Shown here one piece after another: positions 1-64,000 of a DNA stretch of 64,000 nucleotides (position 1 is its first letter; each line of letters opens with the position of its first letter). The notes beneath the pieces are model-generated. The model did not search any database and was not told the origin of the DNA. It saw nothing but the letters and a program-made list of their open reading frames with translations. Source of the stretch: a virus; IMG/VR virus record IMGVR_UViG_3300042455_001086, positions 62,001 to 126,000 of that record, one strand, 5' to 3'. The position numbers and the translations under genes were made by a program.

Positions 1-868
1 CATTTGCATATTTTAATAAGACTTCATCACAATCACCACCTTGACAAAGTTTTTTAACTGAAGTTGGGTTTTTCGCCTCCTGTGTTCCCGGTAATGCAGC
101 GTCTCTTGTATAACCCATTCTTTTTAACATACTCTCAACTTCATCTGGAATATCAAAACCTCTTTCTTCCCCACCTAAACTCACCCAAATAAAATATTTT
201 CCTGGTTCTGTAAATTCTTGTTTTAAACCATCCAATGATGTTTTTTTAATATATTGTTTTTTATCATTTACACCCATACCAGTATTCAAATCAACAGGTT
301 CATATAGTGTTCCGATTCCAGATTTTGGTCTAACTTTTGTATAACTAAAACCGGTTTCTTTAGCACCACTCGGACCAACAAGTTCATCAACTCTAATTGA
401 TTGCTCAGCAGAAAGATTTTTAACATCAGACACAAAACTTTCACCTCTTTTTAATTCTGGACATACTAACTGATTTTCAGAATATGGTTTTTCTTTATTT
501 CCAGTATCTTGTTTTACAAGTAAAAAAGCTCCTTTTGAATTTCTTTTGGCAAATACAAAAAATCTAAGATCATTTAACATAAATGATACATATTGGTCAC
601 CGGCGTTGACATTATTAACACCAGAATTTCTTAATTTTTGAATATTCTCTGGTTTAATATTTCCGATTTTACTTATATTTTTAGCCCCTTTATTCGTTAA
701 ACAACCAGCAGGTCCTGAAATCCAGGTTAGCCATTCTTCTGGTGTTTTAAAAGAAATAGCACTATCTTGTTCATTTAATATTTGTTCAGAAATAAGTGGT
801 TTTACATCACCCATTTTTGTTTCAAGAAGTCCAAGCATTCTTTTAATTTCTAAATTAACATTTTTCAT
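1..868 (-). CDS. Tagged protein, cut by the left window edge
   Basis: The reading frame is open from the ATG at 868 to the window edge, so at least 289 residues are present and the C-terminus is missing. The N-terminus (MKNVNLEIKRMLGLLETK) is a loose type B/D tag with LLE, ISE and LNE triplets within 33 residues. The body holds a Trp-rich segment at about residues 44-52 and then alternating beta-like and Lys-rich stretches, and the last residues before the edge contain a CQGGDCDEV motif. I do not recognise a family. It lies 19 bases upstream of another tagged gene and is probably an internal head protein. Confidence 0.75.
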   Translation of the reverse strand, partial: MKNVNLEIKRMLGLLETKMGDVKPLISEQILNEQDSAISFKTPEEWLTWISGPAGCLTNKGAKNISKIGNIKPENIQKLRNSGVNNVNAGDQYVSFMLNDLRFFVFAKRNSKGAFLLVKQDTGNKEKPYSENQLVCPELKRGESFVSDVKNLSAEQSIRVDELVGPSGAKETGFSYTKVRPKSGIGTLYEPVDLNTGMGVNDKKQYIKKTSLDGLKQEFTEPGKYFIWVSLGGEERGFDIPDEVESMLKRMGYTRDAALPGTQEAKNPTSVKKLCQGGDCDEVLLKYAN

Positions 869-887
869 TTTCTTATATATTTAAATT

Positions 888-1754
888 TTATAATTCACCA
901 CAAATATCAGAAATATCGGATGTGGTTATTTTACTTTTTTTAATTTCACTTTGAACCAATTTATCAAGTTCATCATCATATTTACCTGTTTGTTCAAGAC
1001 CTAAACATCCTTGAAGTTTTTTAATCTGGCCACCAGAAATTCCATCTTTACATCCTTTATAAAACTCACCAGAACAAACAACATAAGATAGATCATCATC
1101 TTTTTCCGTTTCTGAACCCTTATTACCCCCACCTGGATCACGAAGACCTTCGTCCTCTTTGGTTTTATTTTCAATTTTTTTATAACCTGGAACATCTCCA
1201 TCAACTTCCATTGTTTTCTTTACAGCACCTGATAAACCATTCATTACAATTGTGTCAAAATTTTGATAAACCTCATCCATCAAAACTTCACCCAAGTCTT
1301 GAGTATAAAGTTTTTCATATTCTTTTTTAACTTTACAATAATCACCAATTGATCTTATTTTCTTTAATAATTTTGTTACAGTTTCATTATATGTTCCCCA
1401 ATCCATCCCCAATGTGTACCAATCACTCCAATTAAAAGACTTATTTAATTTTTTTGCAATATATTGATAATCATTTGGGTTGTTAAATGTTTTTAATTTA
1501 CTAGAAGTTGGTATATCACACCCTTTATTGATTTGACTAAAAGCATCTTTACTTTTTTGTCCGGTTAATGAATCCCAATTTTTATAAAGTGCCGCAGCAC
1601 CACCAGCCGCAAGACCAATACCAAGTAATGTCAAAAAAAACTCGTTTAGTGGTTCTTTATCCTCCTTTAGATACAATTGGTTTGTTGCTTTTTTGTGCAT
1701 TTCAAGGATTCTCTGTTTCTCATATTGATCCAAAAAATATAAAGGTTTTTTCAT
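888..1754 (-). CDS. Type B tagged protein with C-terminal PG-binding-like module
   Basis: The 288-residue product opens with a type B tag (FLDQYEKQRILEMHKK) that has ILE and LKE triplets. Residues 38-60 form a short Gly/Ala-rich hydrophobic stretch. The C-terminal 65 residues contain a Cys-bounded repeat of the form IKKLQGCLGLxxTGKYD, which resembles PG_binding_1 modules (IxxLQxxLGLxxDGxxG). The same module ends the protein at 9914-10864. Head packaging and cell-wall binding are inferences. The start overlaps the stop of the upstream gene by ATGA. Confidence 0.75.
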   Translation of the reverse strand: MKKPLYFLDQYEKQRILEMHKKATNQLYLKEDKEPLNEFFLTLLGIGLAAGGAAALYKNWDSLTGQKSKDAFSQINKGCDIPTSSKLKTFNNPNDYQYIAKKLNKSFNWSDWYTLGMDWGTYNETVTKLLKKIRSIGDYCKVKKEYEKLYTQDLGEVLMDEVYQNFDTIVMNGLSGAVKKTMEVDGDVPGYKKIENKTKEDEGLRDPGGGNKGSETEKDDDLSYVVCSGEFYKGCKDGISGGQIKKLQGCLGLEQTGKYDDELDKLVQSEIKKSKITTSDISDICGEL

Positions 1755-1999
1755 AATAATGTATTTGCTTTTCCTCTTGTTAATTTATTTAAAGATTTCC
1801 AGGTTACTTTATAGTCAATTTGATTTGCAACACTCCTTGTAAGTCCGGTTTCCCACTTTGTTACAGTCGGATAACCATTGCCACCACCAGAAGTCGCCGT
1901 TGATCCACCACCTTCTTCTTGTTCATCAATTTCACCTTCGCTTTTATCACTAAAAGTAAATTTTTGCATAATTGAAATTAAATCTTCAAGATTATCCAT
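1751..1999 (-). CDS. Small acidic protein with Gly/Ser linker
   Basis: This 82-residue protein has an acidic N-terminal helix ending in an IDE triplet at about residue 26, then a Gly/Ser/Thr-rich linker (residues 30-42) and a basic C-terminal half. The TATTTAT element lies 15 bases upstream of the start and the stop overlaps the next gene. The helix plus [I/L]xE plus linker layout would fit another head-targeted protein, but the tag is not one of the four clear types. No family recognised. Confidence 0.65.
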   Translation of the reverse strand: MDNLEDLISIMQKFTFSDKSEGEIDEQEEGGGSTATSGGGNGYPTVTKWETGLTRSVANQIDYKVTWKSLNKLTRGKANTLL

Positions 2000-2014
2000 A
2001 GAATATCTTTTAAT

Positions 2015-2021
2015 ATAAATA
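2015..2021 (-). promoter_or_regulatory. TATTTAT element
   Basis: Candidate phage late promoter, 15 bases upstream of the start at 1999. Confidence 0.5.
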
Positions 2022-2050
2022 TACCTATGGTATGAAAAAAAATATAAGGA

Positions 2051-2362
2051 TTAAAAACTTTCTACCTTTGGTAGTTTTTCTGGATATACAATATAATATT
2101 CGTTTAGGAAAGAAAAAAGAGTATCTTCATCTATTGTCGGAAATTCATCTTCAAAATCATCCTCGTCTTCAAAATCATCATCCAATGTATTAAAAAAATC
2201 GTAACTTTCTTCAATTAGATTATATCCAAATTCTTTTGACTCATCCAAATTGATAATATCATTTCTTACCTCATCCTCTGAATCAATTGTAAGACGAAAT
2301 GTAATTTCCATCCTTTTTGTATCTTCATAAATGTAATAAGAAACAATTTCTCTAACTTCCAT
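2051..2362 (-). CDS. Acidic hypothetical protein
   Basis: A 103-residue, strongly acidic protein. Residues 1-45 look like beta strands; residues 58-78 are a run of Asp, Glu and Phe; the end is a short hydrophobic helix. It starts 2 bases after the stop of the upstream acidic gene, so the two are probably co-expressed. No tag and no recognised family. Confidence 0.6.
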   Translation of the reverse strand: MEVREIVSYYIYEDTKRMEITFRLTIDSEDEVRNDIINLDESKEFGYNLIEESYDFFNTLDDDFEDEDDFEDEFPTIDEDTLFSFLNEYYIVYPEKLPKVESF

Positions 2363-2364
2363 TA

Positions 2365-2940
2365 TTATTTGATAATTCTTTTAAACATACTAAGAGATTC
2401 ATCAAGTTTTACAATGAAATCTTCTTTTAAATCATCTGGAACATCTTTAATTAGATCAATAGATAATTTATTATCAAAATCAATTTCATCATCTTCATCG
2501 ATTTCATATTCTTCATCATCTAAATAATCATCTTCAATAGCCATCATATCGGAGAAATCTTCCTCATCATCATAGTATGGATCATACATACTTCGGTCTT
2601 TATAGTCATCAGAATTTCCAGTAGAAAAGAATTCATATTCATCATCTCTATCCTCAACATCATCAAAATCTACGGTTCCATTTTTTAAATCATCTGGACC
2701 GTCAGCAATCTTATCAAGAGGAATGTGTGACTCATTTATTCCAACATTTGTATAAGGTTTAACATTACCTTTATTTGATACAACAATACCACCCTTATCA
2801 TTCGCAAAATCTTGAACATATAATGGTTGTGTATTTGATTGTTGTCCAAATTGTGTTACATAACCATCATATATTGTTTTGTGTTGATCCAAAATATTAT
2901 TTTTTTCGGTTTGTGACATTTTAAAGAAATATTGGTTCAT
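2365..2940 (-). CDS. Acidic protein with type B-like N-terminus
   Basis: The 191-residue product begins FKMSQTEKNNILDQHK, close to type B tags of neighbouring genes, but lacks a clean [I/L]xE triplet soon after. Residues 90-160 are a long Asp/Glu/Tyr low-complexity tract and the last 30 residues form an amphipathic helix. Acidity of this kind is seen in scaffold or DNA-mimic proteins, but nothing here proves either role. Confidence 0.65.
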   Translation of the reverse strand: MNQYFFKMSQTEKNNILDQHKTIYDGYVTQFGQQSNTQPLYVQDFANDKGGIVVSNKGNVKPYTNVGINESHIPLDKIADGPDDLKNGTVDFDDVEDRDDEYEFFSTGNSDDYKDRSMYDPYYDDEEDFSDMMAIEDDYLDDEEYEIDEDDEIDFDNKLSIDLIKDVPDDLKEDFIVKLDESLSMFKRIIK

Positions 2941-2953
2941 ATTTTGTTTTTTT

Positions 2954-3262
2954 TTAAAAATTTTTATTGAGAATATCTCTCTTTGTTCTTACGAGAACAA
3001 TTTTATTTTCGGTTAGCGATTCTTCACTACCATCAATTTGAACTATTTTTTTCCAGCTATCAGCACCATCAATTAAAGCGAGTTTTGATCCACCAACCCA
3101 TTCAACATAATATATTTTGTCTCCTTGGACCTCACTAACGGATTTAACTTTACCTGGTGTTCCTGGATTTACTGGTGAATATGGATCATCCATTATAACA
3201 CAAATCACCTTGTCCCCAACTTCTAGTGGAGCGTTATTTTCATATTTTATTTTCTTTGCCAT
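2954..3262 (-). CDS. Small SH3/KOW-like beta protein
   Basis: Residues 14-75 alternate short beta strands and Gly/Pro turns (VGDKVICVIMDD, GTPGKVKSV, YYVEWVGG), the pattern of SH3-like or KOW-type barrels. The C-terminal 25 residues are basic. A perfect TATATTTG box ends only 2 bases before the ATG, so the message is probably leaderless and made by host-type transcription. Partner unknown. Confidence 0.65.
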   Translation of the reverse strand: MAKKIKYENNAPLEVGDKVICVIMDDPYSPVNPGTPGKVKSVSEVQGDKIYYVEWVGGSKLALIDGADSWKKIVQIDGSEESLTENKIVLVRTKRDILNKNF

Positions 3263-3263
3263 A

Positions 3264-3271
3264 CAAATATA
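3264..3271 (-). promoter_or_regulatory. TATATTTG promoter
   Basis: Ends 2 bases before the start at 3262; Bacteroidetes -7 box. Confidence 0.7.
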
Positions 3272-3283
3272 AATATAACGAAA

Positions 3284-3290
3284 TATTTAT
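3284..3290 (+). promoter_or_regulatory. TATTTAT element
   Basis: 5 bases upstream of 3296, divergent from the host-type box at 3264-3271. Confidence 0.6.
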
Positions 3291-3295
3291 TTAGT

Positions 3296-3916
3296 ATGAA
3301 AATAATAGTAAAAGAATCTCAATATAGAAAACTAATTCTTGAAGAAAGAAAAATTATGTTTGAAAAAAAGTTAGAAAATATGAAAAACTTCTTTGGGGAA
3401 TTAAGTGAAAACATCAAAAACCAGATTGGTTTGGATTTAACCTTTTTATCTACTTGGGGTGTAACTATTGCCGGATTTGTAAAACCAGTTCAAGATTTTA
3501 TTGCAAATAAATTTGACGGAATATCACCTGACGATTTAGTGTTAATGTCTGTTGGTTTAATTTTGGTATATTATCAAAATAATAAAGAAAAATTAAAAAG
3601 TGTTTTAGACGAAATAAAAGAAAGAAACCTAGTTGAGGTATTTGATGATACATTAAAAGTCGGTGAAAGATTAAGAAATGTGTTCGTTAAATTTATAGAA
3701 AGTTTAGCAATACCTACTTTAAAATATTCTAATATATTGGCATATACTTTTATTATCCCACTAATTGGTGATTTGTTTAATTTAGTCCAAGGTGAATCAG
3801 ATATGGTTAATCCAATTGATGTTGTAAAAAGAATTGGTGGATATATTGTTTTAAATTTGAGTGGTGAAATTGTTAAAAGAATTTTATTTGCTATTGTAAG
3901 GAGATTTAAATCTTAA
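3296..3916 (+). CDS. Type A tagged protein with hydrophobic helices
   Basis: The 206-residue product opens with MKIIVKESQYRKLILEE, a type A tag with an ILE triplet at residues 14-16. Hydrophobic segments lie near residues 48-68, 80-96, 135-160 and 172-198, so the mature part could insert into a membrane. It is divergently transcribed from 2954-3262 with TATTTAT five bases upstream of the ATG. A membrane-active internal head protein is possible but unproven. Confidence 0.7.
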   Translation: MKIIVKESQYRKLILEERKIMFEKKLENMKNFFGELSENIKNQIGLDLTFLSTWGVTIAGFVKPVQDFIANKFDGISPDDLVLMSVGLILVYYQNNKEKLKSVLDEIKERNLVEVFDDTLKVGERLRNVFVKFIESLAIPTLKYSNILAYTFIIPLIGDLFNLVQGESDMVNPIDVVKRIGGYIVLNLSGEIVKRILFAIVRRFKS

Positions 3917-3920
3917 ATCT

Positions 3921-5747
3921 TCATTTTTTTTCTTTTATAATTATTTCCATAACTTTTTTTGTTTCATCGTCTGTTAAGTTATGAATATCTTTATTTTTCT
4001 CAAACCAATTTTTCATAACAGTTATAAATGGCTTTTTTGTCATTTTTGACATTCTTTTAAAACCAAAAATCTGAGCATCAATTTCTTCTGGTTGTGTGTA
4101 ATATTTAAATGAATCTGTTTCTTCTGGTTGATCCAAATCGTAAAGACTATTTAATTTTTGATAAACATGTCTTAATTCGTGTCCAACCAACTCATTTAAT
4201 TCGCCAACAATATCATAAATTAATTTTTGTTTATTTGTTGGGTTATATTTTATTTTAATTGATATTGTATCCTCATCCCTCCAATAGTCAGCATTTAATA
4301 TAAAATCGTCTATTTTTCTATCTTGTTCAATCTCCAATTCAAAACCAATTGGTATTGGTAAATCAGTAAATTCATAGAACATATTATCATCATCCAATTC
4401 TTCTGGTAGATAAAATGTTCCGTCCTCATTTTCTTTGAAAACTTTTACGACATCTCTAACGATTGTTCTAATAATATTTCTTAATTCTGATTTATTTCTT
4501 TCTAAAATAATATCATTTTTAATCTCTTCTATTTCAACAACCAAATCACCATCTCCTTTTATAACTCTATGATACATACCCTTTGGTATGAAGATCGTCT
4601 CACCTTCTTTTAATTGTTTTGGTATTTCATTATCCATTTGAAACTTCCAACCATTCGATTTTATTATTTTTACGTTTCTATCCAATTCATCAAAATGCCA
4701 TTTTAATTCATCACTATTTAAACTCTCCTTGAATAACCTTGTTTTCTTTCCGTTTTCTTTGATCTCGTCAAAAGGTAGAACATCATTTGTATTAACTTTT
4801 TTTTCTGGTAGTGGTGGGTCTAATAAAAATTTCTCGTTTAACCAATGTCTTAATTCATTCTCAACGAAAAATTCTGGAACCTCCTCATCATCTGATTTTT
4901 CTGATGCAATTTCTGCAATATATCTAGCAAACTTAACTTTTAATTTATCATCAAGCATTGTCATAAGTCCATCAGATATAAAAAATATTTTTGATAATGG
5001 GTCGTCAATTCCTAACTCACCCTCAACCAAATTAAAAATTTTCATTATTGTTTTTCCCCACCAAGTTTTATAACCGGTTGTTTCTTCAATTCCAGGTCTA
5101 AACACTTTATTAAACGCTCGTAATAATGATCCGGTAAAACCCACAATTGATAATTGTGGAAAAAACCAAGGAAGTAATCTTAATGTTGCTTTATATCCTC
5201 CTTCACCAATATGTTGATATAATCTTTTTGCTTTTGCGTTTGTTACAATTTCTTTTAACTGACCGAATGTTATTTTTCCTTGAGCTTTACAAAATTTTTT
5301 TGCGTCACAAATATTTTTGATTGCTCTTTCGGATGGTTCAATTTCTTCATTTAAACGATTATCCGTAGTATAGTCTAACTTAAATAATGGTGTTTTATTA
5401 AAATTAATTCTAATATTAAACTTATCTGGATCATATTCTATATACTGACCATCTTGTAATTGTAGAATATTTTCACCTTTTAATAAAATCAAATCTTCAA
5501 TAAAATTAGTTCTTATATTATTTGGTTCAGTATCAATAAAAAAACTAACAGTTGCTTGTGAATTTAAAAGTTCCTCTTTTGGTATGTATTTGTTGACAGA
5601 ACTTTTTGGTGTTATTGCAATACCATATAATTTAAGATTTATTTTTTTCTTATATTTTTCATAAAATAATGGTTCACACGCTTTTTTTAAAAAGGCGTTA
5701 AATAACATTATATATTTTTTATTAATAAATCTTTCGTATGGTGTCAT
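3921..5747 (-). CDS. Large protein with cupin-like and HExxH metalloprotease-like domains
   Basis: The 608-residue protein has no tag. Residues 150-300 are a helical region. Around residues 365-410 lies a short beta segment (EGETIFIPKGMYHRVIKGDG) that looks like a cupin strand pair. Near residue 535 is GHELRHVYQ, an HExxH zinc-protease signature, followed by PEEIDAQIFG, which could supply the third ligand. This suggests a zinc endopeptidase. Whether the target is a virion or a host protein cannot be told. It ends five bases after the convergent 3296-3916 gene. Confidence 0.65.
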   Translation of the reverse strand: MTPYERFINKKYIMLFNAFLKKACEPLFYEKYKKKINLKLYGIAITPKSSVNKYIPKEELLNSQATVSFFIDTEPNNIRTNFIEDLILLKGENILQLQDGQYIEYDPDKFNIRINFNKTPLFKLDYTTDNRLNEEIEPSERAIKNICDAKKFCKAQGKITFGQLKEIVTNAKAKRLYQHIGEGGYKATLRLLPWFFPQLSIVGFTGSLLRAFNKVFRPGIEETTGYKTWWGKTIMKIFNLVEGELGIDDPLSKIFFISDGLMTMLDDKLKVKFARYIAEIASEKSDDEEVPEFFVENELRHWLNEKFLLDPPLPEKKVNTNDVLPFDEIKENGKKTRLFKESLNSDELKWHFDELDRNVKIIKSNGWKFQMDNEIPKQLKEGETIFIPKGMYHRVIKGDGDLVVEIEEIKNDIILERNKSELRNIIRTIVRDVVKVFKENEDGTFYLPEELDDDNMFYEFTDLPIPIGFELEIEQDRKIDDFILNADYWRDEDTISIKIKYNPTNKQKLIYDIVGELNELVGHELRHVYQKLNSLYDLDQPEETDSFKYYTQPEEIDAQIFGFKRMSKMTKKPFITVMKNWFEKNKDIHNLTDDETKKVMEIIIKEKK

Positions 5748-5753
5748 AATTAA

Positions 5754-6368
5754 TTACCAACTTCTTGATGATTTAAGTCCCAATTTTTTTCTATATCTTG
5801 AAACATTACACGCCCAGTAACCAGCTTTTGTTCTATCTTTCTTTTGATCACACTTATGACGAGCTCTAAATGATTTTGCTCTTGATTTACTTGCGTTTCT
5901 AACTCTCAAATTAGGATCACCAAAAGTTACTTTTTTAATATTACCACTTGGTGATTTAACATATACAGCAAATTTCTTTGGTCCTCCTGGTGTCCTAAAA
6001 GGACTATTTAATTTAACATTTTTTCCTCTGTGTTTTGCTTCGGTAATTGGTTCTTCCACCTCAATTGGAGCATCAAGCCAAACTTCCTCACCACTTTCAA
6101 GAATTACCTTTTTACCTAAATCACTTTCAACAATCCAAGTATCTTCTTCATTTAATTGGATTAAACCACGATTATATAATTTTCTTACTTCATTTATTAA
6201 ATTGAAATATTCATCAGAATAAATTCTAAAGATGTTTTCAGATAGTGTAATGTTATTATCCAAATGGTATTTCAAATTTTCAGACACTTTTACATTCTCA
6301 ACTAATCTCATTGAGTGTGAATATATCTCAAGTAATGATTTTCTAATTATATTTTCTAAAATTCTCAT
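5754..6368 (-). CDS. Basic conserved phage protein with Cys-rich C-terminal domain
   Basis: 204 residues. The N-terminus (MRILENIIRKSLLEIY) is similar to type D tags, with an LLE triplet. Residues 110-204 are a compact, basic domain with TPGGPKKFAVYV, FGDPNLRVRN, SFRARHKCD and GYWACNVSRY motifs. From memory, similar C-terminal domains occur in T4-like phages of cyanobacteria, where the function is unknown. The charge and the two conserved Cys suggest nucleic-acid or metal binding. It starts right after the metalloprotease-like gene's leftward neighbour interval of six bases. Confidence 0.65.
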   Translation of the reverse strand: MRILENIIRKSLLEIYSHSMRLVENVKVSENLKYHLDNNITLSENIFRIYSDEYFNLINEVRKLYNRGLIQLNEEDTWIVESDLGKKVILESGEEVWLDAPIEVEEPITEAKHRGKNVKLNSPFRTPGGPKKFAVYVKSPSGNIKKVTFGDPNLRVRNASKSRAKSFRARHKCDQKKDRTKAGYWACNVSRYRKKLGLKSSRSW

Positions 6369-6419
6369 AGTTGTCGATATTTATTTGTATAAATACTTTG
6401 TATCTTAATAAATAAAACA

Positions 6420-6426
6420 TATTTAT
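6420..6426 (+). promoter_or_regulatory. TATTTAT element
   Basis: 11 bases upstream of the tagged gene at 6438. Confidence 0.6.
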
Positions 6427-6437
6427 AGTAAAATACT

Positions 6438-6980
6438 ATGAAAAGAAATAGATTAAACGAAAGAGATATTACACGAATCATCAATCGTGTGCTATCCGAA
6501 CAAGAAAACCCAAGTTCAGAAAAAAAAGGTAAAAAGAAGGAAGATGTAAAACCAAGATGTATTCCAGAAAATGTTGTTCCTTTAAATGAGATTGTTGGTT
6601 TTGCAGATGAATACGTAAAATATTCTCCTGGAATTAAAAAAAGAAGAGCCGGCGTAAATTCAATGGTTGATACTATTGGTATTTTAAATAATCTTAGATG
6701 GGCTAACGATATTAAAGACGGTGGAGCACATTTAGCTTATGAAATGATGAACAATCTAAATCGTTTTAGAAATAAAAACTATTACGATGAAACAACTGGT
6801 GATTGTCATAAAGCTATGGATAAAATTCTTGAATTATACAAAGAAAACGAACACGGAACTGAACTTGTTAAAGATATTGAGAGAGTTTTAGCTCTACAAA
6901 CAAAAGATGATGAATATACACCATCACCAAGAGCTAAAGAATATTTAAAACAATGTATTAACCTAATTAAAGGTCAATAA
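6438..6980 (+). CDS. Type C tagged protein
   Basis: 180 residues, opening with MKRNRLNERDITRIINRVLSEQ, a type C tag carrying LNE and LSE triplets, followed by a Lys/Glu-rich linker (residues 24-36). The mature part is helical with a conserved-looking pair of Cys. TATTTAT is 11 bases upstream and a strong hairpin terminator follows the stop. No family recognised. Probable internal head protein by the tag. Confidence 0.7.
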   Translation: MKRNRLNERDITRIINRVLSEQENPSSEKKGKKKEDVKPRCIPENVVPLNEIVGFADEYVKYSPGIKKRRAGVNSMVDTIGILNNLRWANDIKDGGAHLAYEMMNNLNRFRNKNYYDETTGDCHKAMDKILELYKENEHGTELVKDIERVLALQTKDDEYTPSPRAKEYLKQCINLIKGQ

Positions 6981-7017
6981 AAGTTTGCTTAGGACCATTA
7001 CTGGTTATGGTAATGTT

Positions 7018-7048
7018 AAAAGGGACAATTCGCTACTGTCCCTTTTTT
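7018..7048 (+). terminator. Intrinsic terminator
   Basis: A 10-bp stem (AAAAGGGACA / TGTCCCTTTT) with a nine-base loop and a T run, 38 bases after the stop at 6980. It also shows that the downstream gene must start after it. Confidence 0.85.
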
Positions 7049-7059
7049 ATTTATCTAAA

Positions 7060-7066
7060 TATTTAT
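7060..7066 (+). promoter_or_regulatory. TATTTAT element
   Basis: 12 bases upstream of the holin-like start at 7079. Confidence 0.6.
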
Positions 7067-7078
7067 ATAAAAACAACT

Positions 7079-7312
7079 ATGATGAAAAATTATTGGAAAC
7101 CCACACCGAAAAAGTGGAGAAAATTAGGGGATGCTTTACTTGCTGTTGCAACAGTTATTGCAATTGGTGGTATTTGGCAGTATGATAGTCTAAAAGAAAT
7201 TTTCACAACAACTGAACTTAAAATTATGATTGTGTCCTCAATTATATTTGGGGTTGTTGGTAAATTTCTTACAAATTTCTTTAAGGAGGATAAATCAGAA
7301 TCCCAAGAATAA
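7079..7312 (+). CDS. Two-helix membrane protein, holin candidate
   Basis: 77 residues from the ATGATG at 7079. Two hydrophobic segments (about 18-36 and 49-66) are separated by a short turn, with basic residues at the N-terminus and a charged tail, the usual plan of small phage holins. A longer open frame reaches back to 7007 but crosses the terminator at 7018-7048, so the later start is chosen. TATTTAT is 12 bases upstream. The lysozymes are more than 20 kb away, so holin is only a topology-based guess. Confidence 0.55.
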   Translation: MMKNYWKPTPKKWRKLGDALLAVATVIAIGGIWQYDSLKEIFTTTELKIMIVSSIIFGVVGKFLTNFFKEDKSESQE

Positions 7313-7332
7313 CATTTTATCAGTTTTTTACT

Positions 7333-7360
7333 CCCCTCACAAAAGAGGGGTTTCTTTTTT
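7333..7360 (+). terminator. Intrinsic terminator
   Basis: Stem CCCCTC / GAGGGG with a six-base loop followed by a T-rich tail, 20 bases after the holin-like gene. Confidence 0.85.
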
Positions 7361-7374
7361 TAGGTAATTATTAC

Positions 7375-7382
7375 TATATTTG
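7375..7382 (+). promoter_or_regulatory. TATATTTG promoter
   Basis: 6 bases upstream of the gene at 7389. Confidence 0.7.
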
Positions 7383-7388
7383 TATCCT

Positions 7389-7544
7389 ATGAGTGATAAA
7401 AAAACAAAAAAACAAGTAGAAAGAAAGGTATTTGAAAGGACAATTACTCTTGATGATTGTATTATGATCTGGAAATATGACAATTATAAGACAAATACCG
7501 GCCCATATGAGGTGGAAATCAAACAACAAAAGAAAAAGGATTAA
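7389..7544 (+). CDS. Small Lys-rich protein
   Basis: 51 residues, very basic at both ends (KKTKKQVERK and KQQKKKD) with a central amphipathic part containing one Cys and one Trp. A perfect TATATTTG box at 7375-7382 ends six bases before the ATG. It sits between a terminator and the next TATTTAT element, so it is its own transcription unit. No function assigned. Confidence 0.6.
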   Translation: MSDKKTKKQVERKVFERTITLDDCIMIWKYDNYKTNTGPYEVEIKQQKKKD

Positions 7545-7550
7545 TTAGAG

Positions 7551-7557
7551 TATTTAT
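7551..7557 (+). promoter_or_regulatory. TATTTAT element
   Basis: 4 bases upstream of 7562. Confidence 0.6.
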
Positions 7558-7561
7558 TTAT

Positions 7562-8002
7562 ATGAAGTTATTACCTATTTTAAGTGAAATAATAGACAAA
7601 AAAACCCTCATTTCAGCGTTAAAAACGATGGATTTTGACGAAAAAGAGGCTAAAAATGAGCTAAAATACCACCTAAATAGGGTAAAAAACCTCCAAAAAA
7701 CACTTATAGGATACCGAATTTTGGTTGTAGATGACGAAAAAGACATCAATTTAGACGAAATTGGGACACATTTTAGTGAAAATAGACAAGAATTATTGTC
7801 AAATCACTCATTTTGTACTGGTTGTGGGGAAAAATACTACCTAATTACCGCAGAAATACCAAAAAATGAGGTAGATTTACAAGAAACACTCAGAAATAAC
7901 ATACTTTACCCCAATGAACACGAAATTTCAGTAAAAAATAAGGGAAAAAATGTAAAAATACTCAAAATTCAAGAAATTAACACCGAAAATGATGATTTTT
8001 AA
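7562..8002 (+). CDS. Hypothetical protein with CxxC and short N-terminal LSE
   Basis: 146 residues. The N-terminus MKLLPILSEII carries an LSE triplet and may be a very short tag, but it does not match the four main types. Residues 13-45 are a charged helix and residues 74-80 hold FCTGCG, a possible metal or redox site. The C-terminal half is beta-like. TATTTAT lies four bases before the ATG. The downstream 35 bases resemble a convergent terminator region. Confidence 0.6.
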   Translation: MKLLPILSEIIDKKTLISALKTMDFDEKEAKNELKYHLNRVKNLQKTLIGYRILVVDDEKDINLDEIGTHFSENRQELLSNHSFCTGCGEKYYLITAEIPKNEVDLQETLRNNILYPNEHEISVKNKGKNVKILKIQEINTENDDF

Positions 8003-8044
8003 GGTTATAAACTGATAAAATGCTAAATATTTCAGTCTATAACC

Positions 8045-8272
8045 TTATTTTTTGGTGGTTTTTCTAATAATCTCCTTAACTTTATTCAATTCTTGATCAA
8101 AATGACTTGTAATCGAGGTTTTTTGTTGGGTTATTGACTGATTTGCAATGTTATTTACCTTATTCAGAATGTTTTTAATGTGTTTTTTAAAAATTCTATA
8201 CAATATGTAGTATATTAAAACATTTACACCTAAAAAAACTAATGATATGATTAAAAAATATAAAATATTCAT
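8045..8272 (-). CDS. Single-pass membrane protein with coiled-coil tail
   Basis: 75 residues: an N-terminal hydrophobic segment (residues 3-26) followed by a basic, heptad-like helix. It is convergent with 7562-8002. Topology suggests an inner-membrane anchor with a cytoplasmic or periplasmic coiled coil, as in some phage spanin or lysis-accessory proteins, but no specific evidence supports that. Confidence 0.55.
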   Translation of the reverse strand: MNILYFLIISLVFLGVNVLIYYILYRIFKKHIKNILNKVNNIANQSITQQKTSITSHFDQELNKVKEIIRKTTKK

Positions 8273-8352
8273 AACTTACTGGTTTGAATAGTTAAAATTA
8301 AGTCTTTTTACTTTAAAATAAAGATTTTTATGCTTATTTTTAGATAAAATAT

Positions 8353-8634
8353 ATGAAATACAAAAAGTTTCTCCAAAAAGTTTTAGATATTGGGCTGAAA
8401 TCACAAACAGAACTTACTTTTGGTAAAGGAAGTTTCATAAAAATAAGTAATATGACCTATATTAGGAGTAAAAAAGCTTATTTGGTTAATGTAACCTTAC
8501 ATTTTGATGATTTTGAGAACTCAATGGATTTATATCCAGATGGTTTAGAATATATTGTTAAATCAGCTTGGGATGTTCTTGGTATTGGAAATCCGATTAT
8601 TATACAATCGTCGGTTGATGTAATTCCTAAATAA
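8353..8634 (+). CDS. Hypothetical protein
   Basis: 93 residues with alternating beta and helix pattern (KISNMTYIRSKKAYLVNVTLHF, then a helix and a final strand). It is similar in size and layout to the rightward gene at 32164-32475. It converges on 8647-9237 with a 12-base gap. No family recognised. Confidence 0.55.
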   Translation: MKYKKFLQKVLDIGLKSQTELTFGKGSFIKISNMTYIRSKKAYLVNVTLHFDDFENSMDLYPDGLEYIVKSAWDVLGIGNPIIIQSSVDVIPK

Positions 8635-8646
8635 ATTTAAACAATT

Positions 8647-9237
8647 TTAATCCCACCACCATTCCATTCTTTCTTTTAAAATTTTAAATAATAAATTATG
8701 TGCTTTTTCTTGGTTATGTTTTGCAACATAAAAACATAAGTCCCTTTTATCTAAATTAGGTTTATTTTTTAAAACTTTACGAACACTTGACGGATACTTT
8801 TTTAAGTATTCATTATAATTTTCTGTCAAAATATCAATCTCCATTTTTTTGAGATTTTCATTACCTTCAATAGGTTCAAAACTGAATTTAGAATCTTCAT
8901 AGTCAAGGTATTCGGTATTGTAATATTCGTCTTTAACTCTTTCTATAAGATTCAAAACAATAGTCATATCACGATTATCTCTATCAACATCCATATGACG
9001 ATTTGCATAGATTATTTCCTTTCTTTGGAATTCTATTTTTTTCTGAAGAATTGTGAATATGTACCAACTATCCCAATCTTTATCTTTATATAATGTTGGG
9101 GCCCATCTGAAGATATTTTTTATACCTCCAGTAAAGTATCTTAGTCTCCAGTGTGCATTTCTCCATAAGAATGGTAAAACTCCTTTTCTGTTCCAAGCAG
9201 AATCATTTGGGATTGGAAGTTTGTTGTAGTTTTTCAT
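8647..9237 (-). CDS. Trp-rich hypothetical protein
   Basis: 196 residues, unusually rich in Trp (for example RNAHWRLRYF, DWDSWYIF and the terminal EWWWD). The middle is a long helix with RKEIIYANRHMDVDRDNRD. It is transcribed from a TATATTTG box at 9257-9264 located inside the upstream gene. I recall similar uncharacterised proteins in flavobacterial phages but cannot name a family. Confidence 0.6.
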   Translation of the reverse strand: MKNYNKLPIPNDSAWNRKGVLPFLWRNAHWRLRYFTGGIKNIFRWAPTLYKDKDWDSWYIFTILQKKIEFQRKEIIYANRHMDVDRDNRDMTIVLNLIERVKDEYYNTEYLDYEDSKFSFEPIEGNENLKKMEIDILTENYNEYLKKYPSSVRKVLKNKPNLDKRDLCFYVAKHNQEKAHNLLFKILKERMEWWWD

Positions 9238-9421
9238 TTTCTTCTTCTTTATATTGCAAATATAACGAAAATAAAACTAAAAAGTTAATAAAAACACATA
9301 AAAAAGTTTCAAATATATAATGCCAGTTGGTCTGTGTCATTGATAAGTGTGTTCCAAACCACATAAATGAACCATATTTATTCATTAATTGAATTATGAG
9401 ATATTTGATAAATTTTTTCAT
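9203..9421 (-). CDS. Small membrane protein
   Basis: About 72 residues from the ATG at 9421, chosen because TATTTAT lies five bases upstream; further in-frame starts lie at 9436 and 9448. A single hydrophobic segment occupies about residues 39-54 and the C-terminus is Glu-rich. It overlaps the start of the next gene by 35 bases, which is unusual for this genome and lowers confidence. Confidence 0.45.
   Translation of the reverse strand: MKKFIKYLIIQLMNKYGSFMWFGTHLSMTQTNWHYIFETFLCVFINFLVLFSLYLQYKEEENEKLQQTSNPK
9257..9264 (-). promoter_or_regulatory. TATATTTG promoter
   Basis: 19 bases upstream of 9237, inside the overlapping gene. Confidence 0.6.
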
Positions 9422-9479
9422 TTCTAATAAATACATTTTACAATTCAATTTTATTTAAGTATGATTGTTAAAAAAAATT

Positions 9480-9899
9480 ATGGTAAATGAACAAAGTAAT
9501 GTAGTTGTGAACTACGTAGGTAAATTAGAGGATGGAACAATTTTTGATTCATCTTTGGTGGAGGGGAGAACTCCATTAGAAACACAATTAGGACAAGGTC
9601 AACTTATTCCTGGATTTGAAAAAGGTTTAGTTGGTATGCAAGTTGGTGATAAAAAAACAGTAGAAATTGAGTCAGATCAAGCCTATGGTCCAAGAAATGA
9701 AGAACTGGTGATTGAAATTGAAAAAACAAAGGTTCCAGAAAATGTTGAGGTAGGTGCGATGTTACAAACATTTGGTCCTATGGGTCCAAGTATTGTAAAA
9801 GTTTTGGAAATTAAAGATGAGGTTGTTGTTATTGACGCTAACCACCCTTTAGCCGGACAAAAACTTATTTTTGAATTAGAATTGGTGGGGATTTCATAA
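9480..9899 (+). CDS. FKBP-type peptidyl-prolyl isomerase (SlyD-like)
   Basis: The 139-residue protein matches the FKBP/SlyD family across its length: VVNYVGKLEDGTIFDSS, GQGQLIPGFEKGLVGM, GDKKTVEIESDQAYGPRN and, at the end, the strand DANHPLAGQKLIFELELVGI. The middle insertion corresponds to the SlyD flap domain. It catalyses proline cis-trans isomerisation and can act as a folding helper. The ATG at 9480 is preferred over an upstream TTG because it begins the conserved domain. There is no His-rich SlyD tail. It is rare in phages and may assist virion protein folding. Confidence 0.9.
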   Translation: MVNEQSNVVVNYVGKLEDGTIFDSSLVEGRTPLETQLGQGQLIPGFEKGLVGMQVGDKKTVEIESDQAYGPRNEELVIEIEKTKVPENVEVGAMLQTFGPMGPSIVKVLEIKDEVVVIDANHPLAGQKLIFELELVGIS

Positions 9900-9915
9900 A
9901 TCCCCATTTTTATTT
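9887..9915. terminator. Bidirectional terminator
   Basis: Stem GGGGATTT / AAATCCCC followed by ATTTTTATTT, overlapping the stop of the FKBP gene and ending one gene that converges from the right. Confidence 0.8.
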
Positions 9916-10864
9916 AATATTCTTCTCCACCAAACTCAATTTGGTCTGATGTTGGTTTTGGTTGTTCTATTTTTGTTTGATCACTATCCGGTATTTCAAG
10001 GTCTTGTCCACCATCTATTACTTTACCACCACATAGTTTCTCAACATCAGCATCTGTAAAATAACTTCTACCAATTTTAGCACTTACAGCACTTACTGTG
10101 TTTGGTCCCATTTTACCATCCACTGATAAACCTAAACATCCTTGTATTTTTTTAATTGTATCTGAAATACACCCTTTTACATATGTTTCAGTACAAGCTT
10201 GATATTTTGTACCAGTTCCACCGCCACCACGCTCACGATAAATTATTTTTAGAGTTTCTTTTTTGAGTTTTTCTTTTTCAGCTGGAGATGCACTAGGACA
10301 TGCCCAATTTTGTGCTTCATATTCCGCTTTTGTTTTAAATCCACATTTTTTCGCATTAATTAATACTTGATCTGTAGTCTTAACTATTTGTTTTGTTTTA
10401 CAAACATTATTAAAAGGTTCAACTTGATTTGGTTGTGCGTACCAACTCATCTTTTCTGGATTACCATAATCACCCTCAATATTTTTTATACTTGTATTAT
10501 TTTTAGTACCAAATTTACCAGTAGAACAATTATAATAAACAACAGCTTTATTTTTTTTACCATCGACTATATTATCTTCATCCCCAAAAACACGACCAGT
10601 ATCTGTTGCAACATACTGAGATATGGTAGTTTTGTCAGTTATTAAATATGGTTTTCCATCATTTTTAAATTTTAAAACAAATTTTGTCCCTGGGAATAAT
10701 TTCAACTCTGGATGTTGGGCTATACTATTTTCAAGACTTAATATAGTATTTAAAATATATTCCTTTGGTTGGTTTTTTTGTTCTTGTAATAAACCTTTAT
10801 AATTGTAAAGAGACATTATTTCTCTTTTTTCATCTTCTGTTATTAAAAATCTTTTTGTTCCCAT
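9914..10864 (-). CDS. Type B tagged protein with PG-binding-like C-terminus
   Basis: 316 residues. The tag MGTKRFLITEDEKREIMSLY, with ITE and then LQE at 24-26, starts the protein. Residues 35-150 hold a beta-rich domain with two Cys. Residues 165-190 have a Cys pair, and residues 222-275 contain IKKIQGCLGLSVDGKMGPNT, a clear PG_binding_1-like repeat bounded by Cys. It is paralogous in its last 60 residues to 888-1754. Probable packaged cell-wall-binding protein; enzymatic activity not visible. Confidence 0.75.
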   Translation of the reverse strand: MGTKRFLITEDEKREIMSLYNYKGLLQEQKNQPKEYILNTILSLENSIAQHPELKLFPGTKFVLKFKNDGKPYLITDKTTISQYVATDTGRVFGDEDNIVDGKKNKAVVYYNCSTGKFGTKNNTSIKNIEGDYGNPEKMSWYAQPNQVEPFNNVCKTKQIVKTTDQVLINAKKCGFKTKAEYEAQNWACPSASPAEKEKLKKETLKIIYRERGGGGTGTKYQACTETYVKGCISDTIKKIQGCLGLSVDGKMGPNTVSAVSAKIGRSYFTDADVEKLCGGKVIDGGQDLEIPDSDQTKIEQPKPTSDQIEFGGEEY

Positions 10865-10877
10865 AATTTTTTATTTT

Positions 10878-10884
10878 ATAAATA
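10878..10884 (-). promoter_or_regulatory. TATTTAT element
   Basis: 13 bases upstream of 10864. Confidence 0.6.
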
Positions 10885-10906
10885 TCTTTAAAACCAAAAA
10901 AAACCA

Positions 10907-11449
10907 TTAATTCATATCCGGTCTTTGGAATGGTTTTCCCTTTCTTAATCTTTTTCTAAATTTAGTATCGGCATCTTTTAGAGCATAAGCATAAGATTCA
11001 ACCCATTCTAAAACAATTGTTGTCATTTCTTCTAATTTACTTTTAACATTTTCTTTAGAAAAAATATCTTCACCCATATTAATTAACATTCTTATTTTTT
11101 CTTGATACGACTCTAATTTTCTATGTAGTATTTCACTAATTTTAATAACTTCCTTATCTGTAAAATCTTGTAGAACAGTTTTTGACACACTATTTATTTC
11201 TGAAATTAAATCAATTGCTTCTTTTAGATTTTCTTTTAAATCTATATATTCAATAGTTTTTGAACTTGTCATTTCAGCTATACCCCTAAAAACCGTCATT
11301 AAATCTTTTAAAGTATCAATCAAAATAGACATAGACTTCCCACCATGTTGTAACATTTGGTCGAAATCATCATATCCAGCAGCCTCTTCTGAAATATAAT
11401 TTACCAATTTCTCCAATTGATGTTCTGTCACAAGTATTTTTTTTCCCAT
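10907..11449 (-). CDS. Type A tagged all-helical protein
   Basis: 180 residues, opening MGKKILVTEHQLEKLVNYISEE, a type A variant with an ISE triplet at residues 19-21. The rest is predicted helical with heptad-like Leu/Ile spacing and a basic C-terminus (FRKRLRKGKPF). No family recognised. It is followed closely by the tiny gene at 11452-11565. Confidence 0.7.
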   Translation of the reverse strand: MGKKILVTEHQLEKLVNYISEEAAGYDDFDQMLQHGGKSMSILIDTLKDLMTVFRGIAEMTSSKTIEYIDLKENLKEAIDLISEINSVSKTVLQDFTDKEVIKISEILHRKLESYQEKIRMLINMGEDIFSKENVKSKLEEMTTIVLEWVESYAYALKDADTKFRKRLRKGKPFQRPDMN

Positions 11450-11451
11450 AA

Positions 11452-11565
11452 TTATTTTTTTAATTCTTCATTATATTTTGCAAGAATTTTAGCATTATTT
11501 TTAATCATTTTTAGATATTTATAAAGATTTCTTTTGTTTCTTGATTTTGTTTCTTCTTTTTTCAT
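11452..11565 (-). CDS. 37-residue basic peptide
   Basis: A short frame with Lys/Arg making up about 40 percent of residues, ending NEELKK. Its ATG overlaps the TGA of the upstream tagged gene and its stop lies two bases before the next ATG, so it is spaced like a real gene in the operon. A DNA- or RNA-binding peptide is possible. Confidence 0.5.
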   Translation of the reverse strand: MKKEETKSRNKRNLYKYLKMIKNNAKILAKYNEELKK

Positions 11566-11912
11566 CGCATTCTTTTAATTCTAATTGATAATCCTTCTAA
11601 TTTGGAATTAGTTTTATTAATTGTTTCTGACAAATCTTTCATCAGATTTGTTAATTCGTCTTTTTGCCAATCATCAGCTGATGATTTTGTTAAATCAGAT
11701 GTGATATTATCTATTTGTTGTTTTAACTTTTCATCTTGTATTATTTTTCGTTTAATATTATACAATAAGTCATCAATTTCAGATAAATATTTTGAATAAT
11801 TATAACCTTTACCTCTAAACCAACCTTTAATACCTTCCCAAGTATTGCCTTCGTTAATTATTCTTTTAACGATTTCATCAATATCCTTTTGATTTATTTT
11901 TCTATTATCCAT
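11562..11912 (-). CDS. Type C tagged helical protein
   Basis: 116 residues. MDNRKINQKDIDEIVKRIINEG is a type C tag with an INE triplet at residues 19-21. The rest is one aromatic cluster (WEGIKGWFRGKGY) followed by long amphipathic helices. It lies between two other tagged genes. Function unknown. Confidence 0.7.
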   Translation of the reverse strand: MDNRKINQKDIDEIVKRIINEGNTWEGIKGWFRGKGYNYSKYLSEIDDLLYNIKRKIIQDEKLKQQIDNITSDLTKSSADDWQKDELTNLMKDLSETINKTNSKLEGLSIRIKRMR

Positions 11913-11917
11913 AAAAT

Positions 11918-12739
11918 CTAACTTTGTTGTTGAAATCCTTGTTTCGCACCTGCAACACCTCCTTTAACGGCCGAACCAATTCTACCAAAAATATTATCAG
12001 CTTTCATTCCAAGTGCTTGTCTGATTGGTTTTTTAAGTTCTTTTGTTAGTGGGTCACCACCAAACATTTTATCTAAATTATCCATTGCTTTTTCTCTCTG
12101 GTCAGCTGGTGTATTTAAAATATATTGACCAGCCGGTGATTTAGTCCAAGTGGTAATTTTTGTTTGTGTTGCTTGATCTAATGTTGCTAAATTTGGAAAT
12201 TGTTTTAATAAATCTGGTGTTGGTGTTCCGGCTAGTTGAGCTAAAGGTTTTGCACCACCACCTACTGTTGTTCCAGTTGTTATAACTTTACTTGAGAGCG
12301 ACACACCAGATAAAGGTTTCAACTCCATTTTTTCAACTTTTGTGAATTTCAATTTACTGATTCCCTCAATTGCTTTAGGGTTTTTTGCCTCAGTCCAGTC
12401 TTTAAATTTACCTTGTTTTGCAAATTCTTTAGCTTTTGTAGATACTGGTTCTTCTACTAATTTAAAATAGTATTTATCGCCTTCTTTTTTATAATAATAG
12501 TCTTTATCTTGTGCCTGTAAAATTTGGGTTGGTACATAGTTTTTATCACCTTGTGTTTGAAATGTTACGGTTTCTTGTTTCGGTGTTCCAGTCGGAGTTG
12601 TGGTTGGTTGATTTATTACCAAATCTTCAGGTTCTCCGGCTCTAGCTATTTGTTCTGAAATAAATTCTTGTTTAATCGCATTGTGGTGCATTCCAAGAAT
12701 TCTACTTTTTTCAGCTTCTGTTATGATAAATTTTTTCAT
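11918..12739 (-). CDS. Type B tagged protein, Thr/Pro/Gly-rich
   Basis: 273 residues. The tag is ITEAEKSRILGMHHNAI followed by FISE at 27-30, a textbook case here. Residues 32-55 are a Thr/Pro-rich linker, 62-130 a Tyr/Lys-rich region, 150-215 a low-complexity part, and the last 25 residues a Gly/Ala-rich stretch that could be membrane-active (IGSAVKGGVAGAKQG). TATTTAT is 15 bases upstream. No family recognised. Confidence 0.7.
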   Translation of the reverse strand: MKKFIITEAEKSRILGMHHNAIKQEFISEQIARAGEPEDLVINQPTTTPTGTPKQETVTFQTQGDKNYVPTQILQAQDKDYYYKKEGDKYYFKLVEEPVSTKAKEFAKQGKFKDWTEAKNPKAIEGISKLKFTKVEKMELKPLSGVSLSSKVITTGTTVGGGAKPLAQLAGTPTPDLLKQFPNLATLDQATQTKITTWTKSPAGQYILNTPADQREKAMDNLDKMFGGDPLTKELKKPIRQALGMKADNIFGRIGSAVKGGVAGAKQGFQQQS

Positions 12740-12754
12740 ATTTTAATTTTATTT

Positions 12755-12761
12755 ATAAATA
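12755..12761 (-). promoter_or_regulatory. TATTTAT element
   Basis: 15 bases upstream of 12739; sequence TATTTATAAATA. Confidence 0.6.
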
Positions 12762-12776
12762 TCATAAAGAGTTAAA

Positions 12777-12869
12777 AAAAATATTTATATTTGTAGAACA
12801 AATCAAATATCTATGAAGACAATATTTTTTATTTTCACACTTTTTATTGTTAGTTTTGTTAATTCACAA
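12777..12869 (+). repeat. Duplicated promoter plus signal-peptide module, copy 1
   Basis: 93 bases nearly identical to 14318-14410 (offset 1541). It spans the TATTTAT and TATATTTG elements, the leader and the first 19 codons. Only a few mismatches are seen. Confidence 0.9.
12786..12793 (+). promoter_or_regulatory. TATATTTG promoter
   Basis: 19 bases upstream of 12813, overlapping a TATTTAT; part of the duplicated module. Confidence 0.7.
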
Positions 12870-13439
12870 GATAGTATTATCCAGTATTACAATGAAATTG
12901 CTTATAGATCTGAATTTGTAACAAATGGAAAACCAACAATACGACCCCCTAAAAAATGGAAGACTGATGTAAAAATATTTGTTATGGGGACAAAAGATTC
13001 TGTAACATATAATGAGTTATTGAAAGTTGTTGATGAGTTAAATGAGTTAATCAATCCAATCGAAATAAAAATTGTCAATGAAAAGTCTCAAGCAAATTTG
13101 ATTGCGTTTTTTGGTCTATGCGGTGAATACGATAAAATTGAACCTCAAGTTGTTAGATTTAGTGGTTATAATTATGGTTTAGCTTGTATATTTTCAGATG
13201 AAAATAATGATTACTCGCATGGTTCATTTTATGTTGATGTTGTAAGATGCGATTGGTTGCCGCCAGAAGAGGCAGTTATGTTAAAAAAACATATCGTTAG
13301 AGAAGAATTGACACAGTCATTGGGGCTTATGAATGATTCAATGAAATACCCTAATAGTATTTTTTATGAAGGGTGGTCAATGACGACTGAATTTACAAAT
13401 ATGGATAAAGAAATTATAAAATTACATTATAATAAATAA
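12813..13439 (+). CDS. Secreted DUF2927-like (putative metalloprotease-related) protein
   Basis: 208 residues. Residues 1-18 are a signal peptide (basic, hydrophobic, ending VNS-Q) typical of Bacteroidetes. The mature part ends with REELTQSLGLMND, PNSIFYEGW and a final LHY, which match the DUF2927 pattern. That family is thought to be related to zinc proteases, but an HExxH is not present here: the position reads REELTQ. The export signal implies action outside the cytoplasm, for example at infection or exclusion of other phages. Confidence 0.7.
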   Translation: MKTIFFIFTLFIVSFVNSQDSIIQYYNEIAYRSEFVTNGKPTIRPPKKWKTDVKIFVMGTKDSVTYNELLKVVDELNELINPIEIKIVNEKSQANLIAFFGLCGEYDKIEPQVVRFSGYNYGLACIFSDENNDYSHGSFYVDVVRCDWLPPEEAVMLKKHIVREELTQSLGLMNDSMKYPNSIFYEGWSMTTEFTNMDKEIIKLHYNK

Positions 13440-14282
13440 TTATTGTGCTTTACTAACACCTATCATCTTACCTAGTGTTATGTTTTGGAGGTAGCCAAAC
13501 AAATAGTCGACATAACCAATTGGTGTTCCACCAGTACCCAATGAGTTATAAAATACGGCACCATCATAATTTCTTATTTTTAACATATTAAAATTTTTAC
13601 CAAATTTTGTCCAATTCGGTTGTAATGTTAAAACTGCTTTGTCACCATCGACAGCTAAATCAGTACCAGATTTTACATTTAAATCCGCTATAATTGCTTG
13701 TTTTACATATTCGGTAGTTATACCATTAGCTCGTTCTGTTTTTTTGGTAATAAAAGGTTTATTAATATCACCAGAATAATTAGTTGTGATTGGACTATCA
13801 AATAGATATATATATTGTTTCTGTTTATCACCAAGTACTTCCTCACCAATATAAAGAGCTTTCGGTACGAATGACATTGATATTAAATTATCTAAATTAT
13901 TATCCTTTATTGGAATTGAAGATCCTTTATATTCCATTGATTGGGCATCAAGAATACCCACCTTCTTTGTAAAAACCAACACATTTTTATATATAATATT
14001 ATCAATTGAACCACCATAGTATTTTTGCATCGTATATGCAATATTTGAAGGTCCAGGAATATAATACGCTCCAGTTTGTTCATATTTTTGAAGTTTAATC
14101 CCAGTTGGTTCAATTGATCTAACTGCTTGTCCGGTTAATTCACCCATAGCTGTTTGTTTCTTCACATAAAGAGGATTTTCTGTTGATGTTCCTTGTTCCA
14201 TTAAATTTTGTTCTGAAATGGCGTTTTTATGTAATCCCAATATTCTTGATTTTTCTTCTTCTGATATGATAATTTTTTTCAT
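13440..14282 (-). CDS. Type B tagged protein
   Basis: 280 residues from the ATG at 14282. A longer open frame upstream encodes a hydrophobic lead that would bury the tag and cross TATTTAT, so it is rejected. The tag ISEEEKSRILGLHKNAISE is followed by LME at about 29. The rest is beta-rich with many Tyr and Gly. It is convergent with the secreted protein at 12813-13439. No family recognised. Confidence 0.7.
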   Translation of the reverse strand: MKKIIISEEEKSRILGLHKNAISEQNLMEQGTSTENPLYVKKQTAMGELTGQAVRSIEPTGIKLQKYEQTGAYYIPGPSNIAYTMQKYYGGSIDNIIYKNVLVFTKKVGILDAQSMEYKGSSIPIKDNNLDNLISMSFVPKALYIGEEVLGDKQKQYIYLFDSPITTNYSGDINKPFITKKTERANGITTEYVKQAIIADLNVKSGTDLAVDGDKAVLTLQPNWTKFGKNFNMLKIRNYDGAVFYNSLGTGGTPIGYVDYLFGYLQNITLGKMIGVSKAQ

Positions 14283-14295
14283 AATATTTTTTACA

Positions 14296-14302
14296 ATAAA
14301 TA
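14296..14302 (-). promoter_or_regulatory. TATTTAT element
   Basis: 13 bases upstream of 14282. Confidence 0.6.
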
Positions 14303-14317
14303 TTAAAACAATCAAAT

Positions 14318-14410
14318 AAAAATATTTATATTTGTAGAACAAATCAAATATCTATGAAAACAATATTTTTTATTTTCACACTTTTTATTCTTAGTTTTGT
14401 TAATTCACAA
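14318..14410 (+). repeat. Duplicated promoter plus signal-peptide module, copy 2
   Basis: Second copy of the module at 12777-12869; downstream of it the two genes are unrelated. Confidence 0.9.
14327..14334 (+). promoter_or_regulatory. TATATTTG promoter
   Basis: Upstream of 14354; copy of 12786-12793. Confidence 0.7.
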
Positions 14411-14773
14411 ATTATCAAAATTAAAGTTTATGAAACTATTGAATACTCTAATTACGACACTTTGGGAGTTTTTAATGTGATCTCCAATGTTTTGGAACCT
14501 GTATTATACAACTATGGTAATTGTGAATATGTTATTGATTTGACAAACAAAACGGATATGTTTTTTCGAGATGGTGTTTTGGAAAGTGAGAGTGATATAA
14601 TTTATGTAAATAATGGAAGTTTATATGTTGTTAATTTTTTATATGAAGGTTATGATGTTGGTGTAATTTTTAATACTGATACTAGAAATGAATCTTTTAA
14701 TTGGTTTTCAAGAACCGGAGATCATTATGATATATCAAAAGCCACAAAATTTGAAATAATTAAAACACAATAA
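14354..14773 (+). CDS. Small secreted protein
   Basis: 139 residues with the same 19-residue signal peptide as 12813-13439 (one substitution). The mature domain of about 120 residues is beta-rich with Tyr, Asp and Asn and has one Cys. It shows no similarity to the DUF2927-like neighbour, so the secretion module was duplicated or swapped onto a new domain. A terminator follows the stop. Confidence 0.65.
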   Translation: MKTIFFIFTLFILSFVNSQIIKIKVYETIEYSNYDTLGVFNVISNVLEPVLYNYGNCEYVIDLTNKTDMFFRDGVLESESDIIYVNNGSLYVVNFLYEGYDVGVIFNTDTRNESFNWFSRTGDHYDISKATKFEIIKTQ

Positions 14774-14778
14774 AATTA

Positions 14779-14808
14779 AAAACCCACCGATTAAAGTGGG
14801 TTTTTTTA
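14779..14808. terminator. Bidirectional terminator
   Basis: Stem AAACCCAC / GTGGGTTT with a T run on both strands, between convergent genes. Confidence 0.85.
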
Positions 14809-15303
14809 TTAAGGTTTTTTAACTGGTTGAGATTGTGCAGCGCCAGGTTTTTGAGGTTGTGGTTGGAAACCTGCAACCCAACCGTCAACGGCAGCTTTAA
14901 GACCTGGTTGTGGTAATTGTTGTAATGTTTTCGGTAGATTTTTATTAAAGTTAATATTAAACGCTTGAATGATGGAATTTCCAATTAGTCTTGGTCCACC
15001 CTGAGTTAGCATAATAGAAATGTCTTGAACCTCACCAACTTGTGTGTTTCCATACATAAATTTATATAATACTCTATCACCACTAGCAACTCTTTGCACA
15101 GTTAATTTAGCTTGTGGGAACTGTGGATTTTGTTTTATTTTTAAATCAATTTCTTTATTTAAAATTCCGGCAACTTGATTCATAATCTGAGATACAGTAC
15201 CTTCAGTATCAATTGCTTCAGTTAAAAATTGTTTTGAGATTACACTTTTGTGCATTCCAAGAATTCTTGATCTTTCTTCTTCTGTTATTATTAATTTTCC
15301 CAT
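14809..15303 (-). CDS. Type B tagged protein with Pro/Gln-rich tail
   Basis: 164 residues. Tag ITEEERSRILGMHKSVI with ITE and then LTE at 28-30. Residues 32-135 form a compact alpha/beta domain (for example RVLYKFMYGNTQVGEV), and the final 25 residues are Pro/Gln-rich. TATTTAT is 12 bases upstream. No family recognised. Confidence 0.7.
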   Translation of the reverse strand: MGKLIITEEERSRILGMHKSVISKQFLTEAIDTEGTVSQIMNQVAGILNKEIDLKIKQNPQFPQAKLTVQRVASGDRVLYKFMYGNTQVGEVQDISIMLTQGGPRLIGNSIIQAFNINFNKNLPKTLQQLPQPGLKAAVDGWVAGFQPQPQKPGAAQSQPVKKP

Positions 15304-15315
15304 AATTTTTTATTT

Positions 15316-15322
15316 ATAAATA
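15316..15322 (-). promoter_or_regulatory. TATTTAT element
   Basis: 12 bases upstream of 15303. Confidence 0.6.
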
Positions 15323-15336
15323 TTAGACAAAATAAA

Positions 15337-15363
15337 AAACCTCACAAAATACTTGTGAGGTTT
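15337..15363. terminator. Terminator
   Basis: Stem AAACCTCACAA / TTGTGAGGTTT between two leftward genes, 20 bases after the stop of 15383-15817. Confidence 0.85.
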
Positions 15364-15382
15364 CTATGTAAGTTAATTTTAA

Positions 15383-15817
15383 TTAATTAATAGTGTAAAG
15401 TTCATAATATACATACAAAGCTCCACTCCAGTTATCAACTTCAGCATCAGCTGGGTTTGCGTTATATAAATCAAATCTCACACCAGAGCTAATTCCAGTT
15501 GAAATTAAATAAGGAATTGCATTATCACTAGGATTTTGACTATAATATACAGAGTATTGAACATATATATTATCTCTATTTTCAACGGTAAGATCCAAAT
15601 CCGGGTTATTGATCACAAAATAGATTGAACTACCAAATCCTGGAGATGGTGCGAAATCTTCCATCCCAAGAATGTCAATAATACCTTTTGTTGTATTTAC
15701 TGTGACAACATCGGTTTGATCACGGTCTAATTCATAATGTGCGACACTATTGTCGTTTAATTCAGTTCCATTAAGAACAATTTCAGATGCGATTAATTTA
15801 TCTACTTTTAGTGGCAT
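15383..15817 (-). CDS. Virion-type beta protein with shared N-terminal module (copy 1)
   Basis: 144 residues. The first 20 residues (MPLKVDKLIASE...NGTEL) are identical to those of 15843-16400, while the remainder differs. The rest is beta-rich and Asn/Asp/Tyr-rich, as in tail-fibre or capsid decoration domains. The constant N-terminus probably docks the protein onto a common partner. The DNA repeat extends into the upstream leader. Confidence 0.65.
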   Translation of the reverse strand: MPLKVDKLIASEIVLNGTELNDNSVAHYELDRDQTDVVTVNTTKGIIDILGMEDFAPSPGFGSSIYFVINNPDLDLTVENRDNIYVQYSVYYSQNPSDNAIPYLISTGISSGVRFDLYNANPADAEVDNWSGALYVYYELYTIN

Positions 15818-15840
15818 AATTTTTTGTTTTTTAATTGTTT
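15758..15840 (-). repeat. Shared 5' module of the two virion-type genes, copy 1
   Basis: About 83 bases covering the leader and the first 20 codons, nearly identical to about 16343-16424. Confidence 0.8.
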
Positions 15841-15842
15841 AT

Positions 15843-16400
15843 TTAGTTATATACTCTTATTTCTAATCTTATATTAATATGTTGATTACTTCCATTACTT
15901 GCATATAAACTAATTTCTGATGTACCATTATTAGCACAAACAAAACCCACAAAAATAGTTTCATCATCTGAACCAGAATAAGCTGTTGCCCATATTTTAT
16001 TTTGTGTAAATAATTCAACACTATTTGCTAAATACACTCCTTGTGCTATATAAGTAAACCAAATATTACCAATAGTATTCTCTAACACTGTTACTTCTGG
16101 GGCTCCTGTGTTATATAGTAAGGTACTACCACCATAACTTAATGGTGTGTCGTTATTTATTGCAACAAAATAAGTATCTGGATTATTATTTGGTGCGCCA
16201 ACATTTGAAAAGTCACCACCAGCAGCTTGAATTTTATAAGTTACTCCTTTTGTTAATGGTCCCGAATTAATTCCGGTTGTATTACCTTGACCACTCTGTG
16301 TCAATAAAGCTGTATATACTTTATAAGGTAATACTCCAGTTAATTCAGTTCCATTAAGAACAATTTCAGATGCGATTAATTTATCTACTTTTAGTGGCAT
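15843..16400 (-). CDS. Virion-type beta protein with shared N-terminal module (copy 2)
   Basis: 185 residues. It shares the N-terminal 20 residues with its neighbour and then has a Gly/Asn/Thr-rich beta domain ending in an NIRLEIRVYN strand. Together they look like exchangeable outer virion domains (fibre or decoration). No motif allows receptor or enzyme assignment. Confidence 0.65.
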   Translation of the reverse strand: MPLKVDKLIASEIVLNGTELTGVLPYKVYTALLTQSGQGNTTGINSGPLTKGVTYKIQAAGGDFSNVGAPNNNPDTYFVAINNDTPLSYGGSTLLYNTGAPEVTVLENTIGNIWFTYIAQGVYLANSVELFTQNKIWATAYSGSDDETIFVGFVCANNGTSEISLYASNGSNQHINIRLEIRVYN

Positions 16401-16424
16401 AATTTTTTGTTTTTAAATTGTTTA
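16343..16424 (-). repeat. Shared 5' module of the two virion-type genes, copy 2
   Basis: Second copy, upstream and 5' part of 15843-16400. Confidence 0.8.
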
Positions 16425-16489
16425 TTTAATAATAAATATTTACAATTGCCGGTTTATTCGTATAATTTTAAGATTTTTATTTTAACCCA

Positions 16490-16565
16490 TTCAAAAAACG
16501 CGGCCAATCGGAACCAAAATAAAATCACGGACGAAGTCCGGGTTCGGTTTATACCCCCAATAAGA
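16490..16565. other. GC-rich intergenic island with hairpin
   Basis: Inside a 225-base gene-free stretch (16401-16626) this part is much more GC-rich than the surroundings and contains a hairpin CGGAC-gaa-GTCCG at about 16529-16541 with flanking AACC/GGTT complementarity. A small structured RNA or a protein-binding site is possible. Confidence 0.4.
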
Positions 16566-16626
16566 AAGGAAGAATTTTAATTATAATGATTTTTTATTTT
16601 AAAAATACTATAAACTAACAAAAAAA

Positions 16627-16917
16627 TTAACCATTAGAATAATCTTTTTTTAAACCTCTATAATATAAATCCATTAAAGGTCCGAACACACCAATTATAT
16701 AATCAATAATTGGTTCCCATTCTTTTTCTGACATATTTCCAAGATCAACTTCATATTTCATATAAAAAAATGTTTCAACTGCCGTCCTAGCTAACTCTAT
16801 TTTAAAATCTTCTTTATTTCTTGTATTAAAATAAGCGTGTGTAGCACCTCTTTTCATAACTTTTTCAAGTTTATGTGAATCATATCTTCTAATAAAAAAT
16901 GCTGGTAGTTTATTCAT
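16627..16917 (-). CDS. Small helical RR-family protein
   Basis: 96 residues from the ATG at 16917, one base after the upstream stop. It contains FIRRYDSHKLEKVM followed by an acidic amphipathic helix pattern (ARTAVETFFYMKYEV) and a final helix ending YYRGLKKD. The same layout (an xIRRx start, about 90 residues, three to four helices) recurs in several genes between 16.6 and 28.5 kb and at 41 kb. It has no tag, but sits next to tagged members. Confidence 0.65.
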   Translation of the reverse strand: MNKLPAFFIRRYDSHKLEKVMKRGATHAYFNTRNKEDFKIELARTAVETFFYMKYEVDLGNMSEKEWEPIIDYIIGVFGPLMDLYYRGLKKDYSNG

Positions 16918-16918
16918 A

Positions 16919-17293
16919 TTAGATTTGTTTTTTTCTTTCCCAGTTAAGATACAACCGGTCTTTATACCTTTTTTCAAGAAATGGTTTTAATTCCCAATAC
17001 ATATCCATCACCTTATTTCGGCTGGTCTCATCCCAAAGATGTTCATCATAGTCCTCATCATAATATGTATCAATTTCATCACCCTTTCTTTCGGATATAA
17101 ATTCATGCAAAAGATCACCAATAATATAATCAGAAAAATCTTTAAATTCATTTACGGGGGGTGTTGTAATAATAAAACGATTTACATTCTTGTCAAACCA
17201 TTCCAAATCTTCCATTGTTATTCTTCTTTTAAGAAACTGGGGAAGATTCAAAAATAATGTTTCATATTGCGATTCTGTGATTATTATTTTCAT
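16919..17293 (-). CDS. Type A tagged RR-family protein
   Basis: 124 residues. MKIIITESQYETLFLNL is a type A tag (ITE triplet at 5-7, no second clean triplet). It continues with FLKRRITMEDLEWF and a helical acidic domain ending in PFLEKRYKDRLY, the RR-family layout. Upstream is TATTTATTTAT directly before the ATG. Confidence 0.7.
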   Translation of the reverse strand: MKIIITESQYETLFLNLPQFLKRRITMEDLEWFDKNVNRFIITTPPVNEFKDFSDYIIGDLLHEFISERKGDEIDTYYDEDYDEHLWDETSRNKVMDMYWELKPFLEKRYKDRLYLNWERKKQI

Positions 17294-17297
17294 ATAA

Positions 17298-17304
17298 ATA
17301 AATA
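17298..17304 (-). promoter_or_regulatory. TATTTAT element
   Basis: Overlapping pair, 4 bases upstream of 17293. Confidence 0.6.
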
Positions 17305-17311
17305 TAACAAA

Positions 17312-17623
17312 TTAACAATCACTATCATTCCACAGTGAAATAAAATCATTGTAAAATTCATCATACATTAAATCGGTTATAATATCCCGTCCGTGGTCTT
17401 CGGTTTCATCGGAGAATACCTCATTATCCCTTTCATATCCTTCATCCCCATAAAAGAAACTAATACCTTGGTCAATACAAAACTCGGCATAATCCTCACC
17501 ATCCTCAAAATTACAAGGATCTTGAATTTCGGTTTGATAAGTAATTATATCCTTAACTTCCTGGATTCTTCTTAATCTTTTAAGAAGTTCTTTGTTTTGA
17601 GTTTCAGTAATTATTATTTTCAT
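17312..17623 (-). CDS. Type A tagged acidic RR-family protein
   Basis: 103 residues with MKIIITETQNKELLKRLRRIQEV, so the tag runs directly into the LRRI start of the helical domain. The rest is very acidic (many Asp/Glu) and contains three Cys. TATTTAT lies four bases upstream. Confidence 0.65.
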   Translation of the reverse strand: MKIIITETQNKELLKRLRRIQEVKDIITYQTEIQDPCNFEDGEDYAEFCIDQGISFFYGDEGYERDNEVFSDETEDHGRDIITDLMYDEFYNDFISLWNDSDC

Positions 17624-17627
17624 ATAA

Positions 17628-17634
17628 ATAAATA
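17628..17634 (-). promoter_or_regulatory. TATTTAT element
   Basis: 4 bases upstream of 17623. Confidence 0.6.
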
Positions 17635-17676
17635 CATCATAAAATAAAAACCATTACTAAATGAGGTGGGGATAAA

Positions 17677-17856
17677 TTAAAGACGAGATGCCGAATCCAT
17701 TAGGAAACTTAATTTATTTTCCAGTTCTCGAATCTCATTTAACTGTCTTTGATTTAACTCAAGGGATTCTCCCCTTATTGAAGAGATTTTATTTTGGGTT
17801 CTTGTATATTCAATCATTAGTTGATTATACTTCTGTGCTTTTTGTTCGTTGTCCAT
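17677..17856 (-). CDS. Small coiled-coil protein
   Basis: 59 residues, almost entirely a heptad-like charged helix (YNQLMIEYTRTQNKIS, LELNQRQLNEIRELENKL). Upstream of the ATG is TATATGATTTATGG without a clean promoter box. It lies in line with tagged genes on both sides. No family. Confidence 0.6.
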   Translation of the reverse strand: MDNEQKAQKYNQLMIEYTRTQNKISSIRGESLELNQRQLNEIRELENKLSFLMDSASRL

Positions 17857-17900
17857 AAATCATATATAGTTGAAAATTATTAAAAGGAAATGGATTCCGG

Positions 17901-18146
17901 TTATAATTTTGATTCTATGGTTTGAAGAATATTTTTTAACTTACGAGTTAAACTTCTTAAATTATCAAGTTCATCACTCATTCTTTTGTATTCCCCTTTT
18001 CTTGTTAAGACATCATATTCCTCCATTGATCTTGCAAGTTTTTGAGATACGTTTCTGTACTCATCTCTTATCGATCCCAGAGATCCCCGGTTTTCATTTA
18101 AAACCTTTCTTGCAATTCTTGTGATATCTTTTTCTGTTAGTCTCAT
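17901..18146 (-). CDS. Type C tagged coiled-coil protein
   Basis: 81 residues from the ATG at 18146. MRLTEKDITRIARKVLNEN is a compact type C tag with LTE and LNE triplets. The rest is a heptad-rich helix (RNVSQKLARSMEEYDVL ... LRSLTRKLKNILQTI). A longer frame reaching 18182 is rejected because TATTTAT lies four bases before 18146. The two small coiled-coil genes here may act together. Confidence 0.7.
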   Translation of the reverse strand: MRLTEKDITRIARKVLNENRGSLGSIRDEYRNVSQKLARSMEEYDVLTRKGEYKRMSDELDNLRSLTRKLKNILQTIESKL

Positions 18147-18150
18147 AGTA

Positions 18151-18157
18151 ATAAATA
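18151..18157 (-). promoter_or_regulatory. TATTTAT element
   Basis: 4 bases upstream of 18146; decides that start. Confidence 0.6.
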
Positions 18158-18183
18158 CCCGGAATTTCAGAAAAAATTTCAAA

Positions 18184-18229
18184 AATTTTTTTTGAATATT
18201 GGGTCTAATTTAAATTGGGGGTCGTGTTT
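18184..18229. repeat. 46-base direct repeat, copy 1
   Basis: Ends in GGGTCTAATTTAAATTGGGG and GTCGTGTTT; the same sequence recurs exactly 700 bases to the right, each copy lying just upstream of a leftward tagged gene. Confidence 0.9.
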
Positions 18230-18307
18230 CTGGGAGGTCATGTCGATTTTTTCTTATTTTTTCGACACTACATTAAATCATGTCGATTGAATAAACATAT
18301 TGGAAAT

Positions 18308-18337
18308 AAAAAACCCCTCTTTGTGGGAGGGGGGGGG
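18308..18337 (-). terminator. Terminator with G9 tract
   Basis: In leftward sense a C-rich stem CCCCTC / GAGGGG followed by six T, 25 bases after the stop of 18362-18799. The plus strand carries a run of nine G next to it. Confidence 0.7.
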
Positions 18338-18361
18338 TTAATATAAAATATAGAAAGATTA

Positions 18362-18799
18362 CTATCCTAAAGATAATATGGTTTTTTTAATTTTAGATAT
18401 TACATTACTTGGATTGGAAAAATCAATTTTACTTTTGGATGAATAGTTTTTAGATAAACTATTAAAATCAGTCTTTACTCCCCATTGATTTTCAAATATT
18501 TTACTTTGTATCTCATCACTTGTTATAAAAACTAAATTACCATCACTACCAATACCTAACCCCCAATTTTTTCTTTTACCTTGGTCACTTTTGTTTCCCC
18601 AGTTTAAAGTTGTCATTGGTTTATTTTTATATTTAAAATCAATGGTTTTTGGATTATTCCCATCTGAGTCGGTCACTAGTTTTAAACGATTTTTAATTGT
18701 TACCCAATTGTCGTTGGTCGTCATTTCTTCTTCCTCTATGATTATTCTTTTAACGATACGAGCTAAATCTGATTCAGTAAGTCTTATAATTTTTTTCAT
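18362..18799 (-). CDS. Type C tagged protein
   Basis: 145 residues. MKKIIRLTESDLARIVKRIIIEE is the clearest type C tag, with LTE and IIE triplets. The rest is a compact alpha/beta domain with Trp and Asn/Lys clusters (DNWVTIKNRLKLV, TTLNWGNKSDQG). Two paralogous tags occur at 54.7-55.5 kb. No family recognised. Confidence 0.7.
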   Translation of the reverse strand: MKKIIRLTESDLARIVKRIIIEEEEMTTNDNWVTIKNRLKLVTDSDGNNPKTIDFKYKNKPMTTLNWGNKSDQGKRKNWGLGIGSDGNLVFITSDEIQSKIFENQWGVKTDFNSLSKNYSSKSKIDFSNPSNVISKIKKTILSLG

Positions 18800-18883
18800 A
18801 ATATCCTATATTAATATTTTTTTTTATTTTAAAATAAATATTAATTAAAAAAAAAACGACTTTTTTTGAAAAAATTTTTTAAA

Positions 18884-18929
18884 TTTTTTTTTTGAATATT
18901 GGGTCTAATTTAAATTGGGGGTCGTGTTT
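18884..18929. repeat. 46-base direct repeat, copy 2
   Basis: Second copy of 18184-18229. Confidence 0.9.
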
Positions 18930-19152
18930 TGTGGAAAACAATATTATATGTCGATTTTTTTAAAAAATTTAAACATACATTTATTCTATGTTTATCAAAT
19001 AGACATTCCCAAAATTGGGGAATTTTTTCCAAAAATTTTTTTTTAGAAATTGAGTATATCCCCAAAATGGGGGAAATTTTTTCTAAAATTTTTTTACGAA
19101 TACTTCATTTTTGGGATTGACCCCCCTATTTACCTGTCAAAATGTCATATAT

Positions 19153-19179
19153 GGGGGGGATACGGGAGGGGGGAGGGGG
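19153..19179 (+). other. G-quadruplex motif
   Basis: Four G runs of 7, 3, 6 and 5 separated by 5, 1 and 1 bases. This fits the canonical intramolecular G-quadruplex pattern and is exceptional in such an AT-rich sequence. Confidence 0.75.
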
Positions 19180-19237
19180 TAATAATGTCAGACCCCCATA
19201 TGGAGGGGGGGTATATATACCATAAGCCCCCACTCGG

Positions 19238-19981
19238 TCAAATTGTCAGTTTTAACTTATTAACATTAACTTGTGGATAAAAATAATTAATCTCAAGATT
19301 GATTGGTTCTTTCTCATCTCTCCATCTAATATAAAAGTCACTACCAGATCCAAGATCCATTAGTTCGTCATCAGTTCTTCCTTCAAACTTTGTGTACTGC
19401 ATTGATTGGGGAATAAGATTATAATACTTATTTAATAACTCATTTAACTTATCGTTAAAGTTGTTTTCATATTCATCCTTATAAAGATTATCAACATATC
19501 TTCTTAGATACATTCCTCGTTCTCTAAGTAAATCAAACATATGTTCTTTTAAATATTCTTCTAGTTTTTTCGGCGGTGTGGTCCCGGTAATTTTATAGAA
19601 CTTATTTAAATCAATATCCATATCAACAGAAAGATATGTTCCACCTGAATTGTCGGTTGGTCTTACATTCGAAAGGTAGGGATAATGTTTTTTAATCATC
19701 TTTGATAGAATATCAAATCCTTTTTGTTTTTCATTGATTGATTCATTCATTGGTTGGGCATTCTTTTCTTCAATATCCATTTCCCCAATGATCTTTGTAT
19801 TTTCATCCAATGAATCTTTCCACACATTATATTCTTCTTCACCATTAAACTCCATTAACTTTGATTCGTAGTAATCCCCCTGGTCGTCAGTTATGTGTAG
19901 GGCAATTCCCTTTGTTATTGGCTTATCTTCTTCCAATAATAATTTGGTTAATTGTTCTTCTGTTATAATATACTTTTTCAT
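19238..19981 (-). CDS. Type A tagged protein
   Basis: 247 residues. MKKYIITEEQLTKLLLEED is a type A tag with ITE and LLE triplets. The remainder has a mixed alpha/beta region (residues 20-85) followed by a helical middle and a beta C-terminus. No family recognised. The start lies two bases after the stop of 19984-20463. Confidence 0.7.
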   Translation of the reverse strand: MKKYIITEEQLTKLLLEEDKPITKGIALHITDDQGDYYESKLMEFNGEEEYNVWKDSLDENTKIIGEMDIEEKNAQPMNESINEKQKGFDILSKMIKKHYPYLSNVRPTDNSGGTYLSVDMDIDLNKFYKITGTTPPKKLEEYLKEHMFDLLRERGMYLRRYVDNLYKDEYENNFNDKLNELLNKYYNLIPQSMQYTKFEGRTDDELMDLGSGSDFYIRWRDEKEPINLEINYFYPQVNVNKLKLTI

Positions 19982-19983
19982 AA

Positions 19984-20463
19984 TTAATTTACATCAAACC
20001 AATCATCATATACCTCACCATCTCTATGGTCTTCATCGGTTATTTCCCAATCCCAGGGAGCAATCTCATTGTGTTGTCTTAGTTCCTCAAGATAGCTTGA
20101 ATTAAAATCATCGTCAAGATATGTATCAACTTGACCTGATCTTGTGTATTGTATTCGAACCTTTTCATCCGTTACAAAATCACAGTCCTTATACTCAAGG
20201 GTTGGTCTATTAAGTTCCTTATCTTCCACATAATAAAATGGATTATTTTTTAATAGATAATAAAGATATTCAACATCCAATCTTTCAAACTCCCAACCAA
20301 TTGGTGCTTGAAGTATTTTTTTTGTATTTGAGTTGTCATACCTTGAAAATAAATTAAAGAAGTCTTCCGGCTCACCCAGTTCTTCATCTTTTAATACTTT
20401 GTGAACAAACCCCAAATACTTCTTTAGTTGAGGTTCGCTAAATTTTTCAAATCTTGTTCCCAT
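19984..20463 (-). CDS. Acidic hypothetical protein
   Basis: 159 residues, rich in Asp, Glu and Tyr, ending in DEDHRDGEVYDDWFDVN. Its N-terminus (MGTRFEKFSEPQLKKYL) loosely recalls type A tags, with the [I/L]xE rule not met. TATTTAT is five bases before the ATG, the same as tagged genes. No family recognised. Confidence 0.6.
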   Translation of the reverse strand: MGTRFEKFSEPQLKKYLGFVHKVLKDEELGEPEDFFNLFSRYDNSNTKKILQAPIGWEFERLDVEYLYYLLKNNPFYYVEDKELNRPTLEYKDCDFVTDEKVRIQYTRSGQVDTYLDDDFNSSYLEELRQHNEIAPWDWEITDEDHRDGEVYDDWFDVN

Positions 20464-20821
20464 ATAAAATAAATATCAAATAGTTTGGTTATGTCAATTA
20501 TTATTTGTAACTTTGTATTGTTGGTGGTTGATTCCGAAACGGGTCCGAGTTCTCTAGGTGGGGGTTCGTAGAGGGTGAACTCCATAACATCTTATAAAAA
20601 TATAAGACAATAAAAAAATCCCCCAATACAAACCCGTCTTGTAAAGGAAGATAAACCCCCACCCACTCGTTTGTGGTTTTTTATGTCATTATTTGTGTTT
20701 GATCTTATCTTAATCTTTACAAGCCACCAGGACTTTGATTAACTAATTCCCAGCTCTGGGGAAAATAAGTTCATTATATAAATATATGATTGTTTTGAAA
20801 AAGTCAAATATTTTTTATTAT
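20464..20821. other. Gene-free region
   Basis: About 358 bases without a credible gene. It contains CCCCC/GGGGG tracts, short complementary words and a mixed-composition segment at 20535-20600. I tested it by eye for a tRNA cloverleaf and found none. Confidence 0.5.
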
Positions 20822-21100
20822 TTACTTTTCCAGCTGAGCCCTTGAATGAGCTTGAATAAGATATGATATTGTCTGTAAATCCTGGGGACCAGTTATTTCC
20901 CCCATCTTATACAAACACTCAATCACATCTTCCATATCTGTATGAGTTAAAATATGTATTCGCTGTTTTAATTTATTCCCGTGAAGTGTGGCCTCTTTGT
21001 AAATACAGTGTCCGGAATATAAACCATGACAATATGTCACACTTATGGTGTCCCCTGATTTACTGACCTGGGGATTGAAAATGTCTAATATTGATTCCAT
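20822..21100 (-). CDS. Small hypothetical protein with Cys/His
   Basis: 92 residues. Residues 17-35 hold a Cys/His-rich part (SVTYCHGLYSGHCIY) and the C-terminal half is helical. It is isolated between two gene-free stretches. No family recognised. Confidence 0.55.
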   Translation of the reverse strand: MESILDIFNPQVSKSGDTISVTYCHGLYSGHCIYKEATLHGNKLKQRIHILTHTDMEDVIECLYKMGEITGPQDLQTISYLIQAHSRAQLEK

Positions 21101-21539
21101 ATGTTAATAATTTGTTTATAAATATTTGTTAATTTATTTGGAAATGTCAAAATGTCAGGTTCGTGTTGGGGACTACACAATCCCCCAGTTAGGGTTTCCC
21201 CACTTTTTCCCACTCCATAGTTCCCACTTATTACCACAATAATTGTCGTTCTAAATATCATAACCCCAATTTTTTCCCCTTCCTAGTATCTGGAAGACCA
21301 CTTTTTTTACTATATCTATTTCCCCGCTAAAATGGTATAGTTATAGTTTAAAGGCCGTGGATAGACATTTATGTTGTTTGTAAATCACTTTATTGGTTAC
21401 TTAAAAACATATCTTCAACGACCCGTAAGGGGGTATTTCAACAATGACCACCTTAAATTTACACAACTAATAACACATAGTAAATGGTAATAATCACTAA
21501 TAAGTGGTAATAAGTGGGATTATGTTTTATATCAGTTAA

Positions 21540-21556
21540 GCAAGGTTAAACCTTGC
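21540..21556. other. 17-base palindrome
   Basis: GCAAGGTT-A-AACCTTGC, two perfect 8-base arms around one base; looks like a protein-binding operator. Confidence 0.7.
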
Positions 21557-21657
21557 AATCAAGATATAATTAGTAATCCCTTTCACTACCACATTCATTT
21601 TAGTCTGTAATCACCACACCAAAATATAATATACATACAACACTAAAATATAACTTT

Positions 21658-21685
21658 GGTACAAAGTTGTCTGGATAGTTGTACC
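21658..21685. other. Inverted repeat
   Basis: GGTACAA and TTGTACC separated by 14 bases, followed by further TACCA words. Confidence 0.6.
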
Positions 21686-21793
21686 ATATCATTATACCAA
21701 ATGTGTTATTATATTTTGTGTACCATATTGGTCACTAATACTGGGGGGGACCCATTAAAATGGGGGAAAAAGATTAGAACATATGAGTGAATG

Positions 21794-21822
21794 AAAAAGG
21801 AGACCGGATGAGGTCTCCCTTT
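21794..21822 (-). terminator. Terminator
   Basis: Stem GGAGACC / GGTCTCC with a six-base loop; in leftward sense followed by five T. It lies downstream of the type D array. Confidence 0.8.
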
Positions 21823-21874
21823 GTAATGAGTGAGTATGTTGTAATGTTTTTACCTATTTAATAATCTTTAGCTC

Positions 21875-21913
21875 TTACCTTAATATTCTTCTTATGGATT
21901 CTTGTAGGTTCAT
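21875..21913 (-). pseudogene. Orphan type D tag remnant
   Basis: From the ATG at 21913 the frame reads MNLQESIRRILR and then TAA, where intact genes read GAA. The bases after the stop still encode ELKIIK and a stop, resembling the last residues (ELLKIID) of the gene at 23434-23943. It therefore looks like a gene with an internal deletion joining the tag to the old C-terminus, plus one nonsense change. Confidence 0.7.
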
Positions 21914-21915
21914 AA

Positions 21916-22371
21916 TTAATCTCTATATATTCCCAATACTGGGATTTTAGTTAATCCTTTTCTAGTATAGGAGTGGAATCTGTGCCAACCATCTATAATT
22001 AGTTCTTCATCATCAAAATCAATTATGATTGGTAATACTGAATCTCCGTGGTCTGTTTGTTCATCTCCATACCATTTATGATAATTCTCAAAACTATCCC
22101 ATTCTAATCGTTCTGTAACCTCATCTTTTATTAACTTAATTGGGACAACTCCATAGTAAAACATTTTTCTTTTAAAAGAAGTTTGTAACTCGTCATCAAT
22201 TAAATCTTTAATCTCCATATCATTTGTAGTTCCTTCATTTCTAAATATCATTAATGATTTTTGATATGGATATGGTAATTTATAAAATGGTGATACATCT
22301 AAATAATGACTAATATCTTTTGATTCCAGTTCTTCCCTTAATATTCTTCTTATGGATTCTTGTAGGTTCAT
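21916..22371 (-). CDS. Type D tagged ParB/sulfiredoxin-like protein
   Basis: 151 residues. After the MNLQESIRRILREELES tag, residues 45-130 lead to ELIIDGWHRFHSYTRKGL, matching the DGxHR box of ParB/sulfiredoxin-fold proteins, where it binds nucleotide. Some relatives are DNA-binding or nuclease domains. The protein is thus likely a packaged enzyme or DNA binder with ParB/Srx fold. Its start overlaps the stop of 22368-22691. Confidence 0.65.
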   Translation of the reverse strand: MNLQESIRRILREELESKDISHYLDVSPFYKLPYPYQKSLMIFRNEGTTNDMEIKDLIDDELQTSFKRKMFYYGVVPIKLIKDEVTERLEWDSFENYHKWYGDEQTDHGDSVLPIIIDFDDEELIIDGWHRFHSYTRKGLTKIPVLGIYRD

Positions 22372-22691
22372 AATCTTTCTTTGTAGTGGTTGTATAATGA
22401 TTTAATTTTGTCATCAAACAAATCTGATACATCTGTTACAAAATCTATTTCTTCTTGTTGTGGTAGATCTTCCCAGCCCAATTCATACTCATTATACATA
22501 ATTGTTTCCACAGCTCTTAAAGTTAATTCATATTTGAATTGTCCGTAATTTTCCGTTTCATAATACACTTGTTCGGCATTACCTGGAAGTTTTCTTTTAA
22601 TATCGTCTAATTTAATTCTCCTGCGAAAGAATTTCGTTTCATTTAGTAATTCTTCCCTTAATATTCTTCTTATGTTTTCTTGTAGATTCAT
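22368..22691 (-). CDS. Type D tagged RR-family protein
   Basis: 107 residues: MNLQENIRRILREELLNE then KFFRRRIKLDDIKRKL and a helical domain with LTLRAVETIMYNEYE, which lines up with ARTAVETFFYMKYE of 16627-16917. The end is a basic Tyr-rich helix. TATTTAT lies five bases upstream. Confidence 0.7.
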   Translation of the reverse strand: MNLQENIRRILREELLNETKFFRRRIKLDDIKRKLPGNAEQVYYETENYGQFKYELTLRAVETIMYNEYELGWEDLPQQEEIDFVTDVSDLFDDKIKSLYNHYKERL

Positions 22692-22694
22692 TTA

Positions 22695-22764
22695 TAATAA
22701 ATATATTGTAATCTTTTTATCTAATCTATAATCTTTAGTAATTCTCTTACTTCTGGGTGTGATA
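22695..22764 (-). pseudogene. 70-base remnant of a gene 3' end plus leader
   Basis: Perfect repeat of 23408-23477. In leftward sense it still encodes SHPEVRELLKIID and a stop, the exact C-terminus of 23434-23943, and then a leader with TATTTAT. It is a leftover of a tandem duplication and now serves as the upstream region of 22368-22691. Confidence 0.8.
22697..22703 (-). promoter_or_regulatory. TATTTAT element
   Basis: 5 bases upstream of 22691. Confidence 0.6.
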
Positions 22765-22789
22765 TAATAATTTTCCATATGTTGGAATT

Positions 22790-23404
22790 TTAATCTAACA
22801 TTTGTGGTTTGTCAATTTCATCCATAGGTATTGTTGCCAAATATTCGTCTTCGAATCCTCTGGAAAGTTTTATCCCAATATTGTTATATGTTGGTTCATA
22901 ATTAGATTCTTCGTCTCTTAATTTTTGATTTAATTGATGTCTTAAAGTATCGGAACTTTTTTCACCAACAATCCCATCAATCTGATAGTTTGTTCTTAAT
23001 TTTGAATTAAACTCATCTATAATTTCCTGAATCTTTCTTTTAATTTTTGAGATTTCACTCTTCGTTACCGGCTCATCATTATATAATCTTATTATGTTAC
23101 CACCAATTCCATTAAAAATACCCCTTTCTTTTATGAACCTAGATAATGCCCCATTTAAGTTAATTTCACTAATTGGTGTAAATCTGTATTTAACCCCCAA
23201 TTCTTTTAGTCTACCGAAGTTTTCATACTCAATGTATGCGTATAGTGGTATAGTAATATATCGTAAGTCTGGTGATGAAAAATGACCATATTGTTTTATA
23301 ATTTTGGCGGCTTCAGATTTTCTAACATTAAGATTTTTATGGAAGTCCTCACCATTGGATAATTCTTCCCTTAATATTCTTCTTATGGATTCTTGTAGGT
23401 TCAT
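22790..23404 (-). CDS. Type D tagged protein
   Basis: 204 residues. Tag MNLQESIRRILREEL, then an alpha/beta body with LRYITIPLYAYIEYENFGRLKEL, and a long helix (residues 110-150, SKIKRKIQEIIDEFNSKL). No family recognised. Its 5' 40 bases are nearly identical to those of several neighbours. Confidence 0.7.
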   Translation of the reverse strand: MNLQESIRRILREELSNGEDFHKNLNVRKSEAAKIIKQYGHFSSPDLRYITIPLYAYIEYENFGRLKELGVKYRFTPISEINLNGALSRFIKERGIFNGIGGNIIRLYNDEPVTKSEISKIKRKIQEIIDEFNSKLRTNYQIDGIVGEKSSDTLRHQLNQKLRDEESNYEPTYNNIGIKLSRGFEDEYLATIPMDEIDKPQMLD

Positions 23405-23407
23405 ATG

Positions 23408-23477
23408 TAATAAATATATTGTAATCTTTTTATCTAATCTATAATCTTTAGTAATTCTCTTACTTCTGGGTGTGATA
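23408..23477 (-). repeat. 70-base direct repeat, source copy
   Basis: Intact copy of the 22695-22764 repeat: leader of 22790-23404 plus the 3' end of 23434-23943. Confidence 0.9.
23410..23416 (-). promoter_or_regulatory. TATTTAT element
   Basis: 5 bases upstream of 23404. Confidence 0.6.
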
Positions 23478-23943
23478 AGAATTTTTCTATATCATTTTTA
23501 ATTGTTCCGGTATTACAAAATTGATTGTTAAAGAAATGTTTTGGTATTTTATCATATTCATCGTGCCAAATATCTATTCTATAATCTTCTGGTAATTCAT
23601 TTAATTGTCTATCATACCAATCCTGGGCTCTTTCTTCTATTTCATCTTCTGTTGTGAATCCATTGGAGTCTAAATATAAATCGTCTATCTTTATGTAAGC
23701 GTGAATAAGATACGATTGTTCTACTTCTCCCTCGTCAAAATCATAAACCTCATCGGCCATTATTAAATAATATCTAATGTTTTTATTTGGGTATAGTTTT
23801 TTTAATCTACCAATAATATTATAAGCAAAATAATGACAATAACCGTGTTGGTAATCATATTTATTTCCGTGTTTATTTCCGGTGTTCCATTTTGATTCCA
23901 GTTCTTCCCTTAATATTCTTCTTATGGATTCTTGTAGGTTCAT
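23434..23943 (-). CDS. Type D tagged papain/transglutaminase-like protein
   Basis: 169 residues from the ATG at 23943, chosen because it begins the tag and has TATTTAT five bases upstream. After the tag, GYCHYFAYNIIGRL supplies a Cys at the start of a helix, IHAYIKIDDLYLDSNG supplies His followed by Asp on strands. This Cys-His-Asp order is that of papain-like or transglutaminase-like domains. A packaged cysteine protease or amidase is a reasonable but untested call. Confidence 0.6.
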   Translation of the reverse strand: MNLQESIRRILREELESKWNTGNKHGNKYDYQHGYCHYFAYNIIGRLKKLYPNKNIRYYLIMADEVYDFDEGEVEQSYLIHAYIKIDDLYLDSNGFTTEDEIEERAQDWYDRQLNELPEDYRIDIWHDEYDKIPKHFFNNQFCNTGTIKNDIEKFLSHPEVRELLKIID

Positions 23944-23948
23944 ATGTA

Positions 23949-23955
23949 ATAAATA
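23949..23955 (-). promoter_or_regulatory. TATTTAT element
   Basis: 5 bases upstream of 23943; decides that start. Confidence 0.6.
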
Positions 23956-23967
23956 CCTTATATATAC

Positions 23968-23993
23968 AAAAAACCCCACCTTTTGGGGTGGGA
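23968..23993 (-). terminator. Terminator
   Basis: Leftward sense: CCCACC stem with GGTGGG and six T, following 24003-24422. Confidence 0.8.
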
Positions 23994-24002
23994 ATTATCT
24001 GT

Positions 24003-24422
24003 TTAAATCGGTATAATCTCACATGGTTCTAATCTTATTTTCTTAACTTCACGATAGTTTGTGAGTGATTTTAATATATTAACCAAACTATCTGAAAGTT
24101 CTTTAAGGAATTTTTGATCTACAATATCATCTAATGTAATATAATCTATCTTATTTGTAAGTTCATAACCTCTATATTCTAACCATCTTTGTTTAACCCA
24201 GGTTTCATCTACATATATTTTACCATAGAATGAGATAATATCACTAATTTCAGAATATAAAACATCATATATTTCAATTTTTTTCCACCAGTCATATTTT
24301 TTAGTCATAGTTTTATTTAAAACCATTTCCATAGCCGAATAAGATAAACCGCTTTCTTCTTCCCTATTTATTTTGGCATACCACTCAGTTAATACTTTTC
24401 TTATGTTTTCTTGTAGGTTCAT
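24003..24422 (-). CDS. Type D tagged helical protein
   Basis: 139 residues from the ATG at 24422. Tag MNLQENIRKVLTEWY with LTE. The rest is predicted helical with several Trp and acid residues. TATTTAT is six bases upstream; a longer frame into the neighbouring gene is rejected. No family recognised. Confidence 0.7.
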   Translation of the reverse strand: MNLQENIRKVLTEWYAKINREEESGLSYSAMEMVLNKTMTKKYDWWKKIEIYDVLYSEISDIISFYGKIYVDETWVKQRWLEYRGYELTNKIDYITLDDIVDQKFLKELSDSLVNILKSLTNYREVKKIRLEPCEIIPI

Positions 24423-24428
24423 ATTATT

Positions 24429-24435
24429 ATAAATA
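24429..24435 (-). promoter_or_regulatory. TATTTAT element
   Basis: 6 bases upstream of 24422. Confidence 0.6.
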
Positions 24436-24444
24436 TGACCATAA

Positions 24445-24768
24445 TTAAATTCGGATATATCCAATTTTTGTTTTATATAATCTATATGTGTCTTTCATTT
24501 TGTCTTTATATCTATTTCTTATAAAATCACATAATTTTGAATGGATTATCTCCATTTCATCTATTTTATTAAAAAAAACATCCCAACTAGGCATTTTTAA
24601 ATGTTCTACCATAAAATAATTTGACATATCGTGTAATAATGCTTCTTTCCAACTACGATAATCATGTGATCTAACTAAATGTTGAGCACCATTAGAATTT
24701 AACCAGAAGTGGAAAACCTCATCAATAGTCTCAAGTCTTCTAATTATGAGTTTTTGGTATTTGTCCAT
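24445..24768 (-). CDS. RR-family helical protein without tag
   Basis: 107 residues from the ATG at 24768. It opens MDKYQKLIIRRLETIDEVF and continues as an acidic-basic helical domain of the recurrent RR type. TACATTTG ends three bases before the ATG, so it is host-type transcribed and probably leaderless, unlike its tagged relatives. Confidence 0.65.
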   Translation of the reverse strand: MDKYQKLIIRRLETIDEVFHFWLNSNGAQHLVRSHDYRSWKEALLHDMSNYFMVEHLKMPSWDVFFNKIDEMEIIHSKLCDFIRNRYKDKMKDTYRLYKTKIGYIRI

Positions 24769-24771
24769 AGA

Positions 24772-24779
24772 CAAATGTA
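24772..24779 (-). promoter_or_regulatory. TACATTTG promoter
   Basis: Ends 3 bases before 24768. Confidence 0.65.
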
Positions 24780-24796
24780 GTAATTAATTTTGAAAC

Positions 24797-25188
24797 CTAC
24801 CACTGTCTGTCTTTATCTGACATTGTATTGATAATATTATCTACTATTACATTAACTTTTGGGATAAATTTACGTAGATGCCATTGTAGTTCATAAACTA
24901 ATGGGTCTTCATCCACAAACCAATTGGAACTATATTCTATCTTGAGATATATGTTTAGAACATTTTTTTTTCAATATTTGTGATTCTAATTTTTGGTTCT
25001 AACTCAAGAAAATCGCAAACATCAAATGAAATGTGTTCATCATCTTCCGAATTCAGTTCTCTACAAGTTTTTAACATTAACTCTAATGTATCATCCAAAA
25101 GTTTCTGGAGTCTTTCTATTCTTCGACCGTGACCAGTTTTATTGATCTCTTCTTTTAATATTCTTTTTATGTTTTCTTGTAGGTTCAT
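24797..25188 (-). CDS. Type D tagged protein, frameshifted at an A9 run
   Basis: The ATG at 25188 opens MNLQENIKRILKEEINK. Frame 0 stops after about 77 residues, just past nine consecutive A in the coding strand (24963-24971). In the -1 frame coding continues for about 55 more residues (NVLNIYLKIEYSSNWFVDED ... SDKDRQW) to a TAG at 24797, filling the otherwise empty interval. It is either a sequence indel, a broken gene or a -1 slippery site. Confidence 0.6.
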
Positions 25189-25189
25189 A

Positions 25190-26128
25190 TTAATCTCCAC
25201 ATTGTATATGATAATGTTCTCTTAACTTATCACCAAATTTATTTTTGACATATCTTTCTATAAATCTATACATTTGTCCCCATTCGTCTGAATCATCATC
25301 TAATTTGTCGGCAAAATAATCCCAATACATTCCATCTCCTGTCTTTTCGATTACAATCTCCACAAAGTTTTCAGGGGTCCTAACATTACATATACCATTA
25401 TATTGTCTTTCTATTTCTCTTACAGAAAAATCAACCAACCAATCAACCGTGTCTATTCTTCTTTTAATTAAATTAACCGGATTTGATATTTCTTCCTTTA
25501 ATATCCTTCTTATTGATTCTTGTAGGTTCATTAAGTCACCTATATCCATATTTTTTATATCATCCGGTAATTCATTAAACTCTTTATCCTGTTTAGCTTT
25601 TAACTCCTCAGCTTCTTTCTCTTTTTTTATTCGTTCTTTTTCTTCAGGTGTCAAATCAATTTTTGGTTGTTTTCCCGTTTTTAGATAAATCTCTTTAGCT
25701 TTGTCCGCTTCTTCGTTTGATCCAATTAATTTAATTGCTGAAGGTGGTATTGGTTCAGTTGTTACATAAAAATACCATTCTGGCTCTGTTTTCTCGTGAA
25801 TAGGATCTTTATACCAATTATTATCAAGTTTTGTTAAATCTATTTCCCAAATGTCATTCCCATAAACACCAAAAAAGTTACCATGTTTTGGGTCTTGTGC
25901 AAATATTAAAGGAACCGGTTCCAGATTTAATTCATTGTTTGTAATAAAATTCTTTGTTCTTTCCCCAATTTTTGGTAATAAACCTCTTTTTAGAATACTA
26001 TCTCGATTCTTAGATGATGAATAATGATGTAATATAGATGGTGGATCTATTTTTGTTAAAATACTTTTAAGGGAAATTTTTTCTATTTCTTCCCTTAATA
26101 TTCTTCTTATGGATTCTTGTAGGTTCAT
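25190..26128 (-). CDS. Double-tag fusion: ADP-ribosyltransferase-like domain plus RR-family domain
   Basis: 312 residues with two complete type D tags. Residues 1-15 are the first tag. Residues 30-150 (HHYSSSKNRDSILKRGLLP, then LIFAQDP, YGNDIWEIDL and PPSAIKLI) resemble ADP-ribosyltransferase-fold domains such as RNA 2'-phosphotransferase relatives. Residues 165-195 are a charged coil. A second MNLQESIRRILKEEISN starts at residue 200 (ATG at 25531, preceded by AGGTGA) and leads into an RR-family domain. Two genes appear fused, or made as a polyprotein. T4 Alt is a packaged ADP-ribosyltransferase, a useful parallel. Confidence 0.65.
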   Translation of the reverse strand: MNLQESIRRILREEIEKISLKSILTKIDPPSILHHYSSSKNRDSILKRGLLPKIGERTKNFITNNELNLEPVPLIFAQDPKHGNFFGVYGNDIWEIDLTKLDNNWYKDPIHEKTEPEWYFYVTTEPIPPSAIKLIGSNEEADKAKEIYLKTGKQPKIDLTPEEKERIKKEKEAEELKAKQDKEFNELPDDIKNMDIGDLMNLQESIRRILKEEISNPVNLIKRRIDTVDWLVDFSVREIERQYNGICNVRTPENFVEIVIEKTGDGMYWDYFADKLDDDSDEWGQMYRFIERYVKNKFGDKLREHYHIQCGD

Positions 26129-26133
26129 ATGTT

Positions 26134-26140
26134 ATAAATA
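26134..26140 (-). promoter_or_regulatory. TATTTAT element
   Basis: 5 bases upstream of 26128. Confidence 0.6.
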
Positions 26141-26155
26141 GTTTATATATACAAA

Positions 26156-26179
26156 AAACCCCACTTTTATGTGAGGTTA
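26156..26179 (-). terminator. Terminator
   Basis: Imperfect stem AACCTCAC / GTGGGGTT followed in leftward sense by a T run, after 26186-26473. Confidence 0.65.
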
Positions 26180-26185
26180 ATAATT

Positions 26186-26473
26186 CTAAACCATATTATT
26201 GAAAAATTTCTCAAGTTCGTATCTATATTTACTTGATATGAATTTATATAGGTTATTAAAAATATTATGTGTTTCAGTTTCCCATAGGTTAAGTTCAAAA
26301 CTATATAAAATAACATTGTTTGTTGTTGTCACAACCACATGTCTTAACCAACGATCAAAATCAAGTTTCACAATTTTAATCAAATCTATCGTGATATTGT
26401 TATTTAAATGTTCATAAAAAATTTTATCAATGACTGCAACCCTTCTAATTAAGGCAAGTTCTAAATTATCCAT
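26186..26473 (-). CDS. RR-family helical protein without tag
   Basis: 95 residues from the ATG at 26473, opening MDNLELALIRRVAVIDKIF. The same helical pattern as the other RR-family members follows. TATCTTTG ends three bases before the ATG. Confidence 0.65.
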   Translation of the reverse strand: MDNLELALIRRVAVIDKIFYEHLNNNITIDLIKIVKLDFDRWLRHVVVTTTNNVILYSFELNLWETETHNIFNNLYKFISSKYRYELEKFFNNMV

Positions 26474-26476
26474 ATA

Positions 26477-26484
26477 CAAAGATA
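26477..26484 (-). promoter_or_regulatory. TATCTTTG promoter
   Basis: Ends 3 bases before 26473. Confidence 0.65.
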
Positions 26485-26533
26485 TAATTTAATTTTGGAT
26501 TGATCTATAATTGACTTCTGGTTCTGACCTATT

Positions 26534-26839
26534 TTAATTATTTTTTCCATTAATATTTTTCTTACCGAATATTAGTTTTAGAAAAAATCTTTCAATTTCA
26601 TATGGTTCTGAATATTTGTATATCTTATAACAAACATACACACCAAAACAAAGTCTTAGAACTGTTAGAATATTAAATGAAATAAAACCAATCGTTGTTA
26701 AAACAATATCTAAAACATCAATTAAAATAAAAATGGTAAATAAAATCTCGTGTTTAAGAATTTTACGATTCAACTCTTTGATTCTTTTTTGAGCCTCCTC
26801 TGATGTTAATTTTTCAAATTCATACAGATTCTCTAACAT
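26534..26839 (-). CDS. Two-pass membrane protein
   Basis: 101 residues. A helical N-terminus (residues 1-28) precedes two hydrophobic segments (about 30-50 and 55-75) and a basic tail. No tag and no family. A gap of 133 bases without a gene lies to its right (26840-26972). Confidence 0.6.
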   Translation of the reverse strand: MLENLYEFEKLTSEEAQKRIKELNRKILKHEILFTIFILIDVLDIVLTTIGFISFNILTVLRLCFGVYVCYKIYKYSEPYEIERFFLKLIFGKKNINGKNN

Positions 26840-26972
26840 AGTTTTATTGTTTTCTATAGATCAATTTTATTAACTCACCATTACCATCAACAATGTCAAA
26901 AAACCATAATATTTTGATTTTTTTGTTATAATTAACTAATTGTAGAACTATTAAATGTGATAATCAACATTA

Positions 26973-27467
26973 CTACAACCCCTCATCTTCTTTTTCTGTG
27001 AAGTATTGATTAAACTTTTGCAACATTAAATAAAATTGAAATAACTTATCAATTCTATCAAACTTATTTGACAACCAAGCTTCACCATTTCTATATTCTT
27101 CATTTCTGTCGTCAAAAACAATTGTTCTACCAATACCATCACCAAACAAACGATATAAGGCAAATGCGTTATTTTCCAACCTTCTTTTTAATTCGTCGTT
27201 TCTAATTACTATATAACCCAAAACACCAAGTTTGATGTGATCAATAAACTCTTTATCACAATCTCTTTTTGTTGTACACCACTTTGTTCCAGAACCATAT
27301 TTTTTTGATGCTTCGTGTGTTAATGGAATTGTCAATATAAAATCATCGTCTTTGTATAGCTCAATATATTCATCTTTGGAGACTTTAAATCTCTCATGCA
27401 ATATCGATGAAGAGATGTGATCACTTAAAAGTCTATTATATTGTGATTCTGTAAGAATGATTCGCAT
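26973..27467 (-). CDS. Type A tagged protein with GTKWCT motif
   Basis: 164 residues. MRIILTESQYNRLLSD is a type A tag (LTE at 5-7, LHE at about 23-25). The body contains KKYGSGTKWCTTKRDCD and later FALYRLFGDGIGRTIVFDDRN. I recall the GTKWC motif from other phage proteins of unknown function. The Cys may be catalytic. Confidence 0.65.
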   Translation of the reverse strand: MRIILTESQYNRLLSDHISSSILHERFKVSKDEYIELYKDDDFILTIPLTHEASKKYGSGTKWCTTKRDCDKEFIDHIKLGVLGYIVIRNDELKRRLENNAFALYRLFGDGIGRTIVFDDRNEEYRNGEAWLSNKFDRIDKLFQFYLMLQKFNQYFTEKEDEGL

Positions 27468-27471
27468 AACT

Positions 27472-27478
27472 ATAAATA
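27472..27478 (-). promoter_or_regulatory. TATTTAT element
   Basis: 4 bases upstream of 27467. Confidence 0.6.
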
Positions 27479-27488
27479 TGCTTTTATA

Positions 27489-27875
27489 TTAAAAATTTGG
27501 AATTTGATTATCCCTTTCTTTATCCCTTAAATAAACTTCTAAGGTTGATGTTCCACCAGAATAAATTCTATCAAATGAACTCTTAAAAAAAGCTTCTAGT
27601 TGTGGTTTAAATTTTTTTCTAATCTCGAACATCTGGTCTGTTTGTTCGTCGTTAAAAGGTTTTTTCATAACTGTTGTAATAACTAAAACTCTTTCATCCG
27701 AATTTAAAAATTTTACATTTCTTATATCAACCATAAAATCATAAAAGTTTTCTGGAAACTCAATATCTTTGGTTAAAAAATTAATCATCTTTTTTACAGC
27801 ATACTTTAATCTTTCCGATTCAGTATTTTCAATTTCTTCTTTTAATATTCTTTTTATATTTTGCCTTATATTCAT
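27489..27875 (-). CDS. Type D tagged protein
   Basis: 128 residues from the ATG at 27875 (TAATATG junction with the gene to its right). Tag MNIRQNIKRILKEEIEN. The body is alpha/beta with many Phe and Lys. No family recognised. Confidence 0.7.
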   Translation of the reverse strand: MNIRQNIKRILKEEIENTESERLKYAVKKMINFLTKDIEFPENFYDFMVDIRNVKFLNSDERVLVITTVMKKPFNDEQTDQMFEIRKKFKPQLEAFFKSSFDRIYSGGTSTLEVYLRDKERDNQIPNF

Positions 27876-27876
27876 A

Positions 27877-28521
27877 TTAATATTCAATATCTGTTAGTTC
27901 AAACCATAAATCTTCTATTTGGTCTTCATACATATATTCCAATAAATTCATTACGGAGTCATACATATCTGATTCTTCCATAAACCCATCAATCAATAAA
28001 CCGTGTATTCCATCCATCATATAATTTAAAAATCGTGTTTTAAAATCCGAATAAGTAACTCCTGGGTGACTATGCCCTTCACTATAATATTTATAATTTT
28101 CATAAAATTCATCTTCTAAATCTTCTTTTGATACTCTCCTAAAAAGAAAATTTGCAGCATCTTTTTTATCGTATTTTGCTTCACTAATAATTGGTTCATA
28201 TCCTTCGCACTTTAGATTATCATAATATTCCTGAATTGTGTTTGAGAAAATTTCTTCAAGACCTTTGTTAATTATATTAATTTCTTCTTCTTCGGTTGAT
28301 TCATCATCATTTAAAAAGTCATAATTTGCCATTATATTAAAAATAACATCAGACATATCATCTAAAATAACACGATAAAACATATTATATCCTTCTTCCA
28401 CACCATACTTTGTTTTATAGAAACAACCATTTTGGTCCAAAAAAACATTTTGTAAAGCGTATTTTAAATCCGATACTGATATTCGTCTTAAAATATATTG
28501 TATTTCTTTTGTCATATCCAT
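27877..28521 (-). CDS. Protein with two RR-family domains
   Basis: 214 residues. Two tandem helical units begin YILRRISVSDLKYALQ (residue 9) and FLFRRVSKEDLEDEFY (residue 120), each followed by acidic helices ending in Tyr-rich segments. This internal duplication of a domain found singly elsewhere supports the RR family as a real domain. No clear tag. Confidence 0.65.
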   Translation of the reverse strand: MDMTKEIQYILRRISVSDLKYALQNVFLDQNGCFYKTKYGVEEGYNMFYRVILDDMSDVIFNIMANYDFLNDDESTEEEEINIINKGLEEIFSNTIQEYYDNLKCEGYEPIISEAKYDKKDAANFLFRRVSKEDLEDEFYENYKYYSEGHSHPGVTYSDFKTRFLNYMMDGIHGLLIDGFMEESDMYDSVMNLLEYMYEDQIEDLWFELTDIEY

Positions 28522-28525
28522 AGAA

Positions 28526-29473
28526 TTAACTTGGTAATTTTTTACCTTTTAAATATGTTTTTTCGTTCTCAACTTTTATTTTAATTTTTGGTTCATATCC
28601 TTTTGGAAGTTTGTTTTCAATCCCTTTGAATTCCCCCATTTCATTATCCATCCTTACAGTAACTTCTTTCTTTTCTAAATTCATCATAATTTGTCCGACA
28701 GTTGTCATATTATACATATTTTTAGTTCTATATGGATTTAAAAATGGATCTTCGTCATATTTTTCTTTTAATCTATCAATAATCTCAATATCTGTTTTCA
28801 CATCTTCTAAATGTTTCTTGGCTAATTCCATTCGTGAGACAGATGATTTTCTTTTTTCACCCTTTGTATAACCAGCACCTTTTTGATAAATTCCGTGATT
28901 AGTCCTTACAACAAGTTTTGAGTCTTCTTTTAATTTTTTTATAACTGGTGCGTGTTTTCTTGTCATTTCAACAACATAGATATTTTTATTATCAGAAACT
29001 ATGGTTTCACCTTTTAATCCAACATCGTTTTTATCTTCACCGGTATAACTAATAATTGATTTTATGACTTTTGGTAGAGTTTTATAACTAAGAGCTTTTC
29101 TTATTTTTCCACCATCAGCAGCAAACTTTTTCTTTGATGTTTTATCTTTTATTTTATCAACTTGTCTTCTTTCTTTTTTAACACCCTTTCCTTCTTTTTC
29201 GTCTTCAACAACCAATAAACTTGAATTTACAATACCAATACCAAATTCATTCATTCCTTCACTCCAGTCTGTATCAATATCTCTCCAATATACAACCTCA
29301 ACATCATCAATTAATTCGTGTATAATTTCAACATTAGCTTTATATCCTCTGTCTCTATTCTTTGCTAAAACAATACCATCGTCAATTCTTACTCCGGCAA
29401 TCGTACATTCAACTAATGTTTTTAGTTCTATATGTTCTCTTAATATATTTTTGATTGAATCTTTTAAGTTCAT
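28526..29473 (-). CDS. Tagged Ntn-hydrolase-like protein (C45/choloylglycine hydrolase type)
   Basis: 315 residues. The type D tag MNLKDSIKNILREHIE is followed by LVE at residues 20-22 and then Cys23. From Cys23 onward the sequence (CTIAGVRIDDGIVLAKNRDRG, then WSEGMNEFGIGIVNSSLLV) resembles N-terminal nucleophile amidohydrolases, which need a free N-terminal Cys. Cleavage after LVE by a prohead protease would expose exactly this Cys. The C-terminal 130 residues are basic and novel. Substrate unknown; acyl-amide bonds are usual in the family. Confidence 0.7.
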   Translation of the reverse strand: MNLKDSIKNILREHIELKTLVECTIAGVRIDDGIVLAKNRDRGYKANVEIIHELIDDVEVVYWRDIDTDWSEGMNEFGIGIVNSSLLVVEDEKEGKGVKKERRQVDKIKDKTSKKKFAADGGKIRKALSYKTLPKVIKSIISYTGEDKNDVGLKGETIVSDNKNIYVVEMTRKHAPVIKKLKEDSKLVVRTNHGIYQKGAGYTKGEKRKSSVSRMELAKKHLEDVKTDIEIIDRLKEKYDEDPFLNPYRTKNMYNMTTVGQIMMNLEKKEVTVRMDNEMGEFKGIENKLPKGYEPKIKIKVENEKTYLKGKKLPS

Positions 29474-29477
29474 AAAA

Positions 29478-29484
29478 ATAAATA
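29478..29484 (-). promoter_or_regulatory. TATTTAT element
   Basis: 4 bases upstream of the Ntn-hydrolase-like start at 29473. Confidence 0.6.
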
Positions 29485-29496
29485 TCTAATTAAATC

Positions 29497-30645
29497 TTAT
29501 TTACCAAAAAGTTCAGCTTCTCGTTTTCTTCTAACTTCAAGACCTGGAAATTTTCCAAACATATGTGAGCTTTCTTTTTTTAATTGTTCTTGAGCCTTTT
29601 CCATTTGACCTCTTTTTACATATTGAATAAATTCACTCATTCTAAAATTTTTAATCCCCATATTGTATATCATTGAAATCATTGCGTTATACATATTTTG
29701 TGTTATATTTGGTGTTATTCCTTTTTTTTCCCAATCATTTAATATTTTATTTAACTGGTCTTTTGATTCTTCAACATCATCTCTTAAAAGAATTTCAGCT
29801 TGGTTTTTTGTGATTGTTGTTTTACCTGGAATAATTCTATGATATTTAGGTAAGAAATTATAATTTCCACCAACATCACCTCTATTTGGATTACTAAACA
29901 CAGCGTGTCCATAACCAATTGTTTTTGCACCATCACCGATGTCATAAGCGGTTAATATTGGTTCGCCTTTATTAACGACTGAACCTTCTTCATATTTTAG
30001 ATGATCAATTAATTTATCGTCATAATTACGAATTCGTTTTTTTGTTTCTTTTAAACCACCACCAATATTGATTGGTAGTTCTGTTTTTTCTGGTTCAACT
30101 TGTTTTGGTTCTGGTAATGATTGATAACCAATAACACCTATTAAAGAATATAAAGCATATTTTAAAATCTTTTTTCTTACATTATCGTCAAGATTTTTTA
30201 TCTTTTCTTTAAGTAATTCCAAATATTTTTTAGCTTCTTCTTTTGTTTTTACCCACAAAGTTGAAAGATCTATATTTTTTTTGACATCAGTAAAATCCCA
30301 CTCAAAATCTGGTTCCCTATCTTCATTTATAAGATTTATCGACTGAATAGCCAAATTGATGTATTCTGAACTTAATTTTAAATTTTCATTTAAGTCTCTT
30401 GTGTATTTTCTAAATCTATATGGTGAGTTTTTGACTGCTGACTTTGGAAATCTGGTTCCAATACCTTGTCTTCTGGCCATTTTAAGTGTTCTTGTATATT
30501 CTTCAAGTTCTTTTTTCTTTTTCCCATCACAATGTGCTCGTTGTGAAAAACCTTTTGGGTTATCACAGTCGATTGAATCCTTATATTCTTTGGACCATTT
30601 CTCTTCTAATTCTTCTTTTAATATTTTTCTAATTAATTGTTTCAC
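29497..30645 (-). CDS. Type D tagged GH24 phage lysozyme
   Basis: 382 residues. Residues 1-13 are the tag (MKQLIRKILKEEL). Residues 18-45 carry the Cys/His motif SIDCDNPKGFSQRAHCDG, common in phage structural proteins. A hydrophobic stretch lies near 160-176. Residues 215-382 are a T4-lysozyme (GH24) domain with LKYEEGSV (catalytic Glu), then Asp and KTIGYGHAVF (Thr), and the end NMGIKNFRMSEF. It cleaves peptidoglycan glycan chains. The tag suggests packaging rather than simple lysis. Confidence 0.85.
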   Translation of the reverse strand: MKQLIRKILKEELEEKWSKEYKDSIDCDNPKGFSQRAHCDGKKKKELEEYTRTLKMARRQGIGTRFPKSAVKNSPYRFRKYTRDLNENLKLSSEYINLAIQSINLINEDREPDFEWDFTDVKKNIDLSTLWVKTKEEAKKYLELLKEKIKNLDDNVRKKILKYALYSLIGVIGYQSLPEPKQVEPEKTELPINIGGGLKETKKRIRNYDDKLIDHLKYEEGSVVNKGEPILTAYDIGDGAKTIGYGHAVFSNPNRGDVGGNYNFLPKYHRIIPGKTTITKNQAEILLRDDVEESKDQLNKILNDWEKKGITPNITQNMYNAMISMIYNMGIKNFRMSEFIQYVKRGQMEKAQEQLKKESSHMFGKFPGLEVRRKREAELFGK

Positions 30646-30648
30646 TTA

Positions 30649-32073
30649 TTAACCCTTATCAATCTTATCTTGAAGAACTTTCACAAACTCGTTTTGAATC
30701 ATTTTCACAAACTTAATATATGGTGCATCCTCTTTTTCTGGATCATATTTATATTTTCCTCGTGGTGGTCTTGTTGATCTACCAAGGTAATTTAGCGAAC
30801 TTACATTAGAAATGCAAGAATGTCCCCCACTATTAGCTTGTATTAAATCCCACGCATTAATTGTAATTTCATCTAGCATTTTTTTCTCATCTTCATCCAA
30901 ATCACTAAATGGTTTTTCCATAATCTGATATATGCTTCTTATATATTCTTTGTTCCTTTGTGGTGATTTAAAATCATTACCATATGTTGCAACAAAATCT
31001 TTAAAAGTGAAACCAACAGATTCTGAACCAAATTCTTTACCACTTTCTGAAACCCACTTAATTGTTGATAATGGAATTTCTCTTGATTTTAATTGTCCTT
31101 CCCATTTTGATAATACCTCTTGTGCTATTTCACCAAGATTAATACCCTTTAATTCTCTTTCTTTTTTAAATGGATTACAAGAAACCTGAACCAAACCTAA
31201 TGGCCAAGCAATAACAATAAAGTCAGCTTCTGGATTGTTTTTAAATGGTGTATATCTGTCATATGAACCTGGTGCAAATGTGCTACCACCACCATATTGG
31301 ACGATTATTCTATCTTGAATTTTCACATTTGGATGTGATTTCATTTGTTGGATATAATCTTCTCTATTTTTTTGTAGTTGTGGTATTTTAGCATAGTTCT
31401 TCTCAACCATTATCCTTTTAATATTATTTAAAATACTCAACAATGATGGTTGTGATTTCATTACTAATTCTTCCAAGAAACCTGGTTTGTTTTTGAACGC
31501 CAATAATAACTTATTGGTTACCAGTCCCATCATAAACTTATTTCTTCTTGCTGATTGACTTTTATCCAATTTGAATAAATAATTAATAACCTCATCAACT
31601 GAAATATCTTTTGCAATATAATTTGCTGAATCGACCGTAGATATAAGTTCAATATCTTCCGGTGTGAATATTTCTTTTGGTGACACAATTTGTGATATTG
31701 TTTCAACATTTGATCTTGAATGTCTGAATGATGTTGCCGTGTCTTTTTCAACACCGGCTTGTCTGTCGTGATGATCGGTGTGAATTACGAACATCGGCTT
31801 GCCATTAGCGAAGTCAACTAAAACTGGCATAACATCACCATTAGCGTCTAATTTCTTAACCGCAAATTCTTTATCCCCATACTGGATTACTTCTGCATCA
31901 ACTACTTCAATTCCTTTTTGCTCAAGATAATGTTTCATTGCAAGAGCTGTCGTAACTCCGTCAAGTCAAAGGTCCTGGTGAAAGTAGATTTTCGCTTTCT
32001 TGTAGCGCTTTGCGATGTTATTAATATCGCGTAATCCACTTTCAACCAGGACATATCTATTTTTTCTGGTCAT
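30649..32073 (-). CDS. DHH-family phosphoesterase with in-frame UGA (putative translational hop)
   Basis: The ATG at 32073 opens a frame that reaches GAC CTT TGA CTT GAC at codons 34-38. Beyond the TGA the same frame continues for over 430 residues to 30649. Skipping the TGA by moving from the first CTT to the second gives HQDLDGVTTA, the canonical first DHH motif; readthrough instead would insert two residues in it. Residues further on show VIHTDHHDRQ (DHH motif) and, near the C-terminus, NSGGHSCISN, the DHHA1-type glycine/His motif. Family members hydrolyse nucleic acids or cyclic dinucleotides. An ATG at 31938 could give a truncated form lacking motif I. Confidence 0.75.
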
Positions 32074-32163
32074 AATTTATTTTTTTTCATATAAATACTT
32101 TATAAATCCAATTAATTAATCTAGTCCTATTGAATATTTCTATTATTTTTACTACACTTCATT

Positions 32164-32475
32164 ATGCTTTCACCAGAAACTTTTAAAAAAATAGGAATTT
32201 TTATCAAAAGGCACAGTAATAATAATATTCTTACGATTGATAATATCACTTATCAAGCTAAGACTGATGCGAATTACGATAATTTTTTTGATAATCTAAA
32301 TCTTGTTACCATTAAACATATATTGATTTTGGATTGTAGATGTAGAGACAATTCATATTTTAAAGGTTATGAAGAATTGGGTAAAATGATTCACCATATG
32401 TTTAAGTATGAATTAATTGGGATTGATGATGTTATTGTTAGATATAACTGTTCAACATATTTTTGTAAGGATTGA
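32164..32475 (+). CDS. Hypothetical protein
   Basis: 103 residues of alpha/beta character with five Cys, three in the last 20 residues. It is rightward between leftward genes and starts close to the divergent DHH start. Size and layout recall 8353-8634. No family recognised. Confidence 0.55.
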   Translation: MLSPETFKKIGIFIKRHSNNNILTIDNITYQAKTDANYDNFFDNLNLVTIKHILILDCRCRDNSYFKGYEELGKMIHHMFKYELIGIDDVIVRYNCSTYFCKD

Positions 32476-32480
32476 AGATA

Positions 32481-33479
32481 TTAAGCGACACTACTAACTA
32501 AATCAAACTTATCCGAATCACTTACAGCTTTTGATCTATGAAACCCAACAGCACCACCGGCATTTATATCAGCAAAATAAGTTGCGGAATCTTTTTTGTC
32601 TTTAAACTTAGGAAATGAATCACCTGACTTTCCTTTTGTTAAAAACACCACAGCAATTTCAGATGCCACATTTGGGTCATTAACTAAATCTGGATTACCA
32701 ACTAAATCTTTACCAATTAAATTACCATATTTTTCATAATTTCCTCTACCGGTCAATTGGTTGAGACCTCTTCCTCTATATTTCCAACCATCATCACCAC
32801 CTTGATTTCCAGCGGTTTTAGCATATACAACATTAAAGAATTTTTCAGGATCTTTTTTTAAGTTGGTTAATTCACTATCCGAATATTTTGCAACTCTGGA
32901 ACCAAAAATACTTTTAATTCTTGAATTTGATGTTCCGGCATATGATAGTTCTGATTTTGGTTTAAAACCCGATTCTTTTGAGATTACAGATAATATGCCA
33001 ATTTTTGCTAAAGGGTCTTTTATTCCAAATTTATTCATATGGTTAATAATTAAACCGATATTTCTTTTTTGTTCTCCGTCAAAACCACCAACTAATTTAA
33101 TATCACTATTTTTGGGTATTTGACTATCTTCTTGATCCGAACTAATACTATTTTCAAATAAAAACTTTTCTGTCAATTTCTTAATTGTTTCTAAGTCAAA
33201 ATAACCAGATTCTTCTAAATTATTTTCGGATTGGAAGTCTTTAATGGTTGATTGTGTGTTTTCGTCTAAAATCCCGTTTAACTCTATTTGTTTTTGTGTC
33301 ACAATTCTTAAAACAATTTGCATTATTCTAATCTCTTTGTTTGCACTATTTTTTGTAATCTCTTTGTTTTTACTAACCAAATCTTGATAGACCTTTATGA
33401 ATTTTTCAAATAGTTTTTTTCTATCATCATTTTCGTTGATGAGTTTTTTAAACTGGCTTTCAGTAATTACAATTTTCAT
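32481..33479 (-). CDS. Type A tagged GH19 chitinase/lysozyme-like enzyme
   Basis: 332 residues. Tag MKIVITESQFKKLINEN (ITE and INE). Residues 45-120 include a PG_binding_1-like helical part (GILDENTQSTIKDFQSENNL). From about 140 a GH19 domain follows: KESGFKPKSE (catalytic Glu region), then the signature WKYRGRGLNQLTGRGNYEKYG, and NDPNVASEIAVVFL. It degrades peptidoglycan or chitin-like glycans. Like the GH24 gene it carries a head-type tag. Confidence 0.85.
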   Translation of the reverse strand: MKIVITESQFKKLINENDDRKKLFEKFIKVYQDLVSKNKEITKNSANKEIRIMQIVLRIVTQKQIELNGILDENTQSTIKDFQSENNLEESGYFDLETIKKLTEKFLFENSISSDQEDSQIPKNSDIKLVGGFDGEQKRNIGLIINHMNKFGIKDPLAKIGILSVISKESGFKPKSELSYAGTSNSRIKSIFGSRVAKYSDSELTNLKKDPEKFFNVVYAKTAGNQGGDDGWKYRGRGLNQLTGRGNYEKYGNLIGKDLVGNPDLVNDPNVASEIAVVFLTKGKSGDSFPKFKDKKDSATYFADINAGGAVGFHRSKAVSDSDKFDLVSSVA

Positions 33480-33485
33480 ATTTAT

Positions 33486-33492
33486 ATAAATA
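33486..33492 (-). promoter_or_regulatory. TATTTAT element
   Basis: 6 bases upstream of the GH19 start at 33479. Confidence 0.6.
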
Positions 33493-33502
33493 TACTGCTA
33501 AT

Positions 33503-33697
33503 TCAATCTTTATAATTTTTCCAGAATTTAAACAACTCTTCATCATTATATTCCTCGTTTTTATTATCCCAACCACACATATGACAAAGAAATGGATGAT
33601 TATCTTCCTTATCTTTTTTCCAAGAATGCCCACATTTACAATTTATTTCCTTTGCAAATAATTTATCGGCCTGTTTTTCGGTGATGATTATTTTCAT
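33503..33697 (-). CDS. Type A tagged mini zinc-ribbon protein
   Basis: 64 residues. MKIIITEKQADKLFAKE is a type A tag (ITE; no second triplet). Residues 19-44 contain CKCGHSW and FLCHMCGW, four Cys set as a zinc ribbon, then an acidic tail. A packaged nucleic-acid-binding peptide is likely. It overlaps the neighbouring gene by four bases. Confidence 0.65.
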   Translation of the reverse strand: MKIIITEKQADKLFAKEINCKCGHSWKKDKEDNHPFLCHMCGWDNKNEEYNDEELFKFWKNYKD

Positions 33698-34194
33698 TTC
33701 TTTAATCTATCAATTACTTCTTCTTGAAAGAATGTTTGGATTTCAGCATCACTATTTTCCTTTTCTAAAATATCTTTTAATCTAATATCTTCGTCATTTA
33801 ATACACTATAAAAATCATAGTCTATCAAATAACCTCTTTTGTCTGTTACAATTACACCCAAAAATTCATCACCATTAAATGTGATTTCACCATAGTATTC
33901 TATTTCATCACCCTTATCCATTTCTTCGGAAAATTCAAATCTAAATGGTCTTCCTTTTAAATTATATTTAAATCTCATTCCCTCTCTTTCATCAATATCA
34001 TAAATGTCGTCGTCGTTAAAAATAAAGTCTTCCGGATCACCACCTCTTTCTGTGTGTTTTTTGAATGACTTCAACATATCTTTTTCGAATGGTTTTAATT
34101 CCTCACCCTTCTTCATTTTTGAATACAAATCCAATACTTCGTCAAAATTTTCTGACAACATTTTATATTGACTTTCTGTTATTATTATTTTCAT
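33694..34194 (-). CDS. Type A tagged acidic protein
   Basis: 166 residues: MKIIITESQYKMLSEN with ITE and LSE, a helical region (15-50), then a beta domain with many acids (residues 65-130). No family recognised. Confidence 0.7.
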   Translation of the reverse strand: MKIIITESQYKMLSENFDEVLDLYSKMKKGEELKPFEKDMLKSFKKHTERGGDPEDFIFNDDDIYDIDEREGMRFKYNLKGRPFRFEFSEEMDKGDEIEYYGEITFNGDEFLGVIVTDKRGYLIDYDFYSVLNDEDIRLKDILEKENSDAEIQTFFQEEVIDRLKK

Positions 34195-35048
34195 AAATTA
34201 TTAAAATTACCTTTTTTTATTTTATTATCATTTAGGATAAAACATTTGTTATTAGTGTCTATTTTATAGTTTTTGTTTGGGAATGAAACATAATTACCAG
34301 TTTTAATATCAACTAACATAATATTACCAACAGATAATCCAAGATAATTTTTTGGCATCGGTGTGTTTAATATTAATTTTCCATCTTCTTCTGACATTCC
34401 GGTTAGTTCTTTAACTTGAAAACTTTTTCCATTAATCATAAGGTCAATTCCGTGATCTCTATCTTGTCTGGAACCTGGAGGAAAATACTTTATCTCGTAT
34501 TTGGAGTTTTTTAATTTATCAATAACATATTTTTCAGTAACACTACCCTTATTATAGGTATTCATATTGGTCCTAATTAATTCTTTTAAAACCGGACCAT
34601 CCTTTAGTAATCTTTCTTTATTATCGATTAACCAACTATAAAACTCTTTTGGTGTTTCTCCTTTATTTTCTTTTTTAAAAGTAGTTAATAATCTTTCTTT
34701 AACAAATTTGTGCCCACCAAAATAATTTAGAATTGACCAACTTGTTAGATCATTAAGTGGATATATATCAACAATTCCATATTTACTTTTATCTTCATTC
34801 CAATCTAAATTATCTTTATATATCTCATATAAAACTGTATTTAATAATTTAGCAAATCTTCTATCTCCTTGGATAAACTCAACATTTAAATTTTTTGAAT
34901 CATTATCTTCCGAATGTATAATATCGATATAACCTTTTAAATTTTCTTCATTTGTATTTTCACTAAAATCAATATCGATTTGACTTTCGGTCAAACCCAT
35001 AAGTTTCAAACTTCTTTTTATTTCGTTAATTATGATTTTATCCATCAT
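34191..35048 (-). CDS. PD-(D/E)XK nuclease-like protein with tag-like N-terminus
   Basis: 285 residues. The start IIINEIKRSLKLMGLTES is tag-like with INE and LTE. The C-terminal 120 residues hold TEKYVIDKLKNSKYEIKY, then RDHGIDLMINGKSFQVKEL: a Glu, a GID and a QVK arranged as in PD-(D/E)XK restriction-type nucleases. It may cut host or competitor DNA after injection. The middle region is not recognised. Confidence 0.6.
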   Translation of the reverse strand: MMDKIIINEIKRSLKLMGLTESQIDIDFSENTNEENLKGYIDIIHSEDNDSKNLNVEFIQGDRRFAKLLNTVLYEIYKDNLDWNEDKSKYGIVDIYPLNDLTSWSILNYFGGHKFVKERLLTTFKKENKGETPKEFYSWLIDNKERLLKDGPVLKELIRTNMNTYNKGSVTEKYVIDKLKNSKYEIKYFPPGSRQDRDHGIDLMINGKSFQVKELTGMSEEDGKLILNTPMPKNYLGLSVGNIMLVDIKTGNYVSFPNKNYKIDTNNKCFILNDNKIKKGNFNNL

Positions 35049-35722
35049 TCAAAATCTTCTTCTTTTAAAATTAGTGGCTCACCAATTTCTGTTACTTGTT
35101 CGACCCAGTTATGATATAAATATCCATTATTATCGGAGTCTAACTTCATTGTACCGAACCCACCAACACCTTCGTTCCAATCATCTGTTTCCAAAACTTC
35201 TGAAATCATAAAATAAATTTCCTGTTGGAAAGTTTTTATATTGTGTTCTTTATTATTGTAGGTAATTTTATAACTATCAAACTCATTTTGCATTCCATTA
35301 TAATCAATTATTAATTCATCAATTGACAAATCTTTCATAAATTCAAATAATGGTTGTGAATATCTAAGCTCTTCCCAACCAAACCTATGATTATCTTTTG
35401 TGTGTTTATACACATAATACTTTGGTGTTAAAAGAATTTCTCTTGTTTTCGGATTTATCGTAACATCAACCCAAAAAGAACCATCTTTTTTGTCGGTATT
35501 GTTATAAAGTTTTTGACCAAAATATGAGATTATTTTATGAATAAATTCATCAAATATATCAATGAGACTAAACCTAAATGTATGACGCGAAGTCCAAAAT
35601 GTTGGGTAATAGTCAATCTCATCACCAAACATATCAACATTCTTTCCAATAGAACCAATAGGATTTAAATAAGCCATTAACGCCTTGAATGTTCTTTTAT
35701 TTATAATTGTAGTATTACTCAC
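35045..35722 (-). CDS. Paralogous acidic protein, member 1 of 5
   Basis: 225 residues. A short N-terminal helix (FKALMAYLNPIGS) leads to a beta-rich, acidic domain; a GVGGFGTMKLDSDNNGYLYH segment near the end aligns with GGWEIxxGSxGTI of the next genes. It shows the weakest similarity in the family. No tag. Confidence 0.6.
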   Translation of the reverse strand: MSNTTIINKRTFKALMAYLNPIGSIGKNVDMFGDEIDYYPTFWTSRHTFRFSLIDIFDEFIHKIISYFGQKLYNNTDKKDGSFWVDVTINPKTREILLTPKYYVYKHTKDNHRFGWEELRYSQPLFEFMKDLSIDELIIDYNGMQNEFDSYKITYNNKEHNIKTFQQEIYFMISEVLETDDWNEGVGGFGTMKLDSDNNGYLYHNWVEQVTEIGEPLILKEEDFE

Positions 35723-36410
35723 TAAATGAATCTTGTGTTACTTTTATTTCTATTGGTCCCAAATCGCTTTCCTCTACATTCCAATAATGATCGTGATTAA
35801 TCCGATCTTTAGTAATAGTAAAACTACCTTGAGATCCTTCATTTATTTCCCAACCACCATATTCACTTAATAAATTATAACAAATATTTTCAATCTCATT
35901 TGGAACATCGCCGCTTTGACCATTTTTAGTTGTATACTCACTATTAATGAACCCGCTATCTCCACCGCCCTCATAACTAACAATCATATCATCTATATTA
36001 AGTTCGGTCAATATTTTATCTATTTCTAAAAATTTTTCATACATAGAATCACCTTCTTCATAGTCATCTTTATCGTGGTAGTTTCCACTTTCTTGAGTAT
36101 CATAATAGCGATATTCAAGGTCTTCAAAAATTATTGTTTCATTTACGACATCTATCAGACCGTAAATTCTATAATAACTAGACATACCGTCAACATCAAC
36201 ACTACTTAACCCTTCATCAACACACTTTTCAGCATAAATATTTATTATATCTTGAATTATGTCTTCAATAACTTCAGCGACACTCAATAATTCAGTGTGA
36301 ATAATAACACTACCAACATAACCATCTTCACCGACTTCAACTTCAAAAGCCACATCTTTTAATTTGGCACTTTTAAAATAAGTCATTATTAATTTAAATT
36401 TCTTTTTCAT
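35715..36410 (-). CDS. Paralogous acidic protein, member 2 of 5
   Basis: 231 residues from the ATG at 36410. N-terminal MKKKFKLIMTYFKSAK helix, central acidic beta domain, and YGGWEINEGSQGSFTI near the end, followed by an HDHYWNVE strand. Overlaps both neighbours at start and stop. Confidence 0.6.
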   Translation of the reverse strand: MKKKFKLIMTYFKSAKLKDVAFEVEVGEDGYVGSVIIHTELLSVAEVIEDIIQDIINIYAEKCVDEGLSSVDVDGMSSYYRIYGLIDVVNETIIFEDLEYRYYDTQESGNYHDKDDYEEGDSMYEKFLEIDKILTELNIDDMIVSYEGGGDSGFINSEYTTKNGQSGDVPNEIENICYNLLSEYGGWEINEGSQGSFTITKDRINHDHYWNVEESDLGPIEIKVTQDSFSE

Positions 36411-36411
36411 C

Positions 36412-37110
36412 CTATTTAAAATCTTCAATATTATCCAAAGTAATTTCCAAATTCATTCCAGAATCTTCATATTCTTCTTTTTTTATATTACCCATCACTA
36501 TTATATCATCACCCCAAATTCTACAACTTAATTCGGCACCAGGACCATCATTCCAATATCTATCTCCTGTTATTGTCACCATCAAACCATATCCTATATC
36601 CCATAATCTTTGATCAAGTTCTTCTGTTATTTTTTTTCTACGATTATCAACTTCAAAATCAAACGAGTCACCCTCACCAAATCTTCCATTGATTCCAAAA
36701 TCAAAATATGCGGTATCTGGATACTCACTGTATAAATAATCAATTCCATATTGAACTTCTCTTTTCATACCGACATACTGAAATTCTCTTGAGAATGATT
36801 CACTTTTTTCTACTTTATGAGTTCCTTGAAAAACTAATCTATTTTCCTGTGGAAAAATATCAATATATAAAAACCAATAATCGTCATTATCTAACACAAT
36901 ATATTTTCTAAATTCATAATAAAAATGATCAATTAGTTCTTCCAATATTGTTTCAATAAATGACGGAATTTCAATATTTATATTTCCATCTATTAAAAAT
37001 TTACGGTCCCAATGTTCAATATAGTTTCGATCAAGTTCAACACGAGTTTGGACTATTTTACTTCTCAAGCCTCTTAAAAACCCAAATAATATTTTTAGTT
37101 TGTCTTTCAT
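36412..37110 (-). CDS. Paralogous acidic protein, member 3 of 5
   Basis: 232 residues with N-terminal LKILFGFLRGLRSK, shared with member 4. The rest is beta-rich and acidic; a DGPGAELSCRI segment occupies the place of the GS-rich motif of others. Confidence 0.6.
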   Translation of the reverse strand: MKDKLKILFGFLRGLRSKIVQTRVELDRNYIEHWDRKFLIDGNINIEIPSFIETILEELIDHFYYEFRKYIVLDNDDYWFLYIDIFPQENRLVFQGTHKVEKSESFSREFQYVGMKREVQYGIDYLYSEYPDTAYFDFGINGRFGEGDSFDFEVDNRRKKITEELDQRLWDIGYGLMVTITGDRYWNDGPGAELSCRIWGDDIIVMGNIKKEEYEDSGMNLEITLDNIEDFK

Positions 37111-37113
37111 TAT

Positions 37114-37827
37114 TTAAAAATCATCTAGTGTTATGATTATATTCATATCTGTCATATCATAATCTTCACTTCTAACATTGAAATCCAGTTGAATTGAGTT
37201 ATTTCTTTGAATTGTGATCTTTCCGGCAGCTCCTCTTTCATCTTTCCAAAAGCTATCAACTCTTTCTTTCATTATTTTATCCAAAAGTATTGCCCACGGT
37301 TCAAGTCTTAAAGTAACCGGTGTATCGTCTTCTTCAAAATCTTTAATATCTAAACCACGCCATTCCGCATCAAACTCATATGCTACTGTTTCTGTTTCTT
37401 TCCATAAATCACCATTTTCAAATGTCATATTTATTGCATCCAAAGTCTCTTGTGATAATTTATTTTCAGTTGGGAGACCAGGAGTTGTTAAATCAATATT
37501 ATATTTGTATGAATTTTCATATAAATATTTACATTCACTTTTAAATTTTATTTTATTTTTCCAAGGATAAATTGTAATATACAATGTCCAAAAATCATCT
37601 TCATCATAATTATTAAAACGATGAAATTTTCTCATCATACTTGATATAACTTCTTCCAAAATTTCTTCAATTATTTTTGGTGATTTAAAACCTTTACCTT
37701 TTTTGGTTGTAAAAATATGATCCCATTGTTCAAGACCATCATATATATAATTCATATATGTTGTAATCTCTTCTGTTTTAAGGCCTCTAAAAAACCCAAA
37801 TAATATTTTTAATTTTTCTTCCATCAA
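37114..37827 (-). CDS. Paralogous acidic protein, member 4 of 5
   Basis: 237 residues with N-terminal LKILFGFFRGLKTEE, nearly the same as member 3, and an RGAAGKITIQRN motif near the end. The N-terminal helix may serve as a common docking or targeting element, different from the four tag types. Confidence 0.6.
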   Translation of the reverse strand: MMEEKLKILFGFFRGLKTEEITTYMNYIYDGLEQWDHIFTTKKGKGFKSPKIIEEILEEVISSMMRKFHRFNNYDEDDFWTLYITIYPWKNKIKFKSECKYLYENSYKYNIDLTTPGLPTENKLSQETLDAINMTFENGDLWKETETVAYEFDAEWRGLDIKDFEEDDTPVTLRLEPWAILLDKIMKERVDSFWKDERGAAGKITIQRNNSIQLDFNVRSEDYDMTDMNIIITLDDF

Positions 37828-38498
37828 TCTTCAAACATATCAACAGTTAATTCAAATTTTTCATCACACCAATTCATTTCTCTCATAATCCATTCGTGTG
37901 AAATTACAATTTCCAAATTGTTATTTAATTCAATTGTTCCAGTGGAACCATCATCAATTTCCCAACCACCATAGGCATTTTCTAAATTATCGTAAAGTGT
38001 ATTCCAAATTAATTCATTGTCAGGTTCTCTGGATCCCCATTGGATATTTGTATCTTCACCATCAATTGTTATTGAGTTAATATCTCCATCATCCCCACCT
38101 CCACTATATCTTGCTTCAATTATTTCAACTCCAGTTCTTTTAAAATATTCTTCAAGTTTTGGATTTTCTAATTTTCTTTCATAAGTTTCAGCTTGATTTA
38201 TATATTCTTCATATTTTAACTCAATATACATTGAGTTTGTTTTTGGTTCCACAAATAAATAAACACTGTAATAGTCTGTCTCACTATAACAATTATCAAA
38301 TAATTCACTATTTATTTCGTTATAATAATATTCTACAACATCAGTAGCAAAATCAAATATCATTTCTGGTAATCCTGAAATATTTGAGCTAGCCCCCCAT
38401 TCATATTCAATATTCTCATTAGGAGCATTCCAAACAAACTGAACTGTTTTATTAAGTGGTTTTAAAAATTTTAAAAGTGCTAAAAATTTCTTTTTCAT
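37824..38498 (-). CDS. Paralogous acidic protein, member 5 of 5
   Basis: 224 residues with N-terminal FLALLKFLKPLNK and YGGWEIDDGSTGTIEL near the end, aligning with member 2. TATTTAT lies four bases before its ATG; the other members overlap or nearly abut, so all five are likely one late operon. Confidence 0.6.
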   Translation of the reverse strand: MKKKFLALLKFLKPLNKTVQFVWNAPNENIEYEWGASSNISGLPEMIFDFATDVVEYYYNEINSELFDNCYSETDYYSVYLFVEPKTNSMYIELKYEEYINQAETYERKLENPKLEEYFKRTGVEIIEARYSGGGDDGDINSITIDGEDTNIQWGSREPDNELIWNTLYDNLENAYGGWEIDDGSTGTIELNNNLEIVISHEWIMREMNWCDEKFELTVDMFED

Positions 38499-38502
38499 AG
38501 TA

Positions 38503-38509
38503 ATAAATA
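38503..38509 (-). promoter_or_regulatory. TATTTAT element
   Basis: 4 bases upstream of 38498, the first gene of the five-paralog operon. Confidence 0.6.
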
Positions 38510-38510
38510 C

Positions 38511-38864
38511 TTAGTCATCGAATTTAAGATCAAGTGTTCTTATCATCCACATAGGTTTTTCTTTGGCTTCAATTGCTTTTATCCATTCTTTTGCTGATGG
38601 AATGTAATTGTAGCAATCCTCTTTGACATGGTCTTCAAGACAGTATCTAGTATATACAATTTTACCATCACTATTTGTGAAATGAGGACCAAAGATTTTT
38701 TCGGCTTCAAAAATACCTTCACTATGATGTCTCCACATTCTATGAAGTGAATGTCCATACCAGGCCTTCGTTGCGTCCATCCATTCGTGTAAATGAATAT
38801 AATCTTCCCATTTGCCACCATATTTTTTTTGATTGGACTTTGAGTGTAATATTGGGTGCGCCAT
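38511..38864 (-). CDS. DUF6915-like protein
   Basis: 117 residues with many His/Trp: MAHPILHSKSNQKKYGG, HSLHRMWRHHSEGIFEAEKIFG and EDHVKEDCYNYIPSAKEW. This matches the conserved pattern I recall for DUF6915, found in bacteria and phages, function unknown. The clustered His may bind metal. TATTTAT is about 18 bases upstream. Confidence 0.7.
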   Translation of the reverse strand: MAHPILHSKSNQKKYGGKWEDYIHLHEWMDATKAWYGHSLHRMWRHHSEGIFEAEKIFGPHFTNSDGKIVYTRYCLEDHVKEDCYNYIPSAKEWIKAIEAKEKPMWMIRTLDLKFDD

Positions 38865-38914
38865 AATTATCTGTTTTTTTAAATAAATATAGATTTCATA
38901 ATCTATTTTTGTAG

Positions 38915-38921
38915 TATTTAT
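38915..38921 (+). promoter_or_regulatory. TATTTAT element
   Basis: 5 bases upstream of 38927. Confidence 0.6.
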
Positions 38922-38926
38922 ATATA

Positions 38927-40219
38927 ATGAAAGAACTCATACGGAACATATTAATGGAAGAAATATCAAACCCGGAACAAATAACAAGAAAATATTTATC
39001 CAGATTAAATCTTGAACCTTGGGAAGATAAAAAATACAATATGCAATATCTTGTTGAACCAAAATCAAGAAGGATAATTTTTCTTTCGGTTCCAAATGAT
39101 TTTGAATGTTCGATTCTTGTTCTTGAGCACTTTTATACTATGTTAAAGATGTTTTTCAAAAATGATGAGCAAGAAATGACATATTTTGTTTATGATTACC
39201 TAAAAGAAAACGGATTAAACCTACCATTTCACAAAGAAGATTTTTGTATTTCAAGTAGTGAAGATACAGGAATTGTAAGTAATGAAGATGGTGATGAACC
39301 GATTAAAAAATATAATTTAAGTGAAGGAAGAAAGCCAAGTTTGGAAAATAAATTTGTTAAATCCTGGCTTTCAAAATTTGAGAATCTAAAAAAATATAAA
39401 AGTGAGGATGATAGATACATATATCTTGCTGGTAAATCTGGACAAATTGTTGTTAAACTAGACACACAAATAAATGAAACTTACGTAAATTCCGAATTAA
39501 TATTTAAACCTATTGAAAATATTATTGGATTAACAAACGCAAGAAGAAAAATAATTGGTTGGTTACTTGATACATATCATTTACCTGGAATGGGCTATGT
39601 TCTTTTTAGAAGTCAAGAAAGTTTGGGAAAGATTGGTGGTGATGCAATTCCATATAATCAAGAAGCAATCAACGAATCGGAAGAGAAATCAAAACTTGAA
39701 AGGTTCTTTATTAAAAGGTGGGATGATCAAAAAAAACAAGGTATAACACCAAATATAATGAATTTACATTTGTTTGGTCTTCAATCACATAGAGATGAAA
39801 TCTTACAATATTTTATAAAATATATGAATCTTAAAGATGTCAATAGTCGAGCTGAGGCTTTTAAAAGTTATTTACTTTCACAAGTATTCACAGAAAAACA
39901 AATAAAATTAATGGCAGAATTTTTTGAACGAGGAAAGATTACTGTCAAATTTAATAATGTCGAGTTTTTTGAAAATGAAAAATATAATGCTTTTGACTTG
40001 GATATAGAATTTGTTGTTTTGGATGGCTCTTTTTATAGTGAAGACATTGGCGAAAATGTAAATTTCTCATCTGGTGATATACCTTTTGATGATATGATGG
40101 AATATTTTGAATTTAAAGGAGTCGTTGAAAATGTGCTTGAAGGGTTTGTAGCTGATGTTTTAGAATCTTTTGGGTATGACACAGACGAAGATTTCGCTAG
40201 TATTAATATTAAATGGTAA
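38927..40219 (+). CDS. Type D-like tagged large protein
   Basis: 430 residues. MKELIRNILMEEISN is a type D-like tag with LME. Residues 15-110 are one alpha/beta domain; residues 130-240 another; a charged helical part with LERFFIKRWDDQKKQGITPN follows, and the C-terminus is acidic beta. No family recognised. It is followed in TAATG overlap by another tagged gene, forming a rightward two-gene unit. Confidence 0.7.
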   Translation: MKELIRNILMEEISNPEQITRKYLSRLNLEPWEDKKYNMQYLVEPKSRRIIFLSVPNDFECSILVLEHFYTMLKMFFKNDEQEMTYFVYDYLKENGLNLPFHKEDFCISSSEDTGIVSNEDGDEPIKKYNLSEGRKPSLENKFVKSWLSKFENLKKYKSEDDRYIYLAGKSGQIVVKLDTQINETYVNSELIFKPIENIIGLTNARRKIIGWLLDTYHLPGMGYVLFRSQESLGKIGGDAIPYNQEAINESEEKSKLERFFIKRWDDQKKQGITPNIMNLHLFGLQSHRDEILQYFIKYMNLKDVNSRAEAFKSYLLSQVFTEKQIKLMAEFFERGKITVKFNNVEFFENEKYNAFDLDIEFVVLDGSFYSEDIGENVNFSSGDIPFDDMMEYFEFKGVVENVLEGFVADVLESFGYDTDEDFASINIKW

Positions 40220-40797
40220 TGAAAGAATTAATTAGAAAAATATTAAGGGAAAATACAGATTATGACATCATTAAAAAGATTGTAACAAAATCTTTTGAAC
40301 GACAAGTCAATTCTGGTCAAATCCCAAAGATTAACTTTTTGGATTTAAAAAGAAAGGGATTATCTGATTATCAAGACGAGGTTTTTGATATATATCACGA
40401 TTTTGTTGGCAACTCAGAGGGAGCTTTTAAGTTATTTGACAAATATATGACTGGTAAAATAATTACCGATGTTGATATGAGAAATTTTGGTATTAAAGTT
40501 GATCCAGAAGATCAATATAAAGTTAGAATAACAGGAATTAACAATCCAGATTATAAAGGTAAAAGAATTGTAGGAACTAATGAGGAATTGGAGTTTGGTT
40601 TTGAATTAGTGTATGGGCAATTTATAACATCAAGAGGTATTTTAACTATAGACGAATTATATAGTGAGGAACACGATGATATTTGGCTTGATGTTACGGA
40701 TAATTTAAGATCGGAAATTGAATACTATGTTTGGAGTATAGCTGAAAATGATTTTGGTCTTATATTTGAAGATTGTACCTCACATTGGAATGACTAA
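40219..40797 (+). CDS. Type D-like tagged protein
   Basis: 192 residues from the ATG at 40219, sharing one base with the stop of the previous gene. MKELIRKILREN is the tag (LRE). The rest has a helical N-terminal half and a beta-rich acidic C-terminal half. A hairpin terminator follows. No family recognised. Confidence 0.7.
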   Translation: MKELIRKILRENTDYDIIKKIVTKSFERQVNSGQIPKINFLDLKRKGLSDYQDEVFDIYHDFVGNSEGAFKLFDKYMTGKIITDVDMRNFGIKVDPEDQYKVRITGINNPDYKGKRIVGTNEELEFGFELVYGQFITSRGILTIDELYSEEHDDIWLDVTDNLRSEIEYYVWSIAENDFGLIFEDCTSHWND

Positions 40798-40803
40798 AAA
40801 TTA

Positions 40804-40829
40804 AAAAACCGGACTTTAATCCGGTTTTT
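40804..40829. terminator. Bidirectional terminator
   Basis: Stem AAAAACCGGA / TCCGGTTTTT between convergent genes. Confidence 0.9.
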
Positions 40830-40832
40830 CTC

Positions 40833-41081
40833 TTATAATGAGTAATTAACTCTTTTATCACCCAAAGCTTCAATAGCATTTTTGACCGCTTCATCTTTGG
40901 TTTTAAAATTCCCAATAACTTGTTTTTTGCCGTGTAATACATTATACACAGTTTCTTTCACATCGGCTTTTGAAAATTTATACCTAGAAGCTTTCTTTGG
41001 TTTAAATGTATCTTTAGCATAGACATCTAAATAACCAACCTTACAAATGTAACGACCTCTTTGTCCTGTTTTTGTTCCCAT
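40833..41081 (-). CDS. Small basic protein
   Basis: 82 residues, Lys/Arg-rich, with RGRYICKVGYLDVYAKDTFKPKK and a helix at the end (TKDEAVKNAIEAL). It may bind nucleic acid; no family recognised. Confidence 0.6.
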   Translation of the reverse strand: MGTKTGQRGRYICKVGYLDVYAKDTFKPKKASRYKFSKADVKETVYNVLHGKKQVIGNFKTKDEAVKNAIEALGDKRVNYSL

Positions 41082-41134
41082 TTCTTTTTTTTATATTTTT
41101 AAGTTAAACAATAAACAAATCTAATTCTTTTTTT

Positions 41135-41491
41135 TTATTTAGTCAAAATAATTTTAATAAATTTTCTGACTGTTCTAATAATTTTTTGTCTTTCTGAATC
41201 TTCTACTTTTGGATTACCGGACCAATCTTCCGGAATTATTTCAACATCTTCAAGTAATTCAAAAATTCTTCTTGTCCAATATGATCGATTTTGATATGAT
41301 GTAAATCCATAACCAGGAAAACCTTCAAAAGTGTATTCTGTAGTAGTTAAAGGTTCAATGTCACCCCAATTCCCACCCATTTTTCTTTCAGTCACAGTAA
41401 CTCTTCTTAAAAGAAAATTTAAAATAGAAGAATCAAACTCCTCGTTTGAAGAATTTGATTCTCTATTATTTTCTCTTAGTCTATGTCTCAT
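41135..41491 (-). CDS. RR-family protein with short LRE start
   Basis: 118 residues. The first residues MRHRLRENN contain an LRE triplet, so a very short tag is possible. After an acidic linker comes ILNFLLRRVTVTERK and the helical domain ending in RKFIKIILTK. It overlaps the next gene's ATGA. Confidence 0.6.
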   Translation of the reverse strand: MRHRLRENNRESNSSNEEFDSSILNFLLRRVTVTERKMGGNWGDIEPLTTTEYTFEGFPGYGFTSYQNRSYWTRRIFELLEDVEIIPEDWSGNPKVEDSERQKIIRTVRKFIKIILTK

Positions 41492-42030
41492 TTAAGAAAT
41501 TTCAATTTGTAAAGTGTTGAGTTAATTAACTCTTGAACGGTGTCAATTTGATTTTGAATAAAACTATCATCTACTGAATCTCTATTTTCATCTATGATGT
41601 CAAGTAATCTTTCAAAATATGAAATTGTTTTTTTGTTATTTCTATATTGTTCAATCTTGAAAGTTTTGAAATTTTTAATAATCCCATATTTTCCTTGATA
41701 TGACTCTACAATACCATCAAATAATCCTACAACTCCATCGTAATAGTCGTTTAATGCCTTGTGTTCGGCAAATGATTTTGTTTGAAGGTGAAACACATGG
41801 GCTTGGTTTCTTGAATGTAAGATATTACATACCATCTCACAAAAATCTTCATTTGATTCTGAATCGTCTTCTACATTTTCACTATCGTCCTCTTCCTCTT
41901 CATCTTCTGCATCATCCTCATCGTCTTCAATGTCATCAACTTCCTCATCTTCTGTATCATCCTCATCTTCCTCAAATAGATTTCGTTTTTTGAGTTCTTC
42001 ATAAAGTTTTTCTGTTAAATCTTTTTCCAT
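41488..42030 (-). CDS. DUF5856-like (ferritin/Dps-fold) protein with acidic N-terminus
   Basis: 180 residues. Residues 18-62 are a nearly pure Asp/Glu tract. Residues 63-180 show NILHSRNQAHVFHLQTKS, AEHKALNDYYDGVVGLFDG and VESYQGKYGI, the pattern I recall for DUF5856, whose His/Glu arrangement suggests a ferritin-like four-helix fold with metal. The related phage proteins are uncharacterised. The acidic tract is unusual. TATTTAT is 20 bases upstream. Confidence 0.7.
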   Translation of the reverse strand: MEKDLTEKLYEELKKRNLFEEDEDDTEDEEVDDIEDDEDDAEDEEEEDDSENVEDDSESNEDFCEMVCNILHSRNQAHVFHLQTKSFAEHKALNDYYDGVVGLFDGIVESYQGKYGIIKNFKTFKIEQYRNNKKTISYFERLLDIIDENRDSVDDSFIQNQIDTVQELINSTLYKLKFLK

Positions 42031-42082
42031 AATTATTATATTTTATTTCTATAAATATTAGGAAAATTAAGAAATTAGTAAA

Positions 42083-42781
42083 TTAAACTTCAACAAACTC
42101 GATTTCATTTGTATCTGGATCCCAGTCAATAGTCAAAGGTTTGTTTCTGAACTCATAACGACCATTAAGGACTGCGGCATTTATATAGTGAGTTGTCCCA
42201 TCAAATATGTAGCCTGCACCCTCATGGATATGTCCACAGACGTGGATTTTTGGTTTGATTTCTTGTATTTTAACTAACAAATCTTCACAACCAACATTTA
42301 TTCTATTGTATGGAACATAATCCAATTTACCAAAAGCAGGTCCGTGTGTGATTAATATATCCACATCGTTTGGTATTAAATCCCACTTTTCTTTTATTTT
42401 TTCACCACGAGGAAGATTAAATGCCCAGTTATGAAATTCTGGTTGCCAAGGACTACCCCATATTTTAACAAGGTTTTCATAATCCCCACCGACCATCATC
42501 CAGTCATCTTGAAGATAATCTATGGTCTTATAACCAGTAAGTAATCCTTTTAATTTTTCTGGATCGTCCTGAAATCCAAAATCGTGATTACCACAAATGA
42601 ATACTTTTGTGTCGTAATTATCTAAGTTGTCATACCATTTGAAAAAACTTTCAAGTTCGGTTAAATAACCTCTACTTGATATATCACCGGCACAAATAAG
42701 AATATCACCACCAGGAAGAAAACCATTTAGTTTTTCGTGTTTGGTGTGTGTATCTGATATAAATGTTAGGCGTCTTTTCAT
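42083..42781 (-). CDS. Calcineurin-like metallophosphoesterase
   Basis: 232 residues with all family motifs in order: FISDTHTKH (residues 6-14), ILICAGDIS (about 30), CGNHDFG (about 62), THGPAFG (about 145) and VCGHIHEGAG (about 182). It is a two-metal phosphohydrolase of unknown substrate, often a cyclic nucleotide or phosphodiester. TATCTTTG ends four bases before the ATG. Confidence 0.9.
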   Translation of the reverse strand: MKRRLTFISDTHTKHEKLNGFLPGGDILICAGDISSRGYLTELESFFKWYDNLDNYDTKVFICGNHDFGFQDDPEKLKGLLTGYKTIDYLQDDWMMVGGDYENLVKIWGSPWQPEFHNWAFNLPRGEKIKEKWDLIPNDVDILITHGPAFGKLDYVPYNRINVGCEDLLVKIQEIKPKIHVCGHIHEGAGYIFDGTTHYINAAVLNGRYEFRNKPLTIDWDPDTNEIEFVEV

Positions 42782-42785
42782 AATA

Positions 42786-42793
42786 CAAAGATA
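42786..42793 (-). promoter_or_regulatory. TATCTTTG promoter
   Basis: Ends 4 bases before the phosphoesterase start at 42781. Confidence 0.7.
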
Positions 42794-42804
42794 ATGAATT
42801 TTGT

Positions 42805-43128
42805 CTAATATGTATCAATTTGTTTTTTTATTCTTTCCAAAATATCTTCATTCATTATATTCTCATTTATCAAGATTTGTTCCAACAAATCTTTGATGTC
42901 TCTTTTTGATCTTTCTTTTGATTTTCTTCTTGTTTTAAGTTCAGTTTGATAAAGATAAAATGATATTTCATCAACGCTCTTTAGTTTTTGAAGGTATTTT
43001 TCAATTCTTTGGTCCAACTTTCTACTATCTTGTAAATCAAGCATAGTTGGTTCCATTTTGAACAATTCATCCAATCTTCCTTTTAGATATTGAATTTCTC
43101 CGTATTTTAATATTTCTTGTTGTGTCAT
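42805..43128 (-). CDS. Coiled-coil hypothetical protein
   Basis: 107 residues from the ATG at 43128. A longer frame crosses the hairpin at 43133-43163, so it is rejected. It is rich in charged helices (LKGRLDELF, LQDSRKLDQRIEKYL). No family recognised. Confidence 0.6.
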   Translation of the reverse strand: MTQQEILKYGEIQYLKGRLDELFKMEPTMLDLQDSRKLDQRIEKYLQKLKSVDEISFYLYQTELKTRRKSKERSKRDIKDLLEQILINENIMNEDILERIKKQIDTY

Positions 43129-43132
43129 AAAA

Positions 43133-43163
43133 AAATGTTTCCCATAAAATATAGGAAACATTT
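43133..43163. terminator. Terminator-like hairpin
   Basis: Stem AAATGTTTCC / GGAAACATTT, 24 bases after the stop of 43187-43792. Confidence 0.75.
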
Positions 43164-43186
43164 AATTTGTAATCAATAAAGATTTG

Positions 43187-43792
43187 TTATTTAATATCAG
43201 TTGATTCTAATAATGTATATGAAAACTTATTACCATAAATTTTTGCAGCCTTTTTACAAATAGACATAAACACATCAAAATCTTTAACTCTTTTAAACAC
43301 TTGACATCCTTCACTCCATCGGTCAACCCATGTTGAATCTTGACCCGCTTTATGAATGTTAATACCAAACATACCAGTATCAGTTTTTGTTTCTTCAAAA
43401 ATTAAATCCTTGTTTGCATCTCTCCAAACTGTAACATTACCATTTCTCTGACAAAGCGCTTGATATTTTCCTTGATGTAAATCTACAGACCAAACACTTC
43501 TGTATTGACCTGGAACTAACCTAGCAACACCATTTTTATTATGGAATTGTTGAACTCCCTTCTTACCCGGATCACAAGTTGCCATCCAACAATAGAATTG
43601 CCAAACACCCTTTTCATCTTTAAATGTTATTGTCAAAAAATCGTCAAAAACATTTGTTACTTTTTTATATACCGCTGGTGATGTATTTCTAACACCAACA
43701 ATATTAACATCATATCCTCTGTTTGAATCATCATTAAACCATTTATATCCTTTTGATTCAACCGCTTTTTTAATTTGTTCTCTTGTGTACAT
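43187..43792 (-). CDS. L,D-transpeptidase (YkuD)-like protein
   Basis: 201 residues. Near residues 145-168 it has GINIHKAGQDSTWVDRWSEGCQVF: a His followed by SxGC, the signature of YkuD-type catalytic domains. Upstream strands include YRSVWSVDLHQGKYQAL. No signal peptide. Phage proteins of this kind are thought to act on peptidoglycan peptide crosslinks; the export path is not evident. It has a TATTTAT about 28 bases upstream. Confidence 0.65.
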   Translation of the reverse strand: MYTREQIKKAVESKGYKWFNDDSNRGYDVNIVGVRNTSPAVYKKVTNVFDDFLTITFKDEKGVWQFYCWMATCDPGKKGVQQFHNKNGVARLVPGQYRSVWSVDLHQGKYQALCQRNGNVTVWRDANKDLIFEETKTDTGMFGINIHKAGQDSTWVDRWSEGCQVFKRVKDFDVFMSICKKAAKIYGNKFSYTLLESTDIK

Positions 43793-43837
43793 AACTATAG
43801 TTATTTTCCCGTTTATTTAAATAAATATTACTTAATT

Positions 43838-44470
43838 TCATTCTGTATCATAAAACATTCTTTCGCTATCTTCCGTCACCCACTTATCGTGTCCTTCACA
43901 ATTAAACCAATCTTTATTCACCAAAAAATCTGGTTTATCTGGAAATGGTTTTGTCACAAATGAAGGTTCGGACCATTTAATTCTATTGTTTGGTTGGAGT
44001 GCAATTTGCCCGTTGTCTAATAAAATTATATGATGTGATTTATGTTCCATTGGATCCTCAGCCAAAGTTAAATCTGTATTCAAATCATTTGAACCCCAAT
44101 TTATTGTTGCGTAATAACTTCCTTTATACCAGTTTTTATCTTTCATAAAAACCTCAACTTGTGTGTCATATACATAACTTAAATGTATTAAAGTAAAGTT
44201 ATAGGAAAAACAATTCCATAATTGTAAATAATGGAATGGTAAATCCGGGTTTGGTACTTCATTTGTTGTTAATAATGCGTGACAAGGTAATTTATCTCTC
44301 ATCACACCATTATTTAGTAATACTTGAAAGAGTGCCGCTTGTCCTGGCATACATCTTACAGATATTATTACACCTTCGGTTACTTCGCCGTGTCCTTTTT
44401 TTCCTTGATAGAAATATTCATTTCTTACAAAGACCTTCAAAGGAAAAAAGTTATGTTCAATATATGCCAT
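43838..44470 (-). CDS. Conserved phage hypothetical protein
   Basis: 210 residues, beta-rich with VRCMPGQAALFQVLLNNGV, KLPCHALLT and YLQLWNCFSYNFT. I recall similar proteins in T4-like phages, function unknown. The C-terminal 50 residues are Trp-rich and acidic. Confidence 0.65.
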   Translation of the reverse strand: MAYIEHNFFPLKVFVRNEYFYQGKKGHGEVTEGVIISVRCMPGQAALFQVLLNNGVMRDKLPCHALLTTNEVPNPDLPFHYLQLWNCFSYNFTLIHLSYVYDTQVEVFMKDKNWYKGSYYATINWGSNDLNTDLTLAEDPMEHKSHHIILLDNGQIALQPNNRIKWSEPSFVTKPFPDKPDFLVNKDWFNCEGHDKWVTEDSERMFYDTE

Positions 44471-44475
44471 TATAT

Positions 44476-44559
44476 TTAATAAAATCCTTTACCGGTGTGG
44501 ATCATCGCGTTTATTCTTTGTTGTTCTAACCAACCTAAAAATTTGAATAGTTTTTTCAT
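44476..44559 (-). CDS. 27-residue peptide
   Basis: Sequence MKKLFKFLGWLEQQRINAM and then HTGKGFY. The frame sits between two abutting genes and is spaced like them, which supports coding. An amphipathic helix. Confidence 0.45.
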   Translation of the reverse strand: MKKLFKFLGWLEQQRINAMIHTGKGFY

Positions 44560-44560
44560 A

Positions 44561-44878
44561 TTACTCTACTACTTCACAAATATTTGTTATATCATCTTCA
44601 ACCTCATCAATCATAGGTTGATTTTCCAATTCTTCAATTACGATGTTAATTGCCTCCGGATAATGATTTGCGCTTCCTGGTTGGAAGTAAATGCTAGCAA
44701 GACCCAAAACTTCATTGTTTACATAATGTCTAAATTTTCCTTTTGCTTTATTAACTTCCCAGTCCATTGATACATCATTCCAATCTTCTAAAACAAGTCG
44801 GTTTCCACCTTTTTCCTTGTAATGTAATCTAATCAAATTATTATGACTAAAATTTTCTATAAATTCTCCTAGTTTCAT
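44561..44878 (-). CDS. Acidic hypothetical protein
   Basis: 105 residues. MKLGEFIENFSHNNLIRL begins a beta-rich domain (IRLHYKEKGGNRLVL, GLASIYFQPG) that ends in an acidic tail. No family recognised. Confidence 0.6.
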   Translation of the reverse strand: MKLGEFIENFSHNNLIRLHYKEKGGNRLVLEDWNDVSMDWEVNKAKGKFRHYVNNEVLGLASIYFQPGSANHYPEAINIVIEELENQPMIDEVEDDITNICEVVE

Positions 44879-44890
44879 TTTATTTATTTT

Positions 44891-45307
44891 TTACCTACGT
44901 ACTGGTTTAAACTCAAATGGATAATTATCACAAAAATCTTTAACAAATTCCAATTCAATATCTTTTTCGTCTAAATTTGGATTTCTACTATTCCATACTT
45001 CAATTGTTTGATATGTTATTAACTTAGCTGATAATGCTATAATAATTTGAATAACTTTATTAAAGATTAATTCTGCTGGTAAATGTTGTTCTACTTTATT
45101 AAAAATTCTAATAATAACTGGATGTGTTAATGTTGTTATTTCTCCATTATATTTTTCTATATTATCTAATAGATATAACTTTGAAAATTCACACGCCAAA
45201 GCCGTATTTCGTTTGTTTTTTACGTTAGTCAAAAAACCAATGTTTTCCCATTTAGTGATTAGTTCACTTGAGTTTTGTTCTTTTAATGTTTTTAACAATT
45301 CTCCCAT
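44891..45307 (-). CDS. Helical hypothetical protein
   Basis: 138 residues, all-helical with hydrophobic heptads (IFNKVIQIIIALSAKLITYQTI). It begins MGELLKTLKEQNSSELITKWENIGFL. A structural or chaperone role is possible. No family recognised. Confidence 0.6.
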   Translation of the reverse strand: MGELLKTLKEQNSSELITKWENIGFLTNVKNKRNTALACEFSKLYLLDNIEKYNGEITTLTHPVIIRIFNKVEQHLPAELIFNKVIQIIIALSAKLITYQTIEVWNSRNPNLDEKDIELEFVKDFCDNYPFEFKPVRR

Positions 45308-45321
45308 AATTTATATTTTTT

Positions 45322-45537
45322 TTATTTATTTTTTAATTGACTTATAACTTTATTCATATACCCCTCCAATAAAAAAAGTTTTCTTCTAATACCAATATTA
45401 TCCATATCTGCTAATAACCTCAAATAGTCGTTTAGTTCTTCAAGTTGTGTTTGTGGTTCAACTTCTTTTTGGATTTCAAGGTCCGGAAATGTATTTTTAA
45501 GTGCGTTTTTATGTCTATTTGATAGTTCGTTATTCAT
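45322..45537 (-). CDS. Small helical protein
   Basis: 71 residues, two charged helices (LNDYLRLLADMDNIGIRRKLFLLEGYM). Overlaps the start region of the upstream gene's stop by eight bases. Confidence 0.55.
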   Translation of the reverse strand: MNNELSNRHKNALKNTFPDLEIQKEVEPQTQLEELNDYLRLLADMDNIGIRRKLFLLEGYMNKVISQLKNK

Positions 45538-46390
45538 TTGTTGTATTTTCTTTTATAAAGTTTTCTACCTCTTCTCTTGTCACATTTATAGATTTTGGAC
45601 CTAATTCACTTTGATATTTTTCTTTAAGTTCTATTGGGACACTAATCTTTGAAAGTTTAAGATTATCTTGACCCTCTTTTGAATTTTCTAAATCCTTTTC
45701 AAAGAAGAAAACTGAAAAATGTGTAATCTTATCTGTACTTAAACCATAAAGTTCCATTTTTTCAACACCAGAATTACTTTCAACAATTTCAAATACTCCT
45801 CTAACCATAACACCTTTTTCACCTTTAACTTGGTACGTTTCAGGATTATCAAAAACTTTATCAAGTTTTTCGTGAAGTTGTTTTCTTAATTGTTGTTGGT
45901 GAGTGTCTTCTATGTCGTTAATCATACTAGGACTTCCATAAGCATAAATTGTTTTATCTTGTGATATTTCTGGTGAAAATTCCAAAACAATTTTCTTTTT
46001 TGGTTCAAACGTTTCAGGGTCATAAATTGTTGGTGTTATACTAGCACCATCAAAAACAGGTTCGTGAATTTTTTTGGGATCAAACATTTCGGGTGTTAAC
46101 GCCAAGGATAATAAATAACATTTTCCCTTAAATTTTTGATTTGGTACAAGTTTATAAATTTTGGGTTGTATGGTGTTGTTATTTTCATCAAGAGTAACTG
46201 GATGTTTCATAATAACAATTTCATCACATTCAGAAAATTCTTCACATTCTTTAATTCTTTCCAAATATGGTTCAAGATCTTCCCCGTATATTGTATTATC
46301 TGTAAGTCCTTTAACATCAACTAAAAAACCTTTTTTATTTTTTAGTTCTCCCGAACTTAAAATTTCATTAATTAATTCTTGTAGTTTCAT
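45530..46390 (-). CDS. Hypothetical protein with LNE-type start
   Basis: 286 residues. MKLQELINEILSSGEL resembles type D tags but is more acidic and has INE at 7-9. The body is alpha/beta with Pro-rich loops (DPKKIHEPVFDGASITPTIYDPETFEPKK) and an acidic end. No family recognised. If tagged it is the only such gene in the 44-54 kb block. Confidence 0.6.
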   Translation of the reverse strand: MKLQELINEILSSGELKNKKGFLVDVKGLTDNTIYGEDLEPYLERIKECEEFSECDEIVIMKHPVTLDENNNTIQPKIYKLVPNQKFKGKCYLLSLALTPEMFDPKKIHEPVFDGASITPTIYDPETFEPKKKIVLEFSPEISQDKTIYAYGSPSMINDIEDTHQQQLRKQLHEKLDKVFDNPETYQVKGEKGVMVRGVFEIVESNSGVEKMELYGLSTDKITHFSVFFFEKDLENSKEGQDNLKLSKISVPIELKEKYQSELGPKSINVTREEVENFIKENTTNE

Positions 46391-46740
46391 TTTATGTTAT
46401 TTTTTAATTTATTTTTTAACCCTTTGAATACCTCTCTACCTTTTTTCAAAGTTTTTATTTTTGGTTGGATTCTTATTGTTTCTTCAAGATTTTCAGTTTC
46501 AATATCCATCCCTTCTATTATTTCAAGTATATTACCTAAATATTTTTTGTGTATGTCAACCCAAGGATATGGTAGTCCCCAATTTTTATGTCCCCAACAA
46601 GATTGTGTGGTTCCAATTTTATGGTAATTTAACAAGACAACCAATTCCCTAACACCATTATCTATTTTGTTTCCCAAGTTATCAGTAATTAATTTTGATT
46701 TTTCATCAATGTTTTTATACCTAATATCTTGTAATTTCAT
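46387..46740 (-). CDS. Hypothetical protein with SCWGH motif
   Basis: 117 residues. Residues 30-60 read VVLLNYHKIGTTQSCWGHKNWGLPYPWVDI, suggesting a Cys/His-containing site, followed by a basic C-terminal helix. No family recognised. Confidence 0.6.
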   Translation of the reverse strand: MKLQDIRYKNIDEKSKLITDNLGNKIDNGVRELVVLLNYHKIGTTQSCWGHKNWGLPYPWVDIHKKYLGNILEIIEGMDIETENLEETIRIQPKIKTLKKGREVFKGLKNKLKNNIK

Positions 46741-46975
46741 AATTTAATCCCCATCTTTCACTTATCTCAGTGAATTTATCGTTTATTTTTTCTTCTTTAA
46801 TACCATTTAAAGATGAGAAATCATTCTCAAATTGTAAACCGTGTTCCCGGTTTGCATCCATAATTTTTTGTTTAAGAACGGAAAGTTCGTTTGAAGTATA
46901 AAATTCTGTTCCGTGATCAATAATTTTTAGTTCCACAAGAATTTTTTTGTCAAAGGTTTTTATTTGGTGTATCAT
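46721..46975 (-). CDS. Small hypothetical protein
   Basis: 84 residues, beta then helix; overlaps the previous gene by 20 bases and the thymidylate synthase stop by four. Its C-terminal SERWGLNYEITRY resembles the FSQRWGLKIEE part of 48021-48524, so a shared motif exists. Confidence 0.5.
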   Translation of the reverse strand: MIHQIKTFDKKILVELKIIDHGTEFYTSNELSVLKQKIMDANREHGLQFENDFSSLNGIKEEKINDKFTEISERWGLNYEITRY

Positions 46976-47802
46976 ATAGCTAACTCTAATTTTGAATTTA
47001 TTTTAGTTATACCGTCAATTCCGGTAATCTCAAAATCATCAATTGTGTAGTCGTAGAAGTTTTTATTTTCTTTTAAAATTAACTTTGGTTGTATGTCTAA
47101 TGGTTCCTTGTTTAATAGTTCTGAAACACCATCAAAATGCCTATCGTATATATGTAGGTTCTGAACCAAATGACAAAACTTACCAACTTTATAGTCACAA
47201 TGTCCCGCAACCATCATTAAAAGTGCCGTATATTGAATTTTGTTAATATAACCAGCAACTAAATAGTCGTTGCTACGTTGGATAAGTGTCATATCAAGAG
47301 TTAATTCTCCGTTATTTTTTCTTACCGAGAATAGTATTTCGTATGCGCAAGGAAATAAACCTTTTGTTTCAAATAAATCGTGATACTGAAACATATTGAT
47401 GATATGTCTTCTACCAAACGGATCATCAATTAAACCTACTAATAATCTATCAATTAAATTGTATCTTCCGATTGTTGCACCATATCTCTGTCCGATTGTA
47501 TCATCACCAATATTCCATTCTTCCCACCAGTTAATACCCATCTCACGAGCCACTCTCAATGATGAAGTTTGTTTTTGATATATCCATAAAATTTCTTTAA
47601 TACCTGTTTTAATTGCGGTATTTCTTAATGTTGGGATTGGAAACTCTTCTTTTGATATGTCATACTCTTCAAAAACTCCTGTAATAAATTTTGAGTTTGC
47701 CGGTGTTCCATCCTCGTATTTTGGTCTTGGGTTTTCATCCCAAGAACCTTCTTTTATAATTTTTTGGATGTTTTGGATGTAATATTTATCCGCTTTATTC
47801 AT
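46972..47802 (-). CDS. Thymidylate synthase family enzyme (ThyA-like)
   Basis: 276 residues. Conserved parts: IGQRYGATIGR, FGRRHIINMFQYHD, the Cys loop GLFPCAYEILF and the RS loop IQRSNDYLVAGYINKIQYTALL. The enzyme adds a one-carbon unit to a pyrimidine 5'-nucleotide. The usual PPCH has become FPCAY, so the His after the catalytic Cys is lost. The Asn aligned with the base-selecting residue appears kept, favouring dUMP over dCMP. A hydroxymethylase role cannot be excluded. It sits in a run of small overlapping early genes. Confidence 0.85.
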   Translation of the reverse strand: MNKADKYYIQNIQKIIKEGSWDENPRPKYEDGTPANSKFITGVFEEYDISKEEFPIPTLRNTAIKTGIKEILWIYQKQTSSLRVAREMGINWWEEWNIGDDTIGQRYGATIGRYNLIDRLLVGLIDDPFGRRHIINMFQYHDLFETKGLFPCAYEILFSVRKNNGELTLDMTLIQRSNDYLVAGYINKIQYTALLMMVAGHCDYKVGKFCHLVQNLHIYDRHFDGVSELLNKEPLDIQPKLILKENKNFYDYTIDDFEITGIDGITKINSKLELAI

Positions 47803-48028
47803 TTTCTTTTTTAAAATATTCGTTTATCTGTTCTTCGTGTGGTTTATTTAATTCGTCCAAACAATCAGCAATTAACCTTAAACTATATGGCGACCAATAT
47901 CCTTTTTCTTTATTGGCCTGGTAGTAAAAATACCCATTAATATCTTTAATTGCGTGTCCAATATTTTTGTTCCCATAAAATAATTCAAATAACCCTGGTG
48001 TGAGTTCTTCGGTTGTTATTCTATTCAT
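47795..48028 (-). CDS. Small hypothetical protein
   Basis: 77 residues with strand-turn pattern and YYQANKEKGYWSPYS; overlaps both neighbours by eight bases. No family recognised. Confidence 0.55.
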   Translation of the reverse strand: MNRITTEELTPGLFELFYGNKNIGHAIKDINGYFYYQANKEKGYWSPYSLRLIADCLDELNKPHEEQINEYFKKENE

Positions 48029-48524
48029 AACTTTCTATTTTTTTGTCGTTGTATGTTATTGTGATTAGTTTGGTTGGAATATTTTTTTCATCTAAAACTT
48101 TCTTTAATCTATCTGTACCTAAACTCTCCCATTTTACAAATTGAGTATGTTTATCTTTTTCTATTAAATCATATCTCTCTTCCAAATTCAACTCTCGTTC
48201 TTCAATCTTTAATCCCCACCTTTGAGAGAACTCAATATCAGTTTTACATTTTTTGATAAATTCATCTTTTGTTAATTTAATTTTATCCCCCATTATCCAG
48301 TAATAACCCATATAAGCCTCATTCAATAAGTCTGGTTCGTCTTTACCATAATGTTCCAATTGATTTTCGTTGAAGATGTGTAATAATCCGTATTCGTCCA
48401 TTTCACCAATCACTCGGACTTCACCAGCAATTGTTTCAAATACACCAACAATTGTACAAGGAAATTTATAACCTTTTGGTTTGTGAGCCTTGTCCCCCAC
48501 TTTAAATTTTGTTTCTTTATTCAT
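48021..48524 (-). CDS. Hypothetical protein with SH3-like start
   Basis: 167 residues. Residues 5-45 (FKVGDKAHKPKGYKFPCTIVGVFE) look like a small beta barrel; the second half is helical with KTDIEFSQRWGLKIEE. No family recognised. Confidence 0.55.
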   Translation of the reverse strand: MNKETKFKVGDKAHKPKGYKFPCTIVGVFETIAGEVRVIGEMDEYGLLHIFNENQLEHYGKDEPDLLNEAYMGYYWIMGDKIKLTKDEFIKKCKTDIEFSQRWGLKIEERELNLEERYDLIEKDKHTQFVKWESLGTDRLKKVLDEKNIPTKLITITYNDKKIESYE

Positions 48525-48536
48525 ATTTATTTTATT

Positions 48537-48764
48537 TTATTTATATATTGATGATCTTGAATTAAGTCTCTGACTCAATAAAGTTTCCTTGAAGCACTTA
48601 ACAAATTCCTCTTTTATATCTTCAACAACTATTCCATCACCCCACACCATTACGTCTTTCTTAACCCTATCTTTCCAATGATAGTTTGTTGGGTAGTTGT
48701 ATAAAAGGAAGTTCTCCATTTCCTCCATAGTAAAGGAAAGTTCTATTTTAATTTGTTCACTCAT
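48537..48764 (-). CDS. Small hypothetical protein
   Basis: 75 residues, MSEQIKIELSFTMEEMENFLLYNYP and an amphipathic C-terminal half. Overlaps the next gene by eight bases. Confidence 0.55.
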   Translation of the reverse strand: MSEQIKIELSFTMEEMENFLLYNYPTNYHWKDRVKKDVMVWGDGIVVEDIKEEFVKCFKETLLSQRLNSRSSIYK

Positions 48765-49203
48765 AATCTTTATAATAGTATTTATCTAACAATTCTCTAC
48801 ATTTTTTTGTGACATATTCCAAGGTCCAATTTTGTTTAAAACCATCTCTGAATCCTTCTTCACCTTTTGACATCCATTCGATTGCAAATGCAAAGTTTTC
48901 AAAATCTTTTTCCATCTGGCTTAAGTAAGAATTGGCTTCAAGTAATTCTGTAATATCATAACCATTCTTATGTAACCATAAAACCACTTTGGAATTATCA
49001 AAATGTAATATGCAATTGTCCTGACCATTGTGAAACTCAATACCTATAATTGACCGACCATCAAATGTTATTTGTTGTTTGCCATCTTCAGTGATTACCG
49101 GTTCAAATGATAATTTTTTAAACCAATAATATTTCTCATTTGGATAGACAAATTTTAAAATATCTTTTGCTTCGTCTTCTGTTAGTTCTTTAATGTTTTT
49201 CAT
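48757..49203 (-). CDS. Hypothetical protein
   Basis: 148 residues of alpha/beta type (IIGIEFHNGQDNCILHF, KVVLWLHKNGYDI) with an acidic C-terminal helix. Similar small proteins occur in flavobacterial phages as I recall; no function. Confidence 0.6.
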   Translation of the reverse strand: MKNIKELTEDEAKDILKFVYPNEKYYWFKKLSFEPVITEDGKQQITFDGRSIIGIEFHNGQDNCILHFDNSKVVLWLHKNGYDITELLEANSYLSQMEKDFENFAFAIEWMSKGEEGFRDGFKQNWTLEYVTKKCRELLDKYYYKDYE

Positions 49204-49206
49204 TTC

Positions 49207-49425
49207 TTACCAACTTATTTCCCAATAACCGTCTCTTTGAACATCATACCACCGAACTTTATATCCCAATCTTTCAAGATGAACTCTTGTTGGGTGTGAT
49301 AGTATGTCTTTATAAATTGAGAACTTACCTACTGTTGCCGCTTCCTTAATTTCTTCAATTGTATCCACAATCTCTGGAGTTATTTTAATTTCTTCTGCGA
49401 GCTTTCTTGCTTCTTGTGCGTTCAT
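49207..49425 (-). CDS. Small protein, DNA-mimic or helper type
   Basis: 72 residues from the ATG at 49425, MNAQEARKLAEEIKITPEI, chosen because an upstream extension would run into the neighbouring gene. The C-terminus is VRWYDVQRDGYWEISW, typical of small phage alpha/beta proteins. No family recognised. Confidence 0.55.
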   Translation of the reverse strand: MNAQEARKLAEEIKITPEIVDTIEEIKEAATVGKFSIYKDILSHPTRVHLERLGYKVRWYDVQRDGYWEISW

Positions 49426-49435
49426 ATCTATTTTA

Positions 49436-49678
49436 TTAAAATTCGTGTTTTCCTGGTTTAATTTTTCCATCCAAAATATCTTTCATAACTTTTGGTTGGT
49501 AATCTTCAAGTAATTGTTTTTGTGTTACTTCCCACCCAATTGGTGGTAATGTATAATCTTCAAAATATGTATACCTGATCATTCCTTGAATGTTTTCACC
49601 ACACTCTTTAACTTCTCCGGTTTCGTGGATTGTTGCCTCAAATTTACCTTCTCCAATATGTTTAATTGTGTAACCCAT
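49436..49678 (-). CDS. Small hypothetical protein
   Basis: 80 residues with alternating beta strands (YTIKHIGEGKFEATIHETGEV) and a helix. The next gene starts two bases from its start. No family recognised. Confidence 0.55.
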   Translation of the reverse strand: MGYTIKHIGEGKFEATIHETGEVKECGENIQGMIRYTYFEDYTLPPIGWEVTQKQLLEDYQPKVMKDILDGKIKPGKHEF

Positions 49679-49680
49679 CT

Positions 49681-49983
49681 TTATTTTCTTTTAAATAATA
49701 TATCAATAATTCTATTAATTGTCCAATCTCTTTTCTTTTCTTTGATGGTTTTTGGTTTCTCTTTGAATGGATTGTGATAGAGATTCGTCTCGGTGTCGTA
49801 GAAATACATAAATGAGCGTAAAAAAACTTGGTGTTGACTTTCTGGAATATTTGTGAAATCGGCAATTATCTTAACAGGTAATTCAGATTTATGCCCAGCA
49901 AGTGTTATACCAGTATTAATTTCAACAATTGGTTTAACATTTATCGTTAAACTATTTTTGGTGTCTAATGTTATATTACTCAT
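49681..49983 (-). CDS. Small hypothetical protein
   Basis: 100 residues: MSNITLDTKNSLTINVKPIV starts a beta domain, and the end is strongly basic (KEKPKTIKEKKRD ... LFKRK). May bind nucleic acid. Start overlaps the neighbouring stop. Confidence 0.55.
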   Translation of the reverse strand: MSNITLDTKNSLTINVKPIVEINTGITLAGHKSELPVKIIADFTNIPESQHQVFLRSFMYFYDTETNLYHNPFKEKPKTIKEKKRDWTINRIIDILFKRK

Positions 49984-50204
49984 CTTGATATTACTTTACA
50001 ATTATTTACATCTATGTCGTGTGATTTTCCATCAACCTTAACTCTGTAATACATTCCATATAAATTCTGCCATTCTTTAACAACTTCAAATTGTTCTCCG
50101 GTTTTAAATCTTTTTTCAACAAGCCCTGGTCTATAATAATTCAATAGTTCGTGACGATAGTGTTCGCACAAACAATCTTTTTTAACTTCTATTACCATCT
50201 TCAT
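49980..50204 (-). CDS. Small SH3-like protein
   Basis: 74 residues with FKTGEQFEVVKEWQNLYGMYYRVKVDG, a beta-barrel-like pattern, plus two Cys near the N-terminus. No family recognised. Confidence 0.55.
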   Translation of the reverse strand: MKMVIEVKKDCLCEHYRHELLNYYRPGLVEKRFKTGEQFEVVKEWQNLYGMYYRVKVDGKSHDIDVNNCKVISR

Positions 50205-50219
50205 CTTTGTTTTGTTTTA

Positions 50220-50399
50220 CTATTTAATACCAATTCCCTCTCCGTCAATGTATATTAACTTTACCGTTTCACCATCACCTATAATTGTTAAAGTGGGATA
50301 TTCATCATCTGGAACAGGATAGGTGGGTTTTATTTCATAACGATATTCATAACAAATTTTATCCACTTTATCAAGAAACTCTTTCATTTTATTTGTCAT
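50220..50399 (-). CDS. Small acidic protein
   Basis: 59 residues with a clean frame: a helix (MKEFLDKVDKICYEYRYE) and strands (PTLTIIGDG, TVKLIYIDGEGI). Its start overlaps the stop of 50396-50482. Confidence 0.6.
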   Translation of the reverse strand: MTNKMKEFLDKVDKICYEYRYEIKPTYPVPDDEYPTLTIIGDGETVKLIYIDGEGIGIK

Positions 50400-50482
50400 C
50401 TCTTAAATTTTGATTTAATTTTCATCCAAACTATTTCGGGAAAGTTCCATAACCACCAAAAAAATACATAAAATTTTTTCAT
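50396..50482 (-). CDS. 28-residue membrane-active-like peptide
   Basis: MKKFYVFFWWLWNFPEIVW followed by a Lys-rich tail. The aromatic-rich segment could insert in a membrane. ATGA overlap with the next gene supports coding. Confidence 0.45.
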   Translation of the reverse strand: MKKFYVFFWWLWNFPEIVWMKIKSKFKR

Positions 50483-50494
50483 CAATCAATCATT

Positions 50495-50722
50495 TTATAT
50501 GAAATATTTTGAGTGTATCTCTTGTCTTTTATTTGATAACCGATATTCAAGTGGTGATATGATTGTGGCGTAATTCAATGCCCCTAATTTTCGATCTAAT
50601 TGATTGTAAAAATTTCTAATCAACCTCTTTGCAACAAATGTTTGTTCTCGTGTTTCACAAGAATCAATTACCTTTTCAATCCATTTTGCTACGTCTCCGT
50701 AATGTGTGCTTCTATTTTCCAT
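50495..50722 (-). CDS. SCET-family small protein, copy 1
   Basis: 75 residues: RSTHYGDVAKWIEKVIDSCE, then QTFVAKRLIRNF and a C-terminal LEYRLSNKRQ. The same architecture recurs at 60106-60333 and 60641-60880. TATATTTG ends four bases before the ATG. No function known. Confidence 0.65.
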   Translation of the reverse strand: MENRSTHYGDVAKWIEKVIDSCETREQTFVAKRLIRNFYNQLDRKLGALNYATIISPLEYRLSNKRQEIHSKYFI

Positions 50723-50726
50723 AATA

Positions 50727-50734
50727 CAAATATA
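50727..50734 (-). promoter_or_regulatory. TATATTTG promoter
   Basis: Ends 4 bases before 50722. Confidence 0.7.
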
Positions 50735-50745
50735 AAAAAAATTGA

Positions 50746-51003
50746 TTAATTCTCCAAATAAAAATCTTTTCCAGATTTCATTACATATTGAACTGTAACA
50801 CCATCGTTTGTTATTAATTCAATAAACATTGGTTTTCCGGTGTATAAACATAACTCAAATGAATGTGCCGTTGGTTTCATTGACATTATAAGTAATCTCT
50901 CCGGTCCAAGTATTTTAATTGAGGATCCATCAAGTGACAGTTCTTCATTTATGTCAATTTTAACACAATTATCACAAATGGATTCGGCATTTAAATTTTT
51001 CAT
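50746..51003 (-). CDS. Small hypothetical protein
   Basis: 85 residues of beta character (SIKILGPERLLIMSMKPTAH, MFIELITNDGVTVQYVM) with two Cys near the N-terminus. ATGA overlap with the neighbour. Confidence 0.55.
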   Translation of the reverse strand: MKNLNAESICDNCVKIDINEELSLDGSSIKILGPERLLIMSMKPTAHSFELCLYTGKPMFIELITNDGVTVQYVMKSGKDFYLEN

Positions 51004-51377
51004 ATATTTTCTTTTTGTTCTACAATCTCAATTAAATTAGTTAGACAATCAAGTTCGGCTTCTTCGTAAGTATAAAATAATTTAGTTGTTGTTGGGTAAT
51101 ACTCTGATCCAATTTCAGATTTAATACTTACCACACCTCGTCTTAAACTTCCACCAAAAGATTCATCTACCCATCCACTTAAACCATGTTTCTCTCTAAA
51201 CCATCTAAATGCTGACTGCCAAGTTGGTGCTGAAATACTTTCAAAATCTCTTTCATCCGAGTTGTAAGTAATACCAAAATTCCATTTACCATCAGCGAAA
51301 TATGACATACATCGTTCATCATAACCCAATGCTTTCATTCTTAAAGCCAAAGGATATATTACAAATTCTTTTTCCAT
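51000..51377 (-). CDS. Hypothetical protein
   Basis: 125 residues with WNFGITYNSDERD and WVDESFGGSLRRGV; Trp/Gly-rich. TATATTTG ends four bases before the ATG. No family recognised. Confidence 0.6.
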   Translation of the reverse strand: MEKEFVIYPLALRMKALGYDERCMSYFADGKWNFGITYNSDERDFESISAPTWQSAFRWFREKHGLSGWVDESFGGSLRRGVVSIKSEIGSEYYPTTTKLFYTYEEAELDCLTNLIEIVEQKENI

Positions 51378-51381
51378 AATA

Positions 51382-51389
51382 CAAATATA
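51382..51389 (-). promoter_or_regulatory. TATATTTG promoter
   Basis: Ends 4 bases before 51377. Confidence 0.7.
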
Positions 51390-51395
51390 ATAAAA

Positions 51396-52133
51396 TTATT
51401 GTTCCATAGTTGGTTTCAACCACATTAATTTGTTTTCAAAGATATATCTTTTTAATGTTGGGTATTGATCTAATATATCCAGAGTTCTCATCGTGTCGTG
51501 TTTAAAACATTTATATAGTTCTTCCCGGATTCTTTCAGCCGATACAACACTCATTTTACTTTCGTAATCGTAGTTATTAATGTAGTAATCAAGATGTCTT
51601 AAACTAAATCCTTTTGTAATTGAAAACCTAATTGCTCTAATAATTCTTAATGGATCGTCGTCAAAAGTTTCTTTTGTATGTAATGGTGTTTTTAATACCA
51701 TATTTTTTAGATCCTCCATTCCACCAAATAGGTCAATGATGTTTCCATCTATATCTATGGCCATTGCGTTGACCGTGAAATCTCTTCTTGTTAAATCATC
51801 TTCCAATGTTCCAGGTAAAACAATTGGTGTTCTTGTTCCCATTATATAACCAGTTTCCTTTCTTGCCATAACAAAGTCCGCAACTAATCCACTATGAATG
51901 TGGTCTTTTGGAAATTTTGCCCTAATTGTAAAACAATCCGGTGTTACCAAAAAGATTTCAAATCCTTCTTCTTTAAGGAACCCTTCAAGAATATTAAACA
52001 TTGTGTGTGGTGATCCAATATCTTTTAATAGGTCTTCACTTGGTACCACGGTGTAATCAACATCTTTTGATGTCAAACCGAGTATTTCATCTCTGACTTT
52101 GCCACCAACCTCGTAAAATTTAAATAAACTCAT
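51396..52133 (-). CDS. CCA-adding enzyme / poly(A) polymerase family nucleotidyltransferase
   Basis: 245 residues. N-terminal VGGKVRDEILG (GG motif), SKDVDYTVV (catalytic Asp pair), RRDFTVNAMA, and DPLRIIRAIRF are the class II tRNA nucleotidyltransferase/poly(A) polymerase signatures. The usual long C-terminal body and tail are missing, so this is a head-plus-neck version. It may repair phage or host tRNA 3' ends or act on RNA. No tRNA gene is in the window. Confidence 0.9.
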   Translation of the reverse strand: MSLFKFYEVGGKVRDEILGLTSKDVDYTVVPSEDLLKDIGSPHTMFNILEGFLKEEGFEIFLVTPDCFTIRAKFPKDHIHSGLVADFVMARKETGYIMGTRTPIVLPGTLEDDLTRRDFTVNAMAIDIDGNIIDLFGGMEDLKNMVLKTPLHTKETFDDDPLRIIRAIRFSITKGFSLRHLDYYINNYDYESKMSVVSAERIREELYKCFKHDTMRTLDILDQYPTLKRYIFENKLMWLKPTMEQ

Positions 52134-52134
52134 A

Positions 52135-52665
52135 TTAAATTTTTTTAAGTATCAAACAACCATCTGAATCTAATTTTGGTTGTTCTTTTGGTTTGTCTTC
52201 AGTATACGATGTTGAAAATCCACCTAATGATTGGTCATAGAAACAGGGTTCCATTTTAATTTCAACATCAATTTCTATTTGTTGTTGGATAGATGAGACA
52301 GCCATATCCATTCTGTCTAACTCTGAAATAGTTTTTCTGTCATAATTTGCAAAATTAAATATAGCTTGTTTAACATCTTCCAAAGTAAACACCTTGTCTT
52401 TATTCAGTTCGATTGCTTTGCTGAATCCGTTTTTAAATCCATATTCAGTATCATCTTGTGCTGTTGGATATATTGAATGGTATTTAGCAAAATCATAAGC
52501 CAACTTATCCAAGTCATAACCATTCTTAATGTCGATACAATTTTTAACCGATAATTTATTTGTAATAGCCATTAGAGGACCACCTTCTGTATCTGCAAAT
52601 AACTTACCATCAACTGTAAGCCAATACGTATCCGAATTTAGTGATTTATATAATTTTCCTTTCAT
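52135..52665 (-). CDS. MKGKL-family protein, copy 1
   Basis: 176 residues. MKGKLYKSLNSDTYWL, a beta opening, then LDKLAYDFAKYH, FKNGFSKAIELNKDKVFTLED, and DSDGCLILKKI at the end. Two paralogs follow at 52975-53454 and 60877-61344. The family is common in flavobacterial phages as I recall, function unknown. Confidence 0.65.
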   Translation of the reverse strand: MKGKLYKSLNSDTYWLTVDGKLFADTEGGPLMAITNKLSVKNCIDIKNGYDLDKLAYDFAKYHSIYPTAQDDTEYGFKNGFSKAIELNKDKVFTLEDVKQAIFNFANYDRKTISELDRMDMAVSSIQQQIEIDVEIKMEPCFYDQSLGGFSTSYTEDKPKEQPKLDSDGCLILKKI

Positions 52666-52676
52666 ATCAAATCTTT

Positions 52677-52973
52677 TTAAAGTTGTTTTTTAAAAATTGT
52701 AAACATAATCCCAATACCAATTAACATTCTATCAACAATCATTTGAGTATGACATCCATAGAATGGAATATAAAATTCATTAGGTAATTTCCAAAATATG
52801 AAAGACCCAATTAATAGTAATATATTAAAGAATCCAAATACAATAAAGAGTGGTGCTAAAATGCTTAAAATAGTTTTTCCAAACCATAACCAAGTTTCTT
52901 TATCTGTTTCTTTTAAAGACATAAAAGCTCTTACGGGAGATAAATACAAAACAATATTTAGAAACGTTTTCAT
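52677..52973 (-). CDS. Membrane protein
   Basis: 98 residues with hydrophobic segments at about 31-58 and 80-92, the first long enough for one or two spans. It lies between two MKGKL-family genes with ATG near their stops. No family recognised. Confidence 0.6.
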   Translation of the reverse strand: MKTFLNIVLYLSPVRAFMSLKETDKETWLWFGKTILSILAPLFIVFGFFNILLLIGSFIFWKLPNEFYIPFYGCHTQMIVDRMLIGIGIMFTIFKKQL

Positions 52974-52974
52974 A

Positions 52975-53454
52975 TCATATCTTTTTAAGTATTAAACATC
53001 CATTTGGGTCTAAAAACGGAAATGATGTTTCTTCTTTTGGAAAAATTCTTGTAGAATCTAAGCCATCCCAAATATCATCCATCTCAATCTCAACTTCAAT
53101 TTCTGTTGGTTGTAGTATTGGTTGAGTAAATTCCGCAAAAGTACCTTTATTGTATACACAAAAATCCCAAAGATTTCCCATATCCTCCAAAGTAAAAACC
53201 TTGTCTTTATTCAACTCTATTGCTTTTTTGAAACCCTCTTTAAAACCAATATGACCGTAATGTTCATTATAATCACCATTAACATTAGCATACTCATCAG
53301 CCAACTTCTCAACATAAACTACTCCAAATATCTCATCGCAGTTTTGTTTGGATAGTTTTTTACCTTCAGTCACACCATTTGTAATTGCTACTACTTCTCC
53401 ATTTGTGTCTTTAAGTAAATAATCATTCCCTGTTTTAATTAATTTTCCTTTCAT
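52975..53454 (-). CDS. MKGKL-family protein, copy 2
   Basis: 159 residues. MKGKLIKTGNDYLLKD, LADEYANVNGDYN, FKEGFKKAIELNKDKVFTLED and DPNGCLILKKI align with copy 1. TATCTTTG ends four bases before the ATG, marking the start of the unit 52.1-53.4 kb. Confidence 0.65.
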   Translation of the reverse strand: MKGKLIKTGNDYLLKDTNGEVVAITNGVTEGKKLSKQNCDEIFGVVYVEKLADEYANVNGDYNEHYGHIGFKEGFKKAIELNKDKVFTLEDMGNLWDFCVYNKGTFAEFTQPILQPTEIEVEIEMDDIWDGLDSTRIFPKEETSFPFLDPNGCLILKKI

Positions 53455-53458
53455 AGTT

Positions 53459-53466
53459 CAAAGATA
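53459..53466 (-). promoter_or_regulatory. TATCTTTG promoter
   Basis: Ends 4 bases before 53454. Confidence 0.65.
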
Positions 53467-53488
53467 CAAAACTTTTTTTAAAAAACAA

Positions 53489-53512
53489 AATCCCACCTAT
53501 AAAGATGGGATT
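53489..53512 (-). terminator. Terminator-like hairpin
   Basis: Stem AATCCCA(CC)T / A(GA)TGGGATT followed in leftward sense by T-rich sequence, after 53541-54563. Confidence 0.65.
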
Positions 53513-53540
53513 AAATATTTTGAAACCTTGTTGTTTTTTA

Positions 53541-54563
53541 TTAGTCAATAACGATTGCTCTTAACGAGTCAGATGTTAATGAATCTGATTTTATGTAAAT
53601 TAATTTATTTTCGTGTCTCTTTAAGAAATTATCCAAAGTATCATTATAGGTTGACATAAGATATTGTTTACCATTAATCATTATATTAGCATCCATCGTA
53701 TAATGAATTTCAGTTTTGGTTCTAACCATTTGATGACCACATTCAGGACAAAATTTCCAAGATGATTTTTTAATCTTTGTTGAACACTTTGGACATCTAT
53801 CAATCAAATCTTTCTTCTCAAATGGTTTTTGAGATTCTGGTAATATCTTCCAAGTTGATGTTGATACGGTCCAAGAATTGAAATTTTTACTTACGGTTTT
53901 AAATGTTTGATTACTTGAAGATCCCATCTCAACTCTTCCTGTTTCAACTGATTTAGATTTTTTTGCAAAACTTCTTGGTTTTTGGTCGTATTTTCTTTCA
54001 AACTTATTTGATCGTGCGTTGTTACTGAAACTTAATTTACCACTATTATTACTAGTAATATCCACATTTGACGAGTAATTAACATTTGAAGTGTATAAAT
54101 TGTTTCCAATTACATCATTAGTTGATGTAAGATGAGTAACACCAAAACCAGCGGTTCCGGTATTAAAGTAAGTTGGATTCCAATTTAAATTATTGTTTAA
54201 TCTTCCAATAATTATATCTTCTTCCTCATAAAACAAAACTTCAACATCTCCGTTGTTTGCAATTGCGTTTTTTGTTTCATTTGAACCATCAACGGTATAA
54301 GTTTCAAACTTAAATTTGTTTGGAACATCAAGGTATCTTTCAAGAAATACTCTTTCACCTGGACGTAAAACAATTCCACCTCCGTTAATAAATTCTCCGT
54401 TTATTGAGATTTTTGATAGAACGGTTTTTTTAGATCCATTATAGAGTTCAATTTCAAATTCTGAACCGTCTTTTAGATAAACATTCTGACCGAATTGTTT
54501 AATCCTTTGTTTGTTTTTTGTGATATAAGCACACGGCTTATCACTGATTTGATTGTAATACAT
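53541..54563 (-). CDS. Structural-type protein with zinc ribbon
   Basis: 340 residues. Residues 20-90 are a beta domain (FEIELYNGSKKTVLSKISING, GGGIVLRPGERVFLERYL). Residues 120-240 are Ser/Asn/Thr-rich low complexity. Residues 248-275 contain CPKCSTKI and FCPECGHQ, a four-Cys zinc ribbon. The C-terminus is alpha/beta. It resembles secreted-type or virion beta proteins with a linker. No family recognised. Confidence 0.6.
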   Translation of the reverse strand: MYYNQISDKPCAYITKNKQRIKQFGQNVYLKDGSEFEIELYNGSKKTVLSKISINGEFINGGGIVLRPGERVFLERYLDVPNKFKFETYTVDGSNETKNAIANNGDVEVLFYEEEDIIIGRLNNNLNWNPTYFNTGTAGFGVTHLTSTNDVIGNNLYTSNVNYSSNVDITSNNSGKLSFSNNARSNKFERKYDQKPRSFAKKSKSVETGRVEMGSSSNQTFKTVSKNFNSWTVSTSTWKILPESQKPFEKKDLIDRCPKCSTKIKKSSWKFCPECGHQMVRTKTEIHYTMDANIMINGKQYLMSTYNDTLDNFLKRHENKLIYIKSDSLTSDSLRAIVID

Positions 54564-54716
54564 TTTTCCTTATTTTATTTGTTTATTTTATTGGATGCCG
54601 ATTTGTTGGTTTTACCCAACTCAAATGTTTCAAGAACACTCGGAATCCAGTAACAAGGTTTCAGGAATAAATATATTATGATTTTGTTTTTTGTAAATAA
54701 AAAGATGGGTTTTAAT
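54564..54716. other. Gene-free interval
   Basis: About 150 bases with a GTTTT/AAAC-rich upstream segment; no promoter box or gene seen. Confidence 0.4.
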
Positions 54717-55085
54717 TTATCTTGCAATTTCCTTTGCTTGTCGTCTTAATTCTTTTGCTTCAGCTTCGAGTTCTCTGGCTCTACCAAGTAATGAATTTAT
54801 TTCTTCGGCGGTTTCCGGTGTCATATACTCAATGTAATCTGCACTATGACGATTGTGCATTCCTGTTAAATATTTTTTCTTTGGGACTTTATCTATTTTA
54901 ACATATTTCCCATCTTTCATCAAATACATAAACTTACCTTGTACTTTATTTCTTAAAATATCGGCAGACCAAGTTCCGGTATCATCAATATCCGATTTTT
55001 TAATGATGTTAAATTTATGATCTTCAACAACACGATTAACAATTCTTGTCAAATCAGATTCGGTAAGTTTTATGATTTTTTTCAT
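54717..55085 (-). CDS. Type C tagged protein
   Basis: 122 residues. MKKIIKLTESDLTRIVNRVVED is a type C tag (LTE) but the second triplet is replaced by VED. The body includes KGKFMYLMKDGKYVKIDKV and a heptad-rich charged helix at the end. With its neighbour it is one of few tagged genes in the right half. Confidence 0.7.
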   Translation of the reverse strand: MKKIIKLTESDLTRIVNRVVEDHKFNIIKKSDIDDTGTWSADILRNKVQGKFMYLMKDGKYVKIDKVPKKKYLTGMHNRHSADYIEYMTPETAEEINSLLGRARELEAEAKELRRQAKEIAR

Positions 55086-55094
55086 AACAATAGA

Positions 55095-55466
55095 TTATTT
55101 AATTATTTTTTGTTCCAGAACACCAATCAATTGTTTTGTATATAAATCAATGACATTTTGATATTCAGAAATCAACTTATTTACATTTTCGGTTAGTTTT
55201 ACTAATTTGGAATGTTCGTCATCAGATAAAAAATAAAATGTTGTTTTCGGTAGATCATCTTTTATATTTTTTACCTTAACTATTTTATAATCACCCTTTT
55301 TATTTAAATCTAAATAATATGGTTTATAGCCTTCTGATATGAGTTTTTGATTCCAAGTGTTTGATATTTGTGATCCATATACAATTCTATCACTTTTGGA
55401 TTCTTTTATTATCTTACCAACAATTCTTGTTAAATCCGATTCAGTAAGTTTTATGATTTTTTTCAT
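55095..55466 (-). CDS. Type C tagged protein
   Basis: 123 residues from the ATG at 55466 (TATTTAT four bases upstream). MKKIIKLTESDLTRIVGKIIKES is a close copy of the neighbouring tag; the mature parts share KxxYxxVKxVKxD-like spacing, so the two may be distant paralogs. No family recognised. Confidence 0.7.
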   Translation of the reverse strand: MKKIIKLTESDLTRIVGKIIKESKSDRIVYGSQISNTWNQKLISEGYKPYYLDLNKKGDYKIVKVKNIKDDLPKTTFYFLSDDEHSKLVKLTENVNKLISEYQNVIDLYTKQLIGVLEQKIIK

Positions 55467-55470
55467 AATA

Positions 55471-55477
55471 ATAAATA
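55471..55477 (-). promoter_or_regulatory. TATTTAT element
   Basis: 4 bases upstream of the tagged gene at 55466. Confidence 0.6.
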
Positions 55478-55849
55478 TCACATTCTTTCAAAATAGAAAA
55501 CAACAGGAATATTTGTCTCCTGGATTAAACCAAAATCTTTTGCCATTCGGTAATTATTATTGTGATTGTTTAATCTTTCTATTTGAAGTCCGATTTCTTT
55601 TCTAAACATCTCAAGATTGAATGTTGATTTCCACCGGTTACATCTCGCACAGCTTGGCATTAAATTTTCAAAATCATCGGTTCCCCTTTCAACACCCCAA
55701 ACTTCAAGGGTTGTTACTTTATCATTCCGGTATAATGGTTTGATGTGGTCCACTTGCATTTGTTTTATGGTAATTTCCTTACCACAATAACCACAATGTC
55801 CATCACATTTATTATAAACTTCTTGTCTGTTTATTTTGGTTTTGGACAT
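55478..55849 (-). CDS. HNH endonuclease
   Basis: 123 residues. CDGHCGYCGKEI, MQVDHIKPLYRND, then NLMPSCARCNRWKSTF give two CxxC pairs and the HNH metal site. It is probably a free-standing homing-type or phage nuclease; no intron or target site was seen nearby. It overlaps no gene and has no tag. Confidence 0.85.
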   Translation of the reverse strand: MSKTKINRQEVYNKCDGHCGYCGKEITIKQMQVDHIKPLYRNDKVTTLEVWGVERGTDDFENLMPSCARCNRWKSTFNLEMFRKEIGLQIERLNNHNNNYRMAKDFGLIQETNIPVVFYFERM

Positions 55850-55859
55850 TAATTTAATT

Positions 55860-56522
55860 TTACAAATGCGACATTAAAATATCAAGATAATAATCAATAA
55901 TTTCTGGATGAACATCTTTTACTTCACGATTAATTAAAATACTACCACTAAATTTTTCTTCAGATAGTAGCTCGTGAGTTTCTTTAAAGTGTTCACCAAG
56001 GGCATTATTATAAACTCTCACTCTTTTTGTGTTTTCAATATCTTCGTCTGTACCAGTTTTCTTATCTGGTGCCCCAAAATAAGCAAACGAGGCATTTGGT
56101 CGTTCGGATAGTATCCTTTCAATTTCATCAATCATTATTGACAAAATCTTTAATGTAATTTTTTCATTAGTCCTAAAAGAATACTTATCACTATGGGTAG
56201 CACCGATTGACGCTAATTTACTTTGTTTTGAATAAAATTCTGGTTGTAGTTTTGGATAAAATGAAATGATAAAGAAATCATATTTGTATTCTTCTATTTC
56301 AACTATATATTTAAAACCAGAAAAAGTTTTAGGTTTTCCATCAATGATTTCGGTTCTTTCTGGTGTAACAAACGTAAAAATTTTACCACCAATGAAATTA
56401 CTACCATCATCTTTTATTGGTAAGTTTTGGGAATATCTCCAATTATAATCACTTTTTAATTTTTCGGCTCGTTCTTTTGAAAAAACAATTTCTTTAAGTA
56501 TTTTTCTAATCGTTTTTTTCAT
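55860..56522 (-). CDS. Type D-like tagged protein
   Basis: 220 residues. MKKTIRKILKEIVFSKE is the tag (LKE). The body is alpha/beta with a Tyr/Phe-rich core (YDFFIISFYPKLQPEF), SFAYFGAPDKKTG and a final acidic helix. No family recognised. The start overlaps the stop of 56519-56698. Confidence 0.65.
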   Translation of the reverse strand: MKKTIRKILKEIVFSKERAEKLKSDYNWRYSQNLPIKDDGSNFIGGKIFTFVTPERTEIIDGKPKTFSGFKYIVEIEEYKYDFFIISFYPKLQPEFYSKQSKLASIGATHSDKYSFRTNEKITLKILSIMIDEIERILSERPNASFAYFGAPDKKTGTDEDIENTKRVRVYNNALGEHFKETHELLSEEKFSGSILINREVKDVHPEIIDYYLDILMSHL

Positions 56523-56698
56523 TTTTTAGTTTTCTTAAACCTTTCATCATATTCTTTTGTACCATATGTTGCCATATTCCAAGTGGTATAAAAATATGGA
56601 TTTTTAATTGGACAATTACCAGATTCTTTTAAATCTTTACGGAATTTTTCTGATTGTTCCTTTGTATAATTAAAATCAAATATTTTTTTAGTTTCCAT
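56519..56698 (-). CDS. Small protein with Cys
   Basis: 59 residues: METKKIFDFNYTKEQSEKF, CPIKNPYFYTTWNMATYG and a Lys-rich end. TATATTTG lies 20 bases upstream and the stop overlaps the next start. Probably a real early gene, function unknown. Confidence 0.6.
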   Translation of the reverse strand: METKKIFDFNYTKEQSEKFRKDLKESGNCPIKNPYFYTTWNMATYGTKEYDERFKKTKK

Positions 56699-56718
56699 TT
56701 TGTCCGTTTTTTATAGTA

Positions 56719-56726
56719 CAAATATA
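56719..56726 (-). promoter_or_regulatory. TATATTTG promoter
   Basis: 20 bases upstream of 56698. Confidence 0.6.
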
Positions 56727-56764
56727 ACATAAATATTTTAATTAACAAAAAATTCAACTATTTT

Positions 56765-57031
56765 TCACTGAAACTTCTGTTGAAACTCATCATTACTTTC
56801 CCAAACATTAACAAACTCCTCCAATGTAAATTCTCTTAATTTATATTCATTTGGGTCGTCGACCAAATAATCATAATCTGGTTCTTCAAAAGTTTTAACA
56901 AACTCAAGATACTTCTCGTAAGATTTTACAAGTTCCTCCACAAATATTACATTATCTGGAATTTCAATTACCACTGGTTCTGGAAAGAACATATTCAATC
57001 CAATTCCTAAATTCACTTCAATTTTTTTCAT
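56765..57031 (-). CDS. Small acidic protein
   Basis: 88 residues, highly acidic (EPVVIEIPDNVIFVEEL ... PDYDYLVDDPNEY). Overlaps the secreted-protein gene by 14 bases. May be a DNA mimic or inhibitor; no family. Confidence 0.55.
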   Translation of the reverse strand: MKKIEVNLGIGLNMFFPEPVVIEIPDNVIFVEELVKSYEKYLEFVKTFEEPDYDYLVDDPNEYKLREFTLEEFVNVWESNDEFQQKFQ

Positions 57032-57428
57032 TATTCTTACTTTTTCTATAATACAAATCTGTTATAACACCATTTTGGTCAATCACTTCAAAAAAATATT
57101 TATCGTCATTACCATCAATTTCTCCAAACATTATTTTGTATTTGTTATTTTCTCTTAAAAATATACTAACTATGATGTTGTCACTATTTGGGTCATTACT
57201 AAAAAAACCAAAATCTATTGGATTTTTTGTTATGTCATAAACAACCTCATTTGTATCTGAACCATTTTTATCCAGAACATAATTATATTTATATATTGCC
57301 TTTATTGGATCTTTGAAACTCATTTCATATAGTCCGTATTCATTTTTTTTGAGGTCATTAACATAATCTAATTGTGAAAAACTAATTGTCCCACAAAAAA
57401 GTATTAAACTTAAAATTAATTTTTTCAT
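57018..57428 (-). CDS. Secreted protein with signal peptide
   Basis: 136 residues: signal peptide of about 18 residues (MKKLILSLILFCGTISFSQ), then beta-rich acidic mature part. The signal ends FSQ, similar to that of the two secreted proteins at 12.8 and 14.4 kb, but the DNA is not duplicated. No family recognised. Confidence 0.6.
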   Translation of the reverse strand: MKKLILSLILFCGTISFSQLDYVNDLKKNEYGLYEMSFKDPIKAIYKYNYVLDKNGSDTNEVVYDITKNPIDFGFFSNDPNSDNIIVSIFLRENNKYKIMFGEIDGNDDKYFFEVIDQNGVITDLYYRKSKNNEKN

Positions 57429-57429
57429 A

Positions 57430-57546
57430 TTATTGTTTGTTATTATATTTTTTTCTTAAATAATCAGCCCAATCGGCCTGTTTTCTTCCGTTTATGAAGA
57501 ACCAACCCCAGTTTAGTTCAAACCATTTGTTTAGTTTTTTTAACAT
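57430..57546 (-). CDS. 38-residue Trp-rich peptide
   Basis: MLKKLNKWFELNWGWFFIN followed by KQADWADYLRKKY. The frame abuts both neighbours, and the amphipathic, Trp-rich pattern suggests membrane contact. Confidence 0.5.
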   Translation of the reverse strand: MLKKLNKWFELNWGWFFINGRKQADWADYLRKKYNNKQ

Positions 57547-57547
57547 A

Positions 57548-57691
57548 TTATTTTATTTTTAAGTTGTATGGATCTGGATCCAGATAATCAGAAATAACCA
57601 TCATTACAAATCCTGGTATTGCAACGATGAGTGCCGGAACTGCAAGAACTATTGAAATAACTCTTGTTGTGTAATAAAGTATTTTTTTCAT
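57548..57691 (-). CDS. Small membrane protein
   Basis: 47 residues with one long hydrophobic span (RVISIVLAVPALIVAIPGFV) and an acidic tail. ATGA overlap with the DUF1653-like gene. Probable inner-membrane early protein. Confidence 0.6.
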   Translation of the reverse strand: MKKILYYTTRVISIVLAVPALIVAIPGFVMMVISDYLDPDPYNLKIK

Positions 57692-57924
57692 ATCTTTTGG
57701 AATCTATTAATTGATATTTCTCCAGCCCCAAATTTTTTATTTTCGGCAACCTCAAGCCACTCGTTTAATGGTCTGGCGTAGATAGTTCCAAACGATAGTG
57801 ATTTGTAAATAACCAAAGGTTCTTTCGTGTCTGTGTGATTTGCCAAACAAATCACTTCATATTTACCACCTTTATAATGTTGATACTTTTCTCCCGGTAA
57901 AGGGTAATTTATAAACTCTGCCAT
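57688..57924 (-). CDS. DUF1653-like protein
   Basis: 78 residues with PGEKYQHYKGGKYEVICLANHTDT and PLVIYKSL ... ARPLNEWLE, matching the DUF1653 pattern (KYxHYKGxxYxV, VVYxxL, RPxxxF). Family function is not known. No tag. Confidence 0.75.
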   Translation of the reverse strand: MAEFINYPLPGEKYQHYKGGKYEVICLANHTDTKEPLVIYKSLSFGTIYARPLNEWLEVAENKKFGAGEISINRFQKI

Positions 57925-57925
57925 A

Positions 57926-58105
57926 TTATTTTATTTTTAATTCTTTTCTATATTTTTCAATTAATTTTCTTTCTTCATTAAATTCATCAGTATCGGAGGC
58001 TTTATGTCCTCTCATTATAGCTTCAGTTATTTTTAATTCAGTTTTTAAAATGTAACTTAACTTTTCCGAATCTGTTAAATTATTTTTTGTTTTTACGCTC
58101 ATCAT
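57926..58105 (-). CDS. Small basic helical protein
   Basis: About 59 residues starting at one of two adjacent ATGs (58105 or 58102): MMSVKTKNNLTDSEKLSYIL, then ETKI and a charged helix. An extension to 58132 is rejected because it would overlap the membrane gene fully. Confidence 0.5.
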   Translation of the reverse strand: MMSVKTKNNLTDSEKLSYILKTELKITEAIMRGHKASDTDEFNEERKLIEKYRKELKIK

Positions 58106-58184
58106 AAAAATATTGAATAACCCAAGAAACAAATACTATCAAAACCAAAAACCAGGCAAAAAGTAATGTGTTAAAAAATGTCAT
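58080..58184 (-). CDS. Small membrane protein
   Basis: 34 residues with a strongly hydrophobic core (LLFAWFLVLIVFVSWVI) and a charged tail. Stop overlaps the following gene by 26 bases. Confidence 0.5.
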   Translation of the reverse strand: MTFFNTLLFAWFLVLIVFVSWVIQYFYDERKNKK

Positions 58185-58366
58185 AATTTTTCTTTTTTTA
58201 TATAATTTAAAATTTCTTCTTTTGTTTTTCCTGAATTAAACATCTTATACACTTCCCTTGAAAAGTCGTCCGTTAAATACACAGCATCGGCATCTAGGTA
58301 GTCCATTATATTTTCAAGATTTAATAATATTCCTTCTTTCTTTAAAAATCTTTTATTAAATCCCAT
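58181..58366 (-). CDS. Small acidic protein
   Basis: 61 residues from the ATG at 58366: MGFNKRFLKKEGILL, LENIMDYLDADAVYLTDDF and a basic helix. ATGA overlap with the next membrane gene. No family recognised. Confidence 0.55.
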   Translation of the reverse strand: MGFNKRFLKKEGILLNLENIMDYLDADAVYLTDDFSREVYKMFNSGKTKEEILNYIKKEKL

Positions 58367-58405
58367 ATTACAAAAAATAATAAACTTTTTAATATATTTC
58401 AATGA

Positions 58406-59674
58406 TTATAAGAATAATTTTTTGGATTGTTTTTCACGGTGAAATTTGATTGCAAAACGATGAACTTCTTCTTGTATTTTGCCAAACATTGTAAAATTTA
58501 AATCATCTTTGATATTGAATTCGGAACCATCAACTTTGTGAATAATAGATGATTTGTGATTTGAATCTTTTGATATTGAAATAAGATCCACCTGGTTTAA
58601 TATTCCAAGTTCTTCAAATACTCTTTTTGCAATACCAAGTTGTCCCTTACCACCATCAATGATTACAAGATCCGGAAGTTTTTGTTTTTCGTCAATTAAT
58701 CTTTTAAATCTACGATTAAGTATTTCATCAAATGATGCGTAATCATCAACGCCATCTACGGTTCTGATAATATACTTACGGTATTCAGATTTAACTGGAT
58801 TATCATTTTGGAACCTAACAGACGCTGCAACATTGGAATCACCCTGGTTGTGTGAATTATCAAACGCCTCAATTATTTGTGGAAGATTTTTAAGTCCGAG
58901 GATATTCTTCACATCAAACGCTTTCTTGTTGTATTTCTGTAATCTAACAACATTCAACTTATTATCAATAATTTCCAGATTTGAAAGTTTTGATAATAAG
59001 ATTTGTGCTTTTTCAAATTCCAAGTTGTCGGAATGATGCTTCATTGATTTTTTAAACTTTGATTTAAGTCCGGAAAAATCAAGCGATAAAACTTTTTTGA
59101 CATCACGAACAATCTCGTTATAATAAAACTTTTTGATGTTATTTATGCAAGGTGCATTACATCTTCCCAAATGGAATTCAAGACAAGTTTTGAACTTTTC
59201 TTTTGTAATGTTTTCTTCTGTCAAATCATATGAACAACTGCGAAGTTCAAACACATCGTGAATTAGGTTATAGATTTCACGACATAAGATACCAGAGGTA
59301 AGATCAAGTGATAGTCTATCATCTTGTTTGTTTTTTACAATTTCTAGTTTTGGGAAATCTTCATCGGTAAAACACAAGGACCATTTTCTTGTTCTATCAT
59401 CTTTTCCTTTTAGGTTAAACTTTGGTTTGTATAATTTAATTAATTCTTCTTCAAGGATAATTGCTTCTTGTTCTGATGAAGTGATTTTGAATTCAACATC
59501 AACAATATTCTCAACAAGAGTTTTTGTTTTTCCAGTATGATTTTTTTGAAAATAAGATAACACTCTCTTTGGTAAAAACTTTGACATACCAACATAGATG
59601 ATTTGTTCTTTGTCATTTTTGAACAAATAACATCCAGGATTTTGTGGTATGTCTTTTAGTTTTTCAGAAATCAT
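58406..59674 (-). CDS. UvrC-like excision nuclease, short form
   Basis: 422 residues versus about 600 for bacterial UvrC. Residues 8-95 are a GIY-YIG domain (GCYLFKNDKEQIIYVGMS). Residues 185-230 hold a UVR-like region. Residues 275-400 carry the RNase H-like nuclease domain (FDNSHNQGDSNVAASVRF, LPDLVIIDGGKGQL). The C-terminal helix-hairpin-helix part is missing. It may nick damaged or modified DNA, or act in phage DNA processing. TATCTTTG ends four bases before the ATG. Confidence 0.85.
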   Translation of the reverse strand: MISEKLKDIPQNPGCYLFKNDKEQIIYVGMSKFLPKRVLSYFQKNHTGKTKTLVENIVDVEFKITSSEQEAIILEEELIKLYKPKFNLKGKDDRTRKWSLCFTDEDFPKLEIVKNKQDDRLSLDLTSGILCREIYNLIHDVFELRSCSYDLTEENITKEKFKTCLEFHLGRCNAPCINNIKKFYYNEIVRDVKKVLSLDFSGLKSKFKKSMKHHSDNLEFEKAQILLSKLSNLEIIDNKLNVVRLQKYNKKAFDVKNILGLKNLPQIIEAFDNSHNQGDSNVAASVRFQNDNPVKSEYRKYIIRTVDGVDDYASFDEILNRRFKRLIDEKQKLPDLVIIDGGKGQLGIAKRVFEELGILNQVDLISISKDSNHKSSIIHKVDGSEFNIKDDLNFTMFGKIQEEVHRFAIKFHREKQSKKLFL

Positions 59675-59678
59675 ACTT

Positions 59679-59686
59679 CAAAGATA
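59679..59686 (-). promoter_or_regulatory. TATCTTTG promoter
   Basis: Ends 4 bases before the UvrC-like start at 59674. Confidence 0.65.
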
Positions 59687-59902
59687 TTAAAAAATATCTT
59701 TCAAAGTATCTACATCACAAAATATTGTACCACAATTTTTACAAGCAATAATTTCAAATGGTTTGACTTTATATTTGTCAGTTCTTCTCAATGTTTCAAT
59801 TACCACTTTTCCTGTGTATTGACAATTCGGACACTTAATAGTGTCTGTTCTTGAGATTTCTTCAGATTGTTCTTTGTCTTCTGATGAGGTATAATCTTCC
59901 AT
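59687..59902 (-). CDS. Small zinc-ribbon protein
   Basis: 71 residues from the ATG at 59902. Acidic start, then CPNCQYTGK and CKNCGTIFC, four or five Cys set as a zinc ribbon. Likely nucleic-acid or RNA-polymerase binding. Confidence 0.6.
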   Translation of the reverse strand: MEDYTSSEDKEQSEEISRTDTIKCPNCQYTGKVVIETLRRTDKYKVKPFEIIACKNCGTIFCDVDTLKDIF

Positions 59903-59915
59903 TATTTTATTTTTA

Positions 59916-60104
59916 TTACTTAAACATAAGTCCCACAAGTATTCCAATACCAAAACCGGCCAACATTAAAAGTCCGGCTAAAGCAAAAACATATTTTTTT
60001 ACTCCACCAAAATTAAATGGTAATTGGTTTTGAATTTGTGGTGTCTGAAAATTCTTCATAATCTGTTGTAACAGATTTGGATCAAATGGATTATTCATAT
60101 TCAT
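59916..60104 (-). CDS. Small membrane protein with Gln-rich start
   Basis: 62 residues: MNMNNPFDPNLLQQIMKNF, a Gln/Pro part, then a Gly/Ala/Leu-rich single span (VFALAGLLMLAGFGIGILVGLMF). It is next to SCET-family genes. No family recognised. Confidence 0.6.
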   Translation of the reverse strand: MNMNNPFDPNLLQQIMKNFQTPQIQNQLPFNFGGVKKYVFALAGLLMLAGFGIGILVGLMFK

Positions 60105-60105
60105 A

Positions 60106-60333
60106 TTAGTTAAGTATTATTGTAGAAGTGTTAATCAAATTTTTTCTGGTTGTAAAGATTTTATATTCCAAATCTGTAATATAAGGTAAAGACAACATTT
60201 CATCATATCCAAATTTCTCCATCTGGGATTTGAAATTTTTAACCAATTTCTCACAAGTTGTGAGTTGTTCCCAAGTTTCACAGGATTTAATTACTTTTTC
60301 AATCCACTTTTTTGTTTTAAAATTATCTGACAT
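60106..60333 (-). CDS. SCET-family small protein, copy 2
   Basis: 75 residues: KKWIEKVIKSCETWEQLTTCE and LEYKIFTTRKN align with copies 1 and 3. The spacing and length are the same. Confidence 0.65.
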   Translation of the reverse strand: MSDNFKTKKWIEKVIKSCETWEQLTTCEKLVKNFKSQMEKFGYDEMLSLPYITDLEYKIFTTRKNLINTSTIILN

Positions 60334-60637
60334 CTTTTATTATTTTATAATTATTAATTTGTAACCATTCCAAAAAATCAAGTGCGGTCCATTCATTCGG
60401 ATCTAATTCACCAAGAGGTCCATCACCAAATTGTTCTATAAATCCCGGTAAATAATCGTGGACTATTTCAATACCACCATTTTCGGCAACCTCAATTTTT
60501 GTTTTAACCATTTCAATAGCACAAGTTTCACATTGTACTGCTAATTTATCTCCTAAGAAATCGTGTTTACAGGTGACGCACTCACACATATAGTTTCCAG
60601 GAGCAAATCCACCTATTGGGTATTTTGTTTTTTCCAT
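60323..60637 (-). CDS. Cys-rich zinc-binding protein
   Basis: 104 residues. GNYMCECVTCKHDFLGDKLAVQCETCA gives a four-to-five Cys site with conserved Asp-Lys. The C-terminal half is acidic. I recall similar proteins in several phages; the site may bind zinc. Overlaps the SCET gene by 11 bases. Confidence 0.65.
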   Translation of the reverse strand: MEKTKYPIGGFAPGNYMCECVTCKHDFLGDKLAVQCETCAIEMVKTKIEVAENGGIEIVHDYLPGFIEQFGDGPLGELDPNEWTALDFLEWLQINNYKIIKDVR

Positions 60638-60640
60638 TAT

Positions 60641-60880
60641 TTAAGATTTTCCAATAAAAGATTGTCTTTTATTTGTTAATTTAGTTTCAAGTGGCAAAAT
60701 AACACCGTAATGATAATCTCTCCAATATTTGTCAGGAGTAGTTCTCATTAGTTGTTTTCTAAAATTACCAATTAATGTTTTAACGACAAATGTTTGTTGA
60801 TATGTCTCACAAGAGTCAATTACTTTTTCTATCCATTTTGATATATCACCGTAGTGTGTACTTCTTTTATCCATTTTCAT
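60641..60880 (-). CDS. SCET-family small protein, copy 3
   Basis: 79 residues: DKRSTHYGDISKWIEKVIDSCE is close to copy 1, and LPLETKLTNKRQ ends it. Overlaps the next gene by four bases. Confidence 0.65.
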   Translation of the reverse strand: MKMDKRSTHYGDISKWIEKVIDSCETYQQTFVVKTLIGNFRKQLMRTTPDKYWRDYHYGVILPLETKLTNKRQSFIGKS

Positions 60881-61344
60881 ATTCTTTTAAATATTAAACA
60901 TCCATATTCATCTTTTTTAGGTATATCACCATAATAGACATTACCATTATTTGACAGTGCTGGAACAGTCTCAATCTCAACATCCCATTCTGTTTGTTGT
61001 AGTGATTGTTTAAAAACATCAAAAGTGGGTTCATTTTGCACATGGAAAAATGCTTCTCTTAATTGCCCTTCACTAAACTTTTTATCACCCATCAACTCAA
61101 GTGCTTTTTGGAAACCTTTTTTAAAAGCAAGTTCTCTAATAAGTGCTTCTTCATCATTCCATACTTCACAAATAGGATATTCTATTTTAGCCAACTCATC
61201 CAAATCATAACCAAGTTCAATTACTTTACAGTTTTTAAGTGATAACGATAATCCTTCTTTCTTTAATGATGTTGAAGCTATAACAACCCCATTATCATCT
61301 TCAAGAATATAATTTACATCTGTTTTAATTAATTTCCCCTTCAT
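60877..61344 (-). CDS. MKGKL-family protein, copy 3
   Basis: 155 residues with MKGKLIKTDVNYILED and KDEYGCLIFKRI. It follows TAATTTTG, which ends four bases before the ATG. Confidence 0.65.
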   Translation of the reverse strand: MKGKLIKTDVNYILEDDNGVVIASTSLKKEGLSLSLKNCKVIELGYDLDELAKIEYPICEVWNDEEALIRELAFKKGFQKALELMGDKKFSEGQLREAFFHVQNEPTFDVFKQSLQQTEWDVEIETVPALSNNGNVYYGDIPKKDEYGCLIFKRI

Positions 61345-61348
61345 ACCT

Positions 61349-61356
61349 CAAAATTA
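61349..61356 (-). promoter_or_regulatory. TAATTTTG promoter
   Basis: Ends 4 bases before 61344. Confidence 0.6.
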
Positions 61357-61376
61357 ATAATATTATTTTAAAAAAC

Positions 61377-61402
61377 AAATCCCCACTCTAAAGTGAGGAT
61401 TT
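61377..61402 (-). terminator. Terminator-like hairpin
   Basis: Stem AAATCC..ACT / AGT..GGATTT after 61407-61658, with T-rich sequence on its leftward side. Confidence 0.6.
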
Positions 61403-61406
61403 AATT

Positions 61407-61658
61407 TTATTTCTTTAGTTCTTCAACCATCTTTATATTAAGTGTTGGTGTCCTTAAAACATCATCGGTGCAATTCGTAATTGTTGTCATTCCATTATGG
61501 TATGATCTAACATCCTTTGCTTCCACTTGTGTTCCGTCATTAAACCTTACCAATTTATCACAGACATCACCTTTTTTAAATGCTAGGTATAAAATTCCAC
61601 CATAAATTAACCCACTTAAAATAATCACAAAGAATAGTGTTCCAAAATTTCTTATCAT
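61407..61658 (-). CDS. Membrane-anchored small protein
   Basis: 83 residues from the ATG at 61658: MIRNFGTLFFVIILSGLIYG is a membrane span, then KGDVCDKLVRFNDGT and an acidic tail. No family recognised. Confidence 0.55.
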   Translation of the reverse strand: MIRNFGTLFFVIILSGLIYGGILYLAFKKGDVCDKLVRFNDGTQVEAKDVRSYHNGMTTITNCTDDVLRTPTLNIKMVEELKK

Positions 61659-61672
61659 AATTTTATTTTTTA

Positions 61673-62053
61673 CTAATTTATAAAGACACAATCACTGAAA
61701 TCATACAAATGATTACCCCTTGTTGATCTAACTTGTAAGTAATATTTATAACCAAATAACTCAAACGATTTTTGGTCTTCACCATCCTTCAGTGGTTTAA
61801 TTGGTAATTGAAGGTTTGTTTCAATTCCGTGAATAACTTCAATATTTTTAACAACATCAGTCCAGGTTGAAAGTCCGTATTTACCCTTATATCTAAATTC
61901 CTTTCCAACCAATTGTTTTAAATCAAAAGTTGATGTGGTTTCTTCAACTTCCGGTGATAATGGATTTCTTTCTCCGGTTAATTCTTCATAATACGGATTA
62001 AGTTCTCCGGTGTATGGATCGTGTGTTGGTATTTTATTTGCCGAAGTTTCCAT
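61673..62053 (-). CDS. Hypothetical protein
   Basis: 126 residues, beta-rich with TSTFDLKQLVGKEFRYKGKYG and NLQLPIKPLKDG. Overlaps the coiled-coil gene by 20 bases. No family recognised. Confidence 0.6.
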   Translation of the reverse strand: METSANKIPTHDPYTGELNPYYEELTGERNPLSPEVEETTSTFDLKQLVGKEFRYKGKYGLSTWTDVVKNIEVIHGIETNLQLPIKPLKDGEDQKSFELFGYKYYLQVRSTRGNHLYDFSDCVFIN

Positions 62054-62228
62054 TGAATAGCATTTTCATTTGGTTCATAAGTTGTATTTGTTTTTTTTGT
62101 AGTTCTTGGACTTTCCTTTTTTCTTCATCACTGAGTTCGTAGCTATTTGCGTTGATGTCTGAAATTTCATTTAAGATTCTTCTATGTTCGTTCAATAACT
62201 GTCCGTAAATTACCTCTATATTTTTCAT
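62034..62228 (-). CDS. Small coiled-coil protein
   Basis: 64 residues with strong heptad pattern (EVIYGQLLNEHRRILNEISDI, EEKRKVQELQKKQIQLMNQM). ATGA overlap with 62225-62473. Confidence 0.6.
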   Translation of the reverse strand: MKNIEVIYGQLLNEHRRILNEISDINANSYELSDEEKRKVQELQKKQIQLMNQMKMLFNGNFGK

Positions 62229-62473
62229 TTTACAATTGCATTTGTCAATTGGTTTATTAGTCCTTGGACTTCTTCAAATTTAGTAAATCTGATGATTGGA
62301 TCCGTGTTAAATACTTCTACCGGCCAGTCTGATGTCTTTAATTCTTCATTTGCCGGAGTTATAAATGTTAAACCATTTACAATATCTAAAGCATAATAGT
62401 AAGACTCATCATCATCATATTCTCCGATGTATTCTTTTTGGAACCCCAAAAGTTGTAATTCTTTCTCTGTCAT
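62225..62473 (-). CDS. Small acidic protein
   Basis: 82 residues: MTEKELQLLGFQKEYIGEYDDDESYYYAL, a beta turn and a helical end. No family recognised. Confidence 0.55.
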   Translation of the reverse strand: MTEKELQLLGFQKEYIGEYDDDESYYYALDIVNGLTFITPANEELKTSDWPVEVFNTDPIIRFTKFEEVQGLINQLTNAIVK

Positions 62474-62474
62474 C

Positions 62475-62738
62475 TTATTTTTTTTCTACAATGTTAAATG
62501 TTCCTTCTACTACACCCCAAGATGATTCTTCCTGAAACTGATAAGTTTCGGCAACATCGTTTGAATTCATTTCTCTTGTCAAATACCAAATTTGGTCTTT
62601 TTTCCAAGTTATGTTCATCAACTTTCTTCCCTTTGGTAGATTAATTGTCCCTTGACCACCCCAAGATTTAACTCGTTCGTTTTGAGTACATGATGTTGCA
62701 ATAACACAAATTAATATTCCTAAAATTACTTTTCTCAT
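62475..62738 (-). CDS. Lipoprotein
   Basis: 87 residues. MRKVILGILICVIATSCTQ is a lipoprotein signal (LxxC-type ATSC) and the rest is beta-rich with Trp. It would be anchored in a membrane and could modify the infected cell surface. Confidence 0.65.
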   Translation of the reverse strand: MRKVILGILICVIATSCTQNERVKSWGGQGTINLPKGRKLMNITWKKDQIWYLTREMNSNDVAETYQFQEESSWGVVEGTFNIVEKK

Positions 62739-62749
62739 TTTTATTTTTT

Positions 62750-63016
62750 TTACAATTCTCGTTTATCTAACTCTTCTAAAACTTCTTTTAACAATTCATC
62801 ACCTTTTTTATATTTTATATCGTGGTAAATATACAATAAAAAACAAACAACATCAAGACATATTGAATACAAAATCCATTTTCCTGTGGATAATACAAAT
62901 AAACTTTGTATTAAAACAATAATACACAATATAGTGGTAATAAAAGTATTTTTTTCCATCTTTTTTAATTCAGAATACGCTAAATCAAATAGATCGTCAT
63001 TTTTTAAATCTTTCAT
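62750..63016 (-). CDS. Two-pass membrane protein
   Basis: 88 residues, hydrophobic spans about 20-38 and 43-62, then a basic tail (YKKGDELLKEVLEEL). ATGA overlap with the next gene. Confidence 0.6.
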   Translation of the reverse strand: MKDLKNDDLFDLAYSELKKMEKNTFITTILCIIVLIQSLFVLSTGKWILYSICLDVVCFLLYIYHDIKYKKGDELLKEVLEELDKREL

Positions 63017-63252
63017 TCCAGTTCTTTTACTTTTATTAACGAATGTGCGGCTTCAAATCTCTTTAATGTCATAATAAGTTCTGTGACATTATCAAAAGCC
63101 CATCTTTCTGTTTCAATAACATAAAAATCTCCACCACCACCATTTTGAGTTTTGATAGTTAAAAATTGATCTCTTGTATCACAACAATCAGCGTCCTGGG
63201 TAAATGTCATTTGGAATTCTTGACCCAATATTGAAACTTTATTTTCTCTCAT
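63013..63252 (-). CDS. Hypothetical protein with CC motif
   Basis: 79 residues: FTQDADCCDTRDQFLTIKT and Gly-rich strand. TAACTTTG lies 16 bases upstream. No family recognised. Confidence 0.55.
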   Translation of the reverse strand: MRENKVSILGQEFQMTFTQDADCCDTRDQFLTIKTQNGGGGDFYVIETERWAFDNVTELIMTLKRFEAAHSLIKVKELE

Positions 63253-63268
63253 AACCTTAATTTTAAAT

Positions 63269-63276
63269 CAAAGTTA
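63269..63276 (-). promoter_or_regulatory. TAACTTTG promoter
   Basis: 16 bases upstream of 63252. Confidence 0.5.
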
Positions 63277-63291
63277 AAAAAAAAACTTTAA

Positions 63292-63519
63292 TCAAACAAG
63301 TTTTATGATGAATTTTCCAGGATTTAAATATTCTTCCTCACAAGTCATATTATAATCACTAACACAATTTATTACAATATTTTTCATTTGATTACTTTGG
63401 CCGGTAATAACACCAACAACTTTTTGATTTGATTTCATATTCTCCCACAGAAATTGATCCAGAATAGTTTGGACCTCGTTATGTCTAATCCCGTGGAGAT
63501 CCAGCGAGTTCATCTTCAA
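63292..63519 (-). CDS. Smr-domain-like protein
   Basis: 75 residues. LDLHGIRHNEVQTILDQFL and VVGVITGQSNQMKN match the Smr (small MutS-related) domain, which has DLHG and TGxG/GxS motifs and nicks DNA or cleaves RNA. It overlaps the neighbouring gene by 35 bases. A stand-alone Smr protein. Confidence 0.7.
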   Translation of the reverse strand: MKMNSLDLHGIRHNEVQTILDQFLWENMKSNQKVVGVITGQSNQMKNIVINCVSDYNMTCEEEYLNPGKFIIKLV

Positions 63520-63670
63520 TTATATTTACTAAACTTACAGAAATTAAACTATTTGTCCCATCTTTGTCCTGATATATCACTTTTTTACCTCCAACAAAAT
63601 AATTATCATCTTCTAAAACGGCATCAACAATTTCACCATCAATCAATATTTTGATATTATTTTTGATCAT
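63485..63670 (-). CDS. Small beta protein
   Basis: 61 residues from the ATG at 63670: MIKNNIKILIDGEIVDAVLEDD, FVGGKKVIYQDKDGT and an acidic end. No family recognised. Confidence 0.55.
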   Translation of the reverse strand: MIKNNIKILIDGEIVDAVLEDDNYFVGGKKVIYQDKDGTNSLISVSLVNIIEDELAGSPRD

Positions 63671-63761
63671 CTTTTTTTCCTTTTTTATAACGAATATAAA
63701 GTTCAAGTGGTATTAAAATCATAACACAAACAATTCCACTAATTATTAAAAATTGTTCCAT
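63657..63761 (-). CDS. Small membrane protein
   Basis: 34 residues with a hydrophobic span (FLIISGIVCVMILIPLEL) and a Lys-rich tail. Overlaps the next gene by 14 bases. Confidence 0.5.
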   Translation of the reverse strand: MEQFLIISGIVCVMILIPLELYIRYKKGKKDDQK

Positions 63762-63765
63762 TTTT

Positions 63766-64000
63766 TTAAATATTATAGGTTAATTCACCATTTTCAATTT
63801 CAACCTCTAACACACCATCACTTTCATAGGTAATTTTATCTATTTGTTCACCAGTTAATGTAATTTTTTCTGGTTCCATAAAAATTTTATATGCCTGGTT
63901 TAAAGACAACTTTGGGTCTGTAATTAAATTCAAAGTTGTTTGATTACTACATTCAACTATGGAAGGATATTGTCCGCCAACAGTCATAATCGCCTTATCC
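63766..64000 (-). CDS. Protein cut by the right window edge
   Basis: The frame is open to the window edge (DKAIMTVGGQYPS), so the ATG at 63987 may not be the true start. The rest is acidic (LSLNQAYKIFMEPEKITLTGEQ). No family recognised. Confidence 0.5.
   Translation of the reverse strand, partial: DKAIMTVGGQYPSIVECSNQTTLNLITDPKLSLNQAYKIFMEPEKITLTGEQIDKITYESDGVLEVEIENGELTYNI

Follow-up and report, generated by a model that had tools for sequence, protein, structure and literature searches.

Ntn zymogens and head-packaged phage enzymes trimmed by gp21, such as T4 Alt, are both already known; what would be new in the system described here, within the open-access literature searched, is their combination. 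AAT/isopenicillin N acyltransferase (PF03417, MEROPS C45) shares with the phage protein the Ntn alpha-beta-beta-alpha fold and an N-terminal Cys nucleophile hidden in a precursor, but the fungal enzyme cleaves itself, whereas the junction in the phage protein bears the site of a separate phage protease. The choloylglycine hydrolases (BSH/PVA, MEROPS C59) belong to the same fold class and show a similar spacing of Cys, Arg, Asp, Asn and Arg, their active-site set being Cys2/Arg18/Asp21/Asn175/Arg228 (PMC8066178). Unlike the phage protein, they have neither a targeting tag nor a prohead site, and their arrangement is resembled by those phage members that begin Met-Cys.

The proteases of T4 (gp21), phiKZ and SPN3US cut after Glu inside a three-residue motif (PMC5694885). 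The motif of T4 gp21 is [LI]xE. T4 Alt, an ADP-ribosyltransferase, is a head-internal, host-delivered enzyme with a short N-terminal propeptide cut by gp21 at [LI]xE (ITE-6), and a further cleavage site at LTE-619 has been described (PMC5694885). Alt is not an Ntn enzyme, however, and whether its propeptides control activity has been called an open question (PMC5694885), whereas in the phage family considered here the chemistry would make the cut obligatory. The T4 internal proteins IPI-IPIII likewise carry a short N-terminal targeting peptide that ends in an S77 site and is common to unrelated cargo, but they are small proteins without known enzyme activity, and their cleavage is not an activation step. 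In IPIII, an aspartate at the position analogous to residue 22 of the phage protein prevents processing (PMC9026906).

A predicted Cys Ntn-hydrolase precursor in a jumbo phage

The window, i.e. the whole stretch of DNA analysed (64,000 nucleotides), spans positions 62001-126000 of a virus record, 257,166 bases long, from a jumbo bacteriophage. The gene of interest (28526..29473, minus strand, as are all features of the gene given below) is an ORF of 315 aa with an ATG start. Its product begins with the 22 residues MNLKDSIKNILREHIELKTLVE, followed by CTIAGV…. Residues 20-22 are LVE (29408..29416), identified from a cluster survey of pre-Cys residues as the predicted prohead-protease site abutting the catalytic Cys, and residue 23 is Cys (29405..29407), the predicted N-terminal nucleophile once cut, which is invariant in the alignment and the first residue of the predicted core; CTIAGVRIDDGIVLAKNRD and WSEGMNEFGIGIV lie downstream of it. 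The propeptide (residues 1-22; 29408..29473) appears to consist of a capsid-targeting-like helix and a linker, as judged from the AlphaFold2 (AF2) model and from a tag common to other ORFs. Another candidate prohead-protease site, the first in the precursor, was read off the sequence at residues 11-13 (LRE↓H; 29435..29443; ↓ marks a known or candidate cut), and [LI]xE stands at the equivalent position in most tagged proteins. An internal start at the Cys was rejected, a start codon next to Cys23 being absent.

The AF2 model, built from an alignment of 40 sequences (pLDDT 85.6, pTM 0.85), comprises a helix at residues 3-15, a low-confidence stretch at residues 11-20 and a core that opens with a strand at residues 24-30. 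When the PDB was searched with Foldseek, the top match was 2x1c, the acyl-CoA:isopenicillin N acyltransferase (IAT) precursor (E=1e-9, 14% structural-alignment identity), and all 36 matches at E<=1e-3 were Ntn-fold proteins or their relatives, including IAT, CV2077, BSH, PVA, NAAA, acid ceramidase, proteasome and MTH1020. The Ntn relationship was recognised by fold search alone, since sequence searches of the PDB, profile included, gave no Ntn match and PHROGs gave only weak matches. With Pfam, AAT PF03417 was matched at E=4.7e-5 (23.6 bits against a cut-off of 23.2, profile positions 106-222 only) and by 23 of 40 relatives at E<=0.01; because the profile match is marginal, membership of C45 remains tentative. 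For the choloylglycine hydrolase family (CBAH, C59), the window protein had no match at E<=1.

Cys23, N39-R40-D41, N192 and R249 are invariant in the family alignment. N39-R40-D41 (NRD motif; 29351..29359) provides the candidate catalytic Arg/Asp, with a spacing near that of Arg18/Asp21 of choloylglycine hydrolases; N192 (RTNH motif; 28898..28900) is at mature position 170 and is a candidate oxyanion-hole Asn (cf. Asn175); R249 (28727..28729), at mature position 227, is a candidate catalytic Arg (cf. Arg228). By modelled fold and active-site pattern the window protein is an Ntn hydrolase, its activity being inferred. A sequence-only reading of the locus had placed LVE and Cys at these positions, with CTIAGVRIDDGIVLAKNRD and WSEGMNEFGIGIV following, which held when read from the ORF, and had proposed a C45/choloylglycine-type Ntn enzyme, which held for the fold and only marginally (C45) or not at all (CBAH) for the named families; the fold prediction by AF2 and Foldseek did not return the non-Ntn fold that would have refuted it. 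From the fold, the substrate can be guessed to be an amide, for instance an N-acyl amino compound. Scans of genome contigs for cellular relatives of the enzyme found none; cellular homologues were thus unavailable for rooting the family or for a comparison of the residues ahead of their Cys.

Residues before the catalytic Cys, the head protease and the capsid site

Relatives were gathered by IMG/VR scans, together with two cultured phages, giving 317 viral loci that represent 149 distinct mature sequences and 106 clusters at 95% identity. A C-terminal alignment proved too divergent to serve as a scan query, and scanning with L069 or P0001 alone brought no useful additions. The catalytic Cys is preceded by [LI]xE in 95 of the 106 clusters, by [VMF]xE in 4 and by the ATG start Met in 7, and no third state was found among these clusters (317 loci). 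All propeptide-bearing clusters (99/99) thus combine Glu at -1 with a hydrophobic -3 residue; a lineage with a propeptide but without the protease motif was not found among the 106 clusters. By comparison, among the proteins of the window's genome [LI]xE stands ahead of 1.5% of residues and 1.6% of Cys. The juxtaposition of LVE and Cys23 is therefore more than a chance one.

Relative entropy was 3.84 bits at -1, 2.62 at -3 and 1.58 at -2, and below 0.9 farther out. The -1 and -3 positions are fixed, whereas -2 and -4 are loose. Because composition from -4 upstream is near background while -1 and -3 exceed -2, homology alone does not explain the conservation; the pre-Cys constraint has the form of the T4 gp21 rule. 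The propeptides themselves differ widely, being about 4-8 aa long (MAKLLNE, MKKLINE; the shortest apparently only MIKE↓C or MINE↓C), or of two unrelated tag types (a helical type, MKNLIRSILNEE…, and another, MKDNKFILLTESQ…), or domains of about 95-341 aa (a domain of ~95 aa; an upstream reading frame of 341 residues that weakly matches DUF5872), and all end in the [hydrophobic]xE motif. That the Cys is the N-terminal nucleophile of the mature protein is inferred, with indirect support from this E↓C or Met-Cys dichotomy.

The protease expected to read such a motif is encoded in the same genome. Peptidase_S77 (T4-type prohead protease) was found at genome positions 11778-12563 (E=2.1e-23), together with a gp22-like acidic protein (genome 9911-11410) and a gp23-type major capsid protein (MCP; genome 7990-9828), which has LINE↓A at the expected gp23 maturation site. 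When this MCP and 15 from other genomes were aligned, all 16 had [LIVM]xE↓[ASVG] in one column, at the expected position of the gp23 site (e.g. LINE↓A, LLNE↓S, LVSE↓A, LLDE↓A, LVTE↓V, LMNE↓V, LLKE↓G, LISE↓A). Of 24 large contigs with the enzyme gene, 19 were found to have S77; it was not found in the remaining 5, which may be fragments. By eye, no covariation between -3 of the MCP and -3 of the enzyme was seen, some MCPs having V where their enzymes have I/L.

Both cultured phages carry the enzyme gene, with FLNE↓C in MA9V-1 and FINE↓C in MA9V-2, and FINE↓A and FLNE↓S both occur in ORF152 of MA9V-1, a candidate capsid protein adjoining the protease gene. The MA9V-1 paper reports SDS-PAGE (PMC10537231). 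As a separate observation, the annotated prohead core protease of MA9V-1 (L281 6502-10545; OR050627.1) is a 1347-aa ORF with an S77 match only near its start and a large unexplained extension.

In a tree of 86 sequences (mature part only, not rooted with cellular homologues), the seven Met-Cys rows sit within a clade otherwise composed of E↓C rows, implying at least 3 changes. Since Met directly precedes Cys, these members never need a cut, and they serve as a natural control, showing that the propeptide is not needed for folding of the enzyme. In two of the phages concerned (G019, G020), S77 is present and the capsid protein reads LLDE↓A, so that the protease rule is unchanged there. As Met-Cys occurs in seven clusters although at least two such phages have S77, the enzyme family can do without packaging. 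The simplest reading, which remains an inference, is that packaging was lost in these lineages and that the Cys is exposed by methionine removal.

Gene neighbourhood, tags and presumed head cargo

The gene order in one relative (L072) is S77 protease, three ORFs, enzyme, one ORF and gp22-like acidic scaffold; two of the three ORFs begin alike with MK(K/T)QNSYLIMEG. S77 lies within 3 kb of the enzyme in two other lineages (L045/L129 and L131). In another genome (G015), N-termini encoded in the head operon read MSKYLLKE↓, MKMMSLLKE↓, MKKLSQLLKE↓, MAKSDLLKE↓ (scaffold) and MKVNNILAE↓ (MCP), and the enzyme of the same genome starts with the matching MKKLINE↓C. The MNLQESIRRILREE-type tag recurs on about 10 other ORFs of the window's genome, mostly beside the enzyme gene, including most of a run of ORFs at 21916..27887 (minus strand) which, from the ORF list and tag survey, are presumed to encode head cargo. 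The next gene upstream of the enzyme (29497..30645, minus strand) encodes a GH24 lysozyme of 382 aa (PF00959, E=2.8e-19), which is tagged in a similar way (MKQLIRKILKEELEE). The N-terminal peptides that the enzyme shares with head proteins (G015) or with other ORFs (the window's genome) are regarded as capsid-targeting, this function being inferred.

Several further observations concern these tags. The wider cassette at window positions 21916-33479, which includes the GH24 lysozyme and a GH19/PG-binding enzyme and is presumed to encode head cargo, consists of ORFs whose N-terminal tag is of either the MNLQESIRRILREE... or the M[KR]I[IV][IL]TESQ... type. One ORF (window 25190-26128) carries two copies of the tag MNLQESIRRIL[RK]EE, one at the N-terminus and one midway, which gives it the appearance of a fusion between tagged proteins; its first half has an ADP-ribosyltransferase-like look (HHYSS...), with no Pfam match. 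A further tag family, MKK(I)IRLTESDLxRIVxR(V/I)IxE, occurs on unrelated ORFs at genome positions 53092, 59307, 80362, 116717, 117095 and 142962, and, added to the other tags, brings the suggested number of packaged proteins to some tens. Two adjacent head-operon ORFs of L072 (2064-2983) have the common N-terminus MK(K/T)QNSYLIMEGSANPKNL, which is possibly another targeting sequence, with an IME↓G site. Elsewhere, about 5 tandem, apparently paralogous ORFs of 224-237 aa lie at window positions 35045-38498, and a 1340-aa ORF at the portal (gp20) position of L084 (14400-18422) apparently contains two intein-like insertions (CIAGDTKIATTDGFITIKELA..., NTPIRENTMIPLLDGTEVSIKELS...).

The octamer ATATTTAT (29478..29485, minus strand), whose first base is 12 nt 5' of the enzyme start codon, also stands 12-49 nt upstream of the MCP, the scaffold and several tagged ORFs. 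Across the whole genome, 75 of its 147 sites fall within 70 nt upstream of an ORF start, including those of the MCP and scaffold genes; the corresponding counts for rearranged octamers used as controls were 46/113, 27/126 and 13/61. The evidence is weak, and ATATTTAT can be put forward only as a possible late promoter, lending slight support to late expression of the enzyme.

Proposed activation by the prohead protease and rival explanations

The Ntn fold, a motif locked to the Cys, a protease and capsid site in the same genomes and the absence of a third pre-Cys state are established by the comparisons above. They are probably best explained by a capsid-targeted zymogen for which the prohead protease is the activator in trans; cleavage, packaging, activity, delivery and substrate are all inferred. 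The gene would encode an AAT/C45-like cysteine Ntn amidohydrolase that is synthesised in inactive precursor form, and the N-terminal tag (residues 1 to about 15) would carry this precursor into the prohead core, as the T4 capsid-targeting sequence does. The activated S77 prohead protease (the gp21 homologue) would then cut after L-V-E22, as it would the MCP after L-I-N-E, and perhaps also after LRE13. The cut would free the alpha-amino group of Cys23 as the nucleophile and complete the active site, and the active enzyme would be ejected with the DNA into the next host. The enzyme would therefore be switched on in maturing heads alone. The sequence-only proposal that removal of the tag at LVE yields an N-terminal Cys, head maturation doubling as zymogen activation, is thus supported, with cleavage, packaging and activity inferred; for its further claim that the enzyme is silent until packaged, silence of the precursor is an inference only.

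The main rival is that the protein is packaged and tagged but removes its propeptide autocatalytically, the prohead protease cutting at most at LRE↓H. Autocatalytic activation is the norm in this superfamily: according to a 2009 paper, it applied to every functional Ntn hydrolase known at the time (PMC2739207), and the closest structural match, IAT 2x1c, is autoprocessed. The propeptides of glutamine PRPP amidotransferase also end in Glu ahead of Cys, which favours autocatalysis. However, autocatalysis needs no hydrophobic residue at -3 with -2 and -4 free, whereas the fixed pattern observed is that of the MCP site; the shortest propeptides comprise little beyond Met and the motif; and the lineages without the motif simply begin Met-Cys. 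Autocatalysis is weakened to the point of being unlikely but is not excluded, and only biochemistry could exclude it.

It could also be held that [LI]xE reflects ordinary removal of a targeting peptide, the enzyme being non-catalytic or its activity independent of the cut, just as many of the head proteins trimmed by T4 gp21 possess no activity that a cut could turn on (PMC9026906). This is very unlikely: the predicted cut falls exactly at the catalytic Cys in every lineage, not at a variable distance, and the invariance of Cys, NRD, RTNH and Arg249 shows the active site to be under constraint. Equally improbable is a cytoplasmic protein whose tag is not head-targeting and which is cut by another protease, since, although the Met-Cys members look cytoplasmic and the tagged lysozyme and GH19 neighbours could suggest lysis over head, head proteins carry the same type of N-terminus (G015), the L072 enzyme gene lies inside the head operon and the motif is that of MCP maturation.

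Against the zymogen reading, Cys at P1' has been shown for no S77 protease, and the MCPs have the small residues A, S, V and G at this position. The 5 contigs in which S77 was not found and the seven Met-Cys clusters also count against it. The reading is further limited by the lack of virion proteomics, N-terminal sequence or activity data, and silence of the precursor is unproven. No described case of a prohead-protease-activated Ntn enzyme was found in the open-access literature searched, most subscription papers being outside its scope, and the sequence-only statement that no case is described agrees with this within that scope only.

A bolder form of the zymogen reading also appears likely, namely that a widespread phage Ntn family ceded its activation to the capsid-maturation protease, making head assembly an obligatory switch. 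As part of the same reading, and with the same degree of confidence, the active form would be confined to assembled particles and the next host, while some lineages would now be Met-Cys and active at once. If true, the enzyme would be an Ntn hydrolase that owes its activation to a dedicated viral protease acting in trans and not to itself.

Follow-up and report, generated by a model that had tools for sequence, protein, structure and literature searches.

To our knowledge, gene 60 of phage T4 was long the one well-studied case of translational bypass in bacteria or phages. At the +1 frameshift site of prfB (RF2), CUU UGA C, the ribosome pauses at the stop codon with Leu-tRNA in the P site, and the byp blocks of Magnusiomyces capitatus mitochondria are longer than the gaps described below. 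In the model for T4 gene 60, re-pairing of a 5′ stem-loop pulls the mRNA (PMC5009743), and the elements listed for this gene are the 5′SL, the take-off SL, the 3′SL and the nascent peptide (PMC11194080). Bypassing of the Magnusiomyces capitatus Byps is apparently independent of mRNA context (PMC5009743). Synthetic stop-hops have been described in E. coli (Weiss et al. 1987, as recounted in PMC5009743), and natural ones were thought possible, with none known in 2016 (PMC5009743); we found no earlier natural stop-hop in the literature searched, which left out most subscription-journal papers and bioRxiv preprints. Comparison of viral sequences now leads us to propose, with high confidence, that a phage DHH gene is expressed by programmed translational bypass, that is, by a natural 'stop-hop'.

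The gene lies in a 64-kb stretch of DNA, called the window here, that forms part of a 257-kb virus record. On the minus strand (32073 to 30649), it runs ATG ... CAC CAG GAC CTT TGA CTT GAC GGA ...; 35 codons precede the TGA, and a 438-codon open frame follows in the same frame. The minus-strand sequence thus confirms the preliminary description of this DNA as carrying two same-frame parts with a single TGA between identical CTT codons. The parts of the gene are as follows.

30649 to 32073, minus strand: gene of a DHH-family phosphoesterase, in two coding parts that the proposed hop would join (DHH motifs; Pfam PF01368 on an uninterrupted homologue)
31972 to 32073, minus strand: first stretch, from the ATG to the base before the take-off codon
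31969 to 31971, minus strand: take-off codon CTT (Leu); CTN in 28 of 28 distinct sequences
31966 to 31968, minus strand: coding gap, equal to the stop codon TGA; a stop in 28 of 28 distinct sequences
31963 to 31965, minus strand: landing codon CTT (Leu); CTN in 28 of 28 distinct sequences
30652 to 31962, minus strand: second coding part, restarting at GAC GGA (the DG of motif I); purifying selection in the family

The motifs H-x-D-x-D-G, D, DHH and GGH are invariant in 25 homologues. Pfam PF01368 (DHH) matched the uninterrupted homologue L002 with an E value of 1.8e-4, under the gathering score, and scores for this model ranged from 22.2 to 25.1 bits compared to a gathering score of 28.1. Judged by these scores, the protein is a divergent member or relative of the DHH phosphoesterases. 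The second coding part comprises 517-764 codons in L097, L106, L144, L093 and L127 rather than the usual 436-456, and these longer second parts are possibly C-terminal fusions.

Homologue comparison, which had been suggested as a check, revealed an interruption at the same site in at least 45 contigs including the window, representing at least 28 distinct sequences; these contig totals are lower bounds from pattern scans of viral collections. Because at least 44 other viral contigs, from other metagenomes, share the interruption, it is no assembly error. Among the best 80 homologues in viral contigs, HxDLDG was unbroken in 77, and the same place was occupied by CTT TAG CTT in L001 and L003 and by CTT TAA CTT in L023. 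When the pattern was scanned with an open middle codon (NNN), this codon was always a stop within the gene family among the matches listed, so the interruption is no product of chance; a scan of genome contigs for the pattern returned only chance matches outside the DHH family. The stop, which directly follows the take-off codon in all 28 distinct sequences, is TGA in 21, TAG in 5 and TAA in 2. Take-off and landing codons are likewise CTN throughout (28/28), being identical CTT/CTT in 16 and both CTN in the other 12.

In addition to the gaps of 3 nt, a scan with open gap length yielded gaps of 5, 6 and 8 nt. The 5-nt gaps read CTT-TGACG-CTA or CTG, the 6-nt gaps CTC-TGAGGG-CTT and CTC-TAAGGG-CTT, and the 8-nt gaps CTT-TGAGGGAA-CTT and CTT-TGACGGGT-CTT; gaps of 5 and 8 nt leave the downstream part out of frame relative to the upstream part. 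A hop from CTN to CTN gives HQDL-DGV in each of the 28 distinct interrupted genes. On every contig of sufficient length, the landing frame gave a full-length second part, and pairs within each gap class exhibited low pN and high pS (e.g. 0.04 vs 0.60 for the two 5-nt members). Purifying selection on the codons past the gap, read in the landing frame, is strong, with low pN/pS in both parts of the gene.

The region upstream of the take-off codon differs between interrupted and uninterrupted genes. Near-invariant codons in interrupted genes (GTC CTG .. GAA AGT GGA and ATC TAC TTT CAY CAG GAY) form two zones that are mutually complementary and are absent from uninterrupted genes. In the window, the corresponding RNA features are the following.

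32035 to 32052, minus strand: 5′ arm of the outer RNA helix (GUCCUGGU-U-GAAAGUGGA), from RNAalifold on 28 sequences, pair counts and codon conservation
32012 to 32030, minus strand: inner hairpin 1 of the three-way junction, from individual folds
31993 to 32007, minus strand: inner hairpin 2 of the three-way junction, from individual folds
31972 to 31988, minus strand: 3′ arm of the outer RNA helix (UCUACUUUCACCAGGAC), abutting the take-off codon, from RNAalifold and pair counts

RNAalifold predicted a 16-bp helix of -19.65 kcal/mol for the 28 interrupted sequences and no pair for 40 uninterrupted sequences. In its 17-bp version, the outer helix reaches right up to the take-off codon, and 99.3% of its pair cells are formed in interrupted genes compared to 60.5% in uninterrupted genes. 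Compensatory changes were evident at one pair (13 G-C and 11 A-U) and at another (20 G-C, 3 A-U and 1 G-U), and the covariation score of the helix was reached by none of 500 shuffles. One further pair is G-U in every sequence, which points to RNA rather than DNA. All 28 interrupted genes beat all 200 of their synonymous shuffles (mean z -8.4), while the mean z of 61 uninterrupted controls was +0.08. The loop region formed hairpins in nearly all members in individual folds, with sequences that differ between lineages. Based on these folds, a three-way junction RNA is predicted within the 85 nt before take-off and is absent from the uninterrupted homologues. Synonymous divergence was 0.34 in the stem codons and 0.68 downstream, compared to 0.71 and 0.65 in controls, although some of the upstream codon conservation may reflect recent spread of a cassette rather than constraint. 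The higher local GC content pointed out in the preliminary description is real and is accounted for by the conserved RNA helix flanking the site. No other convincing copy of this RNA element was found elsewhere in the 257-kb phage record.

The L105 lineage (L105, L096, L117 and L130; also L128, which is partial) has kept CTT-TGA-CTT, but the 5′ arm of its helix is mostly gone, and ~85 codons downstream its frame meets a second stop (AGG TAA AAT). It is probably a decaying copy and a natural negative control; with its broken helix and second stop, it implies that not every copy need be functional.

Decoding of the stop by a tRNA would keep the window copy in frame after the stop, likewise all members with gaps of 3 and 6 nt. 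Such readthrough would place two or more extra residues inside motif I, a drawback that was recognised from the outset and that we find to amount to 2-3 residues across gap classes, within an HxDxDG that is invariant in homologues. All three stops occur at the site, the CTN codons on both sides would be left without a reason, and, because gaps of 5 and 8 nt shift the frame of the rest of the gene, readthrough fails as a general explanation; we consider it highly improbable. CTT TGA C is also the core of the prfB shift site, which would favour an ordinary -1 or +1 frameshift of the ribosome at CTT TGA, as in prfB. However, a +1 shift in the window leads to a stop no more than about a dozen codons on, members with 3- and 6-nt gaps require no change of frame, and a -1 shift in those with 5- and 8-nt gaps adds residues to motif I, leaving this explanation with minimal credibility. 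Reassignment of the stop was also rejected, all three stops having been found at the site.

A disabled gene, or a split gene whose second part is made from an internal start such as the ATG at 31938, is very unlikely. Many members do have an in-frame ATG 8 codons past the landing codon, and the L105 lineage does carry its second nonsense stop, but the same Met codon is present in uninterrupted genes too, it is missing from L001, L003, L116, L152 and L155, and a product begun there would be without motif I. Inactivation would also leave unexplained the low pN/pS in both parts, the kept stop, the CTN pair and the helix; the disabling 6-base insertion considered in the preliminary description is untenable given purifying selection downstream in the landing frame and retention of the stop and stem. 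Removal of the gap before translation, whether by RNA excision or editing or by DNA rearrangement, would yield an identical final protein without any hop. We know of no case in bacteria or phages in which 6-11 nt are removed before translation. Such removal would render the stop codons and the CTN matching superfluous, while the helix and stop resemble elements of T4 gene 60 (PMC5009743), and we give it next to no probability. The CTT-to-CTT hop restoring HQDLDG, as originally put forward, is supported by the family, being the sole reading that gives an invariant motif I in 28 of 28 sequences, including those with 5- and 8-nt gaps.

Directly upstream of 13 of the 28 distinct interrupted genes lies an HNH-like ORF of ~300 aa with conserved Cys pairs, which preceded none of 61 uninterrupted genes, bar distant relatives before L046, L073 and L077. 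In a scan with this ORF, all 21 complete copies among the matches listed were directly upstream of an interrupted gene. Twelve HNH-like ORF sequences share an invariant HxDH...N...N..K and the Cys pairs; the ORF had no Pfam match, no PDB match and a weak PHROG endonuclease VII match. Based on its invariant residues, position and insertion pattern, we infer that it encodes a putative HNH-like endonuclease. Helix formation was kept in interrupted genes without an upstream HNH-like ORF, so the helix is not merely a binding site of the HNH-like protein.

L216, which is interrupted and has the ORF, and L218, which has neither, are 93% identical on both sides. In this pair, insertion of the ORF took place at the resident gene's start, where a nine-codon relic is left, and the two sequences are homologous again from the landing codon on; the insert includes the rewritten 5′ part together with the take-off codon and the stop. 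Further present/absent pairs are L023 vs L025 and L001 vs L004, and in L023 the HNH-like ORF uses the start codon of the resident gene. L001, L023 and L083 are chimeras in which the 5′ part is of the interrupted type and the 3′ part of the uninterrupted type. The ORF, together with the rewritten gene start, take-off codon and stop, thus entered as one cassette, in the arrangement of a homing cassette; the bypass element most likely originated and spread as its protective end. The window copy retains the bypass without the HNH-like ORF and probably lost the endonuclease gene later. After correction for the tree, the association of ORF and bypass was one-way, about 3 to 0, with too few independent pairs for significance. 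The conserved stop, the CTN pair, the helix, selection on both parts and the cassette boundaries all emerge from comparison of sequences.

Distant relatives of the HNH-like ORF were also observed upstream of the uninterrupted DHH genes of L046, L047, L073 and L077, whose sequence around motif I has been rewritten (HMDLDGVVS, SHQDLDGIVS), maybe as another escape from cutting. A scan with the distant relative in L073 matched its own two contigs alone. ORFs resembling DNA methyltransferases, or other endonuclease-like ORFs, often lie nearby upstream of interrupted genes without the HNH-like ORF (L093, L097, L102, L114, L115, L126, L127 and L132).

In the mechanism that we infer for the programmed hop, including its efficiency and the pulling itself, the ribosome would translate the first 35 codons, unwinding the three-way-junction RNA, and would pause with peptidyl-tRNA-Leu on CTN in the P site and the stop codon in the A site. 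Since the 3′ arm ends directly before the take-off codon, the helix could not close with the ribosome at take-off. Once codon-anticodon pairing gave way, the helix would re-close behind the ribosome, pulling the mRNA backwards and advancing the ribosome by 6 to 11 nt, whereupon the tRNA would re-pair with the next CTN and decoding would restart at GAY GG to give an intact DHH active-site motif. By a crude estimate, the move from take-off to landing yields a mean gain in structure energy of -5.9 to -8.6 kcal/mol (15- and 12-nt exit boundaries), compared to -0.4 to -1.8 kcal/mol in controls, and, as crudely estimated at the 12-nt boundary, this gain grows with hop length. Shortly ahead of the site there is a basic stretch (KKAK/PKAK), and interrupted proteins have a longer charged N-terminus. 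We consider it likely that these genes represent the first natural stop-hops, spanning a whole phage clade, with the upstream three-way-junction RNA alone as driver, free in their hop length (6, 8, 9 or 11 nt), and having arisen at the junction of an invading homing cassette, which brought a replacement for the start of the gene, with the resident gene that it invaded.

Several features of the phage surroundings were also observed. Just beyond the window, L187 (G000 46500-61500) carries a cluster of about 20 tRNA genes. One of them, a tRNA-Leu(UAG), would read CTN codons and has a variable arm of unusual shortness; another is an odd tRNA-like gene whose anticodon was called with 4 nt. The same tRNA cluster of the window's own phage contains, at L187:2510-2968, a divergent relative of the HNH-like ORF. 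A tRNA-Leu(AAG) called by ARAGORN was set aside as a candidate for a special hopping tRNA, its anticodon arm being ambiguous and maybe UAA. A Shine-Dalgarno role is unlikely, since of 32 window genes sampled only 2 are preceded by an SD-like motif. Of the 117 window ORFs, 17 (e.g. 26973-27467, 32481-33479 and 33694-34194) start with a short tag such as MKIIITESQ or MNLQESIRRILREE, compared to 1.5% at internal positions, and the DHH protein is also tagged (VLVESG). In T4, (I/L)xE sequences are processing sites of phage head proteins, and by analogy the (I/L)xE-like N-terminal tag may mark proteins packaged in the virion.

The 28 natural variants in stops, gap lengths and landing codons, together with the uninterrupted controls, make the roles of the stop, the tRNA, the helix and the gap length testable. 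If the proposed bypass is true, the link between homing endonucleases and ribosome bypass would be a recurring theme, beyond a T4 oddity. Since automatic annotation renders a gene of this kind as two products, one a short peptide and the other a truncated enzyme, other cases may be hidden.

Compared to prfB, the window site shares CTT followed by TGA C, but the DHH gene restarts on a non-overlapping codon, its upstream signal is a helix, and no RF2 gene is involved here. The synthetic stop-hops of E. coli were artificial, whereas the phage case is natural, conserved and equipped with a large upstream RNA structure. The Byps of Magnusiomyces capitatus likewise involve translational skipping of inserted, possibly mobile blocks, although by mitochondrial ribosomes, unlike the phage DHH gene. 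The closest likeness noted in the preliminary description, that to T4 gene 60, can be extended by the long upstream stem and the HNH-like gene in relatives. The refolding of an upstream helix behind the ribosome would match the 5′ stem-loop model of gene 60, and the free-standing HNH-like gene directly upstream in relatives parallels the arrangement of gene 60 and mobA (PMC2988022, PMC3014915). In contrast, the gap is 50 nt in gene 60 and 3-8 nt here, too short for the take-off stem that the gene 60 gap contains; gene 60 uses Gly GGA, whereas the DHH genes use Leu CTN with a landing codon that need not be identical; and the nascent-peptide signal (KKYK) needed in gene 60 has no evident counterpart, unless the basic KKAK/PKAK stretch acts as one. 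The DHH enzyme gene differs further in its upstream three-way junction, its occurrence in many phage lineages, and its varied gaps and stops. Given a gap without a stem, the proposed bypass of the DHH gene is a variant of bypassing and no strict copy of gene 60.
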